Positions 1 through 64,000 of a DNA stretch of 64,000 bases are shown here, piece after piece. Position 1 is the stretch's first letter. Each line of letters opens with the position of its first letter. This DNA comes from Mycobacterium noviomagense (GTDB taxonomy: Bacteria > Actinomycetota > Actinomycetes > Mycobacteriales > Mycobacteriaceae). The stretch lies in contig NZ_AP022583.1 in assembly GCF_010731635.1 (NCBI RefSeq), positions 1,922,001-1,986,000 of the forward strand. The letters run 5' to 3'. A model generated the notes under the pieces. It was not told where the DNA came from. It ran no database searches and saw only the letters and a list, made by a program, of their open reading frames with translations. The translations under genes were made by a program, and so were the position numbers.

Positions 1-1520
1 CCAACTTCGACGTTGCCCACGCATTCGCCGTCGACCACGAGGTCGGCACGTTCGAGGCCCTGGGCGGGTGTAGCCGCCGGTCCCTGCGCCGGGATCCAGC
101 GCAGACGAGCCCCGGTGGCGGGAAACTCATCGGGATCGGGCTCGGGCGGCTGCTCAGCGTGCAGCAGCGCGTCGGCGACCTCATATACCCGGTCGTCATC
201 CCAGCCGGGTGCATTTCCGCGTGCTTGCAGGACGGCCCGCGCATCACCGCGCAACGCCGCGCCGTCGATCAGGACCACCTTCACCCGATCCAACCGGCGC
301 AGCGCGCCGGGGTCGAGGATCATCTGCCCGGCGTTGGCCAGACCGCGGCCCAGGACGGCGGCGAACGCCTGCCGGCCCATATGCGCTGCCTTGGGCACCC
401 CGGCCAGGATCGTTCCGGCCGCGTCTTCGGCGCCGCCGCCTGCCAGCAACGCGCCCGCCGCGGCGACCAGCGAACCGTTGGCGGCCTGGTTGGCATACTC
501 TTCCACCGGTCCGGCCATCGATCCCTTTGCCGTGTCGATCGCCGAGTCGATGGCCCCGTCGACGACGACGTGCGAAGCCTCACCGGCTGCTGCGGCCACC
601 CAGTTGTGCCGGGGAGCGTGGGAATCGGGTCCAGCGGACGAGATGACGGGGACCACTGGTGCCTGCGGCCGCTTGGTCGAGGCCAGCTCGGGTTCTCGCT
701 GCCGCCACCTGTCCCGGTGAGCCGCCGCCTCGGCGATCTGCAGGCCGCGTTGCGCCAGGTCCAACAGTGGTGTGCCGACCGCCTGCGTGAGGCCGTTGGC
801 CGCTGCGCTGGAAGCGGCGAGCGCGAGATCGGTGCCCACTCGACCCAGGCGCGATTCCAAAAATGACACGATGCGCGGTTGGTTGCTGATCAGAGCGGCC
901 GCGGCTCGGGTGGTTCGCGGGGCGGCTGGCAGTCGGACGACCCAACCGGTGACGGCGGCCCCGATCGCTACGACATCCATTGCCGCGGCGGTGACCGGCA
1001 CCAGTATCGCCAGCGGATTACCGGGATCGGCGAACGGCGCGATGCGCGGTGCCGATTGCAAGCCTGCCGACATCAAGTCGGCGGCGACGGACTCGACTGC
1101 GTCACGCACGGTGTCGACGATGCGATCGGCGTCGGTGTCGTCCTCGAGTTCGAGCACCAGCCGGCCCAACGCGCCCTCGACATGAGCAGTCGTCACGCCG
1201 GGGATCTTGCGGACCGCCTCCTCTACTGCCGGCGCATGCTCGTGCCAGCGGGGAAACGGCAGCAGCGGATCCAGGTCCAGGTGCACCCGGCGTCCGCTCT
1301 GCCAACGCACCGGCGGCGCAGCTGCCTCAGCGGAGCCGTTGGAAGAATTGCCCATCCCCAGCACGCGGGCGGTCGATTGGCTGACCGATTGCACGACTGG
1401 AGTGGCCAGCATCTGCATCGCCGCGGCAGCCCCCGCCGCGCCTTGCACCCCGGTTCGCACCGCCTGCGCCGCTCCACCGGTTACGCCGCCGAGAACGTTG
1501 GCTACACCCGGAACCCTCAT
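1..1520 (-). CDS. ctpI: CtpI-type P-type cation ATPase, N-terminal part (runs off the left edge)
   Basis: Reading the minus strand from an ATG at 1520, an open frame of about 506 codons runs without a stop to the window edge. The N-terminus MRVPGVANVLGG is followed by Ala/Gly-rich segments. A ferredoxin-like metal-binding module lies near residues 75-125 (EEAVRKIPGVTTAHVEG, then a strand GRLVLELEDD). Hydrophobic stretches follow, then a long linker. This matches the long N-terminal extension of the mycobacterial CtpI family (about 1,600 residues). The catalytic DKTGT and TGES motifs would lie beyond the edge, so pump activity is inferred from family resemblance only. The position next to an Rv0111-like acyltransferase fits Rv0107c. 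The transported ion is not known from the sequence. Confidence 0.75.
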   Translation of the reverse strand, partial: MRVPGVANVLGGVTGGAAQAVRTGVQGAAGAAAAMQMLATPVVQSVSQSTARVLGMGNSSNGSAEAAAPPVRWQSGRRVHLDLDPLLPFPRWHEHAPAVEEAVRKIPGVTTAHVEGALGRLVLELEDDTDADRIVDTVRDAVESVAADLMSAGLQSAPRIAPFADPGNPLAILVPVTAAAMDVVAIGAAVTGWVVRLPAAPRTTRAAAALISNQPRIVSFLESRLGRVGTDLALAASSAAANGLTQAVGTPLLDLAQRGLQIAEAAAHRDRWRQREPELASTKRPQAPVVPVISSAGPDSHAPRHNWVAAAAGEASHVVVDGAIDSAIDTAKGSMAGPVEEYANQAANGSLVAAAGALLAGGGAEDAAGTILAGVPKAAHMGRQAFAAVLGRGLANAGQMILDPGALRRLDRVKVVLIDGAALRGDARAVLQARGNAPGWDDDRVYEVADALLHAEQPPEPDPDEFPATGARLRWIPAQGPAATPAQGLERADLVVDGECVGNVEV

Positions 1521-1740
1521 TGCGTCATCCTTCAGCCTTCGGCTACGTCTGCCGTGCCCAACCTACGGCTACTAGCTAACACTGCCCATAAAACACCCTG
1601 GTAAACGGCACCACTGTGCAGGCACTACGTGAGTGTCGGCGCTCGGCGGGACACCGGTGTCGGATTTACGCCGCCGCGTTCGTCGTCTAGGTGACGGCGG
1701 CTCGAGAGGAAAGCCGTCCTGACGAGAAAGGAGCGCAGAC

Positions 1741-1986
1741 ATGACCACCCACACAGTCGCAACTCGAGAAGAGCACCTTCAGGCTCGTCTGGCTGCTTGA
1801 GGCGGAAAAGGAACTTACCCGCCGCAGCGACGAGCTAGCCGTGCGACGGCGCGACCTTCCCTGGGTGCGAATCGAGAAGACCTACCGCTTCGACACCAAC
1901 GAAGGAGAGAAAACCCTCGCCGAACTCTTCGACGGGCGCTCGCAGCCGCTGGTCTACCACTTCATGTTCGGACCGGACTGGACTGA
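1741..1986 (+). pseudogene. DUF899 (thioredoxin-like) gene remnant, frameshifted and 3'-truncated
   Basis: An ATG at 1741 preceded by an AGAAAGGAG ribosome site opens MTTHTVATREEHLQARLAA and hits TGA at 1798. Shifting frame by one base near 1793 restores a typical DUF899 continuation: LEAEKELTRRSDELA, then RRRDLPWVRIEKTYRF, then a segment ending LVYHFMFGPDW (about residues 20-80). Family members continue for over 150 residues past GPDW with a Cys-containing segment. Here the similarity stops at about 1986 and the DNA becomes the 3' flank of the opposite-strand NTF2-like gene. So the gene has one indel and has lost about two thirds of its length. The intact start and ribosome site suggest recent decay. 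The region 1521-1740 upstream holds no gene I can support. Confidence 0.8.
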
Positions 1987-2062
1987 GGCAGGCCGTCCTC
2001 GTTCCGTCCGTACGGCGCACGGCGCCATGACGAGTATCCGGCAGCGCCATGAGTGGCCGGCG

Positions 2063-2452
2063 TCAGCCCGCGCGACCGCCCTCCACACGTGGCTCCCCGC
2101 CGGGCCGCTTGATGAAAACACTGACGTACGAGATCAGGCCATCGCCGTCTTGCTCGAACACGAGGCATTCGGGGTACTCGGTGGGGACACCGTCGATCTC
2201 GAACGTCTCGGTCAGTTCTACATATGAAAGACGTTCGGACACAGCGGAAATCCGCTGCACCTGCAATTGGTAGCCCTGCAGATGGGAGAAAACGCCGCGC
2301 AGGAAGGCGATATAGGGTTCCTTTCCTTCGACGGCGTCGCAGAACGGGCCGTCGCGAACCAAGCCCTCGTCGGCGGTGGTGGCGGCCAGTCCATCCCAAT
2401 CCTGAGAGCCCAGGCACGCCAAGTAGCGTTCTACCACTCCGCTGCCGGTCAT
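2063..2452 (-). CDS. NTF2/SnoaL-like protein
   Basis: 129 residues, ATG at 2452 with a GGAGG-like site (CCTTTCAGGAGG on the opposite reading) nearby. The sequence begins MTGSGVVERYLACLGSQDWDGLAA and continues through a FCDAVEGKEPYIAFLRGVF segment to a beta strand VSVFIKR. This is the cone-shaped alpha+beta fold of the SnoaL/NTF2 superfamily, whose members are small hydrolases, isomerases or binding proteins. Length is normal for the family. No catalytic residues can be assigned with confidence. It lies between a DUF899 remnant and a methyltransferase, on the same strand as the latter, with no clear operon partner. The substrate is unknown. Confidence 0.75.
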   Translation of the reverse strand: MTGSGVVERYLACLGSQDWDGLAATTADEGLVRDGPFCDAVEGKEPYIAFLRGVFSHLQGYQLQVQRISAVSERLSYVELTETFEIDGVPTEYPECLVFEQDGDGLISYVSVFIKRPGGEPRVEGGRAG

Positions 2453-2621
2453 GTCGCCCTACCTTTCAGGAGGATGCCGGCAAGATGCTATCCGCACAGA
2501 ACGGATGTCGTATGCGAAATCGCTTTGCAATTCCGGTGTAAGGAACCGGTAGATACTGGCGGGGGGCCGCGTAATCTCTCGGTGGGTGGCGTCAGGATAT
2601 CTGCTGATGAAGTTGTAGCCG

Positions 2622-3257
2622 CTAGCTTTTCACCCCGACGGTGATCAGGTCGGAGAGGATCTTCGTCCAAATGGGCCGCCGGACACGGTGTTGCTCAGTG
2701 ACTGTGAAGCCGGCGCCCTCGAACAGTGCGTGCATCTCGGCGGGCGACGGATGGTGCGCAGGTTTCCACCGGATGGCCGACGGGGCCTGCAGACGGGGTT
2801 GACGCGCGCTGAGCGCCGCGACCGCGACCAGCCCAGCGGGGGCGAGCACACGGTGAAACTCGCGTAACGCCGCCGGCTGGTCGAAGAAGTGGAACGCCGA
2901 CGTCGTCACGACGGCGTCGAGGGCGCCGTCGTCGAACGGCAGGTGCTCAGCCGGTCCCTTCAACCACTGCACCCGGTCAGTTCGCGCTCGGGCCTGGGCG
3001 AGCATCCCATCGGACATGTCGACCCCGTACAACTCCTCCGGCCCCAGCTCACGCTGGATCCGGTGAGTCAAAACGCCAGTCCCGCAGGCGACGTCAGCAA
3101 TACGCGTACATCCGTGGGTACGCAGCTGCTCGATCACCTCATCGTGCGGCGGGCGATACACCCACTCCTGGAGAATTGGAAGGTTGTACGCGGGGGCGGC
3201 AAAACTCCAGAACCGGGTGACCGTCTCGTTGAAGCCGCGGCGTCGAGGTGTTTCCAC
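2622..3257 (-). CDS. Class I SAM-dependent methyltransferase
   Basis: 211 residues from a GTG at 3257. The open frame extends further upstream, but the recognisable domain begins with RRRGFNETVTRFWSFAAPAYN. Motif I is VACGTGVLT (about residues 54-62), the acidic ribose-binding residue lies in YGVDMSDGML, motif II is DDGALDAVVTTSAFHFF, and a LAPAGLVAVAAL strand follows. This is the Methyltransf_11/ubiE-like fold. The substrate cannot be told from the sequence; in mycobacteria such enzymes often act on lipids or quinone-like compounds. The gene is isolated, flanked by decayed fragments on its 5' side. A longer N-terminus is possible but would be low-complexity and unlike the family. Confidence 0.8.
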   Translation of the reverse strand: METPRRRGFNETVTRFWSFAAPAYNLPILQEWVYRPPHDEVIEQLRTHGCTRIADVACGTGVLTHRIQRELGPEELYGVDMSDGMLAQARARTDRVQWLKGPAEHLPFDDGALDAVVTTSAFHFFDQPAALREFHRVLAPAGLVAVAALSARQPRLQAPSAIRWKPAHHPSPAEMHALFEGAGFTVTEQHRVRRPIWTKILSDLITVGVKS

Positions 3258-3374
3258 AGATCGCCAGCCTAACCATCCGCCGAACGGCGGCGTGGCATGT
3301 GGGCAGGCGTCCTGTCGCTGGGGAACACGCTGACCACGTGGGGCGCCCTCTTCACGACACGTATGGTGATGCGC

Positions 3375-3536
3375 ATGCGTGCGGTGGTGTTGCGCGACGG
3401 ACAGCTCCACGTTGGGGAGACCGCGGACCCTGTACCCGGTCAGGGAGAGACGGTGCTGCGAACGCTGAGCACCGCGATCTGCGCCTCGGACGTGCATGTC
3501 ACGGGGCACCCCCACCCGAACGGAGACATTTCGTGA
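3375..3536 (+). pseudogene. Zinc-type alcohol dehydrogenase, N-terminal fragment only
   Basis: An ATG at 3375 (an in-frame ATG also at 3363) opens MRAVVLRDGQLHVGETADPVPG followed by VLRTLSTAICASDVHVTGH. That is the first beta-hairpin and the first zinc/active-site Cys region (CASDVH, compare CGSDLH) of the GroES-like domain of medium-chain alcohol dehydrogenases. Similarity stops after about 45 residues and the frame ends at TGA 3534. Full proteins are about 340-390 residues, so nearly 90% is missing. The next decayed piece starts at the same point (GTG 3533), so this looks like a deletion scar joining unrelated gene ends. Confidence 0.7.
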
Positions 3537-3980
3537 CCGACCGAGACGATCGCCAGGACATCGCCGATGTTCTGCTGCGCTACGCCACCGGGACAGATCG
3601 GCGCGGACTGGGACTTGTTTCGCACCGTGTTCAGCGATGACTGCCAACTCGACTACGGCGAAATCGGGCGCGGGGTCGACGCAGTCACCGACAAGGGCGT
3701 CGACGTGCTGGGTCTGATCCTCGGCAAGACCGACACACCGGCACTGCGTCGACTCGAACACAGCCGGGGACAGATCAGTCCCGAAGACGAGACGCCGCCG
3801 GATGCCGCCAGCGTCGACGAGGTCATCAGCGAGGCGTTCGACAACCTGACCAACGGGCCAACCTGGATCGTCGGCGAAAACATGCGCGCTGCAGCGCAAA
3901 TGCTGGGCTCGATGACCCGCAACCAGGCTGTCCAGCTCTTAGCCCGAGCCAGTGCCGCCGCCATGGGCGGCAACAAGTGA
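3533..3980 (+). pseudogene. Chimeric remnant: frameshifted NTF2-like N-terminus joined to an SDR C-terminus
   Basis: From GTG 3533 the frame reads VTDRDDRQDIADVLLRYATG, the typical start of a mycobacterial NTF2/SnoaL protein. Near 3600 the family continuation switches to another frame: DWDLFRTVFSDDCQLDYGEIGR. After about 3690 that same frame no longer looks like NTF2. It ends with AFDNLTNGPTWIVGENMRAA, then QMLGSMTRNQAVQLL and ASAAAMGGNK, which I recognise as the C-terminal tail of mycobacterial short-chain dehydrogenases. The stop is at 3980. The stretch from 3567 is open and could be translated, but its composition of two half-domains argues against function. It overlaps the next gene's GTG start by four bases. 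Confidence 0.65.
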
Positions 3981-4501
3981 AAGTGCCCGCGATGGATGAC
4001 CCCACCGCTCTGCTGGAGATCCAGGCGATCAAACAGCTCAAGGCCCGGTACTGCCGATACCTGGACACCAAAGACTGGGAGGCATGGCGCGACGTTTTCA
4101 CCGACGACTTCGTCAGCGATACCGCCGAGGCGGGCGGCAAGGTCATCATCGGCGCCGACGAGTTCGTCGCATTCATCCGTACGACACTGGGCAAGTCCTC
4201 TCAGCCCACCGTGCACCAGGTACACGCGCCGGAGATCGAGCTGACTTCGCCGACAACGGCCCGAGGTGTGTGGGCGTTAGAGGACGTGGTGCGGCTGGCG
4301 CCCGGGCTGAACCTCAACGGTTACGGCCACTACCACGAGACTTACGTCAAGATCGACGGACAGTGGCGCATCAAGACCTCCAAGCTGACCAGGCTTCGCG
4401 AGGATATCTTCAACCCCCTTTTCTCGCTGCGCATTTCGCCTCGGCTACGAAGAGCCGTAGCGAGGCTCGCGCGTCACGGGCTGGGGTTCAGCACCAGCTA
4501 A
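3977..4501 (+). CDS. NTF2/SnoaL-like protein
   Basis: 174 residues from GTG 3977; an ATG at 3992 (MDDPTALLEIQAIKQLKARYC) is an equally plausible start. The N-terminal helix pair IQAIKQLKARYCRYLDTKDWEA is followed by FTDDFVSDTAEAGG, then VHQVHAPEIE with paired histidines and a strand GYGHYHETYVKI ending in WRIKTSKLTRLRED. This is the pattern of the large actinobacterial SnoaL-like 'nuclear transport factor 2' group, often clustered with steroid or polycyclic catabolism genes. It is followed after 40 bases by an acyl-CoA ligase on the same strand. That neighbour supports a catabolic setting, but the reaction is unknown. Confidence 0.8.
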   Translation: MKVPAMDDPTALLEIQAIKQLKARYCRYLDTKDWEAWRDVFTDDFVSDTAEAGGKVIIGADEFVAFIRTTLGKSSQPTVHQVHAPEIELTSPTTARGVWALEDVVRLAPGLNLNGYGHYHETYVKIDGQWRIKTSKLTRLREDIFNPLFSLRISPRLRRAVARLARHGLGFSTS

Positions 4502-4541
4502 TCCGCTGACGGATCTGCGTTGGCGCGCGATGCTACATGTT

Positions 4542-6200
4542 ATGGCGACCAACACCGATCGCTATCGCGCCGCGCGGGACGAGGTCCTTGCGGGCAGGTT
4601 CGGGTGGCCGCGCATTACCGGTGTCTTCAACTGGGCGACCGACTGGTTCGACGTCATCGGGCGAGGCAACGACCAGACTGCTCTATGGGTCGTCGACGAC
4701 GACGGCACCGAACAGAAAGTGAGCTTCGCCGAGATGGTCGAGCGGTCCGACCGCGTTGCAGCGTGGTTGCAGCACCTCGGCGTCGGCAAAGGTGATCGGG
4801 TCATCGTGATGCTGGGCAACCAGGTCGAGTTGTGGGAAACGATGCTGGCCGTCGCCAAACTCGGCGCCGTCATCATGCCGACCACCGCGGCGCTCGGTCC
4901 GGCCGACATTGCCGACCGCCTTCGTCGCGGCGGCGCAAGCTTCGTCGTCGCCAATGCGTCTGACACCGCCAAGTTCGACGGGATCGACGGTGACTACCGG
5001 CGCATTGCGGTCGGCGCACCGGTCGACGAGTGGCACCGCTACGCCGACGCCGCAGGCGCCGCCCCGACCGGTCCGTTCACGGCTCAAACCGCTGTTGACG
5101 ATCCGATGCTGATTTATTTCACCTCGGGGACCACCAGCACGCCCAAGCTGGTGCAGCATTCCCAGATCAGCTATCCGGTAGGGCATTTGTCGACGATGGC
5201 CTGGATCGGCGTGCGGGCCGGCGACGTGCACTTGGCGATCAGCTCGCCGGGTTGGGCCAAACACGCCTGGAGTTGCTTCTTCGCGCCGTGGGCCGCAGAG
5301 GCGACGATCTTCGTCTACAACTACCGCCGCTTCGACGCGGCGGCATTGCTGGACCGAATTCGTGGCGCCGGGGTGACGACGTTCTGTGCGCCGCCGACGG
5401 TGTGGCGCATGCTCATTCAGTCCGATCTCGGTGACCGACCGGAACGGCTGCGCGAAATCGTGGCCGCCGGTGAACCTCTCAACGCGAACGTCATCGCCGA
5501 GGTCGAGCGAGCGTGGGGCCTAACCATCCGCGACGGCTACGGCCAGACCGAGACCACGCTGCTGATCGGCAACCTTCCCGGCCGGCCGGTCAAACCGGGA
5601 TCGATGGGCCGGCCGTTGCCGGGTGTGCCCATTGTGCTGGTTGACCCGGTCAGCGGCGAACCCGCCGACGAGGGCGAGATCTGTCTCGACTTGACCGCCG
5701 ACCCGGTCAACGTGATGACCGGCTATCTCGGCGACCCGCACAACCAGGCGACCGCAGGCCGCTACTACCACACCGGCGACGTCGCTCGCCGCGACGCCGA
5801 AGGCGACATCACCTACGTCGGCCGCACCGATGACGTGTTCAAGTCGTCGGACTACAAGGTGTCGCCGTTCGAACTGGAAAGCGTGCTCATCGAGCATCCG
5901 GCCGTCGTCGAGGCCGCTGTGGTGCCGCAGCCCGACGACACCCGGTTATCGGTCCCCAAGGCCTACATTTCGCTGTCCGCCGACTGGCGACCCGACGCCG
6001 ACACCGCCCGGTCGATCATGCAGCACGTGCGCGACCGCGTCCCGCCGTATTTGAGGGTGCGGCGCGTCGAGTTCTTCGAACTGCCCAAGACGATCTCGGG
6101 CAAGATCCGCCGGGTCGAGCTACGGTGCCGCGAAGAGACCGCACACCGCGCCAGGACACCGATCGCGACGGAGTACCGGTACGAGGATCTGGTGGGCTGA
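4542..6200 (+). CDS. AMP-forming acyl-CoA synthetase
   Basis: 552 residues from ATG 4542 (MATNTDRYRAARD, the usual opening of this mycobacterial group); ATG 4530 is an alternative. It activates a carboxylic acid to an adenylate and then to the CoA thioester. Visible ANL-superfamily motifs are the phosphate loop YFTSGTTSTPKL (about residue 192), the adenine-binding YGQTET (about 333), YYHTGDVARRD (about 408), the hinge VGRTDDVFKSS, and the C-terminal catalytic lysine region KTISGKIRRVEL (about 515). The layout resembles acetyl/medium-chain acyl-CoA synthetases. The next ligase begins four bases after this stop, so the two are probably co-transcribed. The acid substrate is not predictable. Confidence 0.88.
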   Translation: MATNTDRYRAARDEVLAGRFGWPRITGVFNWATDWFDVIGRGNDQTALWVVDDDGTEQKVSFAEMVERSDRVAAWLQHLGVGKGDRVIVMLGNQVELWETMLAVAKLGAVIMPTTAALGPADIADRLRRGGASFVVANASDTAKFDGIDGDYRRIAVGAPVDEWHRYADAAGAAPTGPFTAQTAVDDPMLIYFTSGTTSTPKLVQHSQISYPVGHLSTMAWIGVRAGDVHLAISSPGWAKHAWSCFFAPWAAEATIFVYNYRRFDAAALLDRIRGAGVTTFCAPPTVWRMLIQSDLGDRPERLREIVAAGEPLNANVIAEVERAWGLTIRDGYGQTETTLLIGNLPGRPVKPGSMGRPLPGVPIVLVDPVSGEPADEGEICLDLTADPVNVMTGYLGDPHNQATAGRYYHTGDVARRDAEGDITYVGRTDDVFKSSDYKVSPFELESVLIEHPAVVEAAVVPQPDDTRLSVPKAYISLSADWRPDADTARSIMQHVRDRVPPYLRVRRVEFFELPKTISGKIRRVELRCREETAHRARTPIATEYRYEDLVG

Positions 6201-6203
6201 GCA

Positions 6204-7841
6204 ATGAAGGCCTACGACGCCGGTCCGACGGATACTCCTCTTCTCGAGGAGACGATCGGGGCGAACTTCGAGCGCATGGTCGCTACCCATCCCGACGCCG
6301 AGGCGCTCGTCGATGTTGCCGGGCACCGTCGCTGGTCCTATGCCGAGCTCAACCACGAAGTCGATGTCGTGGCAAGGGGTTTGATGTCTCTGGGCGTGGC
6401 CCGCGGCGAGCGTGTCGGCATCTGGGCACCGAACTGCCCGGAGTGGACTGTCGTGCAGTACGCCACCGCGAAGATCGGTGCGATCCTCGTCACCGTCAAC
6501 CCCGCCTACCGCATCCACGAACTCGCCTATGTGCTGAAGCAGTCAGGTACGCGCACGCTGATCGCCGCGACGAAGTTCAAAACCTCCGACTACCGAAGCA
6601 TGATCGCCGCCGTCCGTCCCGACTGCCCCGACCTCAAAGATGTTGTGTTTCTTGACGCTCGCGACTGGGACAACCTGAAACAGCACGCAGCGCCGGAGAA
6701 TGAGCTCACAACCCGATCGTCGGCGTCAGCCAACACCGACCCGATCAACATCCAATACACCTCGGGGACAACCGGATTCCCCAAGGGCGCGACGTTGTCG
6801 CATCGCAACATCCTCAACAACGGCTTCTTCGTCACCGAATTGCTGAACCTGGGCCCGGATGACCGGCTCTGCGTCCCCGTGCCGTTCTACCACTGCTTCG
6901 GCATGGTGATGGGCAATCTCGGCTGCACCACGCACGGGGCCACGATCGTCATTCCGGCGCCCGCGTTCGACGCTGGGGCGACACTGGCCGCGATCGAAGC
7001 CGAACGCTGCACCGGCGTCTACGGCGTCCCGACCATGTTCATCGCCATGCTCAACCATCCCGATGTTGCCCATACCGACCTGTCGTCGCTGCGCACCGGC
7101 ATCATGGCCGGATCGGTGTGCCCGGTCGAGGTGATGAAGCGCTGCCTCAGCGAGATGAACATGACGCCGGCCATCGCCTACGGCATGACCGAGACATCGC
7201 CGGTCTCCTGCCAAACACTCGTCGGCGACGATCTCGAGCGGCGAACCGCAACCGTCGGGCGCGCCCACCCCCATGTGGAAGTCAAAATCGTCGATCCGGA
7301 CAGCGGCGGCATCGTCGAGCGAGGAGAGCCCGGTGAGTTCTGCGCCCGCGGCTACTTGGTGATGCTGGGGTACTGGCGCGACGAGCACCTGACCCGCGAG
7401 GTGGTCGATGCCGACGGGTGGATGCATAGCGGCGATCTTGCGGTTATGCGCGACGACGGGTACTGCACCATCGTCGGACGCTTGAAGGACATGGTGATCC
7501 GCGGCGGCGAGAACATCTATCCGCGCGAGGTCGAGGAATTCCTCTACACCCATCCCGACATCGACGAAGTGCAGGTCATCGGCGTGCCCGACGAGACGTA
7601 CGGCGAAGAAGTCTGCGCCTGGATCAGGATGAAGCCGGGCCGGCCGGCCTTGGATGCCGACGCGGTGCGGGCTTTCGCCACCGACAAGCTCGCGCACTAC
7701 AAGATCCCGCGCTACGTCCACGTCGTCGACGAGTTCCCGATGACGGTCACCGGCAAGGTGCGCAAAGTGGAGATGCGTGAGCACAGCATCCGCCTCTTCG
7801 GGCTCAAAGCGCCTCCCTCAGCGCCGAAAGACGAGCGGTGA
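6204..7841 (+). CDS. Long/medium-chain fatty-acid CoA ligase, FadD35-like
   Basis: 545 residues from ATG 6204. The opening PTDTPLLEETIGANFERMVA resembles mycobacterial FadD35. ANL motifs are the P-loop YTSGTTGFPKGA (about residue 184), PFYHCFGMVMGN, YGMTETSPVS (about 326), MHSGDLAVMRDDGY, the hinge GRLKDMVIRGGENIYPRE and the lysine region TVTGKVRKVEM (about 517). The length is normal. It follows the preceding ligase by three bases, giving a two-ligase operon. It probably feeds beta-oxidation with an acyl-CoA. I place it in the FadD35 neighbourhood by resemblance only, so no gene symbol is given. Confidence 0.88.
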   Translation: MKAYDAGPTDTPLLEETIGANFERMVATHPDAEALVDVAGHRRWSYAELNHEVDVVARGLMSLGVARGERVGIWAPNCPEWTVVQYATAKIGAILVTVNPAYRIHELAYVLKQSGTRTLIAATKFKTSDYRSMIAAVRPDCPDLKDVVFLDARDWDNLKQHAAPENELTTRSSASANTDPINIQYTSGTTGFPKGATLSHRNILNNGFFVTELLNLGPDDRLCVPVPFYHCFGMVMGNLGCTTHGATIVIPAPAFDAGATLAAIEAERCTGVYGVPTMFIAMLNHPDVAHTDLSSLRTGIMAGSVCPVEVMKRCLSEMNMTPAIAYGMTETSPVSCQTLVGDDLERRTATVGRAHPHVEVKIVDPDSGGIVERGEPGEFCARGYLVMLGYWRDEHLTREVVDADGWMHSGDLAVMRDDGYCTIVGRLKDMVIRGGENIYPREVEEFLYTHPDIDEVQVIGVPDETYGEEVCAWIRMKPGRPALDADAVRAFATDKLAHYKIPRYVHVVDEFPMTVTGKVRKVEMREHSIRLFGLKAPPSAPKDER

Positions 7842-7955
7842 CACCGCGCTGCAATCCTGCCTTCAGGCCGGCGAATCTCTGCCGATCCGGACCCCAAACG
7901 GATACCGTCCATTCATGGCAAGACGCCAACGCTCGCCGGTGAAGAGGAGACAGCC

Positions 7956-8183
7956 ATGCTGCATGATCTGATACTGGCCGCTCAGCAGAACCCGCAAGCC
8001 GCTGGGTTCATTCTGCGCGGCATCAAGGCGATATTCGTCGGCATCGGCAGCATCATCGCCGCGATCATCTGCGCGGTTATCGCCGGGATGAAGGGGCGCA
8101 ATCCGCTTGGTTGGGGCATCCTCGGGCTGTTTTTCAGCATCATCACCCTGATCGTTGTGATCGTCATTCCAAGCAAGAGGTAG
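7956..8183 (+). CDS. Small two-helix membrane protein
   Basis: 75 residues from ATG 7956, preceded by GAAGAGGAGAC as ribosome site. Two hydrophobic segments, about residues 23-44 (KAIFVGIGSIIAAIICAVIA) and 53-72 (GWGILGLFFSIITLIVVIVI), are joined by a short basic loop MKGRNPLG. The tail is PSKR. This predicts a hairpin in the cytoplasmic membrane with both ends likely on the same side. I do not recognise a named family; similar small proteins are common in actinobacteria. It stands alone between the ligase pair and an enoyl-CoA hydratase. The function is unknown. Confidence 0.7.
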   Translation: MLHDLILAAQQNPQAAGFILRGIKAIFVGIGSIIAAIICAVIAGMKGRNPLGWGILGLFFSIITLIVVIVIPSKR

Positions 8184-8231
8184 GTAGCGCGCGCCTATCG
8201 CGTCGAGACAGAGCCAGGGCTGTAAACTGCG

Positions 8232-8984
8232 ATGCCGCAAAGCCGATCCGCAATGGAGACAGAAGCCCGAGACGGCGTGACGGTCATCGGCTTCGACCAT
8301 CCGCCGGTGAATGCTCTTGACCTCGCGCTGCTCGACGACGTGGTCGCGACCATGCGCCGCGTCGACGGCCCAGTGGTCATCACTGGCAAAGGCAAGTGCT
8401 TTTCGGCCGGCGTCGACTTGCCGGCGCTCATCGGCGGCGGACCTGAGTACACCGATCGCTTCATCACCGCTCTCTCCGCGGCTTTCCTCGCCGTCTTCGA
8501 CCACCCGGCGCCGGTGGTCGCGGCGATCAACGGGCATGCCATTGCGGGCGGATGCGTCTTCGCCATGTGCGCCGACATCCGACTCATGTCCGCCGGGACG
8601 ATCGGCCTCACTGAGCTCGCAGTCGGGGTCCCGTTCCCAGTGGCCGCCCTCGAGATATGCCGCTCTGCGATGGGCACCTCGGTCACCCGGGCAGCGCTGC
8701 AAGCCAACACGATTGACGTGGATTCGGCGGCGGCTCGGGGCTGGGTCGATCTGGTGGTCCCCGCCGCCGAGCTCACAGCGGAGGCTGTTGCGATCGCGCG
8801 TCGACTCGGCGAGTATTCGCCGGCAGCGTACGCGGCTACCAAGGAACAGCTGCACCGGCCGGCTCACGAGGCGATCGCTGCCGGCGCCGAAGTGGATACG
8901 AAGACGCGGGCCGGCTGGCTGGCCGAAGACACTCGCGGCCGAATCACCGCGTTTGTCAAGGCGTTTGGGCGCGATCACCGCTAG
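8232..8984 (+). CDS. Enoyl-CoA hydratase/isomerase (crotonase family)
   Basis: 250 residues from ATG 8232 (ATG 8253, METEARDGV, is an alternative). The crotonase core is clear: a DHPPVNALDL start strand, FSAGVDLPALIGGG forming one oxyanion-hole amide (about residues 57-70), and VVAAINGHAIAGGCVFAMCADIRLM forming the second (about 95-120). IGLTELAVGVPFP carries a Glu in the position of one catalytic acid. Family members hydrate or isomerise enoyl-CoAs in beta-oxidation. It follows the acyl-CoA ligases in the same direction and precedes a small SRPBCC protein by 11 bases. The specific substrate is unknown. Confidence 0.85.
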   Translation: MPQSRSAMETEARDGVTVIGFDHPPVNALDLALLDDVVATMRRVDGPVVITGKGKCFSAGVDLPALIGGGPEYTDRFITALSAAFLAVFDHPAPVVAAINGHAIAGGCVFAMCADIRLMSAGTIGLTELAVGVPFPVAALEICRSAMGTSVTRAALQANTIDVDSAAARGWVDLVVPAAELTAEAVAIARRLGEYSPAAYAATKEQLHRPAHEAIAAGAEVDTKTRAGWLAEDTRGRITAFVKAFGRDHR

Positions 8985-8995
8985 GTCGATCTCTA

Positions 8996-9451
8996 GTGAG
9001 CTGGTGGACCGCGCAGGCCGAACGGACATTCACCGAAACGGTACCGGCCGCGCCCGAGCAGGTCCGTACGTTCTATGTCAACTTGGAGAACATGAAGCTG
9101 GTGCACCCGTTGGTCGTCGCAGTGCGGTCGACATCGCGGCGGAACACCGGCGATGGGTATATCCAAAGCTATCGGGTAACAGACCGGATCCGATTCGGGC
9201 CACTCGGTATTCGCATCAACTACCGCGCACGGCTCCAGGTTCCGGTGCACGGCGATGTGATCACGGAGGCCCGCCAGTTCCCCGGTGTCCGGCTACGCGG
9301 CGCAGTGACATTCGAGCCGATTCAGGTCGGCACCCGGATCATCGAGCGAATCCACATCTCAGCGCCCCGACCGCTGGCGGCAGTGACGATCCGCCAGGCA
9401 GCCAACGCACACATCGCGATGTTGGCAGGCATTCGACACCGTTTCGAGTGA
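8996..9451 (+). CDS. SRPBCC (START/polyketide-cyclase fold) protein
   Basis: 151 residues from GTG 8996, 11 bases after the enoyl-CoA hydratase stop, so the two are probably cotranscribed. FTETVPAAPEQVRTFYVNLENM is the typical first strand and helix of the SRPBCC ligand-binding fold. Strands follow around VTFEPIQVGTRIIERIHISAP, and a long C-terminal helix ends the protein (AVTIRQAANAHIAMLAGIRHR). Such proteins bind hydrophobic ligands or assist polyketide cyclisation. No catalytic residue is evident. The gene ends convergently 22 bases from an acyl-CoA ligase on the other strand. Assignment is by fold pattern only. Confidence 0.7.
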   Translation: MSWWTAQAERTFTETVPAAPEQVRTFYVNLENMKLVHPLVVAVRSTSRRNTGDGYIQSYRVTDRIRFGPLGIRINYRARLQVPVHGDVITEARQFPGVRLRGAVTFEPIQVGTRIIERIHISAPRPLAAVTIRQAANAHIAMLAGIRHRFE

Positions 9452-9473
9452 CTGTCCGTCCGGCGACGACCCG

Positions 9474-10943
9474 TCATGCCAACTGCTGCCGCAGTTCGCG
9501 CTTGAGTACCTTGCCGTAACTGTTCTTCGGCAACCGGTCGACGAAGACGTAACGCTTCGGGCGTTTGAAGCGGGCGATGCGTTGAAGTAGATGCGCACCG
9601 AGTTCATCGGCATCGACCGCGCCGACGATGAACGCGACCACCACCTCACCCCACTCCGCGTCCGGTGCGCCGACAACGCAAGCCTCCGACACACCGGGAT
9701 GCTCGAGCAGCGCCTCCTCGACCTCTCGCGGATAGACGTTGCTGCCGCCACTGATCACGACGTCCTTCGAGCGGTCGCGCAGCGTCAGGTAGCCGCGCAC
9801 ATCGAAGGAGCCCATATCGCCGGTGCGCAGCCACCCGTTCTGCAGTGCCTCGCGGGTGGCGACCGGATCGTTCCAGTAGCCACACATGACGACGTCACTG
9901 CGACAGACGATCTCACCGACCTCGTCGACTGCTGCCGGTGTGCCGTCCCCGCGTAGCACTGCGACCTCTACACCGGATCGGGGGTAGCCGACCGAGCCCA
10001 GCACCGCGTCGTCGGCCGCTTCGTGGTCCACGCGGGGTAGGCCGGTGATGGTCATCGGCGATTCACCCTGGCCGTAGATCTGCGCGAAGATCGGGCCAAA
10101 TGCTGCCAGCGCTTTCTTCATGCTCTCGACATACATCGGCCCCCCGCCGTAGATGATTGTCCCCAATTGCCGCGGCCGGGCCCGGCCGGTCTCGACCAAG
10201 CGCTGCACCATCGTCGGGGCGAGAAAAGCGCTGCAACCCGGATGGAACTCGCACAGCTCGAGGAATTCGTCTGCGTCAAAGCCGCTGCCGGCGGGCAACA
10301 CTTGGCGGGCGCCGCGCAATACATAGGCGGGGATGTAGAGCCCAGAACCGTGCGACATCGGCGCGGCGTGCACCAGGCTGCAGCCTTGGTCGGGTCCATC
10401 GATGTCGGCGAGATGGGCGAGCGTCATCGCGATCAGGTTGCGATGGGTCAGCATGGCGCCCTTCGCCCGGCCGGTCGTCCCGCTGGTGTAGAAGAGCCAT
10501 GCCAGCGTCGCCGGATCCGTGCACGGCGCTGGAACCGGGTCCGCGGTGAGCCGCTGCAAATACTCTTGGCTGCCAAGAGCTTCGATCGGAACGGTGGTGA
10601 GTGAGCCAAGATCGCTCGCGATCGTCGCGGAGGCGAAAACCTGAGATGCCCCGGCATCGTCGAGGATCTGCGCTGTTTCTCGCGGATGCAGCTTGTAATT
10701 GACTGGAACAGCCACACACTCGGCCGCCCAGACACCGAAGAGCAGTTCAACGATCTCAGGACGGTTCTCACTGGCGATCGCGATCCGGGCTCCCGCTGGG
10801 CAATGTCGTCGCAGAGAACCCGCAAGGCGCAGGGCACGCTCCCGCAGTTCTCGCCAGCTGCAGACGAGGCCCTGACCGTGGTACACCGCCCCACGGTCAG
10901 GGAAGCGCATCGCTGCCTGATTCAGCAGCGCGAACAGGTTCAC
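9474..10943 (-). CDS. Fatty-acid/aryl CoA ligase (FadD type)
   Basis: 489 residues from GTG 10943 (VNLFALLNQAAMRFPDRGAV). The GTGA overlaps the stop of the upstream SDR, implying translational coupling. Motifs are the P-loop WLFYTSGTTGRAKGAML (about residue 150), MSHGSGLYIPA, YGQGESPMTI (about 291, Gln-Gly-Glu in the adenine pocket where many relatives have a Thr before the Glu), TGDMGSFDVRGY, RSKDVVISGGSNVYPRE and the terminal KNSYGKVLKRELRQ with the catalytic lysine. The short compact form resembles cyclohexanecarboxylate- or bile-acid-type CoA ligases. It is the last gene of a minus-strand run of ligase, SDR, ligase. Confidence 0.88.
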   Translation of the reverse strand: MNLFALLNQAAMRFPDRGAVYHGQGLVCSWRELRERALRLAGSLRRHCPAGARIAIASENRPEIVELLFGVWAAECVAVPVNYKLHPRETAQILDDAGASQVFASATIASDLGSLTTVPIEALGSQEYLQRLTADPVPAPCTDPATLAWLFYTSGTTGRAKGAMLTHRNLIAMTLAHLADIDGPDQGCSLVHAAPMSHGSGLYIPAYVLRGARQVLPAGSGFDADEFLELCEFHPGCSAFLAPTMVQRLVETGRARPRQLGTIIYGGGPMYVESMKKALAAFGPIFAQIYGQGESPMTITGLPRVDHEAADDAVLGSVGYPRSGVEVAVLRGDGTPAAVDEVGEIVCRSDVVMCGYWNDPVATREALQNGWLRTGDMGSFDVRGYLTLRDRSKDVVISGGSNVYPREVEEALLEHPGVSEACVVGAPDAEWGEVVVAFIVGAVDADELGAHLLQRIARFKRPKRYVFVDRLPKNSYGKVLKRELRQQLA

Positions 10944-11722
10944 CGCGCCGTCCACTGCGACGTCAGCGCGAAGTCCGAGAGGTATTTCGTGGAACTCCAG
11001 CCACCGTCGACGACGATCGTCTGCCCATTGACGAAACTGCCGCCCGGCGAGCACAAGAACGCCACGGCGCCTGCGACGTCGTCGACGGTGCCCAACCGCT
11101 GGTGCGGCGTCATCTCGATGTTCATCCGGCGAAACCGCTCGTCCTGCAATCGATTTTCGGTCATCGGAGTCTGGATGACGCCGGGAGCCACAGCGTTGCA
11201 CCGTATTCCCTGCGACCCGTATTGACAGGCGATGTGGGTGGTCAGTGCCGTAAGCCCGCCCTTGGCAGCGGAATAGGCACCGCCACGAAGTCCGCCCACC
11301 ACCGCGAACGTGGATGTCATGTTGACGATGGCCGAACCGGGCCGCATGTGCGGCAGCACTTCGCGCGCCAGCCGGAACGGTGCGCGCAGCATCAAAGCCA
11401 GGAAGTAGTCCAATGATTCGTCGTCGGTCTCATGCAACGGCTTGGGACTACCAACACCGGCGTTGTTGATCAGGAAGTCGACATGACCCCACCGCCCGAC
11501 GGCGGCCTCGACAATCCGGCGGGGCGCGTCGTCATCGGTCAAGTCGACGGGGAGTGTGGTAACTCGGTCGGGCTCACCGATCGCTTGCTCGAGTTCGTCG
11601 AGTCTGCCCGCGTCGCGTCCCGTTCCCAGGATCGCCATGCCCATCTCGGCTAGCTTTGTCGCGCAACCAAATCCGATGGCACCGCTTGCGCCGGTGACGA
11701 TCGCTACCTGCATCTCATCCAT
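10940..11722 (-). CDS. Short-chain dehydrogenase/reductase
   Basis: 260 residues from ATG 11722; ATG 11713 (MQVAIVTGASG) is an alternative. The classical SDR pattern is present: cofactor loop VTGASGAIGFGC (about residues 8-19), DLTDDDAP, the structural NNAG in FLINNAGVGSP, catalytic Ser in NMTSTFAVVGG, and YSAAKGGL giving Tyr and Lys (about 158-162). The C-terminus QTIVVDGGWSS is typical. It should oxidise or reduce a hydroxyl/keto group with NAD(P). It overlaps the ligase before it by eight bases and the ligase after it by four, so three coupled genes (ligase-SDR-ligase) form an operon. This suggests one pathway acting on a hydroxylated acid or its CoA ester. Confidence 0.87.
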   Translation of the reverse strand: MDEMQVAIVTGASGAIGFGCATKLAEMGMAILGTGRDAGRLDELEQAIGEPDRVTTLPVDLTDDDAPRRIVEAAVGRWGHVDFLINNAGVGSPKPLHETDDESLDYFLALMLRAPFRLAREVLPHMRPGSAIVNMTSTFAVVGGLRGGAYSAAKGGLTALTTHIACQYGSQGIRCNAVAPGVIQTPMTENRLQDERFRRMNIEMTPHQRLGTVDDVAGAVAFLCSPGGSFVNGQTIVVDGGWSSTKYLSDFALTSQWTAR

Positions 11723-13322
11723 CCGTATTCGTGAGTGCCTCTTTGATTCGATGCTTCAGCACCTTGCCCGCGTCGTTCTTCGGCAGCGAATCGCAGATAA
11801 CCACCTGCTCCGGCGCCTTGAACGTCGCCACTCCACGCTCCTGCAGAAAACTGCGCAGGCCGACCACGTCAGGCCCGGGTGCGGCGGTGGGCACGATTGC
11901 GGCGCAGGCCCGCTCGCCGGTGTGGGCGTCCGGCAGGCCAACGATGGCGATTTCGGCGATACCGGGGTGGCCGACGAGGATGTCCTCGATTTCTTTGGGC
12001 GAGATGTTTTCGCCGTTGCGGATGATGACGTCCTTGGCCCGGCCGGTGACGACAAGGTATTCGCCGTCGACCCAGCAGCCCAGATCGCCGGTGCGCAAAT
12101 AGCCGTCGGCGTCGAACGAATCCGTCTCGTCTTCCGAATGCAGATATCCGAGCAGCATCTGCGGCCCGCGGACAAGAATTTCGCCGCCGACAGCAGCGGC
12201 TTCGTGAGCCAGCTTGACCTCGGCCAAGCCTGGGCGGCCGTCGGTGTCGGCGGCGTGGTCAACGTCGTCCGGCGACCCGATTGTGGTGATCGGGACTTCT
12301 GTGGAGCCATAAACCCGGGTAACGGTAGCGCGCTCGAAATAGCCTGCCGCCCGCCGGATCAGCGACGGCGGCACCGACGCACCGCCGCACACGAATACCT
12401 TCAGTTCGGGCAGCCGAGTGCCGGCGCGCTGCGCGGCGGTGAGCATCTGCTGCAAGAACGGGGTAGCACCAGCGATGTGCGTACAGCGCTCGGATTGCAT
12501 CAGCCGCACCGCCTCGTCGGCGTTCCAGCGATCCATCAGCACCGCCGTGGTGCCTAGCAGCAGCGGGCACTCGAAAGCATAAATGGAGCCGCCGATGTGC
12601 GCGATCGGCGACGCAACCAGGAACCGGTCGCCCTGGTCGACCAGCCAGGGGTCGCGAATCTGGCAGATCAGCGCATGTATCGAATTATGGCTGTGCAAAA
12701 CACCTTTCGGGCGACCCGCGGTGCCAGACGTGTACAGGATCATGCGTACCGCATCGGGCTCCAGTACCGGCAGCTCGGCTGCCGTAGACGGTCGGTCGAG
12801 CAGCGACGTAAACGACGTGTGCCGGTCGTGCTCGCCCCGAACGACGACGACATGGGGAGGCGACGCCAGCTGTGCGCTCACCCGCGTCAGCATCGACGCG
12901 AAGTCGTAGCCGCCGAAGCGGAACGGCACGAACACCATTCGCGCGTCGACGTCCTCCAATATGAAACGCAGCTCGCGGTCGCGCAGCGACGGAAGAATGG
13001 GATTGACCACCATTCCCGCCAACGTCGCCGCCAGGTAGATGACGGTGGCTTCATGCCAGTTCGGCAGCATGAACGACACCACGTTGCCCACCGGCATCCG
13101 GTCCAACAACGCGTGTGCCAAGCTCGTCGCCTGCTGGTAGAGCGTGCGGCAGTCCAGGCGGACGTCGCCGTCGACCACCAGCACCCGCTGCGGAGAATCC
13201 TGCGCCGCTTCTTGCAACGCGTCGGCCAGGGTGTGACGCACCCACACGCCGCGAGCATATGCGTCGGATGCGATTTCCTCGTCCCAGCGGACCGACCGTC
13301 CGCCGATTAGCCGTCTAGCCAC
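11715..13322 (-). CDS. Acyl/alicyclic-acid CoA ligase, AliA/FadD type
   Basis: 535 residues from GTG 13322 (VARRLIGGRSVRWDEE); the open frame continues upstream to GTG 13379, so the start is uncertain. Visible motifs are the P-loop ILYTSGTAGRPKGVLHSH (about residue 195), SPIAHIGGSIY, YGSTEVPITTI (about 340), RTGDLGCWVDGEY, GRAKDVIIRNGENISPKE and the terminal KNDAGKVLKHRIKE lysine region. The overall look is that of cyclohexanecarboxylate-CoA ligase-like enzymes. It starts the three-gene minus-strand operon. It lies 108 bases downstream of the GntR gene, with an inverted repeat in between, so co-transcription with the GntR/lactonase arm is possible but may be reduced by that structure. Confidence 0.85.
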   Translation of the reverse strand: MARRLIGGRSVRWDEEIASDAYARGVWVRHTLADALQEAAQDSPQRVLVVDGDVRLDCRTLYQQATSLAHALLDRMPVGNVVSFMLPNWHEATVIYLAATLAGMVVNPILPSLRDRELRFILEDVDARMVFVPFRFGGYDFASMLTRVSAQLASPPHVVVVRGEHDRHTSFTSLLDRPSTAAELPVLEPDAVRMILYTSGTAGRPKGVLHSHNSIHALICQIRDPWLVDQGDRFLVASPIAHIGGSIYAFECPLLLGTTAVLMDRWNADEAVRLMQSERCTHIAGATPFLQQMLTAAQRAGTRLPELKVFVCGGASVPPSLIRRAAGYFERATVTRVYGSTEVPITTIGSPDDVDHAADTDGRPGLAEVKLAHEAAAVGGEILVRGPQMLLGYLHSEDETDSFDADGYLRTGDLGCWVDGEYLVVTGRAKDVIIRNGENISPKEIEDILVGHPGIAEIAIVGLPDAHTGERACAAIVPTAAPGPDVVGLRSFLQERGVATFKAPEQVVICDSLPKNDAGKVLKHRIKEALTNTDG

Positions 13323-13353
13323 ATCCCACCGTGACAACGTGGATCGAGCTGCC

Positions 13354-13410
13354 CGAGTGTGCGGTTTCGTACGCGACACGCCGCTGGGGGCGTCCAGATC
13401 CGCACACTCG
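13354..13410. repeat. Intergenic inverted repeat with 11-bp perfect arms
   Basis: CGAGTGTGCGG at 13354-13364 is exactly matched by its reverse complement CCGCACACTCG at 13400-13410. The 35-base loop itself contains partly complementary GC-rich stretches (GACACGCC and GGGGCGTC). The element fills most of the 107-base gap between the GntR gene and the CoA ligase, both transcribed leftward. It could act as an attenuating hairpin between the two transcription units, or be a copy of a small dispersed palindromic repeat. There is no T-tract. Confidence 0.6.
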
Positions 13411-13429
13411 CGGACACCGCCGGCTCACC

Positions 13430-14170
13430 CTAACCCCGCACCCGTCGCATCGTCATCGCATGACGAAACCGCGATCCTGGATGGGTATTGATCGTCACCT
13501 GGGCGACCTCTCCATCGGACGTGGTGTATCTGCGGTGGATTTCCAAGGCCGGGGTTCCCGCCTCCACCTTGAGCGCGGTCGCCAGTTCCGGCCCGATCGA
13601 CACCGCGGCGATCTCCTGGTCGACCTCCACGATGCTCAACCCGAACAGGTCCTCGATCAACGGGAAGATTGGCCCGGTGTGGCGTTGCAGCAGTCGGCCC
13701 ACCGCGGCGAACGCCCGGTTGATGTAGTACTCCGTGCGGCAGAGCGGAATCTCCGCACCGTCGGTCTGCCGAAAGCCTTGGACGCTCAACCATTCTTCAC
13801 CGCGGGCAAGGCCGGTCCGTTCGGCCAGCTCCGCGTCGATCGTCACCATCTTCACCGATTCGATCGCAAAACGGGCGCCGGTGGCGAAGGCTAGCAGGTC
13901 GTTGATCGACACGACGTCCTGCACGTAGGAGTCGGCAGACGCGCGGGGCACCACGAGGGTGCCGGTTCGCGGTCGCGACGACACCAAGTTGTCGTCACGC
14001 AGCCGTCGCAGCGCCTCCCGCACTGTGTAGCGGCTGACCGAAAACCGCTGAGACAGCTCATGTTCGGTGGGAAGTTGCGATCCGACCGGGTATACACCGT
14101 CCACGATCTCTTTGCGCAGCGTTCGCGCCACCTGCAGATAGCGGTGGTCGGCCGGTCGAGTATCAGGCAT
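13430..14170 (-). CDS. GntR-family transcriptional regulator (HutC-like)
   Basis: 246 residues from ATG 14170. The N-terminal winged helix is clear: YLQVARTLRKEIVDGVYPVG, LPTEHELSQRFSVSRYTVREALRRL (helix-turn-helix, about residues 32-56) and a wing SSRPRTGTLVVP. The C-terminal part (about 85-240) fits the UTRA ligand-binding domain of the HutC subfamily, with TEYYINRAF and a final strand GEVAQVTINT. Its start overlaps the end of the lactonase-like gene by eight bases, so it is cotranscribed with that enzyme. HutC-type regulators usually bind GT-N-AC-type palindromes. Two such sites lie in the divergent promoter region at 15774-15958. It is the likely effector-responsive repressor of the whole cluster. 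Confidence 0.87.
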   Translation of the reverse strand: MPDTRPADHRYLQVARTLRKEIVDGVYPVGSQLPTEHELSQRFSVSRYTVREALRRLRDDNLVSSRPRTGTLVVPRASADSYVQDVVSINDLLAFATGARFAIESVKMVTIDAELAERTGLARGEEWLSVQGFRQTDGAEIPLCRTEYYINRAFAAVGRLLQRHTGPIFPLIEDLFGLSIVEVDQEIAAVSIGPELATALKVEAGTPALEIHRRYTTSDGEVAQVTINTHPGSRFRHAMTMRRVRG

Positions 14171-15773
14171 GACGATCGCCTTCCCGCCGAAACGCAAGCA
14201 CACTGCCCTCGCCGTCGGCCGACACGTACAGCGTGCCGTCCGGCCCGGCCGCGATGCCGGCGAACGGCCCTTGCGGCCCGGAGAACGGCGGCATGCCGCG
14301 CAGCGGCTTGGGCACGACGCCGGGCGGGGCCCCGACCGGTAGCTCGGACGCAATGGTGTGCCTGACGCCGGTGTCAAGATCCACGGCGAGCAGCTCCTTG
14401 GCATCGGCATCGACGACGTACAGCTGCCCATCGCGCACCAGGACCCCCTGCGGGCGGCGCAAACCGTCCAGCACAGACTCGGTGCCGCCGTGGCTGACGG
14501 TGACCACCCGCCCAGCACCTGATTCGGAGACCAGGCAACGGCCGTCGGCAGCGATCGCCACCCCGACCGGTTCGCGCAAACCGTGGGCGAGCACCTCGAC
14601 GTGCCCGTCGCGGACGCACAGCACTCGACCGGTTCCCAGTTCCGCGACCACGGCTGCACCATCGGGGGCGAGCGCAACGCCGTACAGCTGATCGAAACCG
14701 TCTGCGAGAACGTCGCTTTCGCTATCAGCAGGTCGGTATCGCGACACCTGCCCGCCGGACGTGGTGACCACGAACTCGCCCGCACCCGCGGGGGTAATCC
14801 CGCGTAAAAAGCCCGGATAGCCCGGCGTGAACAGCATCCCAAGCGTCTGCAACCCCCCGTCGGGAACCAGGGCGTAGAAGAAGGTCCCGTCGGCGACATA
14901 GAGATTGCCGTCATCGCCGACTGCCAGGCCCAGCGGCCAGTTCAAGCCGCCCGGCAACACGGTGTGGGTTGCTCCGCCGTCGCGGATTTCAGTGATCTGC
15001 CCGGTGAAATTCGAGACGAACAACCGATCGCCCACGAACGTCAAGTTGTCCAATCCAGGACTCAGTTGAGCCAGCACGCGGCGCTCGCCGGTGCGGGGAT
15101 CGATACGCAGCACCTGTCCGCTGGCCACCTGGGTCGAGACGATCCGGCCCGCGGAATCGAACTTGACCGCATCGGGGACACCAAGCTCGGAGGCCACCCG
15201 TTGCGGCTGCCCGCCATCGGGATCTATCCGCCAGATCTCGTTGGCGCCCATCACCGGGAAGTACAGCAGGCCGTCCGGACCGACCTCCATGGCATTGGGC
15301 GACGGCACATCCTCCAGCAGCACCCGCGGTGCACCGCCGCTGCGATCCAGCTCCAGAAGACGCCCACCTTCCCGGCATTCACCGATGAACAACCGGCCTT
15401 GGTGGACGGTGATGCCGTTGGCACACGGGACGTCGTCGCGCAGCACCCGAGTACGGCCGTCGGTCCCGCGCACGCTGACCCGCCCGTCCATCACCTCGGT
15501 GGCATAGAGGTTGCCGCGCGGGTCGAACGCCACGTCGTCGGGGGCGATGATGTCGCCGCCTTTGACGCTGACGGTGTCCAGCTCGCCGGTTTCGATGTCA
15601 AGCGCGCTGATCTGGCTGCCAGTCACCTGAGCGATGTAGATACGCCCGTCCGGGCCGGTGCGCAGGCCGTTGGCGCCGAACAGTCGGCTCGGCTCCGTGA
15701 GCCGGGTCAAGCTCCAGCCTTCTGCCACGACGGGCGAACCCGGCACCGGGTAACGGCTCTGCTGCGACAACAT
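14163..15773 (-). CDS. SMP-30/NHL-type beta-propeller, candidate lactonase
   Basis: 536 residues from ATG 15773 (MLSQQSRYPVPGSP). The sequence is built of repeated blades of the form GPDGRIYIAQ..., DPRGNLYATE..., GPDGLLYFPV..., GDDGNLYVAD..., APDGAAVVAE..., ADGRCLVSE... and GPDGTLYVSA. There are at least ten such units, so it may form two propellers or one plus an extension. The SMP-30/gluconolactonase/Drp35 and NHL families share this architecture, and many members hydrolyse lactones with a bound metal. No signal peptide is evident. It heads the leftward operon with the GntR gene and is divergent from the Rieske/BVMO operon. That setting makes hydrolysis of a Baeyer-Villiger lactone an attractive inferred role. 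Confidence 0.75.
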   Translation of the reverse strand: MLSQQSRYPVPGSPVVAEGWSLTRLTEPSRLFGANGLRTGPDGRIYIAQVTGSQISALDIETGELDTVSVKGGDIIAPDDVAFDPRGNLYATEVMDGRVSVRGTDGRTRVLRDDVPCANGITVHQGRLFIGECREGGRLLELDRSGGAPRVLLEDVPSPNAMEVGPDGLLYFPVMGANEIWRIDPDGGQPQRVASELGVPDAVKFDSAGRIVSTQVASGQVLRIDPRTGERRVLAQLSPGLDNLTFVGDRLFVSNFTGQITEIRDGGATHTVLPGGLNWPLGLAVGDDGNLYVADGTFFYALVPDGGLQTLGMLFTPGYPGFLRGITPAGAGEFVVTTSGGQVSRYRPADSESDVLADGFDQLYGVALAPDGAAVVAELGTGRVLCVRDGHVEVLAHGLREPVGVAIAADGRCLVSESGAGRVVTVSHGGTESVLDGLRRPQGVLVRDGQLYVVDADAKELLAVDLDTGVRHTIASELPVGAPPGVVPKPLRGMPPFSGPQGPFAGIAAGPDGTLYVSADGEGSVLAFRREGDRHA

Positions 15774-15809
15774 CCTCGGCGACCTCCGCGATACTCCCGC
15801 CCAGCATAT

Positions 15810-15821
15810 TCGTCCAGACAA
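15810..15821. promoter_or_regulatory. Candidate GntR operator, site 1
   Basis: TCGTCCAGACAA matches the perfect palindrome at 15906-15917 in 10 of 12 positions. It lies 37 bases upstream of the lactonase-like start codon. The centre-to-centre distance to site 2 is 96 bases. Assignment to the neighbouring GntR protein is inferred from position and symmetry. Confidence 0.55.
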
Positions 15822-15905
15822 TACCCGCGGAGCCTTCTAGCGGTAGTCCTTGACGGCGGACCGCATGCGGAGAATCATGTTCTCAATTGCGTATATAAGG
15901 CTATC

Positions 15906-15917
15906 TTGTCCGGACAA
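15906..15917. promoter_or_regulatory. Candidate GntR operator, site 2 (perfect palindrome)
   Basis: TTGTCCGGACAA is a perfect 12-bp palindrome, 41 bases before the GTG of the SDR gene, just after an AT-rich GTATATAAGG that could be a -10 region (15891-15900). HutC-type GntR proteins bind sites of this shape. Together with site 1 it frames the divergent promoter region. Confidence 0.65.
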
Positions 15918-15958
15918 TTAGCAGCCGGACCGTTCGGCGCGGGTGGAAGCGGGTATTG

Positions 15959-16810
15959 GTGGCGGCAGACGACCTCCTGAGTCTCGAGGGCCGCATCGTC
16001 GTGGTGTCGGGTGCCGCGGGGGGCGGCATCGGCACCACCGTGACGAGGATGCTCGCCCAGGCGGGAGCGACGGTGATCGCGGTGAGCCGGTGTCGAGACA
16101 ACCTCGACCGGCACATTGGGCCGCTTACGGCACAGGGCTTGCCGATCGTGTCGGTCGCGGCCGACGCATCCACCGACGAGGGTGTGGCAGCCACCGTGGA
16201 CGCGGCGCGACGTACCGAAGGCGCTTTGCACGGGCTCGTCAACGTCGCGGGCGGTGCGGCACCGACCACCTGGATGCCGGCCACGCGGGTAACCCGATCG
16301 GATTGGCAGCAGCTGTTCCGAGACAATCTCGAAACGACGTTCTTCATGAGCCAGGCGATCGCCGCCGAGCTGAAGGCGCAGAAACGCCAAGGCTCGATCG
16401 TGTCGATCTCCTCGATCAGCGGCATGAATACCGCGCCGTTCCACATCGCCTACGGCACCGCAAAAGCGGCGATCGTCGCGATGACCCGCACGATGGCGGT
16501 CGAACTGGCCCTGGACGGCATCCGGGTCAACGCCGTGGCTCCGGGGGTCACCGAAACACCGGCTTCCGGCACGTATGTCGACGACGACCCGGAGCGGGAC
16601 CGTCGCGCCATCGCAATGGGACGACGGGGCCGCCCGGACGAAATCGCCGGCGCCATCCTGTTTTTGATCTCGGATCTCTCCAGCTATATCACCGGCCAGA
16701 CGCTGCTGGTCGACGGCGGGCTCGACCTCAAGTGGACCCATCTGGACGCCGACAACACGTCGCTGTTTCTCAAGGACGAGTCGTTCCGAGCGGCGCTAAG
16801 GAGCATGTGA
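15959..16810 (+). CDS. Short-chain dehydrogenase/reductase, first gene of the oxygenase operon
   Basis: 283 residues from GTG 15959 (TTG 15956 directly before it is an alternative), with GGTGGAAG upstream. SDR landmarks are VVSGAAGGGIGTTV (cofactor loop, about residues 15-28), LVNVAGGAAP in place of the usual NNAG, SISSISGM (Ser), YGTAKAAI (Tyr/Lys, about 165-169) and TGQTLLVDGG. A C-terminal extension of about 30 residues (LKWTHLDADNTSLFLKDE) goes beyond the usual end. Its TGA overlaps the ATG of the Rieske gene by one base. It would be expected to oxidise an alcohol made by the oxygenase, or a diol, to a ketone. The substrate is inferred from context only. Confidence 0.85.
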   Translation: MAADDLLSLEGRIVVVSGAAGGGIGTTVTRMLAQAGATVIAVSRCRDNLDRHIGPLTAQGLPIVSVAADASTDEGVAATVDAARRTEGALHGLVNVAGGAAPTTWMPATRVTRSDWQQLFRDNLETTFFMSQAIAAELKAQKRQGSIVSISSISGMNTAPFHIAYGTAKAAIVAMTRTMAVELALDGIRVNAVAPGVTETPASGTYVDDDPERDRRAIAMGRRGRPDEIAGAILFLISDLSSYITGQTLLVDGGLDLKWTHLDADNTSLFLKDESFRAALRSM

Positions 16811-18180
16811 TGACTGACACCGAAGTCCAAGCAGCCGAAGAGCTTTCCGCGCCGGTGACGATCGGCGTCGATGCCTACCTGTCCGAGGAGTATGCGCGCG
16901 CCGAGCGCGACAAACTGTGGCGCAAGGTATGGCAGCAGGTCGGGCGGGTCGAAGATCTCCCCACAGTCGGCAGCTACCTGACCTACGACATTCTCGACGA
17001 TTCCATCGTGGTCGTGCGCACGGGGCCCGACACGTTCAAGGCCCACCACAACGTCTGCATGCACCGTGCCCGCCGACTGGTCGACACCCCGGAGGGGGCC
17101 AAAAACGCGTGTGGCCGCAAGAAGTCGTTCGTCTGCGGATTCCACGGCTGGACATACGACCTGGACGGCAGCTGTATCCATGTGCCCGAGAAGCAGGACT
17201 GGCAGGGTGCGCTGACACCGCAGAACACCCATCTGGCGCCGGTCAACGTCGACACCTGGGGCGGCTGGGTGTGGATCAACATGGACCCCGACTGCGAGCC
17301 GCTGCGGGACTATCTCGAACCCGCCGCCACCATGCTCGACCCGTTCCAGCTGGACAAGATGCGGTGTAAATGGCGCAAATGGCTGCATTTCCAATGCAAT
17401 TGGAAAGTCGCAATGGAGGCCTTCAACGAGACCTACCATGTCGCGACGACACATCCGCAGTTCAACAAGTTCGGCACCTTTCGCGGCTGGGCCAAGGCGC
17501 ACGGCCGGCACAGCAACATCGGTTACGACGCGCCGAAGGACCTGGAGAAGACCAAATCCAAGATCCGGCTCGGCACCGGCGCCGACCCGCGCATCTCCAC
17601 TGCGGAAATGCAGGTCTACACCTTGGAGGAAACCAACGCCACCACCACCAAGACGCTGGCCGACGCGGCGCGCCGACTGGTCGACGAACTACCCGAAGGC
17701 ACCCCGGCCGACCAGGTGCTCGAGCACTGGCTGTCGTCGGCTCGCCGCGACGACGCAGCCCGCGGCGTGATCTGGCCGACCATCGATCCCGAACACCTCG
17801 CCAAGAGTGGGACCGCATGGCAGATTTTTCCGAACTTCCAGATCGGGCAGGGCTTGACCACCGCCCTGTGCTACAGCGCCCGCCCGTACGGCTACGACCC
17901 GAATATGTGCCTCTTCGAGGCATCCTGCTACGAGCTCTACCCGGAAGGCCAAGAGCCTCATCCAGAGTGGGAGTATCTTCCGCCCGATGACCCCAACTGG
18001 CGGACGGTGTTTCCGCAGGACTTCTCCAACATGGCCGCAGTGCAGCAAGGCATGAAATCACTTGGCTTCACAGGCACAAAACCCAACCCCTACATGGAAC
18101 GCAGCACCGCCAACCTGCACCGCAACCTCGCCGAGTACATGGGTACCGGCGCACCGCGCGAACTGGGTAACGAAAGCTGA
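16810..18180 (+). CDS. Rieske non-heme iron oxygenase, large (alpha) subunit
   Basis: 456 residues from ATG 16810 (MTDTEVQAAEELS). The Rieske [2Fe-2S] ligands are visible as CMH (NVCMHRARRL, about residue 82) and CGFHGWTYD (about 112), with a 25-30-residue spacing. The mononuclear iron site motif is EAFNETYHVATTH (about 203-215), giving the two His; the Asp ligand is expected later. The protein is a ring-hydroxylating or C-H hydroxylating oxygenase of the aromatic dioxygenase alpha-subunit group. No small subunit, ferredoxin or reductase is encoded in the cluster, so electrons must come from elsewhere. It is sandwiched between an SDR (one-base overlap) and a Baeyer-Villiger monooxygenase (two-base gap). 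Confidence 0.9.
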   Translation: MTDTEVQAAEELSAPVTIGVDAYLSEEYARAERDKLWRKVWQQVGRVEDLPTVGSYLTYDILDDSIVVVRTGPDTFKAHHNVCMHRARRLVDTPEGAKNACGRKKSFVCGFHGWTYDLDGSCIHVPEKQDWQGALTPQNTHLAPVNVDTWGGWVWINMDPDCEPLRDYLEPAATMLDPFQLDKMRCKWRKWLHFQCNWKVAMEAFNETYHVATTHPQFNKFGTFRGWAKAHGRHSNIGYDAPKDLEKTKSKIRLGTGADPRISTAEMQVYTLEETNATTTKTLADAARRLVDELPEGTPADQVLEHWLSSARRDDAARGVIWPTIDPEHLAKSGTAWQIFPNFQIGQGLTTALCYSARPYGYDPNMCLFEASCYELYPEGQEPHPEWEYLPPDDPNWRTVFPQDFSNMAAVQQGMKSLGFTGTKPNPYMERSTANLHRNLAEYMGTGAPRELGNES

Positions 18181-18182
18181 CT

Positions 18183-20015
18183 ATGGACTGCCCACCGACG
18201 CAGACTCCCGACGACATCGACATCGACGCGCTGCGGGAAAAATACCGGCACGAGCGCGACAAGCGGCTGCGCGCCGAAGGCTCCAAGCAATACGTCGAAC
18301 TGACCGGGGAATTCGCCGACTTCTACGAAACCGACCCGCACACACCGTTCGTCCCCCGGGAGCCGATCTCGGCGGATATCGACGTTGCCGTGCTCGGCGG
18401 CGGCTTCGCCGGACTACTGTGCGCCGCGCACCTGAAACGAGCCGGCGTCGACGACGTCCGGATCATCGAGCTGGGCGGCGACTTCGGCGGCGTCTGGTAC
18501 TGGAACCGCTTCCCAGGAATCCAGTGCGACAACGAGTCCTATTGCTACGTTCCGCTGCTCGAAGAGCTCAACTACATCCCCTCGAAGAAATTCGCGGACG
18601 GCACCGAGATCTACGAGCATTGCCGCAGAATCGGAAAGCACTACGGCCTCTACGATGCCGCGATCTTCTCCACCCTGGTTCGCGAACTGCACTGGGACGA
18701 CGAGATCAAACGCTGGCGGATCGGTACCAAGCGCGACGACGACATCCGCGCCCGCTTCGTCGTCATGGCGTCGGGCAACTTCCACCGGCCGAAGCTGCCG
18801 GGCATCCCCGGAATCAAGGACTTCAAGGGACACAGCTTTCACTCGTCGCGGTGGGACTACGACTACACCGGCGGCGACGCCACCGGCGGGCTGGACAAGC
18901 TGCACGACAAGCGGGTCGCGATCGTCGGCACCGGCGCCACCGCCATCCAGGTAATCCCGTTCCTGGGCCGCTACACCAAGCACCTCTACGTCTTTCAGCG
19001 CACACCCTCAACCGTCGACGAGCGCAACAACATCCCAACCGATCCGGCGTGGGTGGCGTCGTTGCAGCCCGGATGGCAGAAGGAGCGGCAACGCAACTTC
19101 CATGCCTGGACCTTCGAAGGTGGCGCACCCGGCCAGCCCGACCTCGTCTGCGACTTCTGGACCGAACTCGGACGCAACACCGCCGCAAGGATTCTCGCGC
19201 TGGAAAACCCGGCCACAGTCACCCCCGAGCAATTCATGGCGATACGGGAAGAAGAAGACTACAAGGTGATGGAGCGGCTGCGCCGCCGCATCGAGGCCGT
19301 CGTCGAAGACAAGCAAACCGCCGAGATGCTCAAACCCTACTACCGGTTCCTGTGCAAGCGGCCCTGCTCCAACGACGACTACCTGCCGACCTTCAACCGA
19401 CCGAACGTCACGCTGGTCGATGTCTCGGCATCAAAAGGCGTCGAAAAGGCCACCGAAAAGGGCTTGGTGGCCAACGGTATCGAATACGAAGTCGACTGCA
19501 TTATCTACGCGAGCGGTTTCGAGATCACCACCGACATCAGCCGCCGCTACAGCATCGAGACGATCGAAGGCCGCGACGGCGTATCGCTGTTCGACTACTG
19601 GCGCGACGGTTTCCGTACCTTGCACGGCATGACCAGCCGCGGCTTTCCCAACCAGTTCTACACCGGCTTCACCCAAGTCGGTGTGTCGGCGAACATCAGC
19701 GCCAACTACGAGCTGCAAGGCGAACACATCGCCTACATCATCGCGCAGACCATGGCGCGCGGCGCGACGACCGTCGAACCCACCCAAGAGGCCCAGGACC
19801 AGTGGTGCCGGACCATCCGCGAGACCGCCGTCGACAACAGCCAATTCGAAATGGAGTGCACTCCGGGCTATTACAACAACGAGGGCGGCGGAGGCGGCGA
19901 GGGGATCCGCTCGCATCTCGGGGAACCGTATGGTCCTGGGTTCTACGCGTTCGGTGACCTGTTGGCCGAGTGGCGCGCAAAGGGCGACCTCGACGGCCTC
20001 ATCCTCGGCGCATGA
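18183..20015 (+). CDS. Type I Baeyer-Villiger monooxygenase (FAD, NADPH)
   Basis: 610 residues from ATG 18183. A helical N-terminal extension (ALREKYRHERDKRL) precedes the FAD dinucleotide loop VLGGGFAGLLCA (about residues 70-80). The BVMO fingerprint FxGxxxHxxxW(P/D) appears as FKGHSFHSSRWD (about 214-225), and the NADPH loop as IVGTGATAIQ (about 245-254). Length and extension resemble the cyclopentadecanone/steroid-type BVMOs rather than the about 540-residue cyclohexanone enzymes. That suggests bulky or large-ring ketones, but this is inference. The reaction inserts oxygen next to a ketone to give an ester or lactone. Its stop overlaps the next ATG (ATGA), so the two are coupled. Confidence 0.9.
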   Translation: MDCPPTQTPDDIDIDALREKYRHERDKRLRAEGSKQYVELTGEFADFYETDPHTPFVPREPISADIDVAVLGGGFAGLLCAAHLKRAGVDDVRIIELGGDFGGVWYWNRFPGIQCDNESYCYVPLLEELNYIPSKKFADGTEIYEHCRRIGKHYGLYDAAIFSTLVRELHWDDEIKRWRIGTKRDDDIRARFVVMASGNFHRPKLPGIPGIKDFKGHSFHSSRWDYDYTGGDATGGLDKLHDKRVAIVGTGATAIQVIPFLGRYTKHLYVFQRTPSTVDERNNIPTDPAWVASLQPGWQKERQRNFHAWTFEGGAPGQPDLVCDFWTELGRNTAARILALENPATVTPEQFMAIREEEDYKVMERLRRRIEAVVEDKQTAEMLKPYYRFLCKRPCSNDDYLPTFNRPNVTLVDVSASKGVEKATEKGLVANGIEYEVDCIIYASGFEITTDISRRYSIETIEGRDGVSLFDYWRDGFRTLHGMTSRGFPNQFYTGFTQVGVSANISANYELQGEHIAYIIAQTMARGATTVEPTQEAQDQWCRTIRETAVDNSQFEMECTPGYYNNEGGGGGEGIRSHLGEPYGPGFYAFGDLLAEWRAKGDLDGLILGA

Positions 20016-20938
20016 TGGCTGAACTCAAGTTCGACGATCGGGTAGCCGTCATAACCGGGGCGGGCCGCGGACTTGGCCGTGCCTACGCGCTGTTGCTGGC
20101 GTCGAAAGGAGCCAAAGTCGTTGTCAACGACATCGGCGCCAGCCTGACGGGGAACGGTGTCGACGCCGGACCCGCGCAAGCTGTTGTGGACGAGATCAGG
20201 GCAGCCGGCGGGGAAGCGGTCGCGTGCACGGAAACCGTTGCGACACCGGACGGCGGCAAGGCGATCATTGAGGCGGCTCTCGATCACTACGGACGTATCG
20301 ACATCCTCATCCACAATGCAGGCAACGTCCGTCGGGCGTCGTTGAAAGCGATGAGCTCCGACGATTTCGATGCGGTCATCGATGTTCATCTGCGGGGCGC
20401 CTTCCATGTGGTGCGGCCCGCGTTCCCGTTGATGTGCGCCACGCACTACGGCCGCATCGTCTTGACGTCGTCGATCGGCGGGCTCTACGGCAACCACGGC
20501 GTTGCGAACTACGCCGCCGCCAAGGCCGGCGTTATCGGGTTGTCCAATGTCATCGCGCTGGAGGGCGCCGCCGAGGGTGTGCAGTGCAACGTCATCGTGC
20601 CGGCGGCAGAGTCGCGGATGGCCGAAGGCATTGACACGTCGGCCTACCCGCCGTGGGGCCCGGAGCTGGTGGCGCCGGTGGTGGGCTGGCTGGCCCACGA
20701 ATCCTGTTCGATCACCGGCGAAATTTTGATTGCCCTCGCCGGGCGGGTGGCCAAAGCCGTTGTTGCCGAGAGCCCTGGCGTGTATCGCCCGTCATGGTCG
20801 GTTGAGCAAGTTGGCGAAGACATCGACGCGATCCGCGACATGACGTCGCCGATGGTGTTTCCGGCCGTTCCCGACGGTCACGTCGAGCACATCCGCTACA
20901 GCTTCGAGATGGCCCGGGCCGAGGCCCGCTATGGCTAG
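20012..20938 (+). CDS. Short-chain dehydrogenase, MFE-2 (3-hydroxyacyl-CoA dehydrogenase) type
   Basis: 308 residues from ATG 20012, overlapping the BVMO stop by four bases. Key features are the cofactor loop ITGAGRGLGRAYAL, VVVNDIGASLTGNG with the Asp that favours NAD, HNAGNVRR, LTSSIGGLYGN (Ser) and NYAAAKAGVIGL (Tyr/Lys, about residues 166-170). The VVNDIG segment followed by a long loop up to AVVDEI is typical of the dehydrogenase part of peroxisomal multifunctional enzyme 2 and its mycobacterial homologues, which act on (3R)-hydroxyacyl-CoAs. The extended C-terminus (YRPSWSVEQVGEDIDAIRD) also fits that group. A side-chain beta-oxidation step is therefore likely. Its last eight bases overlap the CoA-transferase gene. 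Confidence 0.85.
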   Translation: MMAELKFDDRVAVITGAGRGLGRAYALLLASKGAKVVVNDIGASLTGNGVDAGPAQAVVDEIRAAGGEAVACTETVATPDGGKAIIEAALDHYGRIDILIHNAGNVRRASLKAMSSDDFDAVIDVHLRGAFHVVRPAFPLMCATHYGRIVLTSSIGGLYGNHGVANYAAAKAGVIGLSNVIALEGAAEGVQCNVIVPAAESRMAEGIDTSAYPPWGPELVAPVVGWLAHESCSITGEILIALAGRVAKAVVAESPGVYRPSWSVEQVGEDIDAIRDMTSPMVFPAVPDGHVEHIRYSFEMARAEARYG

Positions 20939-22160
20939 CGCGACCGGGCCGCTGGCCGGAGTGCGGGTGCTCGATCTGACCGCGATGGTGATGGGCCCCT
21001 ACTGCACCCAGATCATGGCCGACATGGGCGCTGACGTGATCAAAGTCGAGCCGCCGGAGGGCGATACGACCCGCTACATTTCGGTCGGACCGGTGCCCGG
21101 GATGAGCGGTGTCTTCGTCAACGTCAACCGCGGCAAGCGCAGCGTCGTCTTGGATCTGCAGACCGAAGCCGGCAAGACCGCGCTGCGGGCGCTGATCGAA
21201 ACCGCGGACGTGTTCATCCATTCGATGCGCGCCAAGGCGATCGCTCGGCTCGGATTCAGTTATGACGAGGTCGTCGCCGTCAACCCGGCCATCATCTACA
21301 CCAACTGCTACGGCTACGGCCGGCGCGGGCCCGACCGCGACCTGCCCGCCTATGACGACACCATCCAGGCCGAATGCGGGTTGCCCGCTGTCCAAAAGCA
21401 ATTGACCGGCGAGGCAAGCTATGTCGGCACGATCATGGCCGACAAAGTGGCCGGCCTGACGGCGCTCTACGCCACCATGATGGCGCTGTTTCACCGCGAA
21501 CGAACCGGCCAAGGGCAAGAGGTCGAGGTCAGCATGTTCGAGACCTTGGCCTCGTTCATGCTCGTCGAGCACGCCAACGGCGCCATCTTCGATCCGCCGC
21601 TCGGGCCCGCCGGCTACCCTCGAGCCTTGGCACCCAACCGGCGGCCCTACCGCACCAGCGACGGCTATATCGCCGCGCTGATCTACACCGACAAACATTG
21701 GGCCGCTTTCATCGACGCCGTGCGGCCCGCCTGGGCCAGCGACCAGTACGCGACACTCGAGCAGCGAGCACGCCAGATCGACTCCGTTTACGCCTTGGTG
21801 GCCGAGACAATGCAGGAGCGGACCACCGAGGAGTGGTTGAAGCTGTTCCGCGAGCTGGAGATACCTGCTGCGCCGATCCGCACACCGGGTGCACTGTTCG
21901 ACAACCCGCAACTCAACGCTGTCGGGTTGTTCGAGACCGTCGACACCCCGCACGGTCGGATGCGCTTTCCCGGTGTGCCGACGTGGTTTTCGCGCACACC
22001 GGGCCGCGTCGCCGGCCCGGCACCGGAGCTGGGTGCAGACACCAGCGCGGTGCTCGACGAAGTTGGCCTGGCACCAGTTAGCGCGAGCAGACGCAAAAGC
22101 ACCGGACACGCCGACGGAAAAGAGGCTTTTGCGTCTGCTCGCCCACGAAAGGAGACGTGA
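20931..22160 (+). CDS. Family III CoA-transferase (CaiB/BaiF/Frc)
   Basis: 409 residues from ATG 20931. Family III features are GPLAGVRVLDLTAMVMGPYC at the start, ADMGADVIKVEPPEGD with the conserved KVE, NRGKRSVVLDL, and PAYDDTIQAECG, where the catalytic Asp of the family is expected (about residue 146). EVSMFETLASF follows. These enzymes exchange CoA between acids. The protein should end near LDEVGLAP, but the frame continues for about 30 residues through an 18-bp inverted repeat (22083-22142), giving a tail with no family look. The gene overlaps the SDR before it and meets the ThDP gene after it, so it is mid-operon. Confidence 0.87.
   Translation: MASATGPLAGVRVLDLTAMVMGPYCTQIMADMGADVIKVEPPEGDTTRYISVGPVPGMSGVFVNVNRGKRSVVLDLQTEAGKTALRALIETADVFIHSMRAKAIARLGFSYDEVVAVNPAIIYTNCYGYGRRGPDRDLPAYDDTIQAECGLPAVQKQLTGEASYVGTIMADKVAGLTALYATMMALFHRERTGQGQEVEVSMFETLASFMLVEHANGAIFDPPLGPAGYPRALAPNRRPYRTSDGYIAALIYTDKHWAAFIDAVRPAWASDQYATLEQRARQIDSVYALVAETMQERTTEEWLKLFRELEIPAAPIRTPGALFDNPQLNAVGLFETVDTPHGRMRFPGVPTWFSRTPGRVAGPAPELGADTSAVLDEVGLAPVSASRRKSTGHADGKEAFASARPRKET
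22083..22142. repeat. 18-bp perfect inverted repeat overlapping the CoA-transferase 3' end
   Basis: GCGAGCAGACGCAAAAGC at 22083-22100 is the exact reverse complement of 22125-22142, with a 24-base loop. It lies inside the last 30 codons of the CoA-transferase gene and just before the ribosome site of the next gene. It looks like an inserted palindromic element that extended the reading frame. The same arm motif is, from memory, common in mycobacterial intergenic DNA, but that was not checked. Confidence 0.75.
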
Positions 22161-22162
22161 CG

Positions 22163-23869
22163 ATGGGCGTACCGGTCTACAAGCGCATTCTCGATCTGTT
22201 CGAGGTCGAGGGCGTGAACACGCTGTTCGGCATCCCCGACCCGAACTTCGTGCACATGTTCCGTGAAGCCGAAGCGCGTGGCTGGACGGTGGTTGCGCCG
22301 CATCACGAGGAAAGCGCGGGCTTCATGGCCGAAGCGGTGTCGCGCATGACCGGCAAGCCCGGTCTGTGCATCGGCACGCTGGGGCCCGGTGTGGCCAACC
22401 TGGCCGGAGCGATGATGTGCGCCAAGGTCGAAAACTCGCCGGTGATCTTCCTCGGCGGCCAGCGGGCACGCATCACTGAACGTCGAGTGCGCCGCGGACG
22501 CATCCAATTCGTCCAGCAGGAACGGCTTTTCGCGCCGTCGGTCAAGTTCAGCGCCTCGATCGAGTACGCCGACCAGACCGACGAGCTCGTGCACGAGGCC
22601 ATCCGGCGTGCGATGTCCGGTACCCCGGGCCCGGCCTACATCGAATACCCCGCGCACGTGATCACCCAAGAGCTCGAGGTGGCAGAACCGTTGTCGCCCA
22701 ACGCCTACCGGCTCGTCAACCAGGGCGCCGGCGCGCCGGAGATCGCTCGAGCGGCGGCGCTGATCCGCGACGCCAAGGCGCCGATCCTGCTGGTCGGTCA
22801 CGCTGTGCACACGTCACGCAGCGGTCCTGCGGTCAAGGCGCTCGCCGATGTGATGGCGTGCCCGGTGATCCAGACCTCCGGCGGCACTTCGTTCATTGCT
22901 GGGCTTGAAGACCGCACCTTCCCTTACGGTTTCTCGTCGGCGGCGGTCGAGGCGGTGGTCACATCGGATCTATGCGTGGCACTCGGAACCGAGCTCGGTG
23001 AACCCGTCCATTACGGCACCACCCGCCACTGGGCCGACAACAACGCCCACCGCAAATGGATCTACGTCGAGCAGGACCCGTTGGCGATCGGAGTGAACCG
23101 GCCGGTCGACGTGGCGCTGGTGGGAGACCTGCGTGGCGTCGTGCCCCAACTGATCGAGGCACTCAGAGACAAACCACGCACACCGTCGGCCGATCTCGAA
23201 CGCTGGATCAAACAGGACGTCGAGCACGTGGCCGAACTGGCCGAAACCGCGCCGAGCGGCCAAACCCCCATCCACACGGCACGTTTCGTGGTCGAAGCGA
23301 CCAAGGCCTTCCCGAAGGCCGGCATCATGGTGCGTGACGGCGGCGCCACGGTCATCTTCCAGTGGACCTATTCACAGGCCAAGCCGCACGACGTCATCTG
23401 GAACCAGAACTTCGGCCACCTCGGCACCGGGCTGCCCTACGCGGTCGGCGCGTCGGTCGCCGACGGCGGCAAGCGGCCGGTCATGCTGCTGACCAGCGAC
23501 TCGTCGTTCCTGTTCCATATCGCTGAACTGGAGACCGCCGCGCGGCTGAAACTGCCGTTGGTCTGTGTGGTCGGCGTCGACCACCAGTGGGGCCTCGAAG
23601 TCGGGGTCTACAAGCGCACCTTCGAGCAGCCGTCGTCACAGCCGGGCGTGCACTGGAGCAAGAACGTGCGCTTCGACAAGATCGCCGAGGGGCTGGGCTG
23701 CCACGGCGAGTACGTCGAGAAAGACGACGACATCGCCCCGGCAATCAAACGGGCCTACGCGAGCGGCAGACCCGCTGTCGTCCATGTCTGCATCGATCCC
23801 AAAGTCAATTCGGAAGAAATGCCCAACTACGGCGAATTCAGAACCTGGTACGCCGAGGGAACTCAGTAG
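22163..23869 (+). CDS. ThDP-dependent enzyme (acetolactate synthase / 2-hydroxyacyl-CoA lyase superfamily)
   Basis: 568 residues from ATG 22163, eight bases after AAAGGAG; GTG 22157 is less well placed. The three-domain layout fits this superfamily. The N-terminal PYR domain has the catalytic Glu in HHEESAGFMAEAV (about residue 48). A central Rossmann-like domain includes APILLVGHAVHTS. The C-terminal PP domain has FGHLGTGLPYAVGA. The usual Mg/ThDP motif GDGSF...N is replaced by SDSSFLFHIAELETA: the first Asp is kept, but both glycines and the Asn are changed. It could be a decarboxylase, carboligase or lyase. Next to a CoA-transferase and an aldehyde dehydrogenase, an acyl-CoA lyase giving an aldehyde is a reasonable guess. 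Confidence 0.82.
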   Translation: MGVPVYKRILDLFEVEGVNTLFGIPDPNFVHMFREAEARGWTVVAPHHEESAGFMAEAVSRMTGKPGLCIGTLGPGVANLAGAMMCAKVENSPVIFLGGQRARITERRVRRGRIQFVQQERLFAPSVKFSASIEYADQTDELVHEAIRRAMSGTPGPAYIEYPAHVITQELEVAEPLSPNAYRLVNQGAGAPEIARAAALIRDAKAPILLVGHAVHTSRSGPAVKALADVMACPVIQTSGGTSFIAGLEDRTFPYGFSSAAVEAVVTSDLCVALGTELGEPVHYGTTRHWADNNAHRKWIYVEQDPLAIGVNRPVDVALVGDLRGVVPQLIEALRDKPRTPSADLERWIKQDVEHVAELAETAPSGQTPIHTARFVVEATKAFPKAGIMVRDGGATVIFQWTYSQAKPHDVIWNQNFGHLGTGLPYAVGASVADGGKRPVMLLTSDSSFLFHIAELETAARLKLPLVCVVGVDHQWGLEVGVYKRTFEQPSSQPGVHWSKNVRFDKIAEGLGCHGEYVEKDDDIAPAIKRAYASGRPAVVHVCIDPKVNSEEMPNYGEFRTWYAEGTQ

Positions 23870-23881
23870 GAGGATGGCTTC

Positions 23882-25318
23882 ATGCGCGAATATGTGAAGT
23901 TCTACATCGATGGTCAGTGGGTCGATCCCGTGCGACCTAACCCTTTCGACATCGAAAATCCCGCTACTCAACAGATCACCGGCAAAATCTCACTTGGTTC
24001 GGCCGCCGACGTCGACGTGGCGGTGAATGCGGCCCGAAGGGCGTTCGCCACATGGTCGCAAAGCAGCCGCGAAGAGCGCCTTGATCTTCTGCAAGCGATT
24101 CTCGCGGAATACCAAAGACGCGCTGACGACCTTGCAGGAGCAGTGACGGAGGAGATGGGTGCGCCGCCATCGTTGGCCGCTGGGCCGCAGGTGCAGCTCG
24201 GCCTCGGTCACCTGATGACTGCCATAGATGTGCTGAAGAACTTTTCGTTCGAGGAACAGCACGGTGCAACCCTGGTGGTCAAGGAGCCGATCGGGGTATG
24301 CGGGCTGATCACACCGTGGAACTGGCCGCTCAACCAGATCGCAGTCAAGGTGTACCCGGCACTGGCGACCGGCTGCACGATGATCTTGAAGCCTTCGGAG
24401 GTTGCGCCCTACTCGGCATACATCTTCACCGAAATCCTCGATGCCGCAGGCGTTCCAGCAGGGGTATACAACCTGGTCAATGGCGACGGCCCGGGCGTGG
24501 GGGTGGCGCTGTCCCGTCACCCCGACATCGACATGGTTTCGTTTACCGGTTCCACCCGCGCCGGCATCGACGTGGCTGCAAACGCCGCCCCGACGGTGAA
24601 GCGAGTGACCCAGGAACTGGGGGGCAAGAGCCCGAACATCGTCCTGGACGATGCGGAATTCGAGAACAGCGTCCGTGCCGGCGTGGTCAACATGATGCTG
24701 AACACCGGCCAGAGCTGTAACGCGCCGTCGCGCATGCTGGTGCCTAAATCACGCATGGCCGAAGCGGTCGCAATTGCCCGCGAAGCCGCCGAACAGGTGA
24801 AGGTCGGCGACCCCGATGACAGCCGTGCAATCGGACCGCTTGCCTCAAGAGCGCAGTTCGACAAGGTTCAGCGCTTGATCCAAAAGGGTATCGACGAGGG
24901 CGCCATGCTGGTCACCGGCGGCACCGGCCGGCCAGATGGACTGGACACCGGCTACTACGTCAAGCCCACCGTCTTTGCCGACGTCACCAATGACATGACC
25001 ATCGCCCGCGAGGAAATCTTCGGGCCGGTGCTGTGCATGATCGGTTACGACGACATCGACCACGCGATCGAAATTGCCAACGACACAGACTACGGTCTGG
25101 CCGGATACGTTTCGGGAGCCGACCTCGACAAGGCGCGCACCGTTGCGCGCCGGATCCGTGCTGGCTGGGTGACAATCAACCACGCCTTCGACATGAACGC
25201 GCCTTTCGGCGGCTACAAGGGAAGCGGCAACGGTCGCGAATGGAGTGAGTTCGGCTTCCACGAGTACTTGGAGATCAAAAGCGTCCTTGGCCACGCGCCC
25301 GAAAAGGCGGCAGGTTAG
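23882..25318 (+). CDS. NAD(P)-dependent aldehyde dehydrogenase
   Basis: 478 residues from ATG 23882, with a strong TAGGAGGATGG site that includes the stop of the ThDP gene. ALDH landmarks are TPWNWPLNQI (about residues 143-152), FTGSTRAG (cofactor loop, about 222), the general-base Glu in QELGGKSPN (about 246) and the catalytic Cys in NTGQSCNAPS (about 280). EEIFGPVL and the final NHAFDMNAPFGGYKGSGNGRE also fit. It oxidises an aldehyde to an acid and is close to the EutE/betaine-type broad ALDHs. As last gene of the operon it would remove the aldehyde made by the ThDP enzyme, or a ring-opened hydroxy-aldehyde. Confidence 0.9.
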   Translation: MREYVKFYIDGQWVDPVRPNPFDIENPATQQITGKISLGSAADVDVAVNAARRAFATWSQSSREERLDLLQAILAEYQRRADDLAGAVTEEMGAPPSLAAGPQVQLGLGHLMTAIDVLKNFSFEEQHGATLVVKEPIGVCGLITPWNWPLNQIAVKVYPALATGCTMILKPSEVAPYSAYIFTEILDAAGVPAGVYNLVNGDGPGVGVALSRHPDIDMVSFTGSTRAGIDVAANAAPTVKRVTQELGGKSPNIVLDDAEFENSVRAGVVNMMLNTGQSCNAPSRMLVPKSRMAEAVAIAREAAEQVKVGDPDDSRAIGPLASRAQFDKVQRLIQKGIDEGAMLVTGGTGRPDGLDTGYYVKPTVFADVTNDMTIAREEIFGPVLCMIGYDDIDHAIEIANDTDYGLAGYVSGADLDKARTVARRIRAGWVTINHAFDMNAPFGGYKGSGNGREWSEFGFHEYLEIKSVLGHAPEKAAG

Positions 25319-25638
25319 GCCTGTCTCCACTTGGGCCGTCGTGTCTTCCGCTCCTGCGGGCCGGTCGCATCTAAACTTGCTGCGATCCGACAGGCAGGGG
25401 GCGACGACGTATCGGCGGCAACTACAGCGCCGTCCGGCCGGGCGGTCCGGGCGCGCGACGAGCCAGCACTGAACCGGCCAGGGCTTACCCTGCGCCGGTT
25501 CGCTCGTCACAAGCGCCGCTCCTCCGCACCGCTCCGCGCTACATCGTCGCCGGCGCGGCTCGACGGCCGCGATGGGTTGCCCCAGTCCCGGAGCTAGCGC
25601 ACCACCGACCGGGCTCGGGCATCGCCGCGCTGGACGGG
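25319..25638. other. Intergenic region between the catabolic operon and the acyltransferase gene
   Basis: 320 bases with no gene I can support. It contains a strong hairpin at 25471-25501. The sequence directly before 25639 translates, in the frame of the acyltransferase, as a family-like N-terminus (RPGSGIAALDG), so the real gene may extend into it. No clear promoter motif was recognised. Confidence 0.5.
25471..25501 (+). terminator. Strong hairpin, candidate operon terminator
   Basis: GAACCGGC then CAGGG, a CTTA loop, CCCTG, one unpaired C and GCCGGTTC make a 13-bp stem with a single bulge. It lies 153 bases after the aldehyde dehydrogenase stop. There is no T-tract, as is common for mycobacterial hairpin terminators. 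A structured leader of the acyltransferase mRNA is the alternative. Confidence 0.5.
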
Positions 25639-27576
25639 TTGCGCGCCGTAGCTGTCACTTTGGTGCTCCTCGAGCACGGCGGCGTGCCCGGCATGGGCGG
25701 CGGCTTCATCGGCGTGGACATCTTCTTCGTGCTCAGCGGTTTTTTGATCACGTCGCTGCTGCTTGACGAACTGGGACGCACCGGCCGTATCGGATTGTCC
25801 GGCTTCTGGATTCGCCGCGCCCGTCGGCTGCTGCCCGCGCTTGTGCTGATGGTGCTGACCGTGGGCATCGCCCGCGACCTGCTTCCACAGGAAGCTGTCG
25901 CCGGACTGCGCGGCGACGCGATCGCCGCCTTCGTGTGGCTGGCCAACTGGCGATTCGTCGCGCAGAAGACGGACTACTTCACCCAAGGCGCGACACCGTC
26001 GCCGCTGCAACACACATGGTCGCTGGGAGTCGAGGAGCAGTACTACTTCCTCTGGCCGCTCCTGCTGATAGCGGTGGCCGTGTTGCTGGCGGCATGGGCC
26101 AAGCACTACCGGCTGTGGGCGACGCTGGCCGGCGTCCGCTTCCTCGTGTTCCTGATAGCCGCGCTGGGCGCGGCCAGTTCGGCCGCCGCGGTCATGGTCG
26201 TGTCCTCAGAGGCCGCGCATGACCGAATTTATTTCGGTACCGATACCCGTGCGCCGGCATTGCTGGCCGGTGCCGCGGCGTCGGCGCTGCTGGTGCGCGA
26301 CTGGTCGGCGCTGAATCGCGGTCGCTGCATGATCCGCAACCGGTGGGCCAAATGGGCCACTCGCGTTCTACCGGTCGTCGGCCTCGTGGCATTGGCGGCG
26401 GCCGCACACTTCGCGCGGGGCAGTGCGCAGGAATTCCGCCACGGGTTGCTGATCGCGGTAGCGCTCGCCGCCGCCGCAGTGATCGCCCCTGTGGCACTAA
26501 ACCAGCGCGCAGTGTTGGCCCGGGTGCTGTCGTGCCCGCCTTTGGTGTGGCTGGGCACCATCTCCTACGGGATCTACCTGTGGCATTGGCCAGTGTTCTT
26601 GGCGCTCAACGGGGAGCGCACCGGATGGTCGGGCTGGCGATTGTTCGCCGTCCGCTGCGCTGTCACGGTTGGGGTGGCCGCCGTGTCGTGGTGGGTGGTC
26701 GAACAGCCGATTCGACGGTGGCGCCCGATGCGCGTACCGCTGTTGCCGCTGGCCGGCGCCACTGTCGGCAGCGCGGTCGCGGCGACGCTGCTGATTGTTC
26801 CGGTGGGTATGGGCCCGCGTGCCGGAGTCGACAGCAGCCTGCCGCCGGGTGTTTCTTCGGTTGCTGCTGTTTCGCCCTCGCCACCGGTAGTTCCCGTACA
26901 TCCCGTCGGACAGCGAAACCCCAACCGGCCATTCACCGTATCGGTTTTCGGTGACTCGATCGCCTGGACGTTGATGCACTACCTTCCTTCGACGCCGGGC
27001 TTCCACTTCGTCGATCACACGGTCATCGGGTGCAGCTTGGTGCGCGGCGGACCCTATCGGTACCTGGGCCAAACCCTGGACCAGAAACCGGAATGCGAAA
27101 ACTGGCCGAGCCGATGGTCCGCACAGATCGCCGCGGATCAGCCCGACGTCGCGCTGTTGATCATCGGGCGCTGGGAGACGGTCGACCGGGTCAACGAGGG
27201 ACGGTGGACCCACATCGGTGACCCGACGTTCGACGCATACCTCGCCGGCGAATTGCAACGCGCGGTAGATATCCTCAGCGGCACCGGTGTTCGACTGTCG
27301 GTGGCCACCGTGCCCTACAGCAGGCGGGGCGAACGCGCGGACGGAACGCTCTACCCGGAAGACCAACCGGATCGCGTTGACCAATGGAACGCGTTGCTGC
27401 GCCGCACGATCGGACAGCGCCCGAACGTGTCGCTGCTGGACCTGAACAAGAAGCTGTGTCCTGACGGCATCTACACCGCCAAGGTCGACGGGATTCAAGT
27501 CCGCAGCGACGGTGTGCACCTCACGCCGGAAGGTGTGAAATGGCTGACGCCGTGGCTGGAAGAATCGCTGCGGTAG
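25639..27576 (+). CDS. Membrane acyltransferase 3 (OafA/Rv0111 type) with C-terminal SGNH domain
   Basis: 645 residues from a TTG at 25639. The acyltransferase-3 core has LRAVAVTLVLLEHGG (catalytic His region), GGFIGVDIFFVLSGFLIT, FWIRRARRLLPAL, HTWSLGVEEQYYFLWPL and ISYGIYLWHWPVF. About ten membrane helices run to residue about 390. The C-terminal periplasmic SGNH esterase-like domain has VFGDSIAWTL (Ser, about residue 438) and SDGVHLTPEG with the Asp-x-x-His pair (about 620-630). It probably O-acylates an envelope glycan or glycolipid. The start is doubtful: homologues begin with IAALDGLRAVA, and that segment is encoded upstream of the TTG without an in-frame ATG or GTG. The position next to ctpI fits Rv0111. 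Confidence 0.85.
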   Translation: MRAVAVTLVLLEHGGVPGMGGGFIGVDIFFVLSGFLITSLLLDELGRTGRIGLSGFWIRRARRLLPALVLMVLTVGIARDLLPQEAVAGLRGDAIAAFVWLANWRFVAQKTDYFTQGATPSPLQHTWSLGVEEQYYFLWPLLLIAVAVLLAAWAKHYRLWATLAGVRFLVFLIAALGAASSAAAVMVVSSEAAHDRIYFGTDTRAPALLAGAAASALLVRDWSALNRGRCMIRNRWAKWATRVLPVVGLVALAAAAHFARGSAQEFRHGLLIAVALAAAAVIAPVALNQRAVLARVLSCPPLVWLGTISYGIYLWHWPVFLALNGERTGWSGWRLFAVRCAVTVGVAAVSWWVVEQPIRRWRPMRVPLLPLAGATVGSAVAATLLIVPVGMGPRAGVDSSLPPGVSSVAAVSPSPPVVPVHPVGQRNPNRPFTVSVFGDSIAWTLMHYLPSTPGFHFVDHTVIGCSLVRGGPYRYLGQTLDQKPECENWPSRWSAQIAADQPDVALLIIGRWETVDRVNEGRWTHIGDPTFDAYLAGELQRAVDILSGTGVRLSVATVPYSRRGERADGTLYPEDQPDRVDQWNALLRRTIGQRPNVSLLDLNKKLCPDGIYTAKVDGIQVRSDGVHLTPEGVKWLTPWLEESLR

Positions 27577-27579
27577 CGC

Positions 27580-28515
27580 TCAGTTGGGCAGCAGAACGAT
27601 TTTGCCGTGAGTGTGCCGCTGCTCGAGCTGCTCGAAAGCGTCGGCGACCTGGTCGAGCGGGTAGGTAGCGGCGATGTCGAAATCGATGGCGCCCGAGGCG
27701 ACCAGCTCCGCCATTTCTGCGAGCACTTCCGGCGTCGAGGCGTCCATGCTGCCGTCGGTTTTGGCGCCGACTTCGGCAGCCTTTTGAAACGAGATGATGG
27801 TCTCGATGCGTTGCGGTGCCACCCCTAGATCGACCGCCAGTTGCACGTATTCGGGTCCGAACAAGTCGATGAACGCGTCGATACCGTCGGGTGCGGCTTC
27901 CCGCAACCGGTCGGCGAGGCCGTCGCCATATTCGACCGGGATGACGCCGTGGGCTTGCAGCCAGTCGGCGCTGTTTCGTGACGCGATCCCCAGGACTCGC
28001 GCTTTCTGGCGCACCAACAGTTGCACGACGAGGCTGCCGACCCCGCCGGCCGCCGCCGAAACCGCCACTGTCTCACCGGGTTGCGGCGCCACCGCGCGCA
28101 CGGCTGCGTAAGCGGTGACGCCGACGACATAGAGGGAACCCGCTACCTCCCAACTCAATTGGGGCGGTTTACGGATCAACTGTCCTACCGGCACGACAGT
28201 GTGAGTGGCGTGGCTGGACCGGCGCAAGCTGAAGCCCATCACTTCATCACCGACCGAGAACTCGCTCACGTCAGGTCCCACCGCGACCACGACGCCGGCA
28301 AGGTCGCTGCCCTCCCCAGAAGGAAACGTGGCCGGAAATATCTCGTGCATGGCACCCTGACGGATCCCCGCCTCCCCGGGGTTGATGCCGGCGGCATGAA
28401 CCTCGACGAGCACTTCCCCGCGGCCCGGGGAGGGCATGTCGATGTCGGTCACGTACAACACATCGCGCCCGCCGTAGCGGTCGAAACGCACCGCCCGCGC
28501 TTTTGTCGACGTCAT
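27580..28515 (-). CDS. Zinc-independent quinone oxidoreductase-like medium-chain dehydrogenase
   Basis: 311 residues from ATG 28515 (MTSTKARAVRFDRYGG). The GroES-like N-domain shows VEVHAAGINPGEAGIRQG, EGSDLAGVVVAVGPDV and FSVGDEVMG. The NADPH domain has AVSAAAGGVGSLVVQL (about residues 147-162, the AxxGGVG loop) and a tail QRHTHGKIVLLPN. No structural zinc Cys cluster is present, so it belongs with the NADPH:quinone oxidoreductase/zeta-crystallin branch. It ends three bases from the convergent acyltransferase stop. An O-methyltransferase lies 26 bases upstream on the same strand, so the two may be cotranscribed. The substrate is unknown. Confidence 0.87.
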   Translation of the reverse strand: MTSTKARAVRFDRYGGRDVLYVTDIDMPSPGRGEVLVEVHAAGINPGEAGIRQGAMHEIFPATFPSGEGSDLAGVVVAVGPDVSEFSVGDEVMGFSLRRSSHATHTVVPVGQLIRKPPQLSWEVAGSLYVVGVTAYAAVRAVAPQPGETVAVSAAAGGVGSLVVQLLVRQKARVLGIASRNSADWLQAHGVIPVEYGDGLADRLREAAPDGIDAFIDLFGPEYVQLAVDLGVAPQRIETIISFQKAAEVGAKTDGSMDASTPEVLAEMAELVASGAIDFDIAATYPLDQVADAFEQLEQRHTHGKIVLLPN

Positions 28516-28541
28516 CGAGACTCTCCTAACACCCGTTACTG

Positions 28542-29201
28542 TCAGACGCGGCAGCTGATTTCCATGCTGTCTGCTTCGCGGGCGCTGAAGTTGACGCTGA
28601 CATAGCCGCTTTCGGTGTTGCGCACGTGGTCCAGGTAAGGCTTCGTGTCGGCCATCTCCGTGTTGTCCGCGACGATCAGGGCGCCGGGCGACAGCTGCGG
28701 TTCGAGCAGCTTGATGACCGGCAGATACAGCTCCTTCCACCCGTCGAGCAAGAGGAAGTTGACGGGGCCGTCCACGCTCGTCAGGGTCGACAATGCGTCG
28801 CCTTCGAGCACGGTGATCAGATCGTCCAGCCCGATGTCGGCGAACGTCTTCTTGGCCGCCGCGATTTTGGTGGCGCTGAGTTCCGTGGTGATGACACGGC
28901 CGCTGCCATTGTCGCGCACCGCCGACGCCAAGTGGATGGCCGAAATCCCGAATGACATGCCGAATTCGACGATTGTTGCCGGCCGAGCGGCTCGCACCAG
29001 CGAATACAGCAGCCGGCCGGCGTCGGGCGTGACCGGGATGTAGAAGTCGCTCATCGCGTCGGCGCGTTCCTGCGCGCTCAGCGAGGACAGCCGCCGCAAC
29101 TCGTCGCGCTTGTCGCGCAACTGCGCCATCTGATCTCGCGTTTCGTCATACATCCGCTGAAGGGCGGTAGCGACTTTGGGGTCTTGCAGTGTGTTGGCCA
29201 T
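28542..29201 (-). CDS. SAM-dependent O-methyltransferase (Methyltransf_3/24 type)
   Basis: 219 residues from ATG 29201 (MANTLQDPKVATALQRM). The SAM site is seen in TIVEFGMSFGISAIHLASAV (about residues 72-91), the acidic residue in VITTELSATKIAAAK, and FLLLDGWKELYLPVIKLL followed by GALIVADNTEM, where the catechol-O-methyltransferase family places its metal-binding Asp residues. Length and layout match the mycobacterial Rv0187-like O-methyltransferase, which in M. tuberculosis is located elsewhere. It is followed by the quinone-oxidoreductase-like gene on the same strand. A catechol or similar hydroxylated substrate is possible but unproven. Confidence 0.85.
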   Translation of the reverse strand: MANTLQDPKVATALQRMYDETRDQMAQLRDKRDELRRLSSLSAQERADAMSDFYIPVTPDAGRLLYSLVRAARPATIVEFGMSFGISAIHLASAVRDNGSGRVITTELSATKIAAAKKTFADIGLDDLITVLEGDALSTLTSVDGPVNFLLLDGWKELYLPVIKLLEPQLSPGALIVADNTEMADTKPYLDHVRNTESGYVSVNFSAREADSMEISCRV

Positions 29202-29248
29202 GACGTCGAGGGTAGGCGCGCTACCCGATCGGCATGCCTCCCGCCCGG

Positions 29249-30004
29249 TCAGGCGTCCACGATGATCGGGTCGCCGATGTGCACGGTATCGAAATACCAG
29301 GCAGCGTTGTCGGGGCTGAGGTTGATGCAACCGTGGCTGACGTTCGCATAGCCCTGAGAGTCGACCGACCATGGCGCCGAGTGCACGTAGACACCGCTCC
29401 AAGTCACCCGCACGGCGTACTGCCCTTGAATGAGATAGCCCTCAGGCGAACTCAGTGGGATGCCGATCGTGCGCGAATCGAAGGTGACGGTGCGCTCTTT
29501 GGAGAGGGCGGTGAACGAGCCCATCGGTGTCGGACGGCTCGGCTTGCCCATCGACGCCGGCATCGTGCGGACCACCTCGCCGTTGATGCTGACGGTGAAC
29601 GTATGTGCGGAGATACTGGCCACCGCCTTCACCGTGTCGCCGGTTTCGAACCCGGTGGTCAATGCGTGCACCTGCACTTTGACCGTGCTGTGAGGCGGCC
29701 AGTATTGGTCTGGCATCCACTGCACCGTGTTGTCGTCGACCCAGTTGAATCGCCCGGTCGTGTGGGTCGGGGAAATGATCTTGATCGTCCGCTCGACGGC
29801 GGGCCGGTCGATGACGGGCTCGCTAAAGGTGACGATGACCGGATGGGCGACGCCGACCAGCTCGCCGTTCGCTGGCTGGATCGATACGATGCCGGGAGCC
29901 GCCTGCGGCGGGGCACTTGCTGCCAAGCTAGGGCTTACCGACACCGCCATGGCCGCCAGCGCAGCCCCTGCCACGACAAATACATGTCGAAGCGCTCTTC
30001 GCAT
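29249..30004 (-). CDS. ldtA: L,D-transpeptidase LdtA (Ldt Mt1 type)
   Basis: 251 residues from ATG 30004 (MRRALRHVFVVAGAALAAMA), which opens a signal peptide cut near SLAASAPP. An immunoglobulin-like domain follows (IVSIQPANGELVGVAHPVIVTF to ALTTGFETGD). The YkuD catalytic domain contains GKPSRPTPMGSFTAL, GVYVHSAPWS and the active-site SHGCINLS motif, with Cys near residue 226. It acts in the periplasm to form 3-3 peptidoglycan cross-links and is the target class of carbapenems. The length equals that of M. tuberculosis LdtA (Rv0116c) as I remember it, and the synteny agrees. A GTG nine bases upstream is a possible alternative start. Confidence 0.93.
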   Translation of the reverse strand: MRRALRHVFVVAGAALAAMAVSVSPSLAASAPPQAAPGIVSIQPANGELVGVAHPVIVTFSEPVIDRPAVERTIKIISPTHTTGRFNWVDDNTVQWMPDQYWPPHSTVKVQVHALTTGFETGDTVKAVASISAHTFTVSINGEVVRTMPASMGKPSRPTPMGSFTALSKERTVTFDSRTIGIPLSSPEGYLIQGQYAVRVTWSGVYVHSAPWSVDSQGYANVSHGCINLSPDNAAWYFDTVHIGDPIIVDA

Positions 30005-30061
30005 CCTGTCCACCCCTTCGAGCTGGTGCGCTGAATAGCACCACATTGCTTTCCTCAATAT

Positions 30062-30268
30062 CTACCCTATTTCGCGCCCAGCAAACTCTGATTCGGTGCG
30101 GAACAGTGCAGCTTCGACTGCAAGGTCCGCCTTGAACCGGGTGTTCAGCAAAATGAACGGCGCCGATACGGTTGGTTCGTCGACGGACTCGTCGCGCAGC
30201 AGTTCCTCGGGGTGGTCGAAGAAGTTGATGCGGGCCGGCCGCAGTCTAGATGCGGTGGCGGTCGCCAT
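30062..30268 (-). CDS. Small hypothetical protein
   Basis: 68 residues from ATG 30268 (MATATASRLRPARINFFDHP), with GAGGGCTC upstream as a weak ribosome site. The composition is unlike the shadow frames around it: it has a coherent PARINFFDHPEELLRDESVD stretch and a VSAPFILLNTRFKADLAVEA segment with alternating hydrophobic positions. No membrane segment or known motif is evident. It lies 57 bases upstream of ldtA in the same direction, and divergent from the type VII-like locus. It may be a real short gene or a fragment of a former one. I do not recognise a family. Confidence 0.4.
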   Translation of the reverse strand: MATATASRLRPARINFFDHPEELLRDESVDEPTVSAPFILLNTRFKADLAVEAALFRTESEFAGREIG

Positions 30269-30416
30269 TCAGAGCCCTCTTGTCGAAAGAGTATTTCGCG
30301 CCAGGGGCTTGCGCGCGACGGCCCGACCGTTGGCTTCAGCACCACGCGTGACCGGCAGCACTTATGCCTGCGTGAGAGGCTGACCGCGTCCGGCCAGGCG
30401 GGTTACGCTCCCCAAT

Positions 30417-30704
30417 GTGGCAGAAGTGCTGCGGGTACCTGAAGCACTGCGGGCGGTGGCGTCCCGCTGCGGCGCACTGGCCAGTGAGGTAGCCGCCGGT
30501 GAGGCTCCGGTGTCGGGGCCGTCGAGCCGGCCCAGCGCGGCGGCGTGCAGCGCCGGGCACGCCGGTGTGGCGGCGGTCCAAGCGGCGTCGGCGGCGCGGA
30601 TGCAGGCCACCCGCTCCGCGCTATCGGCGGCCAAGACAGCCTACGACGACAACGAAGATCAGTCAGCGGCCAAGCTGCGCGCTGTAGGCGGGCAGGTGGT
30701 GTAG
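30417..30704 (+). CDS. EspC-like type VII secretion target (DUF2580-type)
   Basis: 95 residues from GTG 30417 (VAEVLRVPEALRAVASRCGALASEV). The pattern is that of the small helical-hairpin proteins of the ESX/EspC family: two Ala-rich helices around residues 5-25 and 45-75, no signal peptide, and a YxxxE motif (YDDNE, about residues 76-80) after the second helix, as required for type VII export. No WxG is present, as in EspC-type partners. It directly precedes a larger WEG-containing protein, which suggests a co-secreted heterodimer. The family call is by pattern; the Tyr-x-x-x-Glu motif is seen directly. Confidence 0.7.
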   Translation: MAEVLRVPEALRAVASRCGALASEVAAGEAPVSGPSSRPSAAACSAGHAGVAAVQAASAARMQATRSALSAAKTAYDDNEDQSAAKLRAVGGQVV

Positions 30705-30743
30705 ATGGCAGGACTGGGAGCAGTTCCGGCTTGTCTGAGCTGA
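30705..30743 (+). CDS. 12-codon mini-ORF bridging two type VII genes
   Basis: An ATG directly follows the TAG of the EspC-like gene (TAGATG). It reads MAGLGAVPACLS and stops in a TGATG that overlaps the ATG of the next gene. The arrangement could couple translation of the two genes across the gap. It may equally be chance, since the mini-peptide has no recognisable feature. Confidence 0.25.
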   Translation: MAGLGAVPACLS

Positions 30744-31919
30744 TGTCGTGGGGCACCGATCACCTGACCGAGAGTGCCGACTACTGGGAGGGCTTCGCCG
30801 ACCGGCTGGAGTCGGGATTCGCTGAGGTGAACAACCTGATCCGCACCTCCGGCTGGGAGGGGCAAGCCTACGAGCAGTCCGAGAGCCGGGCCGCCGCCGA
30901 TGAGGATAAGGCCAGCGGCGTCGCCCAGCGCTACCGTGCAGCCGCGAAGATCGCCCGCGACGGCGCGTCCAACGAGTCCGCCGCCCAAAGCGCGCTGCGC
31001 TATGCAGTCGAGGACGCCTGGGACGCCGGGTTCAACGTCTACGACGACAGCACGGTCCAAGACGCCGGGATCGCCGCCACCGCCGCAGGGCAGGCCGCCC
31101 GGCAGGCGCAGGCCGAGGCGCGCGCGGGCAACATCCGCCAGCGGGCGGTGCAGCTGTTCAATCTCGATCAGCAGATCGGGTCCAGCATTACCACCGCCCT
31201 GGGCGACCTCACCGGCTTCAGCTTCGACGAGTCACCCGTGCCCACCGACGACACCATCGGCGACGGTGACGACAAACGACACGTCAGGCTTGTCGACCAC
31301 GCGTGGAAGACCGGACCGGACCAGCCGCCGGCACCACCCTCAGGACCCAGCGGCGCCGATATCCGCGGGGTGCTCGACAAACCGCCGCAGGGCAGTAACC
31401 CACGGATTAGAGAAGTCCGCTCGCAGCAGGATCTCGACAACTTGTGGAACTGGATGAAACCAGCACGGAGTCGACCGGCCAGGAGGTTACGGTACGAAGC
31501 CGGGTGAAATGCGGGATTTGCCCGACGGCACCATCGTCGGGCGGCGCGAGGCCGCCGATTCCACCCAACAACCGGCACTTGATGTCCGAGTCCCTGGCGA
31601 CAGCGGCTATATCAAGGTCCACATCAACCCTGAACGAGGAGGCGTACCGGAAATCCCGCCGCCAGCCAGCCCGGCGCGACCCGAGGCACCTCCACCGCGG
31701 GCGCCGGCCGAACCGCCACCTGCTGGCCGGCCGCAACCCGCGCCCCCAACCGCCGCGCCGCCGGCCGAGCGAGCTCCCGTCGAGCGAGCACCTGTCGAGC
31801 CGCCAGCTCCACTGCCCCCGGCGCCTAGAACAGGCGGCTTTGGTGGAGGAAGCATGGGCGGCGGTGAAGGAGGCCCATTACCCGGACAACATGGCGGTGT
31901 CTGGGAACCGACTGAATAA
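30743..31919 (+). pseudogene. WXG-type type VII effector with candidate toxin domain, broken by a one-base frameshift
   Basis: From ATG 30743 (MSWGTDHLTESADYWEGF) an alpha-helical domain contains SGWEGQAYEQSE, that is, a WxG turn followed by YxxxE, the type VII signature (about residues 33-44). Helices continue to about residue 165. In the first frame the protein ends at 31507 with an unrelated tail. Removing one C near 31460 restores WNWMKQHGVDRPGGYGTKPG followed by MRDLPDGTIVGRREAADS and a strand SGYIKVHIN. A Pro-rich tail and a Gly-rich end follow (stop 31919), giving about 391 residues. The LPDGT...R...KVHI pattern recalls small nuclease-type polymorphic toxin domains. A gene for a compact acidic protein follows at once, as an immunity gene would. 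Confidence 0.65.
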
Positions 31920-31942
31920 GACGCTTGGGAGTGCGTGAAACA

Positions 31943-32323
31943 ATGACTCAACCCGATCAGGTGCGCGGCGCCGAAAACCAGCGCGCACAAGAGCGGCTCT
32001 GCAGGGAATTGCTCATCAGCGGACTCTACGACCAGGTGCCGCTGGCCGAAGTGGAATCGGTGATCACCGGTGAGCACCTTGCGCAGACCGTCGCGGCACA
32101 ACAAGAACTGGCGCTGTCCGCTATACGGTCGCTCGTCGACGCCGGCCTCATGGAGTTTGACGGATGGGACGACCTTCCGCTGGACGCGGCAATGTCACGG
32201 GTATACGACCTGTTCGTTAACCACTACGACGATCCCGGAATGTGGGCATTCTCCGTCTGGCTCAAACTCACCGAAGCCGGCGCGCAGTATGCCAGAGAAC
32301 TTAAGTCCAAGACTGCGCTTTAA
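31943..32323 (+). CDS. Hypothetical protein, candidate immunity partner
   Basis: 126 residues from ATG 31943 (MTQPDQVRGAENQRAQERL); GTG 31931 and TTG 31925 are in-frame alternatives. It is mostly helical and acidic. Segments include VPLAEVESVITGEHLAQTVA, LALSAIRSLVDAGLMEFDGWDDLPLD, VYDLFVNHYDDPGMWAFSVWLKLTEAGAQYA. The LTEAG ending resembles a winged-helix-like 'L-T-xx-G' strand seen in small immunity and regulatory proteins. It begins 24 bases after the frameshifted effector gene and is in the same direction. Its reading frame is intact, whereas the effector is broken. I do not recognise a named family, so the immunity role is inferred from position only. Nothing identifiable lies in 32324-32548. 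Confidence 0.6.
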   Translation: MTQPDQVRGAENQRAQERLCRELLISGLYDQVPLAEVESVITGEHLAQTVAAQQELALSAIRSLVDAGLMEFDGWDDLPLDAAMSRVYDLFVNHYDDPGMWAFSVWLKLTEAGAQYARELKSKTAL

Positions 32324-32548
32324 GAGCTGGCAAGACCGTGCTCAGAGAACCGACCCGCACGGGTCGGGCAGTAGGTCAGAGCATGTCGGCCAGCACTGCC
32401 CGCGGCGAACAACTGCGCGAATTGACTTCGCACCATGCCAATTTGCCCGGAATAGTGAAGCCGGTTATTCGTTACGCAAACACATGCCCGTGGAGTTTCG
32501 ATCTCCGTACCCCGCTAAAGCCGGCCGGCCGTCTGTTAGACAAGACCC

Positions 32549-33190
32549 ATGAGCGATCCCTACACCCGTCCCGTGCCCGAGTCGGCGGCGCTCGTTCTCA
32601 TCGATGTCCAGCGCGACTTCTACGCCGAGGATGCTCCCCTGCCCGTGGCGGGCACACGCGACGCCATTCCTCAGATGGCCAAGCTCGCAACAGCGTTCCG
32701 CCACAAAGGCTTACCGATCGTCCACGTCGTCAGGCTGTACCGACCGGACGGTGCCAACGTGGACCTGGTGCGACGGCGCTCGGTCGAGCAAGGGTCACGG
32801 ATCGCCACACCCGGCAGCACAGGCTCGCAGATCGCACCCGAGCTGTTGCCGAATCCCGTTGAGCTCGACCACGAACACTTGCTAACAGGTGGCTTCCAAC
32901 AGATCGGGCCCGCCGAGCATGTGATGTACAAGCCGCGGTGGGGTGCCTTCTACCAGACCAGCCTCGAGGAGCACTTGCGCGGCAACGGGACCGACACGCT
33001 CGTCTTCGCCGGCTGCAATTATCCCAACTGCCCGCGCACGTCGATCTACGAGGCGTCCGAACGCGACTTTCGAATTGTCCTTGTTTCCGACGCCATTTCA
33101 GGCTTGTACGACCGCGGCATAGACGAGTGCCGCGGCATCGGCGTCGACGTCAAAGACCTAGCCGCGACCCTAAACTGGCTGGGCCAGTAA
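32549..33190 (+). CDS. Isochorismatase-like cysteine hydrolase
   Basis: 213 residues from ATG 32549. The catalytic triad of the family is visible: Asp in LVLIDVQRDFY (about residue 19), Lys in YKPRWGAFYQTSLEEHL (about 128) and Cys in FAGCNYPNCPRTSIYEA (about 156). The cis-peptide and dimer features also look normal. The family includes isochorismatases, nicotinamidases, biurets and N-carbamoyl hydrolases. The presence of a Cys in the third position favours an amide or ureide hydrolase over true isochorismatase, but the substrate is unknown. It ends four bases before the convergent fusA2 stop. No operon partner is evident. Confidence 0.87.
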   Translation: MSDPYTRPVPESAALVLIDVQRDFYAEDAPLPVAGTRDAIPQMAKLATAFRHKGLPIVHVVRLYRPDGANVDLVRRRSVEQGSRIATPGSTGSQIAPELLPNPVELDHEHLLTGGFQQIGPAEHVMYKPRWGAFYQTSLEEHLRGNGTDTLVFAGCNYPNCPRTSIYEASERDFRIVLVSDAISGLYDRGIDECRGIGVDVKDLAATLNWLGQ

Positions 33191-33194
33191 CGGA

Positions 33195-35330
33195 TCAATC
33201 CGCTTTCTTCACTCGCGCCGCGATGGATTCAGGCATCGGCTCGTAGCGCACGAACGAGCGAGTGAAGGACGCAGCGCCGTGCGACAGCGAGCGCAAGTCG
33301 ATGGCATAGCGTGTCAATTCAACCTGCGGCACTTCGGCTTTCACCACCGTGCGCTCGTCGCCCGCGGTATCGGTGCCCAGTACCCGTCCGCGCCGCCCGG
33401 AGAGATCGCTCATCACCGCGCCGACCAGATCGTCGGGCACCAGCACCGAGATTTCGTCGATCGGCTCGAGCAAGATCACCTTGGTCGCCGCGGCAGCATC
33501 TTTCAGCGCCAGCGCACCTGCCATCTGGAAGGCGAAGTCCGACGAGTCGACGCTGTGGGCCTTGCCGTCGAACAGGGTGACGCGGATGTCGACGACGGGA
33601 TAACCGGCGTGCACACCCTTCTCCATCTGTGCCCGCACGCCCTTCTCCACGCTGGGAATGAATTGCCGCGGCACCGCGCCGCCGACCACCTTGTCGACAA
33701 ACTCGAAGCCCGCACTCTCCGGCAGCGGTTCCACTTCGATATCGCAGACGGCGTACTGTCCGTGTCCACCGGATTGCTTGACGTGACGTCCATGGCCTTT
33801 CGCCTTGCCCGCGAAAGTTTCTCGCAGTGGTACGCGCAACTCCACAGTGTCCACGGTGACGCCGTAGCGATTGGACAGAGCATCGAGGACGACGCTGGAG
33901 TGGGCCTCACCCATGCACCAGAGCACGATCTGGTGGGTCTCCTGGTTCTGTTCGATCCGCAACGTCGGGTCTTCGGCAGCCAGCCGGCCCAACCCGACGG
34001 AGAGCTTGTCTTCGTCGGTCTTGGCGTGTGCCTGGATCGCGATCGGCAGCAGCGACTCCGGCATGGTCCAGGGCTTGAGCACCAGCGGCTCCGCCTTGTC
34101 GGAGAGCGTGTCGCCGGTTTCGGCCCGACTGAGCCGGCCGATCGCGCAGATGTCGCCGGCCACCACCACCGAAGCCGGGCGCTGCTGTTTGCCCAGCGGG
34201 AACGAAAGGGCTCCGATGCGTTCGTCCTCGTCGTGGTCGGCGTGGCCGTTGCCGGTGCCGAAGAACGACGTGACGTGGCCCGACACATGAACGGTCGCGT
34301 CGGGCTTGATGGTCCCGGAGAACACCCGGACCAGACTGATACGCCCGACATAGGGGTCCGACGTCGTCTTGACCACCTCCGCAAGCAGTGGGCCATTGGC
34401 GTCGCAGGCCAGGGGAAGGCGGGGTGCACCCTGCGGAGTGAAAACCTCGGGCAGCGGGTGTTCCAGCGGAGACGGAAACGCGCGGGTGATGATCTCGAGC
34501 AACTCCAGGGTGCCCACGCCGGTTGCGCTGCAGACCGGAATCACCGGGAAAAACGAACCGCGGGCAACCGCCTTTTCCAGATCGTCGATGAGCACCGACT
34601 CGTCGATTTTCTCGCCGCCGAGATAGCGGTCCATCAGCGATTCGTCTTCGGACTCCTCGATGATCCCCTCGATCAGGGCGCCGCGCTCCTCCTCGATTTG
34701 ATCGGCGTGCGACGAGTCCGGTGGGTGCGTCGTGCGTTTGCCGCCGCCGTACTCGTAATGCGTCTGGGACAGCAGCCCGATCAGACCGTCACCCGCGGGT
34801 AGATACAGCGGTAAGACCTTGTCGCCGAAGGCATTCTGGGAAGTCGACAAGGCGTTCTGGTAGTTCGCCCGGGCATGGTCGAGTTTGGTGATCACCACCG
34901 CTCGCGGCATGCCGACCTGCTTGCACTCCTGCCAGAGCAATTTAGTGGGCTCGTCGACGCCCTCGCTTGCCGAGATGACGAACAGCGCGCAGTCTGCGGC
35001 TCGCAGGCCGGCGCGCAACTCGCCGACGAAGTCCGCATAACCTGGCGTGTCGATCAGGTTGACCTTGATGCCGTCGTGCGACAGCGATGCCAACGCAAGC
35101 CCGACCGACCGCTGCTGGCGGATCTCGGCATCGTCGTAGTCACAGACTGTGGTGCCGTCGACAACCGAGCCAGGTCGAGACAACACGCCCGCGGCGACCA
35201 GAAGCGCCTCGACCAGGGTGGTTTTGCCGCCGCCCGAGGGCCCCACCAGCACCACATTGCGAACGGCGGCCGGACTGTCTACAGCGGGGGCGGCTCCGGC
35301 GCCCTGAGCACTAGTCGTCTTGTCTGCCAT
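33195..35330 (-). CDS. fusA2: Elongation factor G-like GTPase FusA2
   Basis: 711 residues from ATG 35330, preceded by GGAGAGGAAC. G-domain motifs are the P-loop GPSGGGKTTLVE (about residues 31-42), DTPGYADF (about 96) and TKLD (about 151). EF-G-type domains II-V follow, including GGHGQYAVCDIEVEPL and a final AAARVKKAD-like tail. The P-loop lacks the AHID form of canonical EF-G, and the protein matches the EF-G-like group (M. tuberculosis Rv0120c, about 714 residues). Its cellular role, in ribosome recycling, stress or other, is not established. The gene stands alone, convergent with the isochorismatase-like gene and divergent from a slipin gene. Confidence 0.92.
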   Translation of the reverse strand: MADKTTSAQGAGAAPAVDSPAAVRNVVLVGPSGGGKTTLVEALLVAAGVLSRPGSVVDGTTVCDYDDAEIRQQRSVGLALASLSHDGIKVNLIDTPGYADFVGELRAGLRAADCALFVISASEGVDEPTKLLWQECKQVGMPRAVVITKLDHARANYQNALSTSQNAFGDKVLPLYLPAGDGLIGLLSQTHYEYGGGKRTTHPPDSSHADQIEEERGALIEGIIEESEDESLMDRYLGGEKIDESVLIDDLEKAVARGSFFPVIPVCSATGVGTLELLEIITRAFPSPLEHPLPEVFTPQGAPRLPLACDANGPLLAEVVKTTSDPYVGRISLVRVFSGTIKPDATVHVSGHVTSFFGTGNGHADHDEDERIGALSFPLGKQQRPASVVVAGDICAIGRLSRAETGDTLSDKAEPLVLKPWTMPESLLPIAIQAHAKTDEDKLSVGLGRLAAEDPTLRIEQNQETHQIVLWCMGEAHSSVVLDALSNRYGVTVDTVELRVPLRETFAGKAKGHGRHVKQSGGHGQYAVCDIEVEPLPESAGFEFVDKVVGGAVPRQFIPSVEKGVRAQMEKGVHAGYPVVDIRVTLFDGKAHSVDSSDFAFQMAGALALKDAAAATKVILLEPIDEISVLVPDDLVGAVMSDLSGRRGRVLGTDTAGDERTVVKAEVPQVELTRYAIDLRSLSHGAASFTRSFVRYEPMPESIAARVKKAD

Positions 35331-35602
35331 GACGTTCCTCTCCTTGCGTCCCGGGTCGCGTCACTCGCCCACGCATCAAGGTGGCGATACCACCCTGCTG
35401 CGGGGGTGTGGCCCAGATCACGGACCTACTAGTCACCTTGCCCTTGCCGCCCACACAGCACAAGACCGAGGTCTGGTCTGTGCTGCAGAAATGGCCTGGC
35501 CGGCGGCGTGTTGAGATGCAGAAACGCCGGTGGGACAATCGGACCCATGAAGGCGGGCCCGCCGGTCCCGCTGGCTGGCCAAGGGCAAAGAACGGTCGCA
35601 CG

Positions 35603-36397
35603 GTGATCGTGCTCGATGTGATCGCCGCGGCGGGAGTCATCGGCGCGCTCTTCCTGGCGAGCAGCGTGCGCGTGGTCAAGCAATTCGAGCGCGGCGTCGT
35701 CTTCCGGTTCGGGCGAGTCTTACCTAGCGTGCGCCAGCCTGGGCTCACCTGGCTGCTTCCGGTGGCTGATCGCATGCAAAAAGTCAACTTGCAGATCATC
35801 ACGATGCCGGTGCCCGCCCAGGACGGCATTACCCGCGACAACGTCACCGTTCGGGTGGACGCGGTCATCTATTTCAAGGTGTCGGACCCGGTGCGCGCGG
35901 CTGTCGATGTTCAGGACTACATGTCGGCGATCGGACAGGTCGCGCAGACGTCGCTGCGATCGATTATCGGCAAGAGCAACCTCGACGACCTGCTGTGCAA
36001 CCGGGAAGGACTCAACCAGGGATTGGAGCTGATGATCGACAGCCCGGCGCTGGGCTGGGGGATCCACATCGACCGCGTCGAGATCAAAGATGTGGTGCTG
36101 CCCGACTCGATGAAGAGGTCGATGTCGCGGCAGGCCGAGGCAGAACGCGAGCGACGCGCCCGGGTGATCACTGCGGACGGTGAGTTGCAGGCCTCCCAGA
36201 AACTGGCCAAAGCCGCGGAAGTGATGGCCGACCACCCGGCGGCGCTGGAGTTGCGTCTGCTGGAAACGGTGGTCGAGGTCGCTGCCGAGAAGAACTCGAC
36301 GCTGGTTCTTCCTTTCCCGGTCGAGCTGTTGCGGTTTCTGGAAAGGGTCACGCCGCAGGACTCGGTGGCGAGTGAGGCCGACTCGACCCCGCCCTAA
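35603..36397 (+). CDS. Slipin / SPFH (band 7) membrane protein
   Basis: 264 residues from GTG 35603 (VIVLDVIAAAGVIGALFLA, one N-terminal membrane helix). The frame is open further upstream, with an ATG at 35517 as alternative. The SPFH domain begins RVVKQFERGVVFRFGR and continues with ITRDNVTVRVDAVIYFKVSDP, QTSLRSIIGKSNLDDLL and GIHIDRVEIKDVVLP (about residues 20-185). A charged coiled coil, RQAEAERERRARVITADGE, follows. Slipins scaffold membrane microdomains and are often paired with an NfeD protease partner, but none is seen here. The length is normal for bacterial slipins. Confidence 0.88.
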   Translation: MIVLDVIAAAGVIGALFLASSVRVVKQFERGVVFRFGRVLPSVRQPGLTWLLPVADRMQKVNLQIITMPVPAQDGITRDNVTVRVDAVIYFKVSDPVRAAVDVQDYMSAIGQVAQTSLRSIIGKSNLDDLLCNREGLNQGLELMIDSPALGWGIHIDRVEIKDVVLPDSMKRSMSRQAEAERERRARVITADGELQASQKLAKAAEVMADHPAALELRLLETVVEVAAEKNSTLVLPFPVELLRFLERVTPQDSVASEADSTPP

Positions 36398-36497
36398 CCC
36401 CGCGGCGCATCGAGATTGACTCTTTACTGCGAAAGTACGAGTAACGGCCCGCAAAACGCAGGTTTCGGCGGGTTAGGCGGGTGGAGATCGACGTCGA

Positions 36498-36905
36498 TCA
36501 GGCATGCCAACTGGCCCAACGCTGCACCGCAACGGTGATCACCGAGCCGTCCAACGAAACCCGTTGGTACTGAGCATATTTCGCGCGTAACAGCTGATAT
36601 CCGATCCGCCGGGCGTCCCCGTCGCGGTGAATTGTTGCCACGCCGTCGACACGGACCCACCACAGCTGCGTCCAGTCGTCGGCGTAGTGGTCGACCAGGA
36701 CACTGACCTGCGGGTTGGTTTCGATATTGGTCAGCCGCCGCAGTCGTTGTGTCGTCTTGGGTTTGGCGTCAACAGCGGTGTAGACCACGTCATCGCGGAG
36801 CGCAAACACCACCGGCACCAGGTGGGGCATGCCGCCAGGCGTTACGGTGGCCAGTCGCGCGACGGGCGCTTGGGCGAACTGGGCCTTCGGGTCGAATTCG
36901 ACCAC
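36498..36905 (-). CDS. PPOX-class F420-dependent enzyme (Rv0121c-like)
   Basis: 135 residues from GTG 36905 ([21 protein letters not shown]). The split beta-barrel of the flavin/deazaflavin oxidoreductase family is indicated by [20 protein letters not shown] (about residues 17-36), the [27 protein letters not shown] segment that contacts the cofactor phosphates, and [15 protein letters not shown]. The last part, KYAQYQRV...[11 protein letters not shown], is typical of the TIGR03668 subgroup that from memory contains Rv0121c. It likely binds F420 and reduces or binds small molecules in the cytoplasm. It is divergent from an NTF2-like gene 41 bases away. The substrate is unknown. Confidence 0.85.
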
Positions 36906-36946
36906 GCGCCCAGCTTAGAACCGGCCCGCACGGTTAGCTTGACGTC

Positions 36947-37399
36947 ATGTCGGCCGAGACGCAGATCACCAACCTCTTGTACCGCTATGCCGAGTACATG
37001 GACAGCGGCGATCTGGCTGGGGCGGCGTCTTTGTTCGAGCACGCCCGCCTACGGGTCGGCGGCGACGGCGACGGCACCGTCGACGCGGCGGCCATGCTCG
37101 CGCTCTGGAAGGCCACGGTGGTCATCTATCCGAACGGAACGCCTCGAACCAAGCACTTGGTCACCAACCCGGTCATCGAGGTCGACGAGGACGCCGGCAC
37201 GGCGAGCTGTCGCAGCTACTACATGGTGCTGCAGCAGACCGGCGACTTTCCGCTCCAGCCAATCGTCGCCGGCCGCTACCACGATCGGTTCGAACGCGTC
37301 AATGGCGCGTGGAGGTTCTGCTTTCGCGACTACACACTCGTCGACATGGTGGGCGACCTGAGCCGCCATCTCACCGGCCCAATCACGCCGCGTCCCTGA
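36947..37399 (+). CDS. NTF2/SnoaL-like protein
   Basis: 150 residues from ATG 36947. The opening ETQITNLLYRYAEYMDSGDLAGAASLFEHA is the standard helical start of mycobacterial SnoaL-like proteins. The rest follows the fold through HLVTNPVIEVDEDAGTASCRSYYMVLQ, GRYHDRFERVNGAWRFCFRDYTLVDM. A His and Tyr/Asp in the pocket are present (HDRF, YRYAEY), but no mechanism can be assigned. It stands alone, divergent from the F420/PPOX gene and 187 bases upstream of pepA. The third intact protein of this fold in the window, it need not be related in function to the other two. Confidence 0.8.
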   Translation: MSAETQITNLLYRYAEYMDSGDLAGAASLFEHARLRVGGDGDGTVDAAAMLALWKATVVIYPNGTPRTKHLVTNPVIEVDEDAGTASCRSYYMVLQQTGDFPLQPIVAGRYHDRFERVNGAWRFCFRDYTLVDMVGDLSRHLTGPITPRP

Positions 37400-37516
37400 G
37401 GGCGTCGCTTCGTTTGTCGAAGCGTTCGTCTGGCTATTCCGTATCCCGTGCCGGCTGCGGCACGCCACTGCAGGATGCGGACCTTGGCAGGGGGATGCAG
37501 ACTACGGTGAAGACGC

Positions 37517-37532
37517 TGACAGGTTACTGTCA
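37517..37532. promoter_or_regulatory. Inverted repeat upstream of pepA
   Basis: TGACAG-GTTA-CTGTCA is a perfect 6-bp inverted repeat with a 4-base loop, 55 bases before the pepA start. Its place and size suit an operator or part of the promoter region. I see no clear match to a MprA-type direct repeat. Confidence 0.4.
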
Positions 37533-37586
37533 AGGCACAAAGGCTGCGACAATCCTTCAGTCTTACGCCTATCGGGAGGTAACGGG

Positions 37587-38654
37587 ATGAGCGGATGGCA
37601 CCGGCGGAAACCATGGTGGTCGTCGTGCTTACTGAGTTTGACGGCTGTTGCGGGATTGGCTTTTGCTATGGCACCCGCGTACGCGTCGCCGCCCACGCTG
37701 GACAGGTTCCGGGAGGCGCCCGCCCCTATTGACCCGCTGTCCGCCGTGTCGCAGGTCGGCCCGCAGATCGTCGACATCGACACCAAGATGGGCTACCAGA
37801 GCGCGGTAGGCGCCGGAACCGGCATCGTGATCGATCCGGGCGGCGTGGTGCTGACCAACAATCACGTCATCGCCGGCGCGACCGATATCAGCGCCAAGGA
37901 CATCGGCAACGGTCAGTCCTACGCCGCTGAGGTAATCGGTTACGACCGCAACCATGACATCGCCGTGCTGCAGCTCGGCGGGGCAGGCGGACTGCCCGCG
38001 GCCAATATCGGCGACTCGTCCACAGTCAGGGTCGGCGACCCGATCGTCTCGCTGGGCAACGCCGGCGGTGTTGGCGGAGCTCCCAGCGCTGTCCCCGGGC
38101 GCGTCACCGCGCTGAACCAGACCGTGTCGGCTGCGGACGCCTTGACCGGTAGCTCCGAGACCCTCAGCGGTTTGATCCAGGTCGACGCGGCGATACGTCC
38201 CGGCGACTCGGGCGGCCCGACGGTCAACAGCGCCAACCAGGTGATCGGCATGAATACCGCCGCCTCCGATAACTACAAACTCGGCCGCGGTGAAGGTTTC
38301 GCGATCCCGATCAACCAAGCCATGGCCATCGCCGGCCAGATCCGCTCGGGCGCCGCGTCGCCTAGCGTGCACATCGGTCCCACCGGATTCCTCGGCATCG
38401 GCGTTTCCGACGCCAGGGGCGGCGCGGGGGCGGTAATCCAACGGGTGATATCCCCGGGTCCGGCCGCCGATTCGGGAATCACCCCAGGCGACGTGATCAC
38501 CTCGGTCAACGGCCAGCCGGTCAACTCGGCCACTGCATTGACCAACATCCTCGACCAGCACCATCCCGGCGACACCGTCGCATTAGGCCTGCAAAGCGGG
38601 ATGGGCGGGCCGCGTACCGTGAATGTGACATTGGCCCCGGGACCGCCTGGCTGA
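37587..38654 (+). CDS. pepA: Secreted HtrA/trypsin-like serine protease PepA
   Basis: 355 residues from ATG 37587, with GGGAGGTAACGGG upstream. The signal peptide (LLSLTAVAGLAFAMAPAYAS) is cleaved near residue 34. The triad is visible: His in LTNNHVIAGA (about 93), Asp in NHDIAVLQLG (about 125) and Ser in RPGDSGGPTVN (about 208). A C-terminal PDZ domain follows (GFLGIGVSDARGGAGAVI to TSVNGQPVNSATAL, about 270-350). The length and Pro/Ala-rich linker match M. tuberculosis Rv0125 (PepA, Mtb32A antigen family). It is exported and acts on envelope or extracellular proteins. The treS operon starts 90 bases downstream. Confidence 0.93.
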   Translation: MSGWHRRKPWWSSCLLSLTAVAGLAFAMAPAYASPPTLDRFREAPAPIDPLSAVSQVGPQIVDIDTKMGYQSAVGAGTGIVIDPGGVVLTNNHVIAGATDISAKDIGNGQSYAAEVIGYDRNHDIAVLQLGGAGGLPAANIGDSSTVRVGDPIVSLGNAGGVGGAPSAVPGRVTALNQTVSAADALTGSSETLSGLIQVDAAIRPGDSGGPTVNSANQVIGMNTAASDNYKLGRGEGFAIPINQAMAIAGQIRSGAASPSVHIGPTGFLGIGVSDARGGAGAVIQRVISPGPAADSGITPGDVITSVNGQPVNSATALTNILDQHHPGDTVALGLQSGMGGPRTVNVTLAPGPPG

Positions 38655-38683
38655 TACCGGTGCGCAAGGCAACCACGCGGCGT

Positions 38684-38720
38684 GGCTCAATTCGATTGGG
38701 CCACAGAGGGTTAGCTGTGG
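38684..38720 (+). other. Two adjacent hairpins in the pepA-treS gap
   Basis: GGCTCAAT-TCG-ATTGGGCC (38684-38702, one G-U pair) is followed by CCACAG...CTGTGG (38701-38720). The first could end the pepA transcript. The second overlaps the treS leader. Both are inferred from sequence symmetry only; there is no T-tract. Confidence 0.35.
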
Positions 38721-38744
38721 TGGATCTCGGATACCTGTAGACTC

Positions 38745-40520
38745 GTGGACTTGACGAGAGACACGATAGACGCCGTCGAGCACGATCCGGCCGAGGGCAG
38801 CCACGTCCAAGCCGGCGTTGTCGAGCACCCCAGCGCAGACGACTTCGCCGATGCAGTTGCGCTGCCCGCCGATCGAACCTGGTACAAGCACGCCGTCTTC
38901 TACGAAGTGCTGGTGCGGGCGTTCTACGACGCCAACGCGGACGGCTGCGGCGACCTGAGTGGGCTGACCGAGAAGCTCGACTACCTGCAATGGCTGGGCG
39001 TCGACTGCATCTGGCTGCCCCCGTTCTACGATTCGCCGCTGCGTGACGGCGGCTACGACATCCGCGATTTCTACAAGGTGCTGCCCGAATTCGGCACCGT
39101 CGACGACTTCGTCACCTTGCTCGACGCCGCTCACCGCCGCGGCATTCGGGTCATCACCGACCTGGTGATGAACCACACATCTGACTCGCACCCGTGGTTT
39201 CAGGAGTCCCGCCATGACCCCGACGGCCCGTACGGCGACTACTACGTGTGGAGCGACACCAGCGACAAGTACGCCGACGCCCGGATCATCTTCGTCGACA
39301 CCGAAGAGTCGAACTGGACGTTTGATCCGGTGCGACGCCAGTTCTACTGGCATCGCTTCTTCTCGCACCAGCCGGACCTGAACTACGACAACCCGGCGGT
39401 GCAGGAGGCGATGCTCGACGTCATTCGCTTCTGGCTCGACCTCGGGATCGACGGATTCCGATTGGACGCGGTGCCGTATCTGTTCGAGCGGGAGGGCACC
39501 AATTGCGAGAACCTGCCTGAGACGCACGCGTTTTTGAAGCGGGTCCGCAGAGTCGTTGACGACGAATTCCCGGGCCGGGTGCTGTTGGCCGAGGCCAACC
39601 AGTGGCCGAGCGATGTGGTCGAGTATTTCGGCGATCCTGATACCGGCGGCGACGAATGCCACATGGCATTCCACTTCCCGCTGATGCCCCGCATTTTCAT
39701 GGCGGTCCGCCGCGAGTCCCGCTTCCCGATCTCGGAGATCCTGACCCAGACACCGCCGATTCCGAAGATGGCGCAGTGGGGAATCTTTTTGCGCAACCAC
39801 GACGAGTTGACGCTGGAGATGGTCACCGACGAAGAACGCGACTACATGTACTCCGAGTACGCCAAAGACCCGCGGATGAAAGCGAACGTCGGGATCCGCC
39901 GCCGGCTGGCGTCGTTGCTGGAAAAAGACCGCAACCAGATCGAGCTGTTCACCGCGCTGCTGCTCTCGCTACCCGGCTCACCCGTCCTGTACTACGGCGA
40001 CGAAATCGGCATGGGCGACGTGATCTGGCTCGGTGACCGCGATGGGGTGCGCACTCCGATGCAGTGGACACCCGACCGCAACGCCGGCTTCTCCACCGCC
40101 AACCCGGGCCGGTTGTATCTGCCGCCCATCCAGGATCCGGTTTATGGCTATCAGGCCGTCAACGTCGAAGCGCAGCGCGACACCACGTCGTCGTTGCTGA
40201 ACTGGACGCGCACCATGCTGGCTGTACGCCGCCGTCACGAGGCGTTCGCCGTCGGCTCGTTCCGTGAACTCGGCGGCTCCAACCCGTCGGTGCTGGCGTA
40301 TGTCCGGGAAGCCGACGGTGACGTGGTGCTGTGCATCAACAACCTGTCGCGCTTCCCGCAGCCCATCGAATTGAACCTGCAGCACTGGAACGGGTATACG
40401 CCGGTCGAGTTGAGCGGGCGCGTGGAGTTTCCGCGCATCGGCCAGCTCCCGTACCTACTGACCTTGCCAGGACACGGGTTCTACTGGTTCCAGCTGACCC
40501 CCTCTGAGGAGACGCAATGA
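38745..40520 (+). CDS. treS: Trehalose synthase / maltose alpha-D-glucosyltransferase TreS
   Basis: 591 residues from GTG 38745. It interconverts maltose and trehalose and is a GH13 enzyme. Motifs are [22 protein letters not shown] (about residues 45-66), [14 protein letters not shown], the nucleophile Asp in [11 protein letters not shown] (about 240), the acid Glu in LLAEANQWP (about 283) and NHDELTLEM with the third Asp (about 353). [15 protein letters not shown] is diagnostic for TreS. Its stop overlaps the ATG of mak by four bases, so TreS and maltokinase are made together and form the TreS-Mak complex of the GlgE glucan pathway. The length is close to Rv0126. Confidence 0.95.
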
Positions 40521-41857
40521 GTTCCGCAGCCAATCTCCCTTGGTCAGAATGGCTTCCACAGCAACGTTGGTATGCCGGTCGCAACCGCGAGTTGAGTTCC
40601 GCTGAGGCGGAAGTAATCGTGCCCTTGCGCGACGATCTCGACTTGGCGCTTGTCGATGTGGCGTACTCCAACGGGTCGTCGGAACGCTACCAGGTGCTGG
40701 TCAGCTGGGATTCCGCACCACTGTCGGAGTACACCACGGTCGCCACTATCGGCGCCGACGACGATCGCACCGCGTATGACGCGCTGTACGACCCTGACTC
40801 AACGCAGTTTCTGCTGTCGCTGATCGACTCCTCAGCGGTACGCGACTTCTCAACTGGGCAGGTGAGATTCAGTAGAGAGCCGGCTGTGTCGCTGCCAGTG
40901 CAGGCGTTACCGCGGGTGTCGGAGGCTGAACAAAGCAACACCAGCGTGATCTTCGAAGAGAAGGCCATCCTCAAGGTGTTCCGCCGGCTCATCAGCGGTG
41001 TCAACCCCGACATCGAGCTGAACCGAGTGCTCGGCCGCGCCGGAAACCCCCATGTCGCCCGGCTGTTCGGCGCGTACGAAATCGCTTCGGCCGACGGCAC
41101 CCCGTTCGCGCTGGGCATGGTGGCCGAATATGCCGCCAACTCGGCCGAAGGCTGGGCCATGGCCAACGCCAGCGTGCGCGACCTCTTCGCCGAGGGCGAC
41201 CTCTACGCCTACGAGGTCGGCGGCGACTTCGCCGGCGAGTCCTACCGGCTCGGTGAGGCCGTGGCATCAGTGCATGCAACTCTCGCCGAGGAGCTCGGCA
41301 CATCGGAGGCCACCTTCCCGGTCGACACCATGCTGTCTCGGCTCTCGTCGACGGTGGCCGCTGTGCCCGAGTTGGAGGAGTACGCCGCGACGATCGAACA
41401 GCGATTCCAAAAGCTGGCACAAGAGACGATCACCATTCAGCGGGTGCACGGTGATCTGCACCTGGGCCAGGTGCTGCGCACCCCGGACCGCTGGCTGTTG
41501 ATCGACTTCGAAGGGGAGCCCGGTCAGCCGTTGGCCGAACGGCGCGCGCCGGACTCGCCATTGCGCGACGTGGCCGGCGTCTTGCGGTCCTACGAATACG
41601 CCGCCTACGGGCCGCTGGTGGATCTGGCGCCCGACAAGCAGCTGGCCGCCCGGGCTCGAGAATGGGTCGAGCGCAACCACACCGCGTTCTGCGACGGGTA
41701 TGCCGCCGCAGCCGGAGTCGACCCGCGCGATTCGGCGCTCGTGCTGTTGGCCTACGAACTGGACAAGGCGGTCTACGAGGCGGGTTACGAGTCGCGGCAC
41801 CGCCCGGGATGGCTGCCGATTCCGCTGCGCGCGATCGCCCGGCTCACGGCCGCTTAA
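40517..41857 (+). CDS. mak: Maltokinase
   Basis: 446 residues from ATG 40517, overlapping treS by four bases. It phosphorylates maltose to maltose 1-phosphate, the substrate of GlgE. The N-terminal cap domain begins [20 protein letters not shown]. The kinase-like part has the lysine in [10 protein letters not shown], the catalytic-loop [11 protein letters not shown] (about residue 313) and the metal-binding [13 protein letters not shown] (about 330). The tail [16 protein letters not shown] is typical of mycobacterial Mak (Rv0127, about 455 residues). The cytoplasmic enzyme pairs with TreS to make alpha-glucan precursors. A hairpin terminator follows seven bases after the stop. Confidence 0.95.
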
Positions 41858-41863
41858 CGAAAA

Positions 41864-41899
41864 CATCGGCAGCAGCGCGACGGTGCGCTGCTGCCGATG
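41864..41899. terminator. Bidirectional terminator between mak and fbpC
   Basis: CATCGGCAGCAGCGC pairs perfectly with GCGCTGCTGCCGATG (15-bp stem, 6-base loop). It is flanked by AAAAC on the left and CTTTTC on the right, so each strand has a short T-run after the stem. It sits exactly between the convergent stops at 41857 and 41913. Confidence 0.85.
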
Positions 41900-41912
41900 C
41901 TTTTCTTATGTG

Positions 41913-42926
<1,014 letters not shown>

Positions 42927-43038
42927 TCATCTGCCGCTAGACGCGGTCGACTGCCTGTCCTCGGCAGTCAAACACAGCGGTATGGGGTCTGGCGTATGTC
43001 GACGCCGAAGTATGACGTCGCGGTTGGCTAACGATTAA

Positions 43039-43054
43039 GAGTCGGAGCGGACTC
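43039..43054 (-). terminator. Short hairpin after the ABC permease gene
   Basis: On the minus strand GAGTC-CGCTCC-GACTC is followed by TTAAT, three bases after the permease stop at 43058. It is a small stem, so only a candidate terminator for the MarR-ABC operon. Confidence 0.35.
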
Positions 43055-43057
43055 GGC

Positions 43058-43876
43058 CTAACGGACCACCCGGGGCAATAGTGCTGAGGCTGTGGCGATG
43101 CCGGCTACCGCCGCCACGGCCAACACCGCGATATCCATGAGCTGGTATCCGGGACCGATCAATAGGCCCCGCAGGGCGTCGACTTCGTAACTCAGTGGGT
43201 TGGTGCTACTGAGCACGCGCAGCCATTTGGGCATGACGTCGACGGGGTAGAGCGCGTTGGAGGCGAAGAACAACGGCATGGTGATGACCTGACCGATACC
43301 CATCAGACGATCCCGGTTGCGCACCAAGCCCGCCAATGTCATTGACAGGCATGCGAAAAACGCGGCACCGAGCATGACGACCGCGATTGCTGCGAGGACC
43401 CGTAACGGATTGGCGGTCAACTGCACGCCCATCAGATACGCCAGCCCTAGCACGCCGACGATCTGGGCGACTGACCGCACCCCGGCCGCGAACGACTTAC
43501 CGGTGACGAGCGCCGACGCCGGCGCCGGAGTCACCATCAGTTTGGCCAGCACGCCGGAGTCGCGATCCCAAATGATCTGTATGCCATAGAAAATGGAGAT
43601 GAACAACGCTGATTGGGCGATGATCCCGGGCGCCAGGAACGCCAGGTAGGACACCGGTCCGGTGTCGATGACGTGCAACTTGCTGAAGGTCGTACCGAAG
43701 ATCAACAGCCACAGCGCGGGCTGCACCATGCGCATGATGAGCTCGGTGCGGTCATGCTGCAGCTTCTGCAGTTCGACAATCGCGAAAGCGCTGACCCGCG
43801 ACCACATTCCGTGCAGTCGTCGCCATCCGCGGGGAGCGTGAACCAGACGAGCGCCTGTGGCGTAATCAACCGACAC
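43058..43876 (-). CDS. ABC-2 type export permease (DrrB-like)
   Basis: 272 residues from GTG 43876, overlapping the ATPase stop by 11 bases. Six membrane helices are predicted, including PALWLLIFGTTFS, SYLAFLAPGIIAQSALFISIFYG, LAAIAVVMLGAAFFACLSMTLAG, VITMPLFFASNALYPVDVMP and a C-terminal MDIAVLAVAAVAGIATASALL. The conserved ABC-2 segment LSSTNPLSYEVDALRGLL lies near residues 222-240. It forms an exporter with the ATPase encoded just upstream. The cargo is unknown: relatives export drugs, lipids or polyketides. The operon MarR-ATPase-permease lies between fbpC and htdZ and is extra relative to my memory of M. tuberculosis. Confidence 0.88.
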   Translation of the reverse strand: MSVDYATGARLVHAPRGWRRLHGMWSRVSAFAIVELQKLQHDRTELIMRMVQPALWLLIFGTTFSKLHVIDTGPVSYLAFLAPGIIAQSALFISIFYGIQIIWDRDSGVLAKLMVTPAPASALVTGKSFAAGVRSVAQIVGVLGLAYLMGVQLTANPLRVLAAIAVVMLGAAFFACLSMTLAGLVRNRDRLMGIGQVITMPLFFASNALYPVDVMPKWLRVLSSTNPLSYEVDALRGLLIGPGYQLMDIAVLAVAAVAGIATASALLPRVVR

Positions 43877-44684
43877 GACCCGCCGCCTTTCTGATGGAAC
43901 GGATTTCATGCACACCCTGTGACGATGTGTCGTCATCCAAGCCGGAGCCCGCGTACTGACGAAACACATCCTCGAGAGTCGCTTCGTCTGACACGGTCGA
44001 CTTCAACTCGGTAGGCGTTCCGACCGCCTGCAACCTGCCGCGGTGCATCAGCGCGACCCGGTCGCACAACGAATCGGCCTCCTCCATGTAGTGGGTGGTG
44101 ACCAGAACGGTCATGCCGAACTGCGCCTGCATGTTTCGCACCTGCGCCCACACCCCGTCACGAGCGATCGGGTCCAGGCCGACGGTAGGTTCGTCAAGTA
44201 TCAGCAGCGACGGCCGGTTCACCAGCGCCTGGGCCAGTTCCAGCCGGCGCACCATGCCGCCGGAGTAGGTGGCAGCCAGCCGGTCGGCGACGTCGAGCAA
44301 CTGCATCGCTGTGAGTGCCGCGTCGACACGGTCGGCGCGTTCGGCGCGCGGCACACCGTAGAGGCGCGCGAACCATTCCACGTTCTGCCGGCCCGTCAGC
44401 GCTGGCTCCATCGAAAGCTGCTGGGGCACATAGCCGATATTGCAGCGGATGTCGACGGTGTCAGTGCGGGCGTCGAAACCCAGAATCTGCAGCTCACCAT
44501 GCTGCACCGGTGTCAACGTGGTAAGCATGCGCACTACCGTGGTCTTTCCGGCGCCGTTGGGGCCCAGCAGGCCCATGGTCTCGCCGGACCGCACCTGCAG
44601 GGTGAAGTCATCGACGGCGGTGAACTGGCCGTAGCGGTATGTCAGATGCCGGCAATCGACAGCGAGCTCTGGGAATTGGTTCAT
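43866..44684 (-). CDS. ABC transporter ATP-binding protein (DrrA-like)
   Basis: 272 residues from ATG 44684. All ATPase motifs are intact: Walker A LLGPNGAGKTTVVRML (about residues 37-52), Q-loop GYVPQQLSMEPALTGRQNVEW, signature YSGGMVRRLELAQAL (about 140), Walker B LLILDEPTVGLDP (about 160) and the switch His in VTTHYMEEAD (about 193). The layout with a C-terminal extension after AGSGLDD is that of drug- or lipid-exporter ATPases of the DrrA group. ATGA overlaps the MarR stop and the C-terminus overlaps the permease, so all three genes are translationally coupled. It supplies energy for the permease encoded next. Confidence 0.92.
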   Translation of the reverse strand: MNQFPELAVDCRHLTYRYGQFTAVDDFTLQVRSGETMGLLGPNGAGKTTVVRMLTTLTPVQHGELQILGFDARTDTVDIRCNIGYVPQQLSMEPALTGRQNVEWFARLYGVPRAERADRVDAALTAMQLLDVADRLAATYSGGMVRRLELAQALVNRPSLLILDEPTVGLDPIARDGVWAQVRNMQAQFGMTVLVTTHYMEEADSLCDRVALMHRGRLQAVGTPTELKSTVSDEATLEDVFRQYAGSGLDDDTSSQGVHEIRSIRKAAGRVG

Positions 44685-45133
44685 GTTGAGCGTTCCCGCA
44701 TCATCCGGGCCATGGTCTCGAGGACCTCCAATCCATCGGTCAGCGCTGCGATCTGGTCATGGTCGAGCTCGCCGAGCACGTCGGACAGCACTGCCCGGCG
44801 CGCGGCGCGAGACGCATCGACCATCTGCTGGGCGGATTCCGTGAGCTGCAACCTGCCCACTCGGCGGTCGGCGGTGTCGACGGTGCGGACCAGCAGCCCC
44901 TCGGCGGCCAGCTTGGACACCAGGGTGGAGGCGGTGTTGGGCACCAGCCCGAGTTCGGCCGCAGCGTGGCTCACCGAAATCCCTGGACGCCGTCCCACCA
45001 GCCACAACAGCTCCGCCTGTGATTCGGTCAACCGCGCGGCTGTGAATCCATGGCCAGCGGAGCGACGTAGCTGGCGGCGAAATCGCCCGATGACCCGGGA
45101 CAACTCGGCGCCCAGGTCGGTAGATGTCTCCAC
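44681..45133 (-). CDS. MarR-family transcriptional regulator
   Basis: 150 residues from GTG 45133 (VETSTDLGAELSRVIGRFRRQLRRS). The winged helix is clear: LTESQAELLWLVGRRPGISVSHAAAELGLVPNTASTLVSKLAAEGLLVRTVDTADRRVGRLQLTE (about residues 35-102). That has the MarR wing DTADRRVGRL, with the conserved Asp-Arg pair. A dimerisation helix ends the protein. It is the first gene of the ABC exporter operon and so probably represses its own promoter upstream of 45133. MarR regulators commonly respond to phenolic or lipophilic ligands. The AT-rich stretch 45138-45160 directly upstream is the natural operator place, but no strong palindrome was found there. Confidence 0.9.
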   Translation of the reverse strand: METSTDLGAELSRVIGRFRRQLRRSAGHGFTAARLTESQAELLWLVGRRPGISVSHAAAELGLVPNTASTLVSKLAAEGLLVRTVDTADRRVGRLQLTESAQQMVDASRAARRAVLSDVLGELDHDQIAALTDGLEVLETMARMMRERST

Positions 45134-45164
45134 GCCCGCAATAATACCTCTGTTTAGGAGCTAT

Positions 45165-45659
45165 TTACGGGAGGCGGTGAAGCGCCACGTCGCTGAGGGT
45201 GCCGTCGATCGCCGTGGCGGTCATGTAGCTGCACGACGGTTGCCGGCGCCGATCGGTCGGGGAGCCCGGATTCAGCAGCCGCAGCCCGGTATCCGTCGTG
45301 GAATCCCACGGGATGTGGCTGTGCCCGAACACCAGGACGTCGGTGTCGGGATAGCGGCGCGACATCCGGACCTCCCGGCCGGCGCTACTGCCGGTTTCGT
45401 GCACAACCGTGAACCGCACACCGGCGAGCGTCACGTCCGCCCGCTCCGGCAGCCGCGACCGCAACGCCGGGCCGTCGTTGTTTCCCCAGCAGGCCACCAG
45501 TCGACGCGACCTGGATTCCAATTCGTCAAGCAACTGCGACGCCACCCAGTCTCCGGCGTGCAGCACGACATCGGCGGCCTCGATCTCCTCCCATACCTGG
45601 GCGGGCAGGTCTCGCGCCCGGTTCGGTACGTGAGTATCGGCAAGCAACAAGAGCCTCAC
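45165..45659 (-). CDS. YfcE/MJ0936-type metallophosphoesterase
   Basis: 164 residues from GTG 45659 (VRLLLLADTHVPNRARDLP). Metal-binding motifs of the calcineurin-like family are visible in order: LLADTHV (D-x-H), VLHAGDWV (GD), ACWGNNDGP (GNND), VVHETGS in place of the usual GH, and VFGHSHIPWDS (GHSH, about residues 112-116). This is the compact single-domain YfcE form, usually a phosphodiesterase on small or unknown substrates. The length is normal. It lies 31 bases upstream of the MarR gene and in the same direction, but is probably a separate unit. The substrate is unknown. Confidence 0.87.
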   Translation of the reverse strand: MRLLLLADTHVPNRARDLPAQVWEEIEAADVVLHAGDWVASQLLDELESRSRRLVACWGNNDGPALRSRLPERADVTLAGVRFTVVHETGSSAGREVRMSRRYPDTDVLVFGHSHIPWDSTTDTGLRLLNPGSPTDRRRQPSCSYMTATAIDGTLSDVALHRLP

Positions 45660-45685
45660 CGGTTAATCCTGCGCCAGCGGTCTGG

Positions 45686-45859
45686 TTATCCGCGCTCGCT
45701 GCGGGCCTCGGCTCCGGTTTCGCCGGCATCGAGAGCATCGTCGGGATTAGTGCGACCGACGTAGCTGCCGTCGTCGGACTCGCCGCCCGCACGTGACCGT
45801 GTCTCGTGGCTCTCCGGCTCGACGTCCGACTCGGCCTTGTTGCCCTTGTTGGCGGTCAT
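45686..45859 (-). CDS. Small acidic protein, mycobacterial conserved type
   Basis: 57 residues from ATG 45859 (MTANKGNKAESDVEPESHET), preceded by GAAGGGACGAAC. The rest reads RSRAGGESDDGSYVGRT, then NPDDALDAGETGAEARSERG. It is hydrophilic and acidic, rich in Gly, Asp, Glu and Ser, without hydrophobic core, and so probably disordered. I recall near-identical short proteins in other mycobacteria, but without a name or function. It lies 26 bases upstream of the phosphoesterase gene on the same strand. Codon use is like that of its neighbours. The function is unknown. Confidence 0.7.
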   Translation of the reverse strand: MTANKGNKAESDVEPESHETRSRAGGESDDGSYVGRTNPDDALDAGETGAEARSERG

Positions 45860-46029
45860 GTTCGTCCCTTCCGACGCCCCTTGTCGGGGTGCCTCGACGG
45901 TGACTACCCGAACGGGAATCCGCGCGAAACATTGCCAGCGGCTGGCAGGCGGCGCCAAGGGCGAATCACGAAGTGGCACGATGCTTACCACGTGGTCCAA
46001 ATTTTCCGGCCAACGGAGGAGAACACCGA

Positions 46030-46485
46030 ATGCGCACTTTCGAGTCAGTCGCCGAGCTCACCGCCGCGAAGGGCGAGACCATCGGCCAAAGCGACTGGGT
46101 GACGATCACTCAAAAAGAGGTCAACCTGTTCGCCGATGCGACCGGCGATCACCAGTGGATCCATGTCGACCCCGAAAGGGCCGCCAAGGGGCCGTTCGGC
46201 ACGACCATCGCGCACGGGTTCATGACCTTGTCGTTGCTTCCGCGCCTCATGCACGACATCTACGAGGTGAAGGGCATCAAGCTGGCAGTCAATTACGGCC
46301 TCAACAAAGTTCGCTTTCCCGCGCCGGTGCCGGTCGGCTCGAAGATCCGCGCACAGAGCTCGCTGGTCGGCGTCGACGACCTCGGCAACGGCGCGGTGCA
46401 AGCCACTTTGTCGACAACCATCGAGATCGAGGGATCGGCAAAACCGGCGTGCGTGGCGGAAAGTATCGTCCGCTACATCTCCTGA
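46030..46485 (+). CDS. htdZ: (R)-specific enoyl-CoA hydratase HtdZ (MaoC fold)
   Basis: 151 residues from ATG 46030, with GGAGGAGAACACC upstream. The R-hydratase motif is present as FADATGDHQWIHVDPERAAKGPFG (about residues 34-57), with the catalytic Asp and His (DATGD..., WIH), followed by AHGFMTLSLLPRLM. The single hotdog domain and length equal those of M. tuberculosis HtdZ (Rv0130, 151 residues as I recall). It hydrates trans-2-enoyl-CoA to (3R)-hydroxyacyl-CoA in the cytoplasm. It is convergent with fadE1, an acyl-CoA dehydrogenase that could make its substrate, with ten bases between the stops. Confidence 0.93.
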   Translation: MRTFESVAELTAAKGETIGQSDWVTITQKEVNLFADATGDHQWIHVDPERAAKGPFGTTIAHGFMTLSLLPRLMHDIYEVKGIKLAVNYGLNKVRFPAPVPVGSKIRAQSSLVGVDDLGNGAVQATLSTTIEIEGSAKPACVAESIVRYIS

Positions 46486-46495
46486 CGCGCCGTCG

Positions 46496-47791
46496 TCAGA
46501 ATTCGGCGACCGCGTGTTCGAGGCGTTCAGCTAGTCGAGCTTGGGCTTCGGCGCGCCGGGTCGGCAAGTGCTGCGACGGGAAAGGCGTTGACACCGGCTC
46601 GTATTCACGCAAGGTGCGCCGGGCCACCGTCATTTTGTGCAGCTCGGTGGCGCCGTCCGCGATGCCCAGCGACTCGGCGGCCACCATCATTTTGACGAAC
46701 GGCATCTCGTTGGACACGCCGAGCGCGCCGTGCAGGTGCATGGCGCGCTGCACCACGTCGTGCAACACCGCAGGCATGGCGACTTTCACCGCAGCGATGT
46801 CGCGGCGCACCTTCTGGTAGTCGTGATACTTGTCGATCAGCCAGGCCGTGCGCAGCACCAGCAGCCGGAACTGCTCGATCTGAATCCAGCTGTCGGCCAC
46901 CTTCTCCTGCGTGATCTGCAAGTCAGCCAACCGCCCGAACCGGGTTTGCCGCGACACCGCGCGCTCGCACATCATGTCAAAAGCACGGCGCGCCAACGCG
47001 ATAGTGCGCATCGCGTGATGCACGCGGCCGCCACCGAGCCGGGTCTGGGCGATCGCGAACGCTTGCCCTTCGCCGCCGAGCACATGGTCGTCCGGCACCC
47101 GAACGTCGGTGTAGCGCACGTAGCCGTGGCTGGCATGCTGCGACGACTCGGCTCCCACGCCGACATTGCGGACAATCTCGATGCCCGGAGTCTCTGCCGG
47201 AACGATGAACAGCGACATCTTCTCTCGGGTCCGCGCATCGGGCTTGGTGACGGCCATGACGATGAAGAACGAGGCATGCCTTGCGTTGGTGGAAAACCAC
47301 TTTTCGCCGTTGATCACCCAGGAGTCGCCGTCGCGCTCGGCGCGAGTGACGAACATCCCCGGATCAGACCCGCCCTGCGGTTCGGTCATCGAGTAGCACG
47401 ATGTGATCTCGCCGTCGAGCAGTGGTTGCAAGTAGCGAGCCTTCTGCTCGTCGGTGCCGAACATGGCCAGGATTTCGGCGTTGCCCGAATCCGGTGCCTG
47501 GCAGCCGAATACCGATGGTGCCCAACGTGATCGACCGAGAATTTCGTTGAGCAGCGCCAGCTTGACCTGGCCGTAGCCTTGACCGCCCAACTCGGGGCGC
47601 AGATGCGCGGCCCACAGACCTTGGTCCTTGACCTTCTGCTGCAAGGGCCGCAGGACGGCCATGGTGTCGGGGTTGTTCTTGTCGTACGGATCAAGCGCGA
47701 CGAGATCGAGCGGCTCGACTTCGTCGAGCATGAATTTTTCGACCCAGTCGAGTTTCTGCTGATATTCAGGGTCTGTTTCGAAATCCCACAC
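46496..47791 (-). CDS. fadE1: Acyl-CoA dehydrogenase FadE1
   Basis: 431 residues from GTG 47791 (VWDFETDPEYQQKLDWVEKFM). The frame stays open upstream, so a slightly longer N-terminus as in Rv0131c is possible. ACAD features are HLRPELGGQGYGQVKLALLNE, CYSMTEPQGGSDPGMF (FAD/substrate loop, about residues 133-148), WVINGEKWFSTNA, RLGGGRVHHAMRTIALA and MHLHGALGVSNEMPF (about 360). This is the ACAD10/11-like branch of long-chain enzymes. It introduces the alpha,beta double bond with FAD. It is convergent with htdZ and, from memory, has the same neighbour in M. tuberculosis. No fgd2-like gene is present next to it here. Confidence 0.9.
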   Translation of the reverse strand: MWDFETDPEYQQKLDWVEKFMLDEVEPLDLVALDPYDKNNPDTMAVLRPLQQKVKDQGLWAAHLRPELGGQGYGQVKLALLNEILGRSRWAPSVFGCQAPDSGNAEILAMFGTDEQKARYLQPLLDGEITSCYSMTEPQGGSDPGMFVTRAERDGDSWVINGEKWFSTNARHASFFIVMAVTKPDARTREKMSLFIVPAETPGIEIVRNVGVGAESSQHASHGYVRYTDVRVPDDHVLGGEGQAFAIAQTRLGGGRVHHAMRTIALARRAFDMMCERAVSRQTRFGRLADLQITQEKVADSWIQIEQFRLLVLRTAWLIDKYHDYQKVRRDIAAVKVAMPAVLHDVVQRAMHLHGALGVSNEMPFVKMMVAAESLGIADGATELHKMTVARRTLREYEPVSTPFPSQHLPTRRAEAQARLAERLEHAVAEF

Positions 47792-47879
47792 CGTCGGCCT
47801 CTCTGCCTTGGGGCTACTCGAGCTATCCCTGAGCTTAGGCTCGCGCTCGACAGCGCTTCGGCCATATAGCCTGGCCGAT

Positions 47880-48485
47880 GTGACGATCGAGGCGCGTCCC
47901 GCTCGCAAAGCCGATATCGGCGAGTTGTCGCGCGTGCTGGGCCGAGCGTTCTACGACGACCCGGTCACCACCTGGATGCTGCCCCACGACAAGCAGCGGT
48001 CGGCGCGCTTGCCGGGGTTGTTCGCGACGCTGACGCGCCACCATCACCTTGCCGGCGGCGGCGTCGAAGTGGCTTGCGACGGGCCCGCCATCGGGGCGGC
48101 GGCACTCTGGGATCCGCCGAACCGGTGGAAACAGTCACCCGGTGAGCAGCTGGCGATGCTGCCCATGCTTATCCGGACATTTGGCCTGCGGCTGATTGGC
48201 GCGCGCGACGCGATCGAACTGATGACGCGCCACCACCCAGAGGAACCGCACTGGTATCTCGCCGTGATCGGCAGCGACACCGCGGTCCGCGGCCGCGGAT
48301 TCGGCCAGGCCCTGATGCGTTCACGGCTGGACCGCTGCGACGCCGAGCACTGTCCGGCCTACCTGGAGTCGAGCAAACCCGACAATGTGCCGTACTACGA
48401 GCGTTTCGGCTTCACGGTCACCGGGCAGATCGCGCTGCCCAATGGCGGGCCGCCACTATGGCCGATGTGGCGGGCGCCCCGCTAG
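47880..48485 (+). CDS. GNAT-family N-acetyltransferase (Rv0133-like)
   Basis: 201 residues from GTG 47880 (VTIEARPARKADIGELSRVLGRAF). GNAT motifs are the start strand-helix IEARPARKADIGELSRVL, the acetyl-CoA pyrophosphate loop AVRGRGFGQALMRSRLDRCD (RGxGFGxxL, about residues 138-157), YLESSKPDNVPYYERFGF and a final strand. The mid part (FYDDPVTTWMLP) is the typical actinobacterial 'small acidic' opening of this group. The length equals that of Rv0133 (201 residues as I recall). The acetyl acceptor is unknown. Divergent from fadE1, 88 bases between starts. Confidence 0.88.
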   Translation: MTIEARPARKADIGELSRVLGRAFYDDPVTTWMLPHDKQRSARLPGLFATLTRHHHLAGGGVEVACDGPAIGAAALWDPPNRWKQSPGEQLAMLPMLIRTFGLRLIGARDAIELMTRHHPEEPHWYLAVIGSDTAVRGRGFGQALMRSRLDRCDAEHCPAYLESSKPDNVPYYERFGFTVTGQIALPNGGPPLWPMWRAPR

Positions 48486-48535
48486 CCGACGCAATAGTGC
48501 CCGGACAGGGCTCGTGACCGCGATACCGTTGCCCC

Positions 48536-49288
48536 GTGGGATTCCAGCGGAAGACCGCATTCATCACCGGTGGCGCGACGGGATTAGGGCGAGCCTTCGC
48601 CCGCGCGCTGGCCGGTGAAGGCGCCAGCGTGGCAATCGCGGACATCGACCGCGCTGCCGCCGACCGCACCGTCGCCGACTTGACCTCCGAAGGGGCTCAG
48701 GCGATCGCCGTCACGTGCGACGTCACCGACGAACTCCAGGTGGACACCGCCGTCGGTACAGCGATCGAACAGCTGGGCGGCATTGACATCTTGATCAACA
48801 ACGCCGGCCGCCACCTGACGAAGTACAACCAACCGTTTCACGTGCTGTCGCGCGACGACCTGCGCGACCTGTTCGAGGTAAATGTGATCGGTATCGTCAA
48901 TTGCACTCTGGCGTGCCGGGATTCGATGCGTGAGCGCGGCGGCGGCGTGGTGCTGAACATCTCGTCGATGGCCGGGTTCATGAACATCAGCCCGTACGGT
49001 GTCTCCAAGCTCGCGGTGCGCGGCTTGACCGTCGCCTTCGCCTACGAGCTGTCCCCGGACCGGATCAGAGTCAACGCAATCGCTCCAGGATTGATGAACA
49101 CCGAGAATGCGCTCGCCGATCTGCCACATGCGTTGGTGGACGACATCGTTCGGGAGCGCCAGCTCGTGCACCGGCTCGGCACCATGGGCGACGCCGTGTC
49201 GGCCATGCTGTACCTCTGTTCCGACGAGTCCTCCTTCATCACCGGGGAAACCCTGAAGGTCAGCGGTGGCTACCCGCTGAACTTCTGA
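48536..49288 (+). CDS. Short-chain dehydrogenase/reductase
   Basis: 250 residues from GTG 48536 (VGFQRKTAFITGGATGLGRAFARAL). Classical SDR residues are ITGGATGLG (about residues 10-18), DIDRAAADR, ILINNAGRH (about 85), NISSMAGFMN (Ser, about 140) and YGVSKLAVRGL (Tyr/Lys, about 152-156). FITGETLKVSGGYPLNF ends the chain. It is likely NAD-dependent (Asp after the second strand). It lies 50 bases after the GNAT gene in the same direction. It is not part of the M. tuberculosis Rv0133-Rv0134 interval as I remember it, so it belongs to the accessory block that runs to ephF. The substrate is unknown. Confidence 0.85.
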   Translation: MGFQRKTAFITGGATGLGRAFARALAGEGASVAIADIDRAAADRTVADLTSEGAQAIAVTCDVTDELQVDTAVGTAIEQLGGIDILINNAGRHLTKYNQPFHVLSRDDLRDLFEVNVIGIVNCTLACRDSMRERGGGVVLNISSMAGFMNISPYGVSKLAVRGLTVAFAYELSPDRIRVNAIAPGLMNTENALADLPHALVDDIVRERQLVHRLGTMGDAVSAMLYLCSDESSFITGETLKVSGGYPLNF

Positions 49289-49349
49289 ATGGCCGCGGGG
49301 GAGCACGACCAGCGGTTTAGTCGCCCCACACCAGGGGCAACCGTGGCCT

Positions 49350-49712
49350 ATGGCTACAGACAACGCCGACGAACTTGTCGGCCCGTCGGACTTCCCCGAA
49401 GAGGGAGGTCCGGGCGACACCCTGAATCAAAGCGAGTCAACCGACTCCGATGAGGTCCGCAACGACGACGGCGACATTGTGGTGGACCCGCCCGAGCACT
49501 GGAGCGAGGCGAACCGCTTCGGCATGACCGAACGCGAAGAACGCGAGGGACCATCCCTCGACGCCAGACTCGCCGCCGAACAGCCCGACGTGCTGGATGC
49601 CGCTTCCGACGAGCAACCTCCGACGGAGGAACCGCCCGGCCGGGCACATCATGGCCAGATCAGCGGGACGCCGGAAGACGGCGATTCGCTGTTCGAGGTC
49701 GCCGACGAGTGA
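49350..49712 (+). CDS. Acidic hydrophilic protein, DUF5709-like
   Basis: 120 residues from ATG 49350 (MATDNADELVGPSDFPEEGG). It is strongly acidic, with runs of Asp, Glu and Pro, and has no hydrophobic core, so it is probably disordered. Recognisable conserved islands are VDPPEHWSEANRFGMTERE and SLDARLAAEQPDVL, which recall DUF5709 proteins of actinobacteria. The C-terminus GDSLFEVADE is also acidic. No membrane segment or signal peptide is seen. It follows the SDR gene by 61 bases and ends six bases before the stop of the convergent DUF4185 gene. The function is unknown. Confidence 0.65.
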   Translation: MATDNADELVGPSDFPEEGGPGDTLNQSESTDSDEVRNDDGDIVVDPPEHWSEANRFGMTEREEREGPSLDARLAAEQPDVLDAASDEQPPTEEPPGRAHHGQISGTPEDGDSLFEVADE

Positions 49713-49718
49713 TCACGG

Positions 49719-50750
49719 TCAGAGGGTCGTGTCGCGCAGCGTCGCCCGGAACTGCATCACCCGATAAGGCCAACCGTGCGCGGTGTTCCACTGTGAAACT
49801 GCGAGACCGACGCCACCGGCGACATCGACTTGCGAACCGGGAAGAACGTATCCGCCGTAGAGCTGCGCGACCCGGTTGTTCGCGTGGTCTTCGTCATCCC
49901 ATGTGCTGCCGACAATGGGCACCTGAACCGCTGCATCCGACACCGCGGTCGGCGAATCGATGACCCGATATCCCAGCGCATAGTGCGACGACAGGAATCC
50001 GCCGAGAATCCATTTCCCGCCGGCCAGTCGGCGCAGCGAGAGCTCACCCCAGGCTTCGCCGGGGGGAGTGATCAGGCTCGGTCTGTGGCCCCAGGACCAG
50101 CGACCGCGCGCCACGCCCCAGCCCGCGTACTGGCATAGGTCGCCGATACCGCTTGGGCGAACACGCCTCAAGATGATGCCTTTGTCACGCTGAAAGCCGG
50201 TGGACACCACGTAGACCCAGCCGTCGTCGGGGTCGTAGTCCCACGACCAGCACTGCGCGTGGCCCCGGTGCAGCCGGCCGGCGAACTTCGCGCGATCACC
50301 TAAGTGCCGCCACGAGATCCCGCTGTCGTCAGATCGCCAGATCTCAGTCCAGACGACATTGCCGAAACCGCGGTTCACGATCGCGTGCAGATAAAGGGCG
50401 TCGTCCACCCGCAACACATCGGACGGAATCACTGTGCTGATGCCGTGGCGGGTCGCACCGGTGTCGCAGTGCTGGTAGTGCCAGAGCTGCCGCGCGTAGT
50501 CGGGGTCGTCGCCGCCGGCGCGCTGGTAGCTGATCTCATGCGTGGCGTCGCCGGTGCCGATGAGGATCACCGGCGAACGCCAGTCGCCGCTCCCGACTTT
50601 GGCGCCGGAAAAGGTGTCGCCGAACACCGAAACCAGCGTGCCGTTGGGTGCCTGCACCGATGCGCCCAGATCGGCACACGTGACGCCCCACCGGTCGGTG
50701 ATCCCCGGGCCGGTGAGGTCAGTCAGCTTGCCGGATGCGCGCGACGGCAT
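49719..50750 (-). CDS. DUF4185-domain protein (five-bladed propeller type)
   Basis: 343 residues from ATG 50750 (MPSRASGKLTDLTGPGITDRW). The characteristic DUF4185 features are the opening strand GKLTDLTGPGITDRWGVTCADLG, NGTLVSVFGDTFSG, SPVILIGTGD, TEIWRSDDSGISWRHLG, SWDYDPDDGWVYVVSTGFQRDKGIILRRV, GWGVARGRWSWG, and the ending QVDVAGGVGLAVSQWNT. The fold is a beta propeller and members are often surface or secreted. No clear signal peptide is present at this start. Some actinobacterial DUF4185 proteins are reported arabinan-degrading hydrolases, which would suit the arabinogalactan wall, but the link is uncertain here. It lies five bases downstream of the DUF427 gene, and likely in one transcript. 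Confidence 0.8.
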   Translation of the reverse strand: MPSRASGKLTDLTGPGITDRWGVTCADLGASVQAPNGTLVSVFGDTFSGAKVGSGDWRSPVILIGTGDATHEISYQRAGGDDPDYARQLWHYQHCDTGATRHGISTVIPSDVLRVDDALYLHAIVNRGFGNVVWTEIWRSDDSGISWRHLGDRAKFAGRLHRGHAQCWSWDYDPDDGWVYVVSTGFQRDKGIILRRVRPSGIGDLCQYAGWGVARGRWSWGHRPSLITPPGEAWGELSLRRLAGGKWILGGFLSSHYALGYRVIDSPTAVSDAAVQVPIVGSTWDDEDHANNRVAQLYGGYVLPGSQVDVAGGVGLAVSQWNTAHGWPYRVMQFRATLRDTTL

Positions 50751-50755
50751 CACCG

Positions 50756-51550
50756 TCAGCGGGACCACTGGGTGGCCGGGCGTTCCCGGCGCTCGCCGTC
50801 GACCACGATGTCCACGCGCTCGTCGAAAAAGGCGATTCGGTGTCTCACTGGCTCGGCGTCGTGCAGCGGCTGGTGGTAGGTCCAAGCCACATCGGCAGGA
50901 CCGTCGGGCACCGAGAAGTACGACGCGCGACCCTTGTATGCGCAGTAGGTGACGGTCTCGCTCGGTTGAAGGTCGACGATCACGTCGTCGGGCGGTAGGT
51001 AGAACCGGACCGGCAGCAGCGTCTCGAACAGCAAAATCGGTCGCGACGATTCGGCGAGCAGGCGCCCGTCCAGTTCCACCCGGACGCGGCGGGTGCTGGC
51101 CAGGATGTCGATCCGTTTGAACGGGTCGTGCGGATGGGCCACGATCGGCTCGTTCTCTTCCCGCCACTCGAACGCGCCGAAGTCGAGCGCGACGTAGTCC
51201 GCGAGGTCGGGATCTTCGGGCCGGAACGCGGCCGCCGCCCGCCGTGTCCCATTGACCACGACGTCGAACACCGTGCCTGGGCACGTGTGCGCCGCGAACG
51301 GGATGCTCGGGTCCAGCAACCGGCGGTCGCTGGGATCTGCCTGGGTTTCGACGGGCTCGAGCAGCGCCGAGAGATCCGAGACCGGCACCGCGTACGTCGG
51401 CACCACACGCCGCGGTTCCCACAGCAACCGGCCATGACCGGTGTCCGCAACCAGCTCACCTTCGAGGTACGCGCGCAGCCGCTTCTCGGTGGGCTCGTAG
51501 CGCAAAGACTCCACTGCACTGCCGAGCAGATCTCTCATCCTGATGCCCAT
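50756..51550 (-). CDS. DUF427-domain protein (two copies of the domain)
   Basis: 264 residues from ATG 51550 (MGIRMRDLLGSAVESLRYEP). Two related halves are visible. The first is about residues 15-100: RLRAYLEGELVADT...LLWEPRRVVPTYAVPVSDL, ending with CPGTVFDVVV. The second is about 130-255: RRVRVELDGRLLAESSRPILLFETLLPVRFYLPPDDV, TYCAYKGRASYF, WTYHQPLHDAEPVRHRIAFFDERVDI. The pair ...ETxLPxRFYxPxxDV and YCPYKGxAxYW is diagnostic of DUF427. The domain resembles small beta-barrel binding proteins; its activity is unknown. The stop lies five bases before the DUF4185 start. Confidence 0.83.
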   Translation of the reverse strand: MGIRMRDLLGSAVESLRYEPTEKRLRAYLEGELVADTGHGRLLWEPRRVVPTYAVPVSDLSALLEPVETQADPSDRRLLDPSIPFAAHTCPGTVFDVVVNGTRRAAAAFRPEDPDLADYVALDFGAFEWREENEPIVAHPHDPFKRIDILASTRRVRVELDGRLLAESSRPILLFETLLPVRFYLPPDDVIVDLQPSETVTYCAYKGRASYFSVPDGPADVAWTYHQPLHDAEPVRHRIAFFDERVDIVVDGERRERPATQWSR

Positions 51551-51578
51551 CGCTCCATCATCGCGCCGGGCACGTTGG

Positions 51579-52256
51579 TCACTGACTGCTGCGCCAGCCG
51601 GCCACGCCGATGGCAATCATGCGCAACTGCTTGATCGCGATCCGTTGGATCTCCTCGAGCGCTTCGGTGCTTTGCGCGTCCTCGATCGCCTCGGCGATCA
51701 CGATCATCGAGTTGACGAAAAGGGTTGCCAGCACATTGAGATCCTCGGTGCTCCACGCGTTCAAGCCGGGAAAGCGGGCGAGGTCGGTCGCCAACTCTGA
51801 GGTGATGAGCCGGATCTCGGTGCGAATGGCGTAGCGCAGCACCGTCACTCCGCTCGAGCGCTCGCGTCCGATGAAGCGCCAGTGCTCGCGTCGCTCGGTC
51901 ACGCTGGCGAGAAGGATCTCCACCGACGACTCGATGACCCGGTTCGGGTCCAGCTTGCCGGCACGGGCGCCACGCAGCATGTCACGCAAGGTCCGAAACG
52001 ACTCGTCGATCAAGACCAGCCCAAGGGCCTCCATCGACTCGAAGTGGCGGTAGAACGCCGCGGGCACGATCCCGGCTTCGCGCGTGACCTCCCGCAAGCT
52101 CAGGCTGCCGAAGCTGCGGTCGTCGAGCAACTTCAGCGCGGCCGCGACGATGGCCCGCCGGGTGGTCTCCTTGCGTTCCTCTCGGGAGGGGCGCTCCCGG
52201 CTACGGGAATGGCCCGACCGCTGCAGCCGTGAATCAGGCGTACGACCGTTCACCAT
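51579..52256 (-). CDS. TetR-family regulator of the reductase/desaturase pair
   Basis: 225 residues from ATG 52256 (MVNGRTPDSRLQRSGHSRSR). The helix-turn-helix is clear: REERKETTRRAIVAAALKLLDDRSFGSLSLREVTREAGIVPAAFYRHFESMEALGLVLIDES (about residues 23-84). Its overall sequence resembles the mycobacterial DesT-type regulators that control desA3-like operons. The ligand domain is helical with IAEAIEDAQSTEALEEIQRIAIKQL at the end. It is divergent from the ferredoxin-reductase/desaturase genes and should repress them, as Rv3229c-Rv3230c-type operons are by analogous TetR proteins. A TGTG...CACA palindrome overlaps its start. Confidence 0.88.
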   Translation of the reverse strand: MVNGRTPDSRLQRSGHSRSRERPSREERKETTRRAIVAAALKLLDDRSFGSLSLREVTREAGIVPAAFYRHFESMEALGLVLIDESFRTLRDMLRGARAGKLDPNRVIESSVEILLASVTERREHWRFIGRERSSGVTVLRYAIRTEIRLITSELATDLARFPGLNAWSTEDLNVLATLFVNSMIVIAEAIEDAQSTEALEEIQRIAIKQLRMIAIGVAGWRSSQ

Positions 52257-52271
52257 GTGAAAACTACCACA
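52256..52271. promoter_or_regulatory. Candidate TetR operator overlapping the TetR start
   Basis: TGTGAAAACTACCACA has complementary ends TGTG/CACA around an AT-rich core and lies in the divergent region between the TetR and reductase starts. It is an imperfect palindrome, so only a weak call. Confidence 0.35.
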
Positions 52272-52301
52272 TAGTGCCATAAGACCTTGACGAACCCACC
52301 C

Positions 52302-53390
52302 ATGTCGCCGCACGGTGTACACATGTTCACTGAAATGCTTACCCGGACGGTGCAGCGGCGGTTGGCCGGATCCGGCCTGGTTGACCTGCTGACCGGTCCG
52401 CACGGCATCGACCGCTACACCGAGCTGGTCGCGCCGACCTGGACGCTGGACGAGGCGCGGGCCAAGGTCGTCGATGTGCGGCGGACCACCCCGCGCAGCG
52501 TCACTCTGACGCTCGCACCCAACGCCGCTTTCACCGCCGACCTCAAGGCCGGCCAGTACGTCACCCTCGCGGTCGAGATCAACGGTCGTCGGCACACGCG
52601 CTGCTACTCGCCGGCTAACGCCGAGGACGCTCGCCGCCTCGAGCTGACCATCGGGCGCCACGACGGCGGACTGGTCTCCAACTACCTGTATGAGCACGCC
52701 CGGACCGGTATGGTGCTCGGGCTCGACGGCGTCGGCGGCGACTTCGTGCTGCCAGCCCCGCGGCCGCGGCGGATTCTGTTTGTCGCCGGCGGCAGCGGCA
52801 TCACCCCGGTGATGGCGATGCTGCGCACGTTGGTAGCCGAGGGCCACGACGGCGAGATCGCGTTCCTCCACTACGCGCGCAACCCGGCCGAGGCGTGCTA
52901 CCGCGACGAGCTCGCCGCGATGCCGGGCGTGCGGGTATTGCACGGCTACACCCGGTCGGGCACCGGCGACGTGGTCGGCCGCTTCGGCTCGCAGCACCTG
53001 GACGCCGCGATGCCGGCACCGGATGCGGTGTACGTCTGTGGGCCTCCGGCCTTGGTGCAGGCGGTGCGCGACCTCTGCCCGAACGCCCGTGCGGAAAGCT
53101 TTGTGGCGCCGACGTTCGAGCCGCCGGCGAAAGCGTCGGGCGGACGAATCACGTTCGCCGACAGCGGTATCGAGACGGTCGACGACGGACGTCCGATACT
53201 CGAGCAGGCCGAAGCTGCCGGGCTGTCGCCGGAAAGCGGCTGCCGGATGGGCATCTGCCACACCTGCACCCGCCGCAAAACCTGCGGCGTCGTGCGCAAC
53301 CTGACCACCGGCGCGGTATCGACAGCGCCCGACGAAGACGTGCAGATCTGCGTGTCCGTACCGGTCGGTGACGTCGAAGTGGTCCTGTAA
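52302..53390 (+). CDS. Ferredoxin-NADP-type oxidoreductase (electron donor to desaturase, Rv3230c-like)
   Basis: 362 residues from ATG 52302; ATG 52323 (MFTEMLTRT) is an alternative. The chain starts with a DLLTGPHGIDRYTELVAPTWTL segment. It then has the FAD-binding HTRCYSPANAED (about residues 98-109), the NAD(P) loop VAGGSGITPVMAMLR (about 162), VYVCGPPALVQAVRDL, and a C-terminal plant-type [2Fe-2S] ferredoxin domain with CRMGICHTCTRRKTC and a last Cys in VQICVSVPVG (about 313-350). It passes electrons from NADPH to the membrane desaturase encoded 16 bases downstream. Together they resemble M. tuberculosis Rv3230c-DesA3. Confidence 0.9.
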   Translation: MSPHGVHMFTEMLTRTVQRRLAGSGLVDLLTGPHGIDRYTELVAPTWTLDEARAKVVDVRRTTPRSVTLTLAPNAAFTADLKAGQYVTLAVEINGRRHTRCYSPANAEDARRLELTIGRHDGGLVSNYLYEHARTGMVLGLDGVGGDFVLPAPRPRRILFVAGGSGITPVMAMLRTLVAEGHDGEIAFLHYARNPAEACYRDELAAMPGVRVLHGYTRSGTGDVVGRFGSQHLDAAMPAPDAVYVCGPPALVQAVRDLCPNARAESFVAPTFEPPAKASGGRITFADSGIETVDDGRPILEQAEAAGLSPESGCRMGICHTCTRRKTCGVVRNLTTGAVSTAPDEDVQICVSVPVGDVEVVL

Positions 53391-53406
53391 GCCCCAAGGA
53401 GAAGTC

Positions 53407-54513
53407 ATGTCACAGCCCACGATCACCCTTAGCCCTGAACAAGCCGAGGTGTTCGGTCGCGAACTCGACGCGATCAAGGAACGCGTCATGGCCGACCTCG
53501 GCGAACGCGATGCCGAGTACATCCGCGCCGTGATCAAAGCGCAGCGGGCACTCGAAATAGGCGGGCGCGCAATGTTGTTCGGCGGGATCATTCCGCCGTT
53601 CTGGCTGGCCGGCACCGCGATGCTCGCCCTGTCGAAAATCCTCGACAACATGGAGATCGGGCACAACGTCATGCACGGCCAGTACGACTGGATGCGTGAC
53701 CCGTCGATCTCTGGGCGCCGCTTCGAATGGGACACCGCGTGCCCGGCCGATCAATGGCGGCACTCACACAACTACATGCACCACACCCACACCAACATCG
53801 TGGGGATGGACCGCGACATCGGCTACGGCATCCTGCGGATGAGCGAAGACCAGCGCTGGCATCCCTACTACCTGGGCAACCCCGTCTACGCGTTCCTGCT
53901 GATGGTGTTGTTCCAGTACGGCGTCGCGCTGCACGAACTGGAAACCGAACGCATCCGCGCCGGTGAGATCTCGCTGGCCGACAAGCGCGAGACGCTGAAC
54001 GGGATCTGGCGCAAGACCCGTCGGCAGTTGCTGAAGGACTACGTCGCCTTCCCGCTGTTGGCCGGGCCATTTGCGCCGTTCGTCTTCACCGGAAACCTCT
54101 CGGCCAATCTGGTCCGCAATGTCTGGTCGTACATGATCATCTTCTGCGGACACTTCCCCGACGGAACGCAGGAATTCTCGATCGAAGAAACCCAGAACGA
54201 GTCCCGCGGCAGGTGGTACTTCCGCCAGATTCTCGGTTCGGCAAATCTTACCGGCGGCAAGCTCTTTCACCTGCTGTCCGGCAATCTGTCGCACCAGATC
54301 GAGCACCACCTCTTCCCGGACATGCCGGCGCGCCGCTACGCAGAGATTGCACCCGAAGTCCGGGCGATCTGCGAACGCTACGGCATCCCGTACAACAGCG
54401 GGCCGCTGCTACGCCAGTTCGGCACCGTGGTGCGCAAGATCGTCAAGCTGACGTTCCCGCCGAAGAGCTCCCCGCAGCGGGAGGTTCACGAAGAGGAGCG
54501 GGCCGCCGCCTAG
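53407..54513 (+). CDS. Membrane acyl-CoA desaturase (DesA3-like)
   Basis: 368 residues from ATG 53407, with CCAAGGAGAAG upstream. Three His boxes are intact: EIGHNVMHGQYDW (HxxxH, about residues 84-90), HSHNYMHHTHTN (HxxHH, about 119-127) and HQIEHHLFPD (HxxHH, about 296-301). Hydrophobic segments surround them (MLFGGIIPPFWLAGTAMLAL, YAFLLMVLFQYGVAL, VRNVWSYMIIFCGHFP). It should insert a delta-9-type double bond in a fatty acyl-CoA at the cytoplasmic membrane, using the reductase encoded just before it. Regulation by the divergent TetR is likely. Its stop overlaps the stop of the convergent second TetR gene. Confidence 0.92.
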   Translation: MSQPTITLSPEQAEVFGRELDAIKERVMADLGERDAEYIRAVIKAQRALEIGGRAMLFGGIIPPFWLAGTAMLALSKILDNMEIGHNVMHGQYDWMRDPSISGRRFEWDTACPADQWRHSHNYMHHTHTNIVGMDRDIGYGILRMSEDQRWHPYYLGNPVYAFLLMVLFQYGVALHELETERIRAGEISLADKRETLNGIWRKTRRQLLKDYVAFPLLAGPFAPFVFTGNLSANLVRNVWSYMIIFCGHFPDGTQEFSIEETQNESRGRWYFRQILGSANLTGGKLFHLLSGNLSHQIEHHLFPDMPARRYAEIAPEVRAICERYGIPYNSGPLLRQFGTVVRKIVKLTFPPKSSPQREVHEEERAAA

Positions 54514-55109
54514 GCGTCGCCTGTCGCGTCCGGTCGCCACGGCGAATACGCCAGTGCAGTAAGGGCTTCGGCGGTTCGGTCGCAGAACGCGTCGGCGTCG
54601 CGCAGCCCGACGGTCAGCGCCCGGATCGCCGTTGACGCTACGAGGAAGTCGAACACCGCATCGGCGTGGGCCTGCAGTCCGTCGGCGGCCAGCAGCTCGA
54701 CCAGTTGCGCGCGGACATCCTCTTCGCTGCGCGACACCAGGCGCTCGTAGAGCGTGTCGTCGCGGTGATAGGCCACCAGCAAGCCGGGAATCGCCGCCCG
54801 GGTGACCGGGTCGGCCAACTGCACGAGGAACGCCTCCACCCACGCCCGCAGATCCGCGTGCAGATCGCCGGTCGGCGCGGGCAGCGGTGCGGGCTGTGCG
54901 TGAGCGAACGCGGCGTCCTCGATCAACGCTTCCCGGCGCGGCCAACGACGGTAGATGGTCGGCGCGCCGACCCCAGCCCGCCGGGCGACCGCGGCGATCG
55001 TGGTCTGCTGATAGCCGACTTCGACCAGCAACTGCCGGGTGGCGGCCAGCACGTCGCGATCCTTCTGCGGGTCACGCGGGCGGCCGGGAGCTGCACCATC
55101 GGGTTCCAC
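54510..55109 (-). CDS. TetR-family transcriptional regulator
   Basis: 199 residues from ATG 55109 (MEPDGAAPGRPRDPQKDRDVLAA). The helix-turn-helix DNA-binding domain spans about residues 15-63: ATRQLLVEVGYQQTTIAAVARRAGVGAPTIYRRWPRREALIED. The ligand domain is a helical TetR_C-type, LVSRSEEDVRAQLVELLAADG and HADAVFDFLVASTAIRALTVGLRD. It is divergent from the lipocalin-like gene, with palindromic ACGT sequences between them. It therefore probably controls the lipocalin-like/APH-like operon, and possibly itself. Its last four bases overlap the desaturase stop through the shared CTAG. Confidence 0.87.
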   Translation of the reverse strand: MEPDGAAPGRPRDPQKDRDVLAATRQLLVEVGYQQTTIAAVARRAGVGAPTIYRRWPRREALIEDAAFAHAQPAPLPAPTGDLHADLRAWVEAFLVQLADPVTRAAIPGLLVAYHRDDTLYERLVSRSEEDVRAQLVELLAADGLQAHADAVFDFLVASTAIRALTVGLRDADAFCDRTAEALTALAYSPWRPDATGDA

Positions 55110-55132
55110 AGCGCAAACCTACCCTAGTTTTA

Positions 55133-55155
55133 TTACGTGACGTCATATAACGTAA
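55133..55155. promoter_or_regulatory. Candidate TetR operator in the 54.5/55.2-kb divergent region
   Basis: TTACGT (55133-55138) and ACGTAA (55150-55155) are inverted repeats 11 bases apart, and a perfect TGACGTCA (55138-55145) lies inside. The site falls in the 52-base space between two divergent starts, where a TetR dimer could block both. The link to the adjacent TetR is inferred. Confidence 0.6.
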
Positions 55156-55161
55156 CCCTCC

Positions 55162-56277
55162 ATGTTAACGTCACACGACGAGCTGTTGTGCCACCAGCTG
55201 TCGACCACGTTCGATCACGTCTCGCAGAGCGACCTGCGGTGGACCGAGCGCATTGTGATGTACGGGTTCGACAAATCCGGCGACATCAACGTGATGACGG
55301 GCCTGGCCCGCTACCCCAACCGCAACGTCACCGATGCGTACGCAATGGTGACCCGGCGCGGTGGCCAGACCAGCCTCGTGCGGATCTCGACCGAACTGCG
55401 GCCCGACACTGGGGAATTGGGCGCCTACACCGTGGGACCGTTCACCTACTCGATCGAAGAGCCGCTGAAGTGCGTGCGAGCCACGCTCGGGCCCAACGAC
55501 TATGGGCTGAGCGTGGATCTGCGATTGCGCGGCCAATTCCCGGTGTATGAACAGACCCCGGCGTTCCATCGCAGCCGGGGCCGGGTGCGCGAAGACGCGC
55601 GGCGCTTCTACCAAAACGGTGAACTGGACGGCTGGATCCAGGTCGGGGAAGAGCGCATCGAGATCGACCCGCGGCGCTGGTGGTTCGGCCGCGATCATTC
55701 CTGGGGCGTGCGCCACGGACCCGGTGGCGGCAGCCTGCCGGAAGGCGCCGAGTTGCAGCCCGAAGAGATCCCCGACGGTGTGCTGTATTACATGGGCATC
55801 TTCCAGTTCGACGACGAGCTGGTGCATTTCGCGCAGCGGGAGACCAGCACCGGCGAGCGGTGGCAGTTCGAGGGCGAGCTGCTGTATCCGCTCGACAGCG
55901 GGCGGGAGCCGGGCAAGATCATCGACGTCGAACACGACCTGAAGTTCCGCGACGAGCTGCGCGTGATCCGCTCCGGCACGTTCACCGTGCACCGCGGCGA
56001 CCGCAGCACCAGCACCATCGACGTCACTCCGCTGTGCGACTTCTGGCCCGGCCTGGCCGGCTACATGGAGGTCAACGGCTACGCCTCGGGCTATTGGCGG
56101 GGAACCGATTTCATCGACGGCTTCAGCGTCGACACCGGCGATCTGGATGTGATCCGGCCGGTGAGCATGCTCAGCGAAACACTGTGCGAAGTCCGCATGG
56201 ACGGCAAGGTCGGCCACGGCCTGGTCGAAATGGTGTTCATGGGCGCCTACCCGCGCTACGGATACACAGGCTGGTAA
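55162..56277 (+). CDS. AttH/CrtC-like (DUF7064/7065-type) beta-rich protein
   Basis: 371 residues from ATG 55162 (MLTSHDELLCHQLSTTFDHVSQS). The sequence is dominated by strands typical of a double lipocalin-like barrel: WTERIVMYGFDKSGDINVMTGLARYPNRNVTDAYAMV, GLSVDLRLRGQFPVYEQTPAFHRSRGRV, WWFGRDHSWGVRHGPGG and YMEVNGYASGYWRGTDFI. Those pieces recall the AttH/CrtC hydratase and DUF7064/7065 proteins often found beside APH-fold proteins in mycobacteria. It may bind or hydrate a hydrophobic molecule; no catalytic residue is assigned. The next gene starts two bases after the stop, so they form an operon. Confidence 0.75.
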   Translation: MLTSHDELLCHQLSTTFDHVSQSDLRWTERIVMYGFDKSGDINVMTGLARYPNRNVTDAYAMVTRRGGQTSLVRISTELRPDTGELGAYTVGPFTYSIEEPLKCVRATLGPNDYGLSVDLRLRGQFPVYEQTPAFHRSRGRVREDARRFYQNGELDGWIQVGEERIEIDPRRWWFGRDHSWGVRHGPGGGSLPEGAELQPEEIPDGVLYYMGIFQFDDELVHFAQRETSTGERWQFEGELLYPLDSGREPGKIIDVEHDLKFRDELRVIRSGTFTVHRGDRSTSTIDVTPLCDFWPGLAGYMEVNGYASGYWRGTDFIDGFSVDTGDLDVIRPVSMLSETLCEVRMDGKVGHGLVEMVFMGAYPRYGYTGW

Positions 56278-56279
56278 CC

Positions 56280-57314
56280 GTGGCGCGGCCGGCCGCAGAA
56301 GAGTTACCGCTGGCCCTGGAACCCATTGTGCGCAAAAGGGTTCCAGGCGCTGACTCAGCGAGGATCGCCAACTGGAGACGAGCCGAGGGCGGCTTTTCGA
56401 CCGAAACGTTTCTGTTCGACCTCGTCGGAGTGAGCGGATCGTCAAACCTCGGACTGGTGTTTCGCCGCCCGCCCGAATACGCGGTGCTGCCCGACTATGA
56501 CCTGCGCCGGCAGTTTCTGACCATTCAGCGACTGGCCGACTCGCCGGTCCCGGTGCCGAGCGTGCGCTGGATCGACGCCGATGGGCACGAACTCGGCACC
56601 CCGTACTTCGTGATGGATCGCATCGACGACGTCGTCACCGTCAGCGACGTCCCGCCCTACCATCAGTCCGGCATCTTCGCCGACGCGGACGACGAGGGCC
56701 GCGCCGCGCTGTGGAACGGCTGCCTGGACCTCATCGCCAAGGTGCACGCCGTCGACCCGGACCGTCATCGGCTGGGGTTCCTGGCGTTGTCGCAGTTCGG
56801 CAGCACGCCGCCGCAGCGGCTCGCCAATTTCCTGCGCTACGCGCTGAGTTGGGCCAGCGGCGACGCGCCGTTGCAGCCGGTGTTCACGCGGGCGCTCGAT
56901 TGGCTCGACGCGCATCTGTACATCCCGGACCGGGTCACGTTGTGCTGGGGCGACAGCCGAATGTCCAACGTGCTCTACCGAAGTGACTACACGCCGGTTG
57001 CCGCGCTCGACTGGGAGATCGCTTATCTGGGTGATCCGGCCGGCGACGTGGCGTGGATGTTGATGACCGATTGGATCTCCAGCCCGTTCGAGGGACATGC
57101 TCCAGCACCCGGCACGCCGGGCCGCGAAGAAACCATCGAGCGCTACCAGCAGCTGACCGGTCATCGGCTGACCAATATGCGGTTCAGCGATGTGACGTCG
57201 GTGCTGCTGCTCGCAGTCGCGCTGATCCGGTTGAACACCAAGCTCGCGTTGGAGGGCGTTGACTTGGCTGAGATTTGTGCCCAGCGTGTCGAGTTCGTGC
57301 TCGGCGGGGACTGA
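56280..57314 (+). CDS. APH-fold phosphotransferase-like protein
   Basis: 344 residues from GTG 56280 (VARPAAEELPLALEPIVRKRVPG). The kinase-like fold is recognised from GGFSTETFLFDL (nucleotide loop, about residues 38-49), LGLVFRRPP, PYFVMDRIDDVV, the catalytic loop CWGDSRMSNVLY (about 221-232) and the metal site ALDWEIAYLGDPAGDVAWML (about 240-259). The His of the usual HGD catalytic triplet is replaced by Trp (WGDS), as in a mycobacterial subgroup. It may phosphorylate a hydroxylated substrate or be an ACAD10/11-type accessory kinase. It lies in an operon with the lipocalin-like gene and upstream of ephF. Confidence 0.82.
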   Translation: MARPAAEELPLALEPIVRKRVPGADSARIANWRRAEGGFSTETFLFDLVGVSGSSNLGLVFRRPPEYAVLPDYDLRRQFLTIQRLADSPVPVPSVRWIDADGHELGTPYFVMDRIDDVVTVSDVPPYHQSGIFADADDEGRAALWNGCLDLIAKVHAVDPDRHRLGFLALSQFGSTPPQRLANFLRYALSWASGDAPLQPVFTRALDWLDAHLYIPDRVTLCWGDSRMSNVLYRSDYTPVAALDWEIAYLGDPAGDVAWMLMTDWISSPFEGHAPAPGTPGREETIERYQQLTGHRLTNMRFSDVTSVLLLAVALIRLNTKLALEGVDLAEICAQRVEFVLGGD

Positions 57315-57335
57315 ATTCGGTTACCTTGTCACGTC

Positions 57336-58220
57336 ATGGTCAGCTTGCCCGCTCTCGACGGCGTCGAGCACAGGTTTATCGACCTATCTGATGGTGTGAC
57401 GATCCATGTCGCCGATGCCGGCCCCGCTGACGGCAGGGCGGTCATGCTGGTCCACGGCTTTCCGCAGAACTGGTGGCAGTGGCATGAGCTGATCGGCCCG
57501 TTGGCCGCCGACGGCTACCGGGTGCTGTGCCCCGACCTGCGTGGCGCGGGATGGAGTTCGGCGCCGCGTTCGCGCTATCTCAAGAACGACATGGCCGAGG
57601 GCCTCGCAGGCGTTGTCGATCGGCTCGGCGTTGGGCCGGTGAAGCTGGTCGCCCACGACTGGGGCGGCCCCGTCGCGTTCATCATGATGCTGCGCCATCC
57701 GGCGAAGGTGAGCGGGTTCTTCGGGCTGAACACCGTGGGCCCGTGGGCAACTCGCGACCTGACGATGATTCGGCACTTGTGGCGGTTCTGGTACCAGATT
57801 CCGATGTCACTTCCGGTCATCGGTCCACGTGTGATCTCACATCAGAAGTCGGGTTATTCCCGCATGCTGGTCTCGTGGGTGGGCGCCGGATTTACCCTCC
57901 CCGACGATGACCTCGAGATGTATGGGGAGTGCATGCGTGAGCCTGGGCACGCGGTGGCCGGGTCGCGCTGGTATCGCAGCTTCCAGACCACCGAGGTGTC
58001 GCGCTGGCTACGTGGCGAATACGCCGATGCTCGAGTCGATGTGCCGGTTCGCTGGCTGCATGGCACCGGCGACCCGGTGATCACCCCGGATCTTCTGCGC
58101 GGATACGCCGAGCGGATCAGTGATTTCGAGCTCGAGCTGGTCGACGGGGTCGGTCACTGGATCGTCGAACAACGCCCGGAGTTGGTGCTCGACCGAATTC
58201 GCACGTTCCTCGCGGCGTGA
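57336..58220 (+). CDS. ephF: Epoxide hydrolase EphF
   Basis: 294 residues from ATG 57336. The alpha/beta-hydrolase core contains the oxyanion motif VHGFPQNWWQW (about residues 39-50), the nucleophile Asp in VAHDWGGPVAF (about 108), the cap-domain Tyr region and DGVGHWIVEQRP with the catalytic His (about 275). The acid partner lies in GTGDPVITPD. The HGxP plus Asp nucleophile combination is diagnostic of epoxide hydrolases. Synteny with Rv0134, a TetR (Rv0135c) and cyp138 (Rv0136) supports ephF. It opens epoxides to diols in the cytoplasm. It ends eight bases before the convergent TetR stop. Confidence 0.92.
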   Translation: MVSLPALDGVEHRFIDLSDGVTIHVADAGPADGRAVMLVHGFPQNWWQWHELIGPLAADGYRVLCPDLRGAGWSSAPRSRYLKNDMAEGLAGVVDRLGVGPVKLVAHDWGGPVAFIMMLRHPAKVSGFFGLNTVGPWATRDLTMIRHLWRFWYQIPMSLPVIGPRVISHQKSGYSRMLVSWVGAGFTLPDDDLEMYGECMREPGHAVAGSRWYRSFQTTEVSRWLRGEYADARVDVPVRWLHGTGDPVITPDLLRGYAERISDFELELVDGVGHWIVEQRPELVLDRIRTFLAA

Positions 58221-58228
58221 TCGCCGCG

Positions 58229-58834
58229 TCAATGCCGCGGGCCCAGCAGCGCTACCGAGGCGTCAAAAGCGGGCTTGACGATCCGGCGGATGTCATGGCC
58301 GTCTTCGACCGCGAGCGCGGTGAGTTCTCGCAGGCCACCGATCAAGATCACCGCCAACGGCGGCGTCAGCGCCGGCAGGCCGGCCCGCTGAAAACCCGGG
58401 CTGCCGCTGAGATCGACCAGAAGGTCGGTCAACAGTTCTAGTCCGCGGCGCTGTACGGGCCGCGCGGCGGCGCCCAGCGAAGGAAGCTCGCGAATCCAGC
58501 TCAAGGTGATGGCAGGCCGCGACTCGATGCTGTCGACGTAGGCCTCGACCGCCTGACGAATCTGGTCATGCCAGTCGGCCTCGGGATCGACCGCCGCCCG
58601 GATTTCCTCGCTGAGCCGCTCGGTGTCGGCGCGCAACAGTTCGAGAAAGCACTGCTCCTTGCTGGCGAACTGGTCGTAGAAGGTGCGCTTCGAGGTGCGC
58701 GCATGCCGGACGATGTCGGCCACAGTCGTGGCGCGATATCCGTGCTCGCCGATCGAGGCGGCGAGGCCGTCGAGCAGCCGACGCCGAAACGGATCGATGT
58801 CGGTGGGAGCCGCGTCGTCGGCCACTGCCGTCAC
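58229..58834 (-). CDS. TetR-family regulator (Rv0135c-like)
   Basis: 201 residues from GTG 58834 (VTAVADDAAPTDIDPFRRRLL); GTG 58825 is an alternative. The length at the first start equals that of Rv0135c as I remember it. The HTH domain is FRRRLLDGLAASIGEHGYRATTVADIVRHARTSKRTFYDQFASKEQCFLELL (about residues 16-67). A helical ligand domain follows, ending VKPAFDASVALLGPRH. It is divergent from cyp138, with two GGTAC-type palindromes in between. It probably represses the P450 gene and itself, and ephF may belong to the same response although it is on the other side. Confidence 0.9.
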   Translation of the reverse strand: MTAVADDAAPTDIDPFRRRLLDGLAASIGEHGYRATTVADIVRHARTSKRTFYDQFASKEQCFLELLRADTERLSEEIRAAVDPEADWHDQIRQAVEAYVDSIESRPAITLSWIRELPSLGAAARPVQRRGLELLTDLLVDLSGSPGFQRAGLPALTPPLAVILIGGLRELTALAVEDGHDIRRIVKPAFDASVALLGPRH

Positions 58835-58875
58835 TGCCGCACCGCTTTCGCCGGATGTAGCCCTTGCCAGGGCTT

Positions 58876-58924
58876 GGTACCACAGAGTACCGTACCCGAT
58901 AACAGCCTGGTACACCGCGGTACC
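58876..58924. promoter_or_regulatory. Tandem GGTAC-type palindromes between TetR and cyp138
   Basis: The half-site GGTAC/GTACC is repeated five times: GGTACC 58876-58881, GTACC 58887-58891 and 58892-58896, GGTAC 58909-58913 and GGTACC 58919-58924. They make two inverted repeats with about 33 bases between their first half-sites. The arrangement fits a TetR operator pair. It lies 26 bases before the cyp138 ATG and about 42 before the TetR start. Confidence 0.65.
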
Positions 58925-58949
58925 ACACAAGCGTTGGGAGCGCACCGCC

Positions 58950-60293
58950 ATGAGCGAAGCAACCGTCGACACCCACGCCGCTGCAGCCCCGCCTGCGGTC
59001 AGGTTGCCGCCGGCGGTACGCATCCCGAAACCAGTTCTGGGAACAGCGTTTTCGCTGTCGCGGCGATGGACGGTGCAACAGCTCGGGTCCCGGTACGGCA
59101 ACGTGTTCACGATCAGGCTCCCGATCTGGGGGCGCACCGTGCTTGTCGCCGATCCTCAGCTGGCCAAGCGGATTTTCACGACGAGCCCGGAAGAACTCGG
59201 CAACATCCAGCCGAACCTCAGTCGGCTGCTCGGGTCGGGGTCGGTGTTCGCGCTCGACGGTGACGATCACCGGCGCCGGCGGCGGCTGCTGGCGCCGCCG
59301 TTCCATGGCAAGAGCGTCACGAACTTCGAGCACATCATCGAAGAGGAAACGCTGCGCGAAACAGCAAGCTGGCCTCAAGGCAAGGAATTCCCAACACTGC
59401 CGTCGACGATGCGGATCACGCTCAACACGATCTTGCGCGCGGTCTTCGGGGCGGGCGGCGCCGAACTCGACAAGCTGCGGCGGATCATTCCGCCCTGGGT
59501 GACGCTGGGCTCACGGTTGGCAGCGCTGCCGAAACCGGGTCGGACCTATGGCCGCTACAGCCCGTGGGGGCGGCTGGCCGAGTGGCGGCGGCAGTACGAC
59601 GCCGTCGTCGACAAGCTGATCAACGACGAGCGGTGCGACCCCAACTTCGAGGACCGCACCGACATCCTCGCGCTGATGCTGCGCAGCACCTACGAAGACG
59701 GTTCGCCCATGTCCCGCAAGGACGTCGGTGACGAGCTCTTGACCCTCTTGGCGGCCGGCCACGAAACCACCGCGGCGACGCTCGCCTGGGCCTTCGAGCG
59801 GCTGAGCCGGCATCCCGACGTTCTCGCGCAACTCGCCGAAGAAGCCGAGACCCATACCAACGAACTGCGCCAGGCGGCGATCCTCGAGGTGCAGCGCAAC
59901 AGAACCGTCATCGATTTCGCCGGTCGCCACGTCTACGCGCCGGCATACGAGCTCGGCGAGTGGGTCATCCCCCGCGGGTATTCGATCGTGGTCAGCATCG
60001 CGCAGATACACACCGATCCCACGGTGTTCGCCGACCCGGAGCGTTTCGACCCACAGCGTTACATCGGCACCAAGCCACCTACTTTCGCGTGGATCCCATT
60101 CGGCGGCGGCACCCGACGCTGCGTCGGCGCCGCGTTCGCCAACATGGAAATGGATGTTGCGCTGCGAACAGTATTGCGGCACTTCACCATTGACACCACA
60201 ACAGCTCCCGGTGAGAAATGGCACGCGAGAGGCGTCGCGTTCACCCCCAAGCGCGGCGGCCGGATCGTGGTGCATCGGCGTTTGCAGCGCTAG
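58950..60293 (+). CDS. cyp138: Cytochrome P450 CYP138
   Basis: 447 residues from ATG 58950 (MSEATVDTHAAAAPPAVRLPPAV), with GGGAGCGC upstream. P450 motifs are the oxygen-binding I-helix LLAAGHETTAATL (about residues 268-280), the ExxR in LEVQRNRTV (about 312) and the haem ligand Cys in FGGGTRRCVGAAF (about 390). The WxxxR of the C helix is seen as HRRRRRLLAPPFHG. Length and position match M. tuberculosis Rv0136. It is a cytoplasmic monooxygenase with unknown substrate, and works with ferredoxin partners encoded elsewhere. The hotdog gene follows after 22 bases. Confidence 0.92.
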   Translation: MSEATVDTHAAAAPPAVRLPPAVRIPKPVLGTAFSLSRRWTVQQLGSRYGNVFTIRLPIWGRTVLVADPQLAKRIFTTSPEELGNIQPNLSRLLGSGSVFALDGDDHRRRRRLLAPPFHGKSVTNFEHIIEEETLRETASWPQGKEFPTLPSTMRITLNTILRAVFGAGGAELDKLRRIIPPWVTLGSRLAALPKPGRTYGRYSPWGRLAEWRRQYDAVVDKLINDERCDPNFEDRTDILALMLRSTYEDGSPMSRKDVGDELLTLLAAGHETTAATLAWAFERLSRHPDVLAQLAEEAETHTNELRQAAILEVQRNRTVIDFAGRHVYAPAYELGEWVIPRGYSIVVSIAQIHTDPTVFADPERFDPQRYIGTKPPTFAWIPFGGGTRRCVGAAFANMEMDVALRTVLRHFTIDTTTAPGEKWHARGVAFTPKRGGRIVVHRRLQR

Positions 60294-60315
60294 CGGCTGA
60301 CTAGGATGGGCGGCT

Positions 60316-60783
60316 ATGACCGCCGCACCCGATGCCGCCCAGGTTGTCGAGATGATGAACGCCGCAATGCCGTCCACCATCCCCACTGCCCACCAGATGG
60401 GCGTGCGAGTCGTCGAGGCGCGCCGCGGGTACGCCGCCGTCACCGTGCCCGCCGAGGGCAACGGCAACCACTTCGGCGTCGTCTACGCCGGTGTGCAGTT
60501 CACCGTTGCCGAAATGTTGGGCGGCGTCATTGCGCTGAGCACCTTCGACAACGCCAAGTACTTCCCGTTGGTCAAAAATGTCGACATCAAGTTCGTCGGC
60601 ATGGCGCGATCGCAGCTGCGGGCTGAAGCCAGCCTCGACGAGGAGACGATCAGCCGCGTCGAAACCGAAGCCGACGAACGCGGAAAGGCGGACTTCACAC
60701 TGGAAGCGGTGGTGACCGACGCAGACGGTAAGACCGTCGCAACCGCTCGCGGCCTCTATCAGCTGCGCGCGCAAGGAAAGTAG
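60316..60783 (+). CDS. Hotdog-fold thioesterase-like protein (DUF4442/PaaI type)
   Basis: 155 residues from ATG 60316 (MTAAPDAAQVVEMMNAAMPS). The hotdog pattern is present: GVRVVEARRGYAAVTVPAEGNGNHFGVVYAGVQFTVAEMLGGVIAL (about residues 29-73) has the HxGxxxAG...E-like active-site arrangement, with NHFGVVYAG and the Glu in the central helix. A strand pair VKNVDIKFVGMARSQLRAEASL follows. Such proteins hydrolyse acyl- or aryl-CoA thioesters. It lies 22 bases after cyp138 in the same direction and may be cotranscribed. Its end is four bases from the convergent methyltransferase stop. Confidence 0.82.
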   Translation: MTAAPDAAQVVEMMNAAMPSTIPTAHQMGVRVVEARRGYAAVTVPAEGNGNHFGVVYAGVQFTVAEMLGGVIALSTFDNAKYFPLVKNVDIKFVGMARSQLRAEASLDEETISRVETEADERGKADFTLEAVVTDADGKTVATARGLYQLRAQGK

Positions 60784-60786
60784 TCG

Positions 60787-61608
60787 TTAGCCCTCAGCGG
60801 TAGTTGCTCGTGCGATGCCTTGGATGGCGCGAAGCCGTCTCTCAGCGAGGGCGTGAGTGAGGTTCTTGGCTTTCCGCGCGAAGTCAGGCACGAATGCGTG
60901 CAGTCCGAGTGGACTCGGGGGCAGCGACAGCAGCGTCTGCATCGTTGTGCTTGCCTGATCGGTCAGGTCATCCCAGTGCTCGATCGTGAATCCCGACGAC
61001 TCAATGAGCCCGCGCAACCGATCCGCAGTAACCAGGTGGCTGAGGCCGGGTTGGTCGGCCCATGGCAGCGGGTAGTCGACTTCCCCGTCGTCACCCGCCG
61101 CAATATCCCAAACGGCAAGCCGACCCCCGGCAGCGAGCACCCGGCGGGCCTCCCGGTAAAGGCGTGGTTTGTCAGCCACATTCATCTGCACATGCTGACT
61201 GAAGACGACCTGGAAGGTGCTGTCGGTAAAGGGCAGTTCGGTGACATCTGCTTGCCGAACGGAAATCCGCTTGTCCAACGAGACAAGTCGGTTGAGCCAG
61301 TTGGCCGTCTCGCAGTACTCCTCGGTCAAATCGACGGCGCTGACCTTGCACCCGCACCGGTCGGCGACATAGCGGGCGGTACCGCCAATCCCGGTGCCGG
61401 CGTCAAGCACCGCGTCTTCGAGGGATATGCCGAGCATGTCGACCAGTTGGCTTGTCGCGATGCGACCCATGGTGTGGAAGTCTTCGAGCGCCCACAGGTC
61501 TGCTGGCGCAAGGTGGTTGAGGTCCTTTCCGGCGGCGATGAGCGCCTGCTCGATGGCGCGCCGCGATACGCCGGTCGAGTAGTGGGTACGGATTTGCGTG
61601 CGATTCAT
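60787..61608 (-). CDS. SAM-dependent methyltransferase (MPBQ/gamma-tocopherol-like branch)
   Basis: 273 residues from ATG 61608, with GAAGGAGCAGAG directly upstream. Motif I is VLDAGTGIGGTARYVADRCG (about residues 65-84). The acidic motif is VSAVDLTEEYCETAN, and VFSQHVQMNVADKPRLYREARRVLAAGGRLAVWDI covers motifs II and III. The N-terminal ...HYSTGVSRRAIEQALIAAGKDL and a HFHTMGR-type helix recall tocopherol/sarcosine-type methyltransferases. The substrate is unknown. An NmrA-type protein is encoded 52 bases upstream on the same strand. The two are likely cotranscribed. Confidence 0.87.
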   Translation of the reverse strand: MNRTQIRTHYSTGVSRRAIEQALIAAGKDLNHLAPADLWALEDFHTMGRIATSQLVDMLGISLEDAVLDAGTGIGGTARYVADRCGCKVSAVDLTEEYCETANWLNRLVSLDKRISVRQADVTELPFTDSTFQVVFSQHVQMNVADKPRLYREARRVLAAGGRLAVWDIAAGDDGEVDYPLPWADQPGLSHLVTADRLRGLIESSGFTIEHWDDLTDQASTTMQTLLSLPPSPLGLHAFVPDFARKAKNLTHALAERRLRAIQGIARATTAEG

Positions 61609-61660
61609 CTCTGCTCCTTCGGGATTGGTTTGGGGGCAACCGAATTGCCGCAGTACGCGG

Positions 61661-62779
61661 CTAGGCGGATGCTGGGTGGGTCTCCAGTGATCCGAACTGA
61701 CGCTGGGTCGGGACGGCCTGTGCGTGGTGTTCGTTTCGCCAGACCGCGGATTGTCCCGAAAGCCGAGGATGCGCGGGCTGGGGATGCTGTTGTCGTCGAT
61801 CGAAGCTGTCGAGACGGTGCATCGGCACAATGCCGACCAACATGAACTCCCACAAGCGATGGATGAAATTGCCGGCGGTACGTCGGGAATCCGGGCCGGT
61901 GACGTAGCGGCGTGCGATTGTCAGAAAGTCTTCGGGCTCAACGCCGACGACATCGCGGACATGAGTCGTTGGGCCACCGACCTCCCACGTACCCAGCGCG
62001 TACTCGGGCAGGTAGTGGCGCAAACTGGACTCGAAGAACATATCCGCCCCGAGCCGCTTGGCGTTGACGCGGATGGCGCGCATGAACATCCATTGAGGAA
62101 TGTCGATGTGACGCACGCGGCGGCCTAGCGCTTCACCCACCGCTTCGGCAATGTCGGCTCCCGACAACATCGTCGGACCTGTCGGGCGATAGGCCCGGCC
62201 ATCATGGCGGTGGGGGTCAAGCAAAGCGCTTACCGCAACGCGCGCGATATCTTCGTTGGACGGAGGCGCATTGCGGCCGGCCCCAGTCGGCACCGGCAAC
62301 ACACCGAGCTGGGCGGCCAGCGGAACAAGCTGCAGGTAGTTGTCGGCGAAGAACCCGGGATCAACCGAGACATGGGCAGTGTCCGGCAGCAGATCGAACA
62401 GTCTGGCTGTCAGCCAGGCATGCCGGGTCATCAAAGATGGATGCTCAGGGCTGGCCAGCCACTGGCCCAACGCCACCACTGCCTTCACGCCTGAGCGCCG
62501 CGCGGCCACGGCAAAGGCAACCGCACTGTCCAGCGCATGCGGGTGGTACGGGGGATTGAAATATAGCCGGTCGACGCCGTCCAACGCGGCCTGAACCTGC
62601 TGGATGTCGAACATGTCCGCGGCGACGACTTCAGCGCCAAGGGTCTGCAGCCGGGCACTGCGTGCATCATGGCGGTGCACCATCGCCCTGGTTGGCACGT
62701 CCTTCTCCAACAGTTGGGCAGCAACCGCACTGCCGATCCTGCCCGTGGCGCCGGTTACCAGCACGCGAGTGTTTGTCAT
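61661..62779 (-). CDS. NmrA-type NAD(P)-binding protein
   Basis: 372 residues from ATG 62779 (MTNTRVLVTGATGRIGSAVAAQLLE). The Rossmann start VTGATGRIGS (about residues 8-17), VPTRAMVHRHD (the basic residues of an NADP site), VVAADMFDIQQV and VDRLYFNPPYHPHAL are typical of NmrA/HSCARG atypical SDRs, and the catalytic Tyr-x-x-x-Lys is absent. The domain ends near residue 320. The final 50 residues (HRLDSFDRRQQHPQPAHPR and beyond) are His/Gln/Pro-rich without a family look, and may be read-through past a lost stop. It may act as a redox sensor or oxidoreductase. It lies upstream of the methyltransferase gene. Confidence 0.8.
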   Translation of the reverse strand: MTNTRVLVTGATGRIGSAVAAQLLEKDVPTRAMVHRHDARSARLQTLGAEVVAADMFDIQQVQAALDGVDRLYFNPPYHPHALDSAVAFAVAARRSGVKAVVALGQWLASPEHPSLMTRHAWLTARLFDLLPDTAHVSVDPGFFADNYLQLVPLAAQLGVLPVPTGAGRNAPPSNEDIARVAVSALLDPHRHDGRAYRPTGPTMLSGADIAEAVGEALGRRVRHIDIPQWMFMRAIRVNAKRLGADMFFESSLRHYLPEYALGTWEVGGPTTHVRDVVGVEPEDFLTIARRYVTGPDSRRTAGNFIHRLWEFMLVGIVPMHRLDSFDRRQQHPQPAHPRLSGQSAVWRNEHHAQAVPTQRQFGSLETHPASA

Positions 62780-62816
62780 CAGATTTCCTGTCTCCTAGTT
62801 GGACCAACGCTGTTAC

Positions 62817-64000
62817 TCAGCGAAGTGTGTGGGTCATCGAGCGGCCATGGCCCGGAACCTCGTTGTGCTGCACATGCTTTCCGTCACGCGATGGCCCGCG
62901 CGATTCGGGCCGTCCTGTGAACTCGGGTGCGGATCGGTGTTCTCGCGCGGGCAGCAGCGCCGCAACCGCGACCGCTGCGGCAAGCGCGATAGCGGCGCAG
63001 ACCAGTGAGCCGATCTGCATGCCATCGAGGAAGGCGTGGTTGACAGCGCCACGAACGTCGGTCACCCGCGCCGCGGGCAGTTGCCCAATAACCTTGTAGG
63101 CGGCGGCCATTGAGTGTTGCATCGTCGACCGGACGTTTCCGGGAAGCGCCGCCAGCGACGACGCGGAGCCGATGCGGCCGGAGTACACCGAGGCGAACAC
63201 GCTTCCCACAATCGCGACGCCGAGGGTGCCGCCCAGTTCACGTGTGGTGTCGTTGACGGCCGAACCGACGCCGGCCTTGTCGGCGGACAGCGATCCCATG
63301 ATCGCCTCGGTGGCCGGCGCGGTGGTCAGGCCGAGGCCGCCGCCGAGAAGCACCATCTGCGCGGCGACCACGATGTAGGACGTGGCCGCATCGGCGGTGG
63401 ACGCCCATGCCAGGCCGGCCGCGAAGATCCCCAGTCCCGCGGCAACGACCGCCGTGGTGCCGATTCGCTCGACCATCCGTGGACCGACGACGCTGGCGAC
63501 CGCGATCGAGATGGCGACCGGCAATAAGCGCACACCGGTTTCAAACGCGCTGTAGCTCTTGATGAACTGGAAGTACTGGGTGATGACGAAGATGAAGCCG
63601 AACAGGGTAAGGAAGCCCGCCGTCACCGCGAGGCTCCCCCCAGAGAATCGGCGATTGGCGAACACCGACACATCGAGCATCGGATGCGTGCTGCGTCGTT
63701 CCCACAACGCAAAAGCGGCGAGGACAACCGTGGCGATGCCGAAGCCTGTCGCAGCACGTGAGCTGGTCCATCCCCAGTTGGGCGCCTCGATGACGGTGTA
63801 GACCAGCGTGGTCACTCCGACGGCGGACAGGACGAGCCCGGGTATATCGACTTTTGGAGCGGCCGGATCGCGGGAGGTCGGAACGAATAGGATCCCTCCG
63901 AGGATGGCGGCCGTTGCAACCGGCACATTCACCAGAAATATTGAGCCCCAGGAGAAGTGCTCAAGCAGCCAGCCGCCGGTCATCGGCCCGGCAGCGACGC
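62817..64000 (-). CDS. DHA2-family MFS exporter (EmrB-like), N-terminus beyond the window
   Basis: The minus-strand frame enters from the right edge and ends at 62817; about 394 residues are present. The first visible residues, AAGPMTGGWLLEHFSWGSIFLVNVP, are motif C and the following helix of DHA2 (14-helix) drug/H+ antiporters. Later helices include SGGSLAVTAGFLTLFGFIFVITQYFQF, LLPVAISIAVASVVGP, QMVLLGGGLGLTTAPATEAIMGSL and AIALAAAVAVAALLP. The motif GVGSAVNDTTRELGGTLGVAIVGSVF is diagnostic. About 120 residues at the N-terminus are missing. It exports lipophilic compounds across the cytoplasmic membrane. The hydrophilic tail is about 45 residues. Confidence 0.88.
   Translation of the reverse strand, partial: VAAGPMTGGWLLEHFSWGSIFLVNVPVATAAILGGILFVPTSRDPAAPKVDIPGLVLSAVGVTTLVYTVIEAPNWGWTSSRAATGFGIATVVLAAFALWERRSTHPMLDVSVFANRRFSGGSLAVTAGFLTLFGFIFVITQYFQFIKSYSAFETGVRLLPVAISIAVASVVGPRMVERIGTTAVVAAGLGIFAAGLAWASTADAATSYIVVAAQMVLLGGGLGLTTAPATEAIMGSLSADKAGVGSAVNDTTRELGGTLGVAIVGSVFASVYSGRIGSASSLAALPGNVRSTMQHSMAAAYKVIGQLPAARVTDVRGAVNHAFLDGMQIGSLVCAAIALAAAVAVAALLPAREHRSAPEFTGRPESRGPSRDGKHVQHNEVPGHGRSMTHTLR

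Follow-up and report, generated by a model that had tools for sequence, protein, structure and literature searches.

Do the oxygenase, dehydrogenase and CoA-related genes that lie divergently beside a GntR-type regulator in Mycobacterium noviomagense constitute a single catabolic system, and what kind of compound would such a system attack? The genes lie in a window of 64,000 nucleotides (contig NZ_AP022583.1), the whole stretch of DNA analysed here, and a search of the open-access literature found no paper describing this cluster. With a probability of about 0.55, positions 9474-25318 form a single regulon under GntR control for the breakdown of a bulky alicyclic compound, terpenoid- or steroid-like, with a lactone branch and an interchangeable C-C cleavage.

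Extent and gene content of the cluster

All the genes named between 13430 and 25318 were found, each matching its family in the Pfam or NCBIfam profiles. Their packing on both arms agrees with the sequence-only reading, since five of the seven same-strand junctions are overlaps, the other two being gaps of 2 bp and 12 bp. The left boundary that this reading had set at 13430 had to be moved, however, as the minus arm runs on to 9474 through three mutually overlapping genes. SDR0 and lig2 recur in 72/80 and lig1 in 49/80 of the named loci, and therefore 9474-25318 is the better cluster span. The features are as follows.

9474..10979, minus strand: lig1, adenylate-forming (AMP-binding) ligase (Pfam AMP-binding, 2.9e-64; start near 10979 uncertain)
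10940..11722, minus strand: SDR0, short-chain dehydrogenase (Pfam)
11715..13379, minus strand: lig2, adenylate-forming (AMP-binding) ligase (Pfam AMP-binding, 2.8e-69)
13430..14170, minus strand: GntR/UTRA (HutC-type) regulator (Pfam GntR 1.7e-20, UTRA 4.1e-18; 72/80 named loci)
14163..15773, minus strand: double beta-propeller, 536 aa, SMP-30/NHL/ScyD-ScyE type, candidate lactone hydrolase (Pfam SGL, NCBIfam ScyE_fam)
15810..15821, no strand: operator-like palindrome O1, TCGTCCAGACAA (one mismatch to TTGTCYRGACAA)
15850..15884, plus strand: putative promoter core (TTGACGG at 15850; inverted repeat GAGAATCATGTTCTC at 15870-15884)
15906..15917, no strand: operator-like palindrome O2, TTGTCCGGACAA (exact TTGTCYRGACAA)
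15956..16810, plus strand: SDR1, short-chain dehydrogenase (Pfam; 77/80 named loci)
16810..18180, plus strand: Rieske oxygenase alpha subunit (Pfam Rieske, Ring_hydroxyl_A; motifs)
18183..20015, plus strand: type I Baeyer-Villiger monooxygenase, BVMO (motifs, NCBIfam PtlE model, PDB 5mq6)
20015..20938, plus strand: SDR2, long-type SDR, 307 aa (NCBIfam PRK07791; 78/80 named loci)
20931..22160, plus strand: CaiB, family III CoA-transferase (Pfam, 9.9e-117)
22157..23869, plus strand: ThDP-dependent lyase or decarboxylase (Pfam TPP_enzyme N, M, C)
23882..25318, plus strand: aldehyde dehydrogenase, ALDH (Pfam Aldedh, 4.3e-153)

The start codon of lig1 is uncertain, its open frame extending to 11201, and SDR1 may begin at TTG 15956 or at GTG 15959. 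As for the nearby ligases, to which CoA activation had been attributed, those at 11715-13379 and 9474-10979 belong to the cluster, while the two AMP-ligases at 4530-7841 find matches of only 27-34% in the loci. The enoyl-CoA hydratase at 8232 finds no match in them at the thresholds used, and both it and the latter ligases are therefore placed outside.

Conservation and shared control

A lack of conserved association had been named as the outcome that would speak against a single route. In fact, the core is kept together: GntR, propeller, SDR1, Rieske, BVMO, SDR2 and CaiB, each scored at no less than 85% of query length, co-occur in 70/80 named mycobacterial loci, a list picked by BVMO similarity. 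This co-occurrence exceeds chance. Moreover, the Rieske and propeller genes occupy an identical set of genomes, 113 of the 148 of the genus. Relatives of the cluster occur in certain other actinobacteria and on plasmids of Sphingobium, with the compact order propeller-SDR1-Rieske-BVMO-SDR2-ThDP-ALDH in 5/10 of the non-mycobacterial loci examined. Many relatives carry four acyl-CoA dehydrogenase genes, arranged in pairs, which the M. noviomagense cluster lacks.

Two TTGTCYRGACAA palindromes lie in the divergent promoter region, at a spacing of about 96 bp. The pair is present in 69/72 named divergent regions, and the spacing is 95-97 bp in 68 of these 69. Across 73 regions, the M. noviomagense window counted, O2 is exact in 57, has one mismatch in 14 and two mismatches in 2; in the whole genome of M. 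noviomagense the exact TTGTCYRGACAA occurs at one site only, which is O2. The palindrome was absent from the other genera checked. Sequence similar to the TTGACGG/GAGAATCATGTTCTC stretch between the operators is also seen in the corresponding regions of relatives, and 15850-15884 is probably the promoter core. In split clusters, where the SDR1-Rieske half lies away from gntR, the palindrome pair precedes SDR1 in 7/7 genomes checked. The regulator has both GntR and UTRA domains and so falls in the HutC/UTRA subfamily, its score against the HutC equivalog being 101.5 bits (cut-off 220). It is probably the local regulator of the cluster, and we infer that it acts on the paired palindromes. The two lie on either side of the divergent promoters, some nine turns of the helix from each other, and are found again before the detached halves, so that one regulator probably controls both arms, plausibly through looping between the two palindromes. 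The sequence comparisons support such shared control. Conserved together, with matching genome distributions and a shared paired operator even when split, the genes form one conserved unit, as had been read from M. noviomagense alone.

The oxygenases and the propeller

The Rieske protein passes the Pfam cut-off and carries the expected motifs, CMH-x23-CGFH at 83 and NETYHVATTH at 206. In the alignment to 6y9c its Glu matches the Glu preceding the YH motif in carnitine monooxygenase, and against the glycine betaine monooxygenase GbcA equivalog it scores 114.4 bits (cut-off 670). No ferredoxin or reductase partner for it was identified within the cluster.

Type I BVMOs are recognised by the fingerprints F-x-G-x3-H-x3-W-[PD] and [AG]-G-x-W-x4-[FY]-P-[GM]-x3-D, and both are present in the cluster enzyme (FKGHSFHSSRWD at 214 and GGVWYWNRFPGIQCD at 102). 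Its best PDB match is 5mq6 (E 2.5e-124), which we take to be polycyclic ketone monooxygenase. Against the NCBIfam equivalog for PtlE, neopentalenolactone D synthase, it reaches 689.7 bits, short of the cut-off of 1100, in a match that covers positions 1-585 of 587. The nearest kin of this BVMO are thus enzymes making lactones from bulky ketones, a placement which sequence supports, and to that extent the earlier assignment as a lactone maker stands. The likeness to PtlE/PenE neopentalenolactone/pentalenolactone D synthases and to CPDMO-like BVMOs is full-length (about 600 aa), although the gene context of the cluster looks catabolic. It is very improbable that the cluster instead serves biosynthesis, with a tailoring role for a mycobacterial terpenoid lactone like that of PtlE in Streptomyces. 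That the closest curated BVMO model is of the neopentalenolactone D synthase family would suit such a role, but no terpene cyclase is seen within or beside the cluster, the ligases, CaiB, acyl-CoA dehydrogenases and aldehyde dehydrogenase suit breakdown, and in Rhodococcus sp. USK13 a version carried on a plasmid adjoins ABC-transporter genes annotated for peptide uptake.

The propeller belongs to the SMP-30/SGL family (PF08450, 58 bits, cut-off 26.3) and also exceeds the ScyE_fam cut-off (152.9 against 80). In fold comparison its AlphaFold2 model (pLDDT 88.5, pTM 0.87) resembles non-enzymatic propellers at least as well as it does lactonases of this type. An SMP-30-type lactonase would be expected to have catalytic metal-binding residues at the centre of the propeller. 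In the first half, N35, D79/D80, N119, N160, D201 (16/17) and D242/N243 are conserved at equivalent blade positions, which in the second half are mostly Gly. Unlike the SMP-30/gluconolactonase-type lactonases RPA3624 and XC5397, this candidate lactonase has two propellers in one 536-aa chain.

Exchange of the cleavage module

Among the Rieske-positive genomes, 111/113 hold exactly one of ThDP and luciferase-like monooxygenase (LLM) and none holds both, while neither is found in any of the 35 Rieske-negative genomes. The ThDP gene occurs in 74/148 genomes of the genus, none of which also has LLM, and LLM in 37/113 genomes with the cluster; that of M. noviomagense has no LLM at 1e-120. Furthermore, ALDH accompanies ThDP in 52/53 named ThDP loci as against 1/20 LLM loci. 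ThDP and aldehyde dehydrogenase are therefore an exchangeable module with LLM as its alternative, as these sequence distributions support, and apparently two unrelated enzymes substitute for each other in the same carbon-cutting step. The BVMO is also swapped, singly, between otherwise close clusters, and SDR2 shows some exchange as well, in 9/82 close pairs.

This pattern, together with BVMO exchange, might merely reflect recombination that moves two cluster haplotypes, each inherited as a whole, with no functional equivalence. Sequence exchange is indeed frequent within the locus, and in 20/20 LLM loci the LLM gene has the same position, between Rieske and BVMO. Nevertheless, LLM and ThDP flank BVMO, SDR2 and CaiB from opposite sides, and their states are scattered on a core tree that includes the SDR2 and CaiB genes, with five changes forced by starred branches. 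In 65 informative named loci, 50 have ThDP only and 15 LLM only, with none having both or neither, and one locus (L032) has LLM without ThDP yet retains the aldehyde dehydrogenase. Such haplotypes are thus an unlikely explanation. In independent pairs the states are opposite in 5/5 (sign test p = 0.0625, the lowest reachable with five pairs).

As to the chemistry, acetolactate synthase, oxalyl-CoA decarboxylase and 2-hydroxyacyl-CoA lyase match the ThDP enzyme about equally, and no equivalog cut-off is passed among the matches listed, the best acetolactate synthase model among these being PRK08322 (257.6 against 509). An alpha-oxidation, with the ThDP enzyme as 2-hydroxyacyl-CoA lyase, has to be weighed: a ligase would make the acyl-CoA, hydroxylation would give the 2-hydroxyacyl-CoA, the lyase would release formyl-CoA, ALDH would oxidise the shortened aldehyde, and CaiB would pass the CoA of formyl-CoA on to the acid so formed. 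The best PDB match of CaiB, 10uh, is named formyl-CoA transferase, the CaiB and ThDP genes overlap in M. noviomagense, and the structures that match the ThDP enzyme best include 2-hydroxyacyl-CoA lyase/synthase and oxalyl-CoA decarboxylase, its alignment with 7ayg taking in the C-terminal IDP...SE stretch. For 2-hydroxyisobutyrate, a route to formyl-CoA by way of an actinobacterial, CoA-dependent ThDP lyase has also been proposed, in the part of the account drawn on here (PMC7176365). Against this, the 2-hydroxyacyl-CoA lyase equivalog (NF058623) gives 167.5 bits for a cut-off of 600, CaiB is in every LLM cluster long enough to hold it and is therefore not tied to ThDP, and an LLM replacing 2-hydroxyacyl-CoA cleavage is hard to envisage. 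Alpha-oxidation is accordingly regarded as rather doubtful.

Relation to known systems

In the camphor pathway, P450 and dehydrogenase steps bring about hydroxylation and then ketone formation. The CAM-plasmid system of Pseudomonas putida continues, as far as the source covers it, with LLM-type diketocamphane monooxygenases (Type II BVMO), CoA activation and OTEMO, a Type I BVMO (PMC6352141), so that hydroxylation, ketone, both Baeyer-Villiger types and CoA activation are shared features. OTEMO also appears when the cluster BVMO is matched to the PDB, but 5mq6 is nearer. In contrast to camphor, the cluster has a Rieske enzyme in place of P450, adds the propeller and GntR/UTRA, and mostly carries ThDP/ALDH instead of LLM. 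A camphor-type double Baeyer-Villiger pathway, with LLM and type I BVMO in every member, was rejected on the LLM count given above. Bacterial luciferase alpha is the closest match of the cluster LLM, whose match list at 1e-10 contains no diketocamphane enzyme. The same source, in the portion available, counts ketolactonases and bacterial luciferases alike as Type II BVMOs and has a luciferase converting dodecanal to acid and 2-tridecanone to ester (PMC6352141).

The pdc progesterone cluster of Caenibius tardaugens likewise pairs a type I BVMO with a luciferase-like monooxygenase, both acting on progesterone (PMC12239570), and suggests another reading, in which the BVMO would form an acetate-type ester from the acyclic ketone of a steroid or methyl-ketone side chain, no lactone arising, and the propeller would hydrolyse esters or be a binding protein without catalytic activity. 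The CPDMO-like group is broad in scope, steroids included (PMC4052671), and in abscisic acid breakdown a BVMO has been proposed to act on a methyl ketone (PMC9599779), as excerpted from these sources. But the best BVMO kin (PtlE family, 5mq6) use ring ketones, and pdc, in the description consulted, is four genes with two regulators, lacking Rieske, propeller and ThDP, with BVMO and LLM sharing a substrate side by side (PMC12239570), whereas in the mycobacterial cluster LLM replaces ThDP/ALDH. A side-chain role is thus improbable. The lum riboflavin/lumichrome pathway is another case of a catabolic cluster in which ThDP enzymes occur alongside a Rieske oxygenase, although in the portion of its account used here it has a P450 start, a heteromeric ThDP decarboxylase and no described Baeyer-Villiger step or propeller (PMC12752717).

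Proposed pathway and implications

For the alicyclic regulon, we infer the substrate class and the order of steps as follows. The Rieske enzyme and SDR1 would oxidise a ring position, the BVMO, as the part that sets substrate or regiochemistry, would form a lactone from a ring ketone, and the propeller, a presumed lactonase, would open that lactone. A C-C bond beside a carbonyl, most likely in a 1,2-dicarbonyl or alpha-keto acid, would then be cut. The ThDP enzyme would yield an aldehyde, converted by ALDH to an acid, whereas the LLM would make the cut directly, using reduced flavin and O2; since the exchange is all-or-none, the substrate of this step must suit both reactions. CoA esters would be made by the ligases and CaiB, and chains shortened by SDR2 (PRK07791, its best NCBIfam model, 229.4 bits against 373), SDR0 and, in relatives, the paired acyl-CoA dehydrogenases. 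A more specific and tentative proposal is that ThDP/ALDH and LLM, though not homologous, perform one and the same C-C cleavage on a shared ring intermediate (a 1,2-dicarbonyl or alpha-keto acid), the former by umpolung hydrolysis and dehydrogenation and the latter by peroxyflavin oxidation. The BVMO would then be exchanged as a stand-alone specificity module, the rest of the GntR regulon being fixed and operated by looping, and most sampled mycobacteria would use this regulon on an abundant alicyclic compound.

The ThDP/ALDH-LLM exchange offers a direct handle on the chemistry of the cluster, and the operator pair permits an inducer screen without prior knowledge of the substrate. Furthermore, BVMO types T1 and T2 provide two natural series of enzymes of about 600 aa in near-identical backgrounds, useful for work on specificity determinants. 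As 113/148 sampled species of the genus hold the regulon, the compound it serves is probably common where mycobacteria live.

Extent and conservation of the cluster

The observation of the cluster is correct and the gene unit is real. The source genome is a single contig of 4,779,798 bases, and every gene listed by the sequence-only reading was found in its place, each matching its own family: the lactonase-like propeller and the GntR regulator on the minus arm, and SDR1, a Rieske oxygenase, a Baeyer-Villiger monooxygenase (BVMO), SDR2, the CoA-transferase CaiB, a ThDP enzyme and an aldehyde dehydrogenase (ALDH) on the plus arm. The proposed span, however, was too narrow, since the minus arm extends beyond it, with propeller, GntR, the ligase lig2, SDR0 and the ligase lig1 following one another with overlapping ends from 15773 down to 9474. 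The FadD-like genes and the hydratase at 4530-8984 were rejected as members, as they are not conserved alongside the cluster:

4530-7841, two ligases, not conserved with the cluster
8232-8984, hydratase, not conserved with the cluster

At least 576 stretches of the named genomes encode a relative of the BVMO, and the best 80, all titled as Mycobacteriaceae genera, were taken. The search by gene order which the sequence-only reading proposed found the genes conserved together, a seven-gene core (GntR, propeller, SDR1, Rieske, BVMO, SDR2 and CaiB) being present at 85% or more of the query length in 70 of these best 80 loci. Gene by gene, with contigs that end early scored as misses, the same 80 best loci gave 72 each for SDR0, lig2, GntR and the propeller, 77 for SDR1, 79 for the Rieske gene, 78 for SDR2, 75 for CaiB and 49 for lig1. 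An acyltransferase gene adjoins the cluster in the window (25639-27576), presumably resembling Rv0111 of the M. tuberculosis complex; it also lies near the cluster in 26 of the best 80 loci, so that the place of insertion is partly conserved. A TauD/TfdA-type dioxygenase gene, another optional oxygenase, occurs within the cluster in 8 of the best 80 (L045, L061, L062, L067, L071, L075, L080 and L081), between BVMO and SDR2 wherever the order could be read.

Whole genomes were scanned at unequal thresholds (1e-100 for Rieske and propeller, 1e-120 for the luciferase-like monooxygenase described below, 1e-150 for CaiB, 1e-200 for the ThDP enzyme and 1e-250 for BVMO). The Rieske and propeller genes were found in the identical 113 of 148 genus genomes. 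BVMO was present in 110 of these 113, and was not found at 1e-250 in G008, G111 and G144. CaiB was likewise found in 110 of the 113, and also in four genomes lacking the Rieske gene (G026, G029, G063 and G138); its linkage is therefore looser than that of Rieske, propeller and BVMO, and it was discarded as a cluster marker. One genome (G101) apparently holds a paralogous cluster. At 7151-8743 of one stretch (L113) it carries a second propeller, which is diverged (66%) and has an operator pair of its own, and a diverged Rieske gene (53%) and GntR (56%) lie in the neighbouring stretch (L114).

Across the order, the Rieske gene was found at 1e-100 in 39 of 298 genomes, 33 inside the genus and 6 outside. 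Ten non-mycobacterial loci were compared (L104-L110 and L115-L117), and five of them (L105, L106, L107, L110 and a plasmid of Rhodococcus sp. USK13) share the compact order propeller-SDR1-Rieske-BVMO-SDR2-ThDP-ALDH. In L104 this order recurs without BVMO, L109 and Sphingobium sp. RAC03 hold parts of the cluster in a different order, and L108 has only Rieske and BVMO. Since the ThDP enzyme and ALDH occur in this compact order in other genera, they are members of a wider unit rather than an add-on specific to the window.

Exchange of the ThDP enzyme and a luciferase-like monooxygenase

In 20 of the best 80 loci, a gene for a luciferase-like monooxygenase (LLM) lies between Rieske and BVMO. The protein of one of them (L005) has 391 residues and the Pfam domain Bac_luciferase, and its nearest PDB chain is 8cbb, alkanal monooxygenase alpha. 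The ThDP gene is absent from all 20 of these loci and ALDH from all but one (L032), while among the 53 ThDP loci of the best 80, ALDH is found in 52 and LLM in none, the sole locus without ALDH stopping at a contig or stretch end. Leaving out 15 of the 80 as uninformative (7 with neither gene, 5 with LLM and 3 with ThDP), the 65 with sufficient flank divide into 50 with ThDP only and 15 with LLM only. The 148 genus genomes gave the same picture: ThDP in 74, LLM in 37 and no overlap, the Rieske gene being present in all 111. Neither gene was found in the 35 Rieske-negative genomes, and the Rieske-positive genomes with neither (G059 and G111) are both fragmented and 7% contaminated. When 19 LLM loci were searched for a leftover of the ThDP gene, none was found: the sole matches, at 30-32%, lay close to contig ends in L005 and L009. 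The ALDH gene of L032 looks intact.

In a FastTree phylogeny built from six core genes (71 rows, one without a state), the ThDP/LLM state changes five times, all five changes being forced by starred branches, which come from a quick tree and should be trusted with care. LLM and ThDP were opposite in all five independent pairs (sign test, p 0.0625, the minimum for five pairs). This mutual replacement of LLM and the ThDP enzyme (with ALDH) suggests that both serve one step. An AlphaFold2 model of the ThDP enzyme had a mean pLDDT of 54.4 and was left unused.

Exchange of the BVMO gene

The BVMO sequences fall into two types, of 28 (window included) and 43 members, which change 12 times on the core tree, at least nine changes being forced by starred branches. 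Two loci titled M. colombiense (L053 and L028) are mostly 85-98% identical along their length, and only 71-80% at 9901-12000, which is BVMO, the lowest windows elsewhere being 76% and 80%. Among pairs whose other core genes were at least 90% identical, a drop in identity of more than 10 points was seen for BVMO in 26 of 62, for SDR2 in 9 of 82 and for the propeller in 1 of 109, with none for GntR, SDR1, Rieske or CaiB. Moreover, the identity of BVMO correlated with that of the rest of the core at 0.354, as against 0.554-0.873 for the other genes.

The probable paired operator

Two palindromes of the TTGTCYRGACAA type lie in the gap between the propeller and SDR1 genes:

15810-15821, palindrome 1
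15906-15917, palindrome 2

Over 73 divergent regions (window included), palindrome 2 was exact in 57, differed by a single mismatch in 14 and by two mismatches in 2, and shuffled regions gave essentially no match at up to one mismatch. Two sites at this stringency were found in 69 of 72 named divergent regions and a single site in 3. Of these 69 pairs, 68 are spaced at 95-97 bp and the remaining one at 108 bp. The best 80 loci held 69 exact sites and their shuffled versions none, and the exact site occurs once in the window's own genome. Sites with one mismatch occur there at 8 places, compared with 11 for a reversed-pattern control, which is chance level; the one-mismatch sites are therefore no evidence, unlike the exact site and the pair. 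As the sites are about nine helical turns apart, their arrangement suggests that the GntR protein may loop the DNA between them.

In seven genomes the cluster is split, with an SDR1-Rieske-BVMO piece apart from the propeller and ThDP (on a single contig each in G016, G022, G068 and G072; on draft contigs in G085, G129 and G100, which is probably also the source of L061). The pair precedes SDR1 in all seven, at 97-98 bp, as it also does in a named Mycolicibacter locus (L050); in G022 the pieces are some 3.3 Mb apart and gntR accompanies only the propeller piece. Among the stretches fetched for split clusters, the propeller promoters L127 and L129 have the site, and none was found in L126 (539 bp, contig end) or in L128, a ThDP-first arrangement stopping short of the propeller. 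A plasmid of M. branderi has an exact site upstream of its ThDP gene. The same plasmid (L119, 5082-5242 and 5291-7352) carries an operator-like pair, with one mismatch each, in front of genes for a P450 and a TauD dioxygenase; these two may be additional regulon members.

No operator sites were found in the other-genus loci L104-L110 and L115. On the Sphingobium sp. RAC03 plasmid (L116), a second Rieske gene (7741-9138, minus strand) has one exact TTGTCCGGACAA 176 bp ahead of it, at 9314, which may be due to chance. An inverted repeat, GAGAATCATGTTCTC, lies between both operators (window 15870-15884), and the similar GAGAATATCATTCTC is found upstream of the propeller in L105 and L110, from another genus and without TTGTCYRGACAA sites; this repeat may be a site for a second regulator.

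Proposed route and comparison with known systems

ThDP enzymes cleave a C-C bond beside a carbonyl, with an aldehyde as product. Luciferase-type enzymes add oxygen at a carbonyl, converting aldehydes to acids and ketones to esters (PMC6352141). We infer every chemical step of the route: a 1,2-dicarbonyl or alpha-keto acid would be the simplest substrate to fit both enzymes, with the same acid as end product, and could arise by Rieske hydroxylation and SDR1 oxidation next to a ring ketone. BVMO and the propeller would open a second ring via a lactone; processing of the product as CoA esters would fall to the ligases, CaiB, SDR2 and the dehydrogenases. The lactone route put forward by the sequence-only reading is a plausible hypothesis. 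With Foldseek, the top matches of the propeller were LRP6 tandem propellers, at a TM of about 0.37 and an rmsd of about 20 A across both domains, so that the good match is limited to single propellers.

Full-text searching of an open-access library turned up no account of this cluster. In its logic the cluster comes nearest to the camphor pathway, which combines an LLM-type and a type I BVMO, yet it is not a member of that pathway. The riboflavin (lum) pathway, suggested by its Rieske, ThDP and Baeyer-Villiger wording, was discarded, as the available passages describe no Baeyer-Villiger step or propeller. The passages on abscisic acid breakdown name no genes, leaving this compound a candidate substrate only, and the progesterone pdc cluster differs in gene set in the part available. 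The new, testable parts of the finding are the paired operator, the exchange of the ThDP enzyme and LLM, and the exchange of BVMO.
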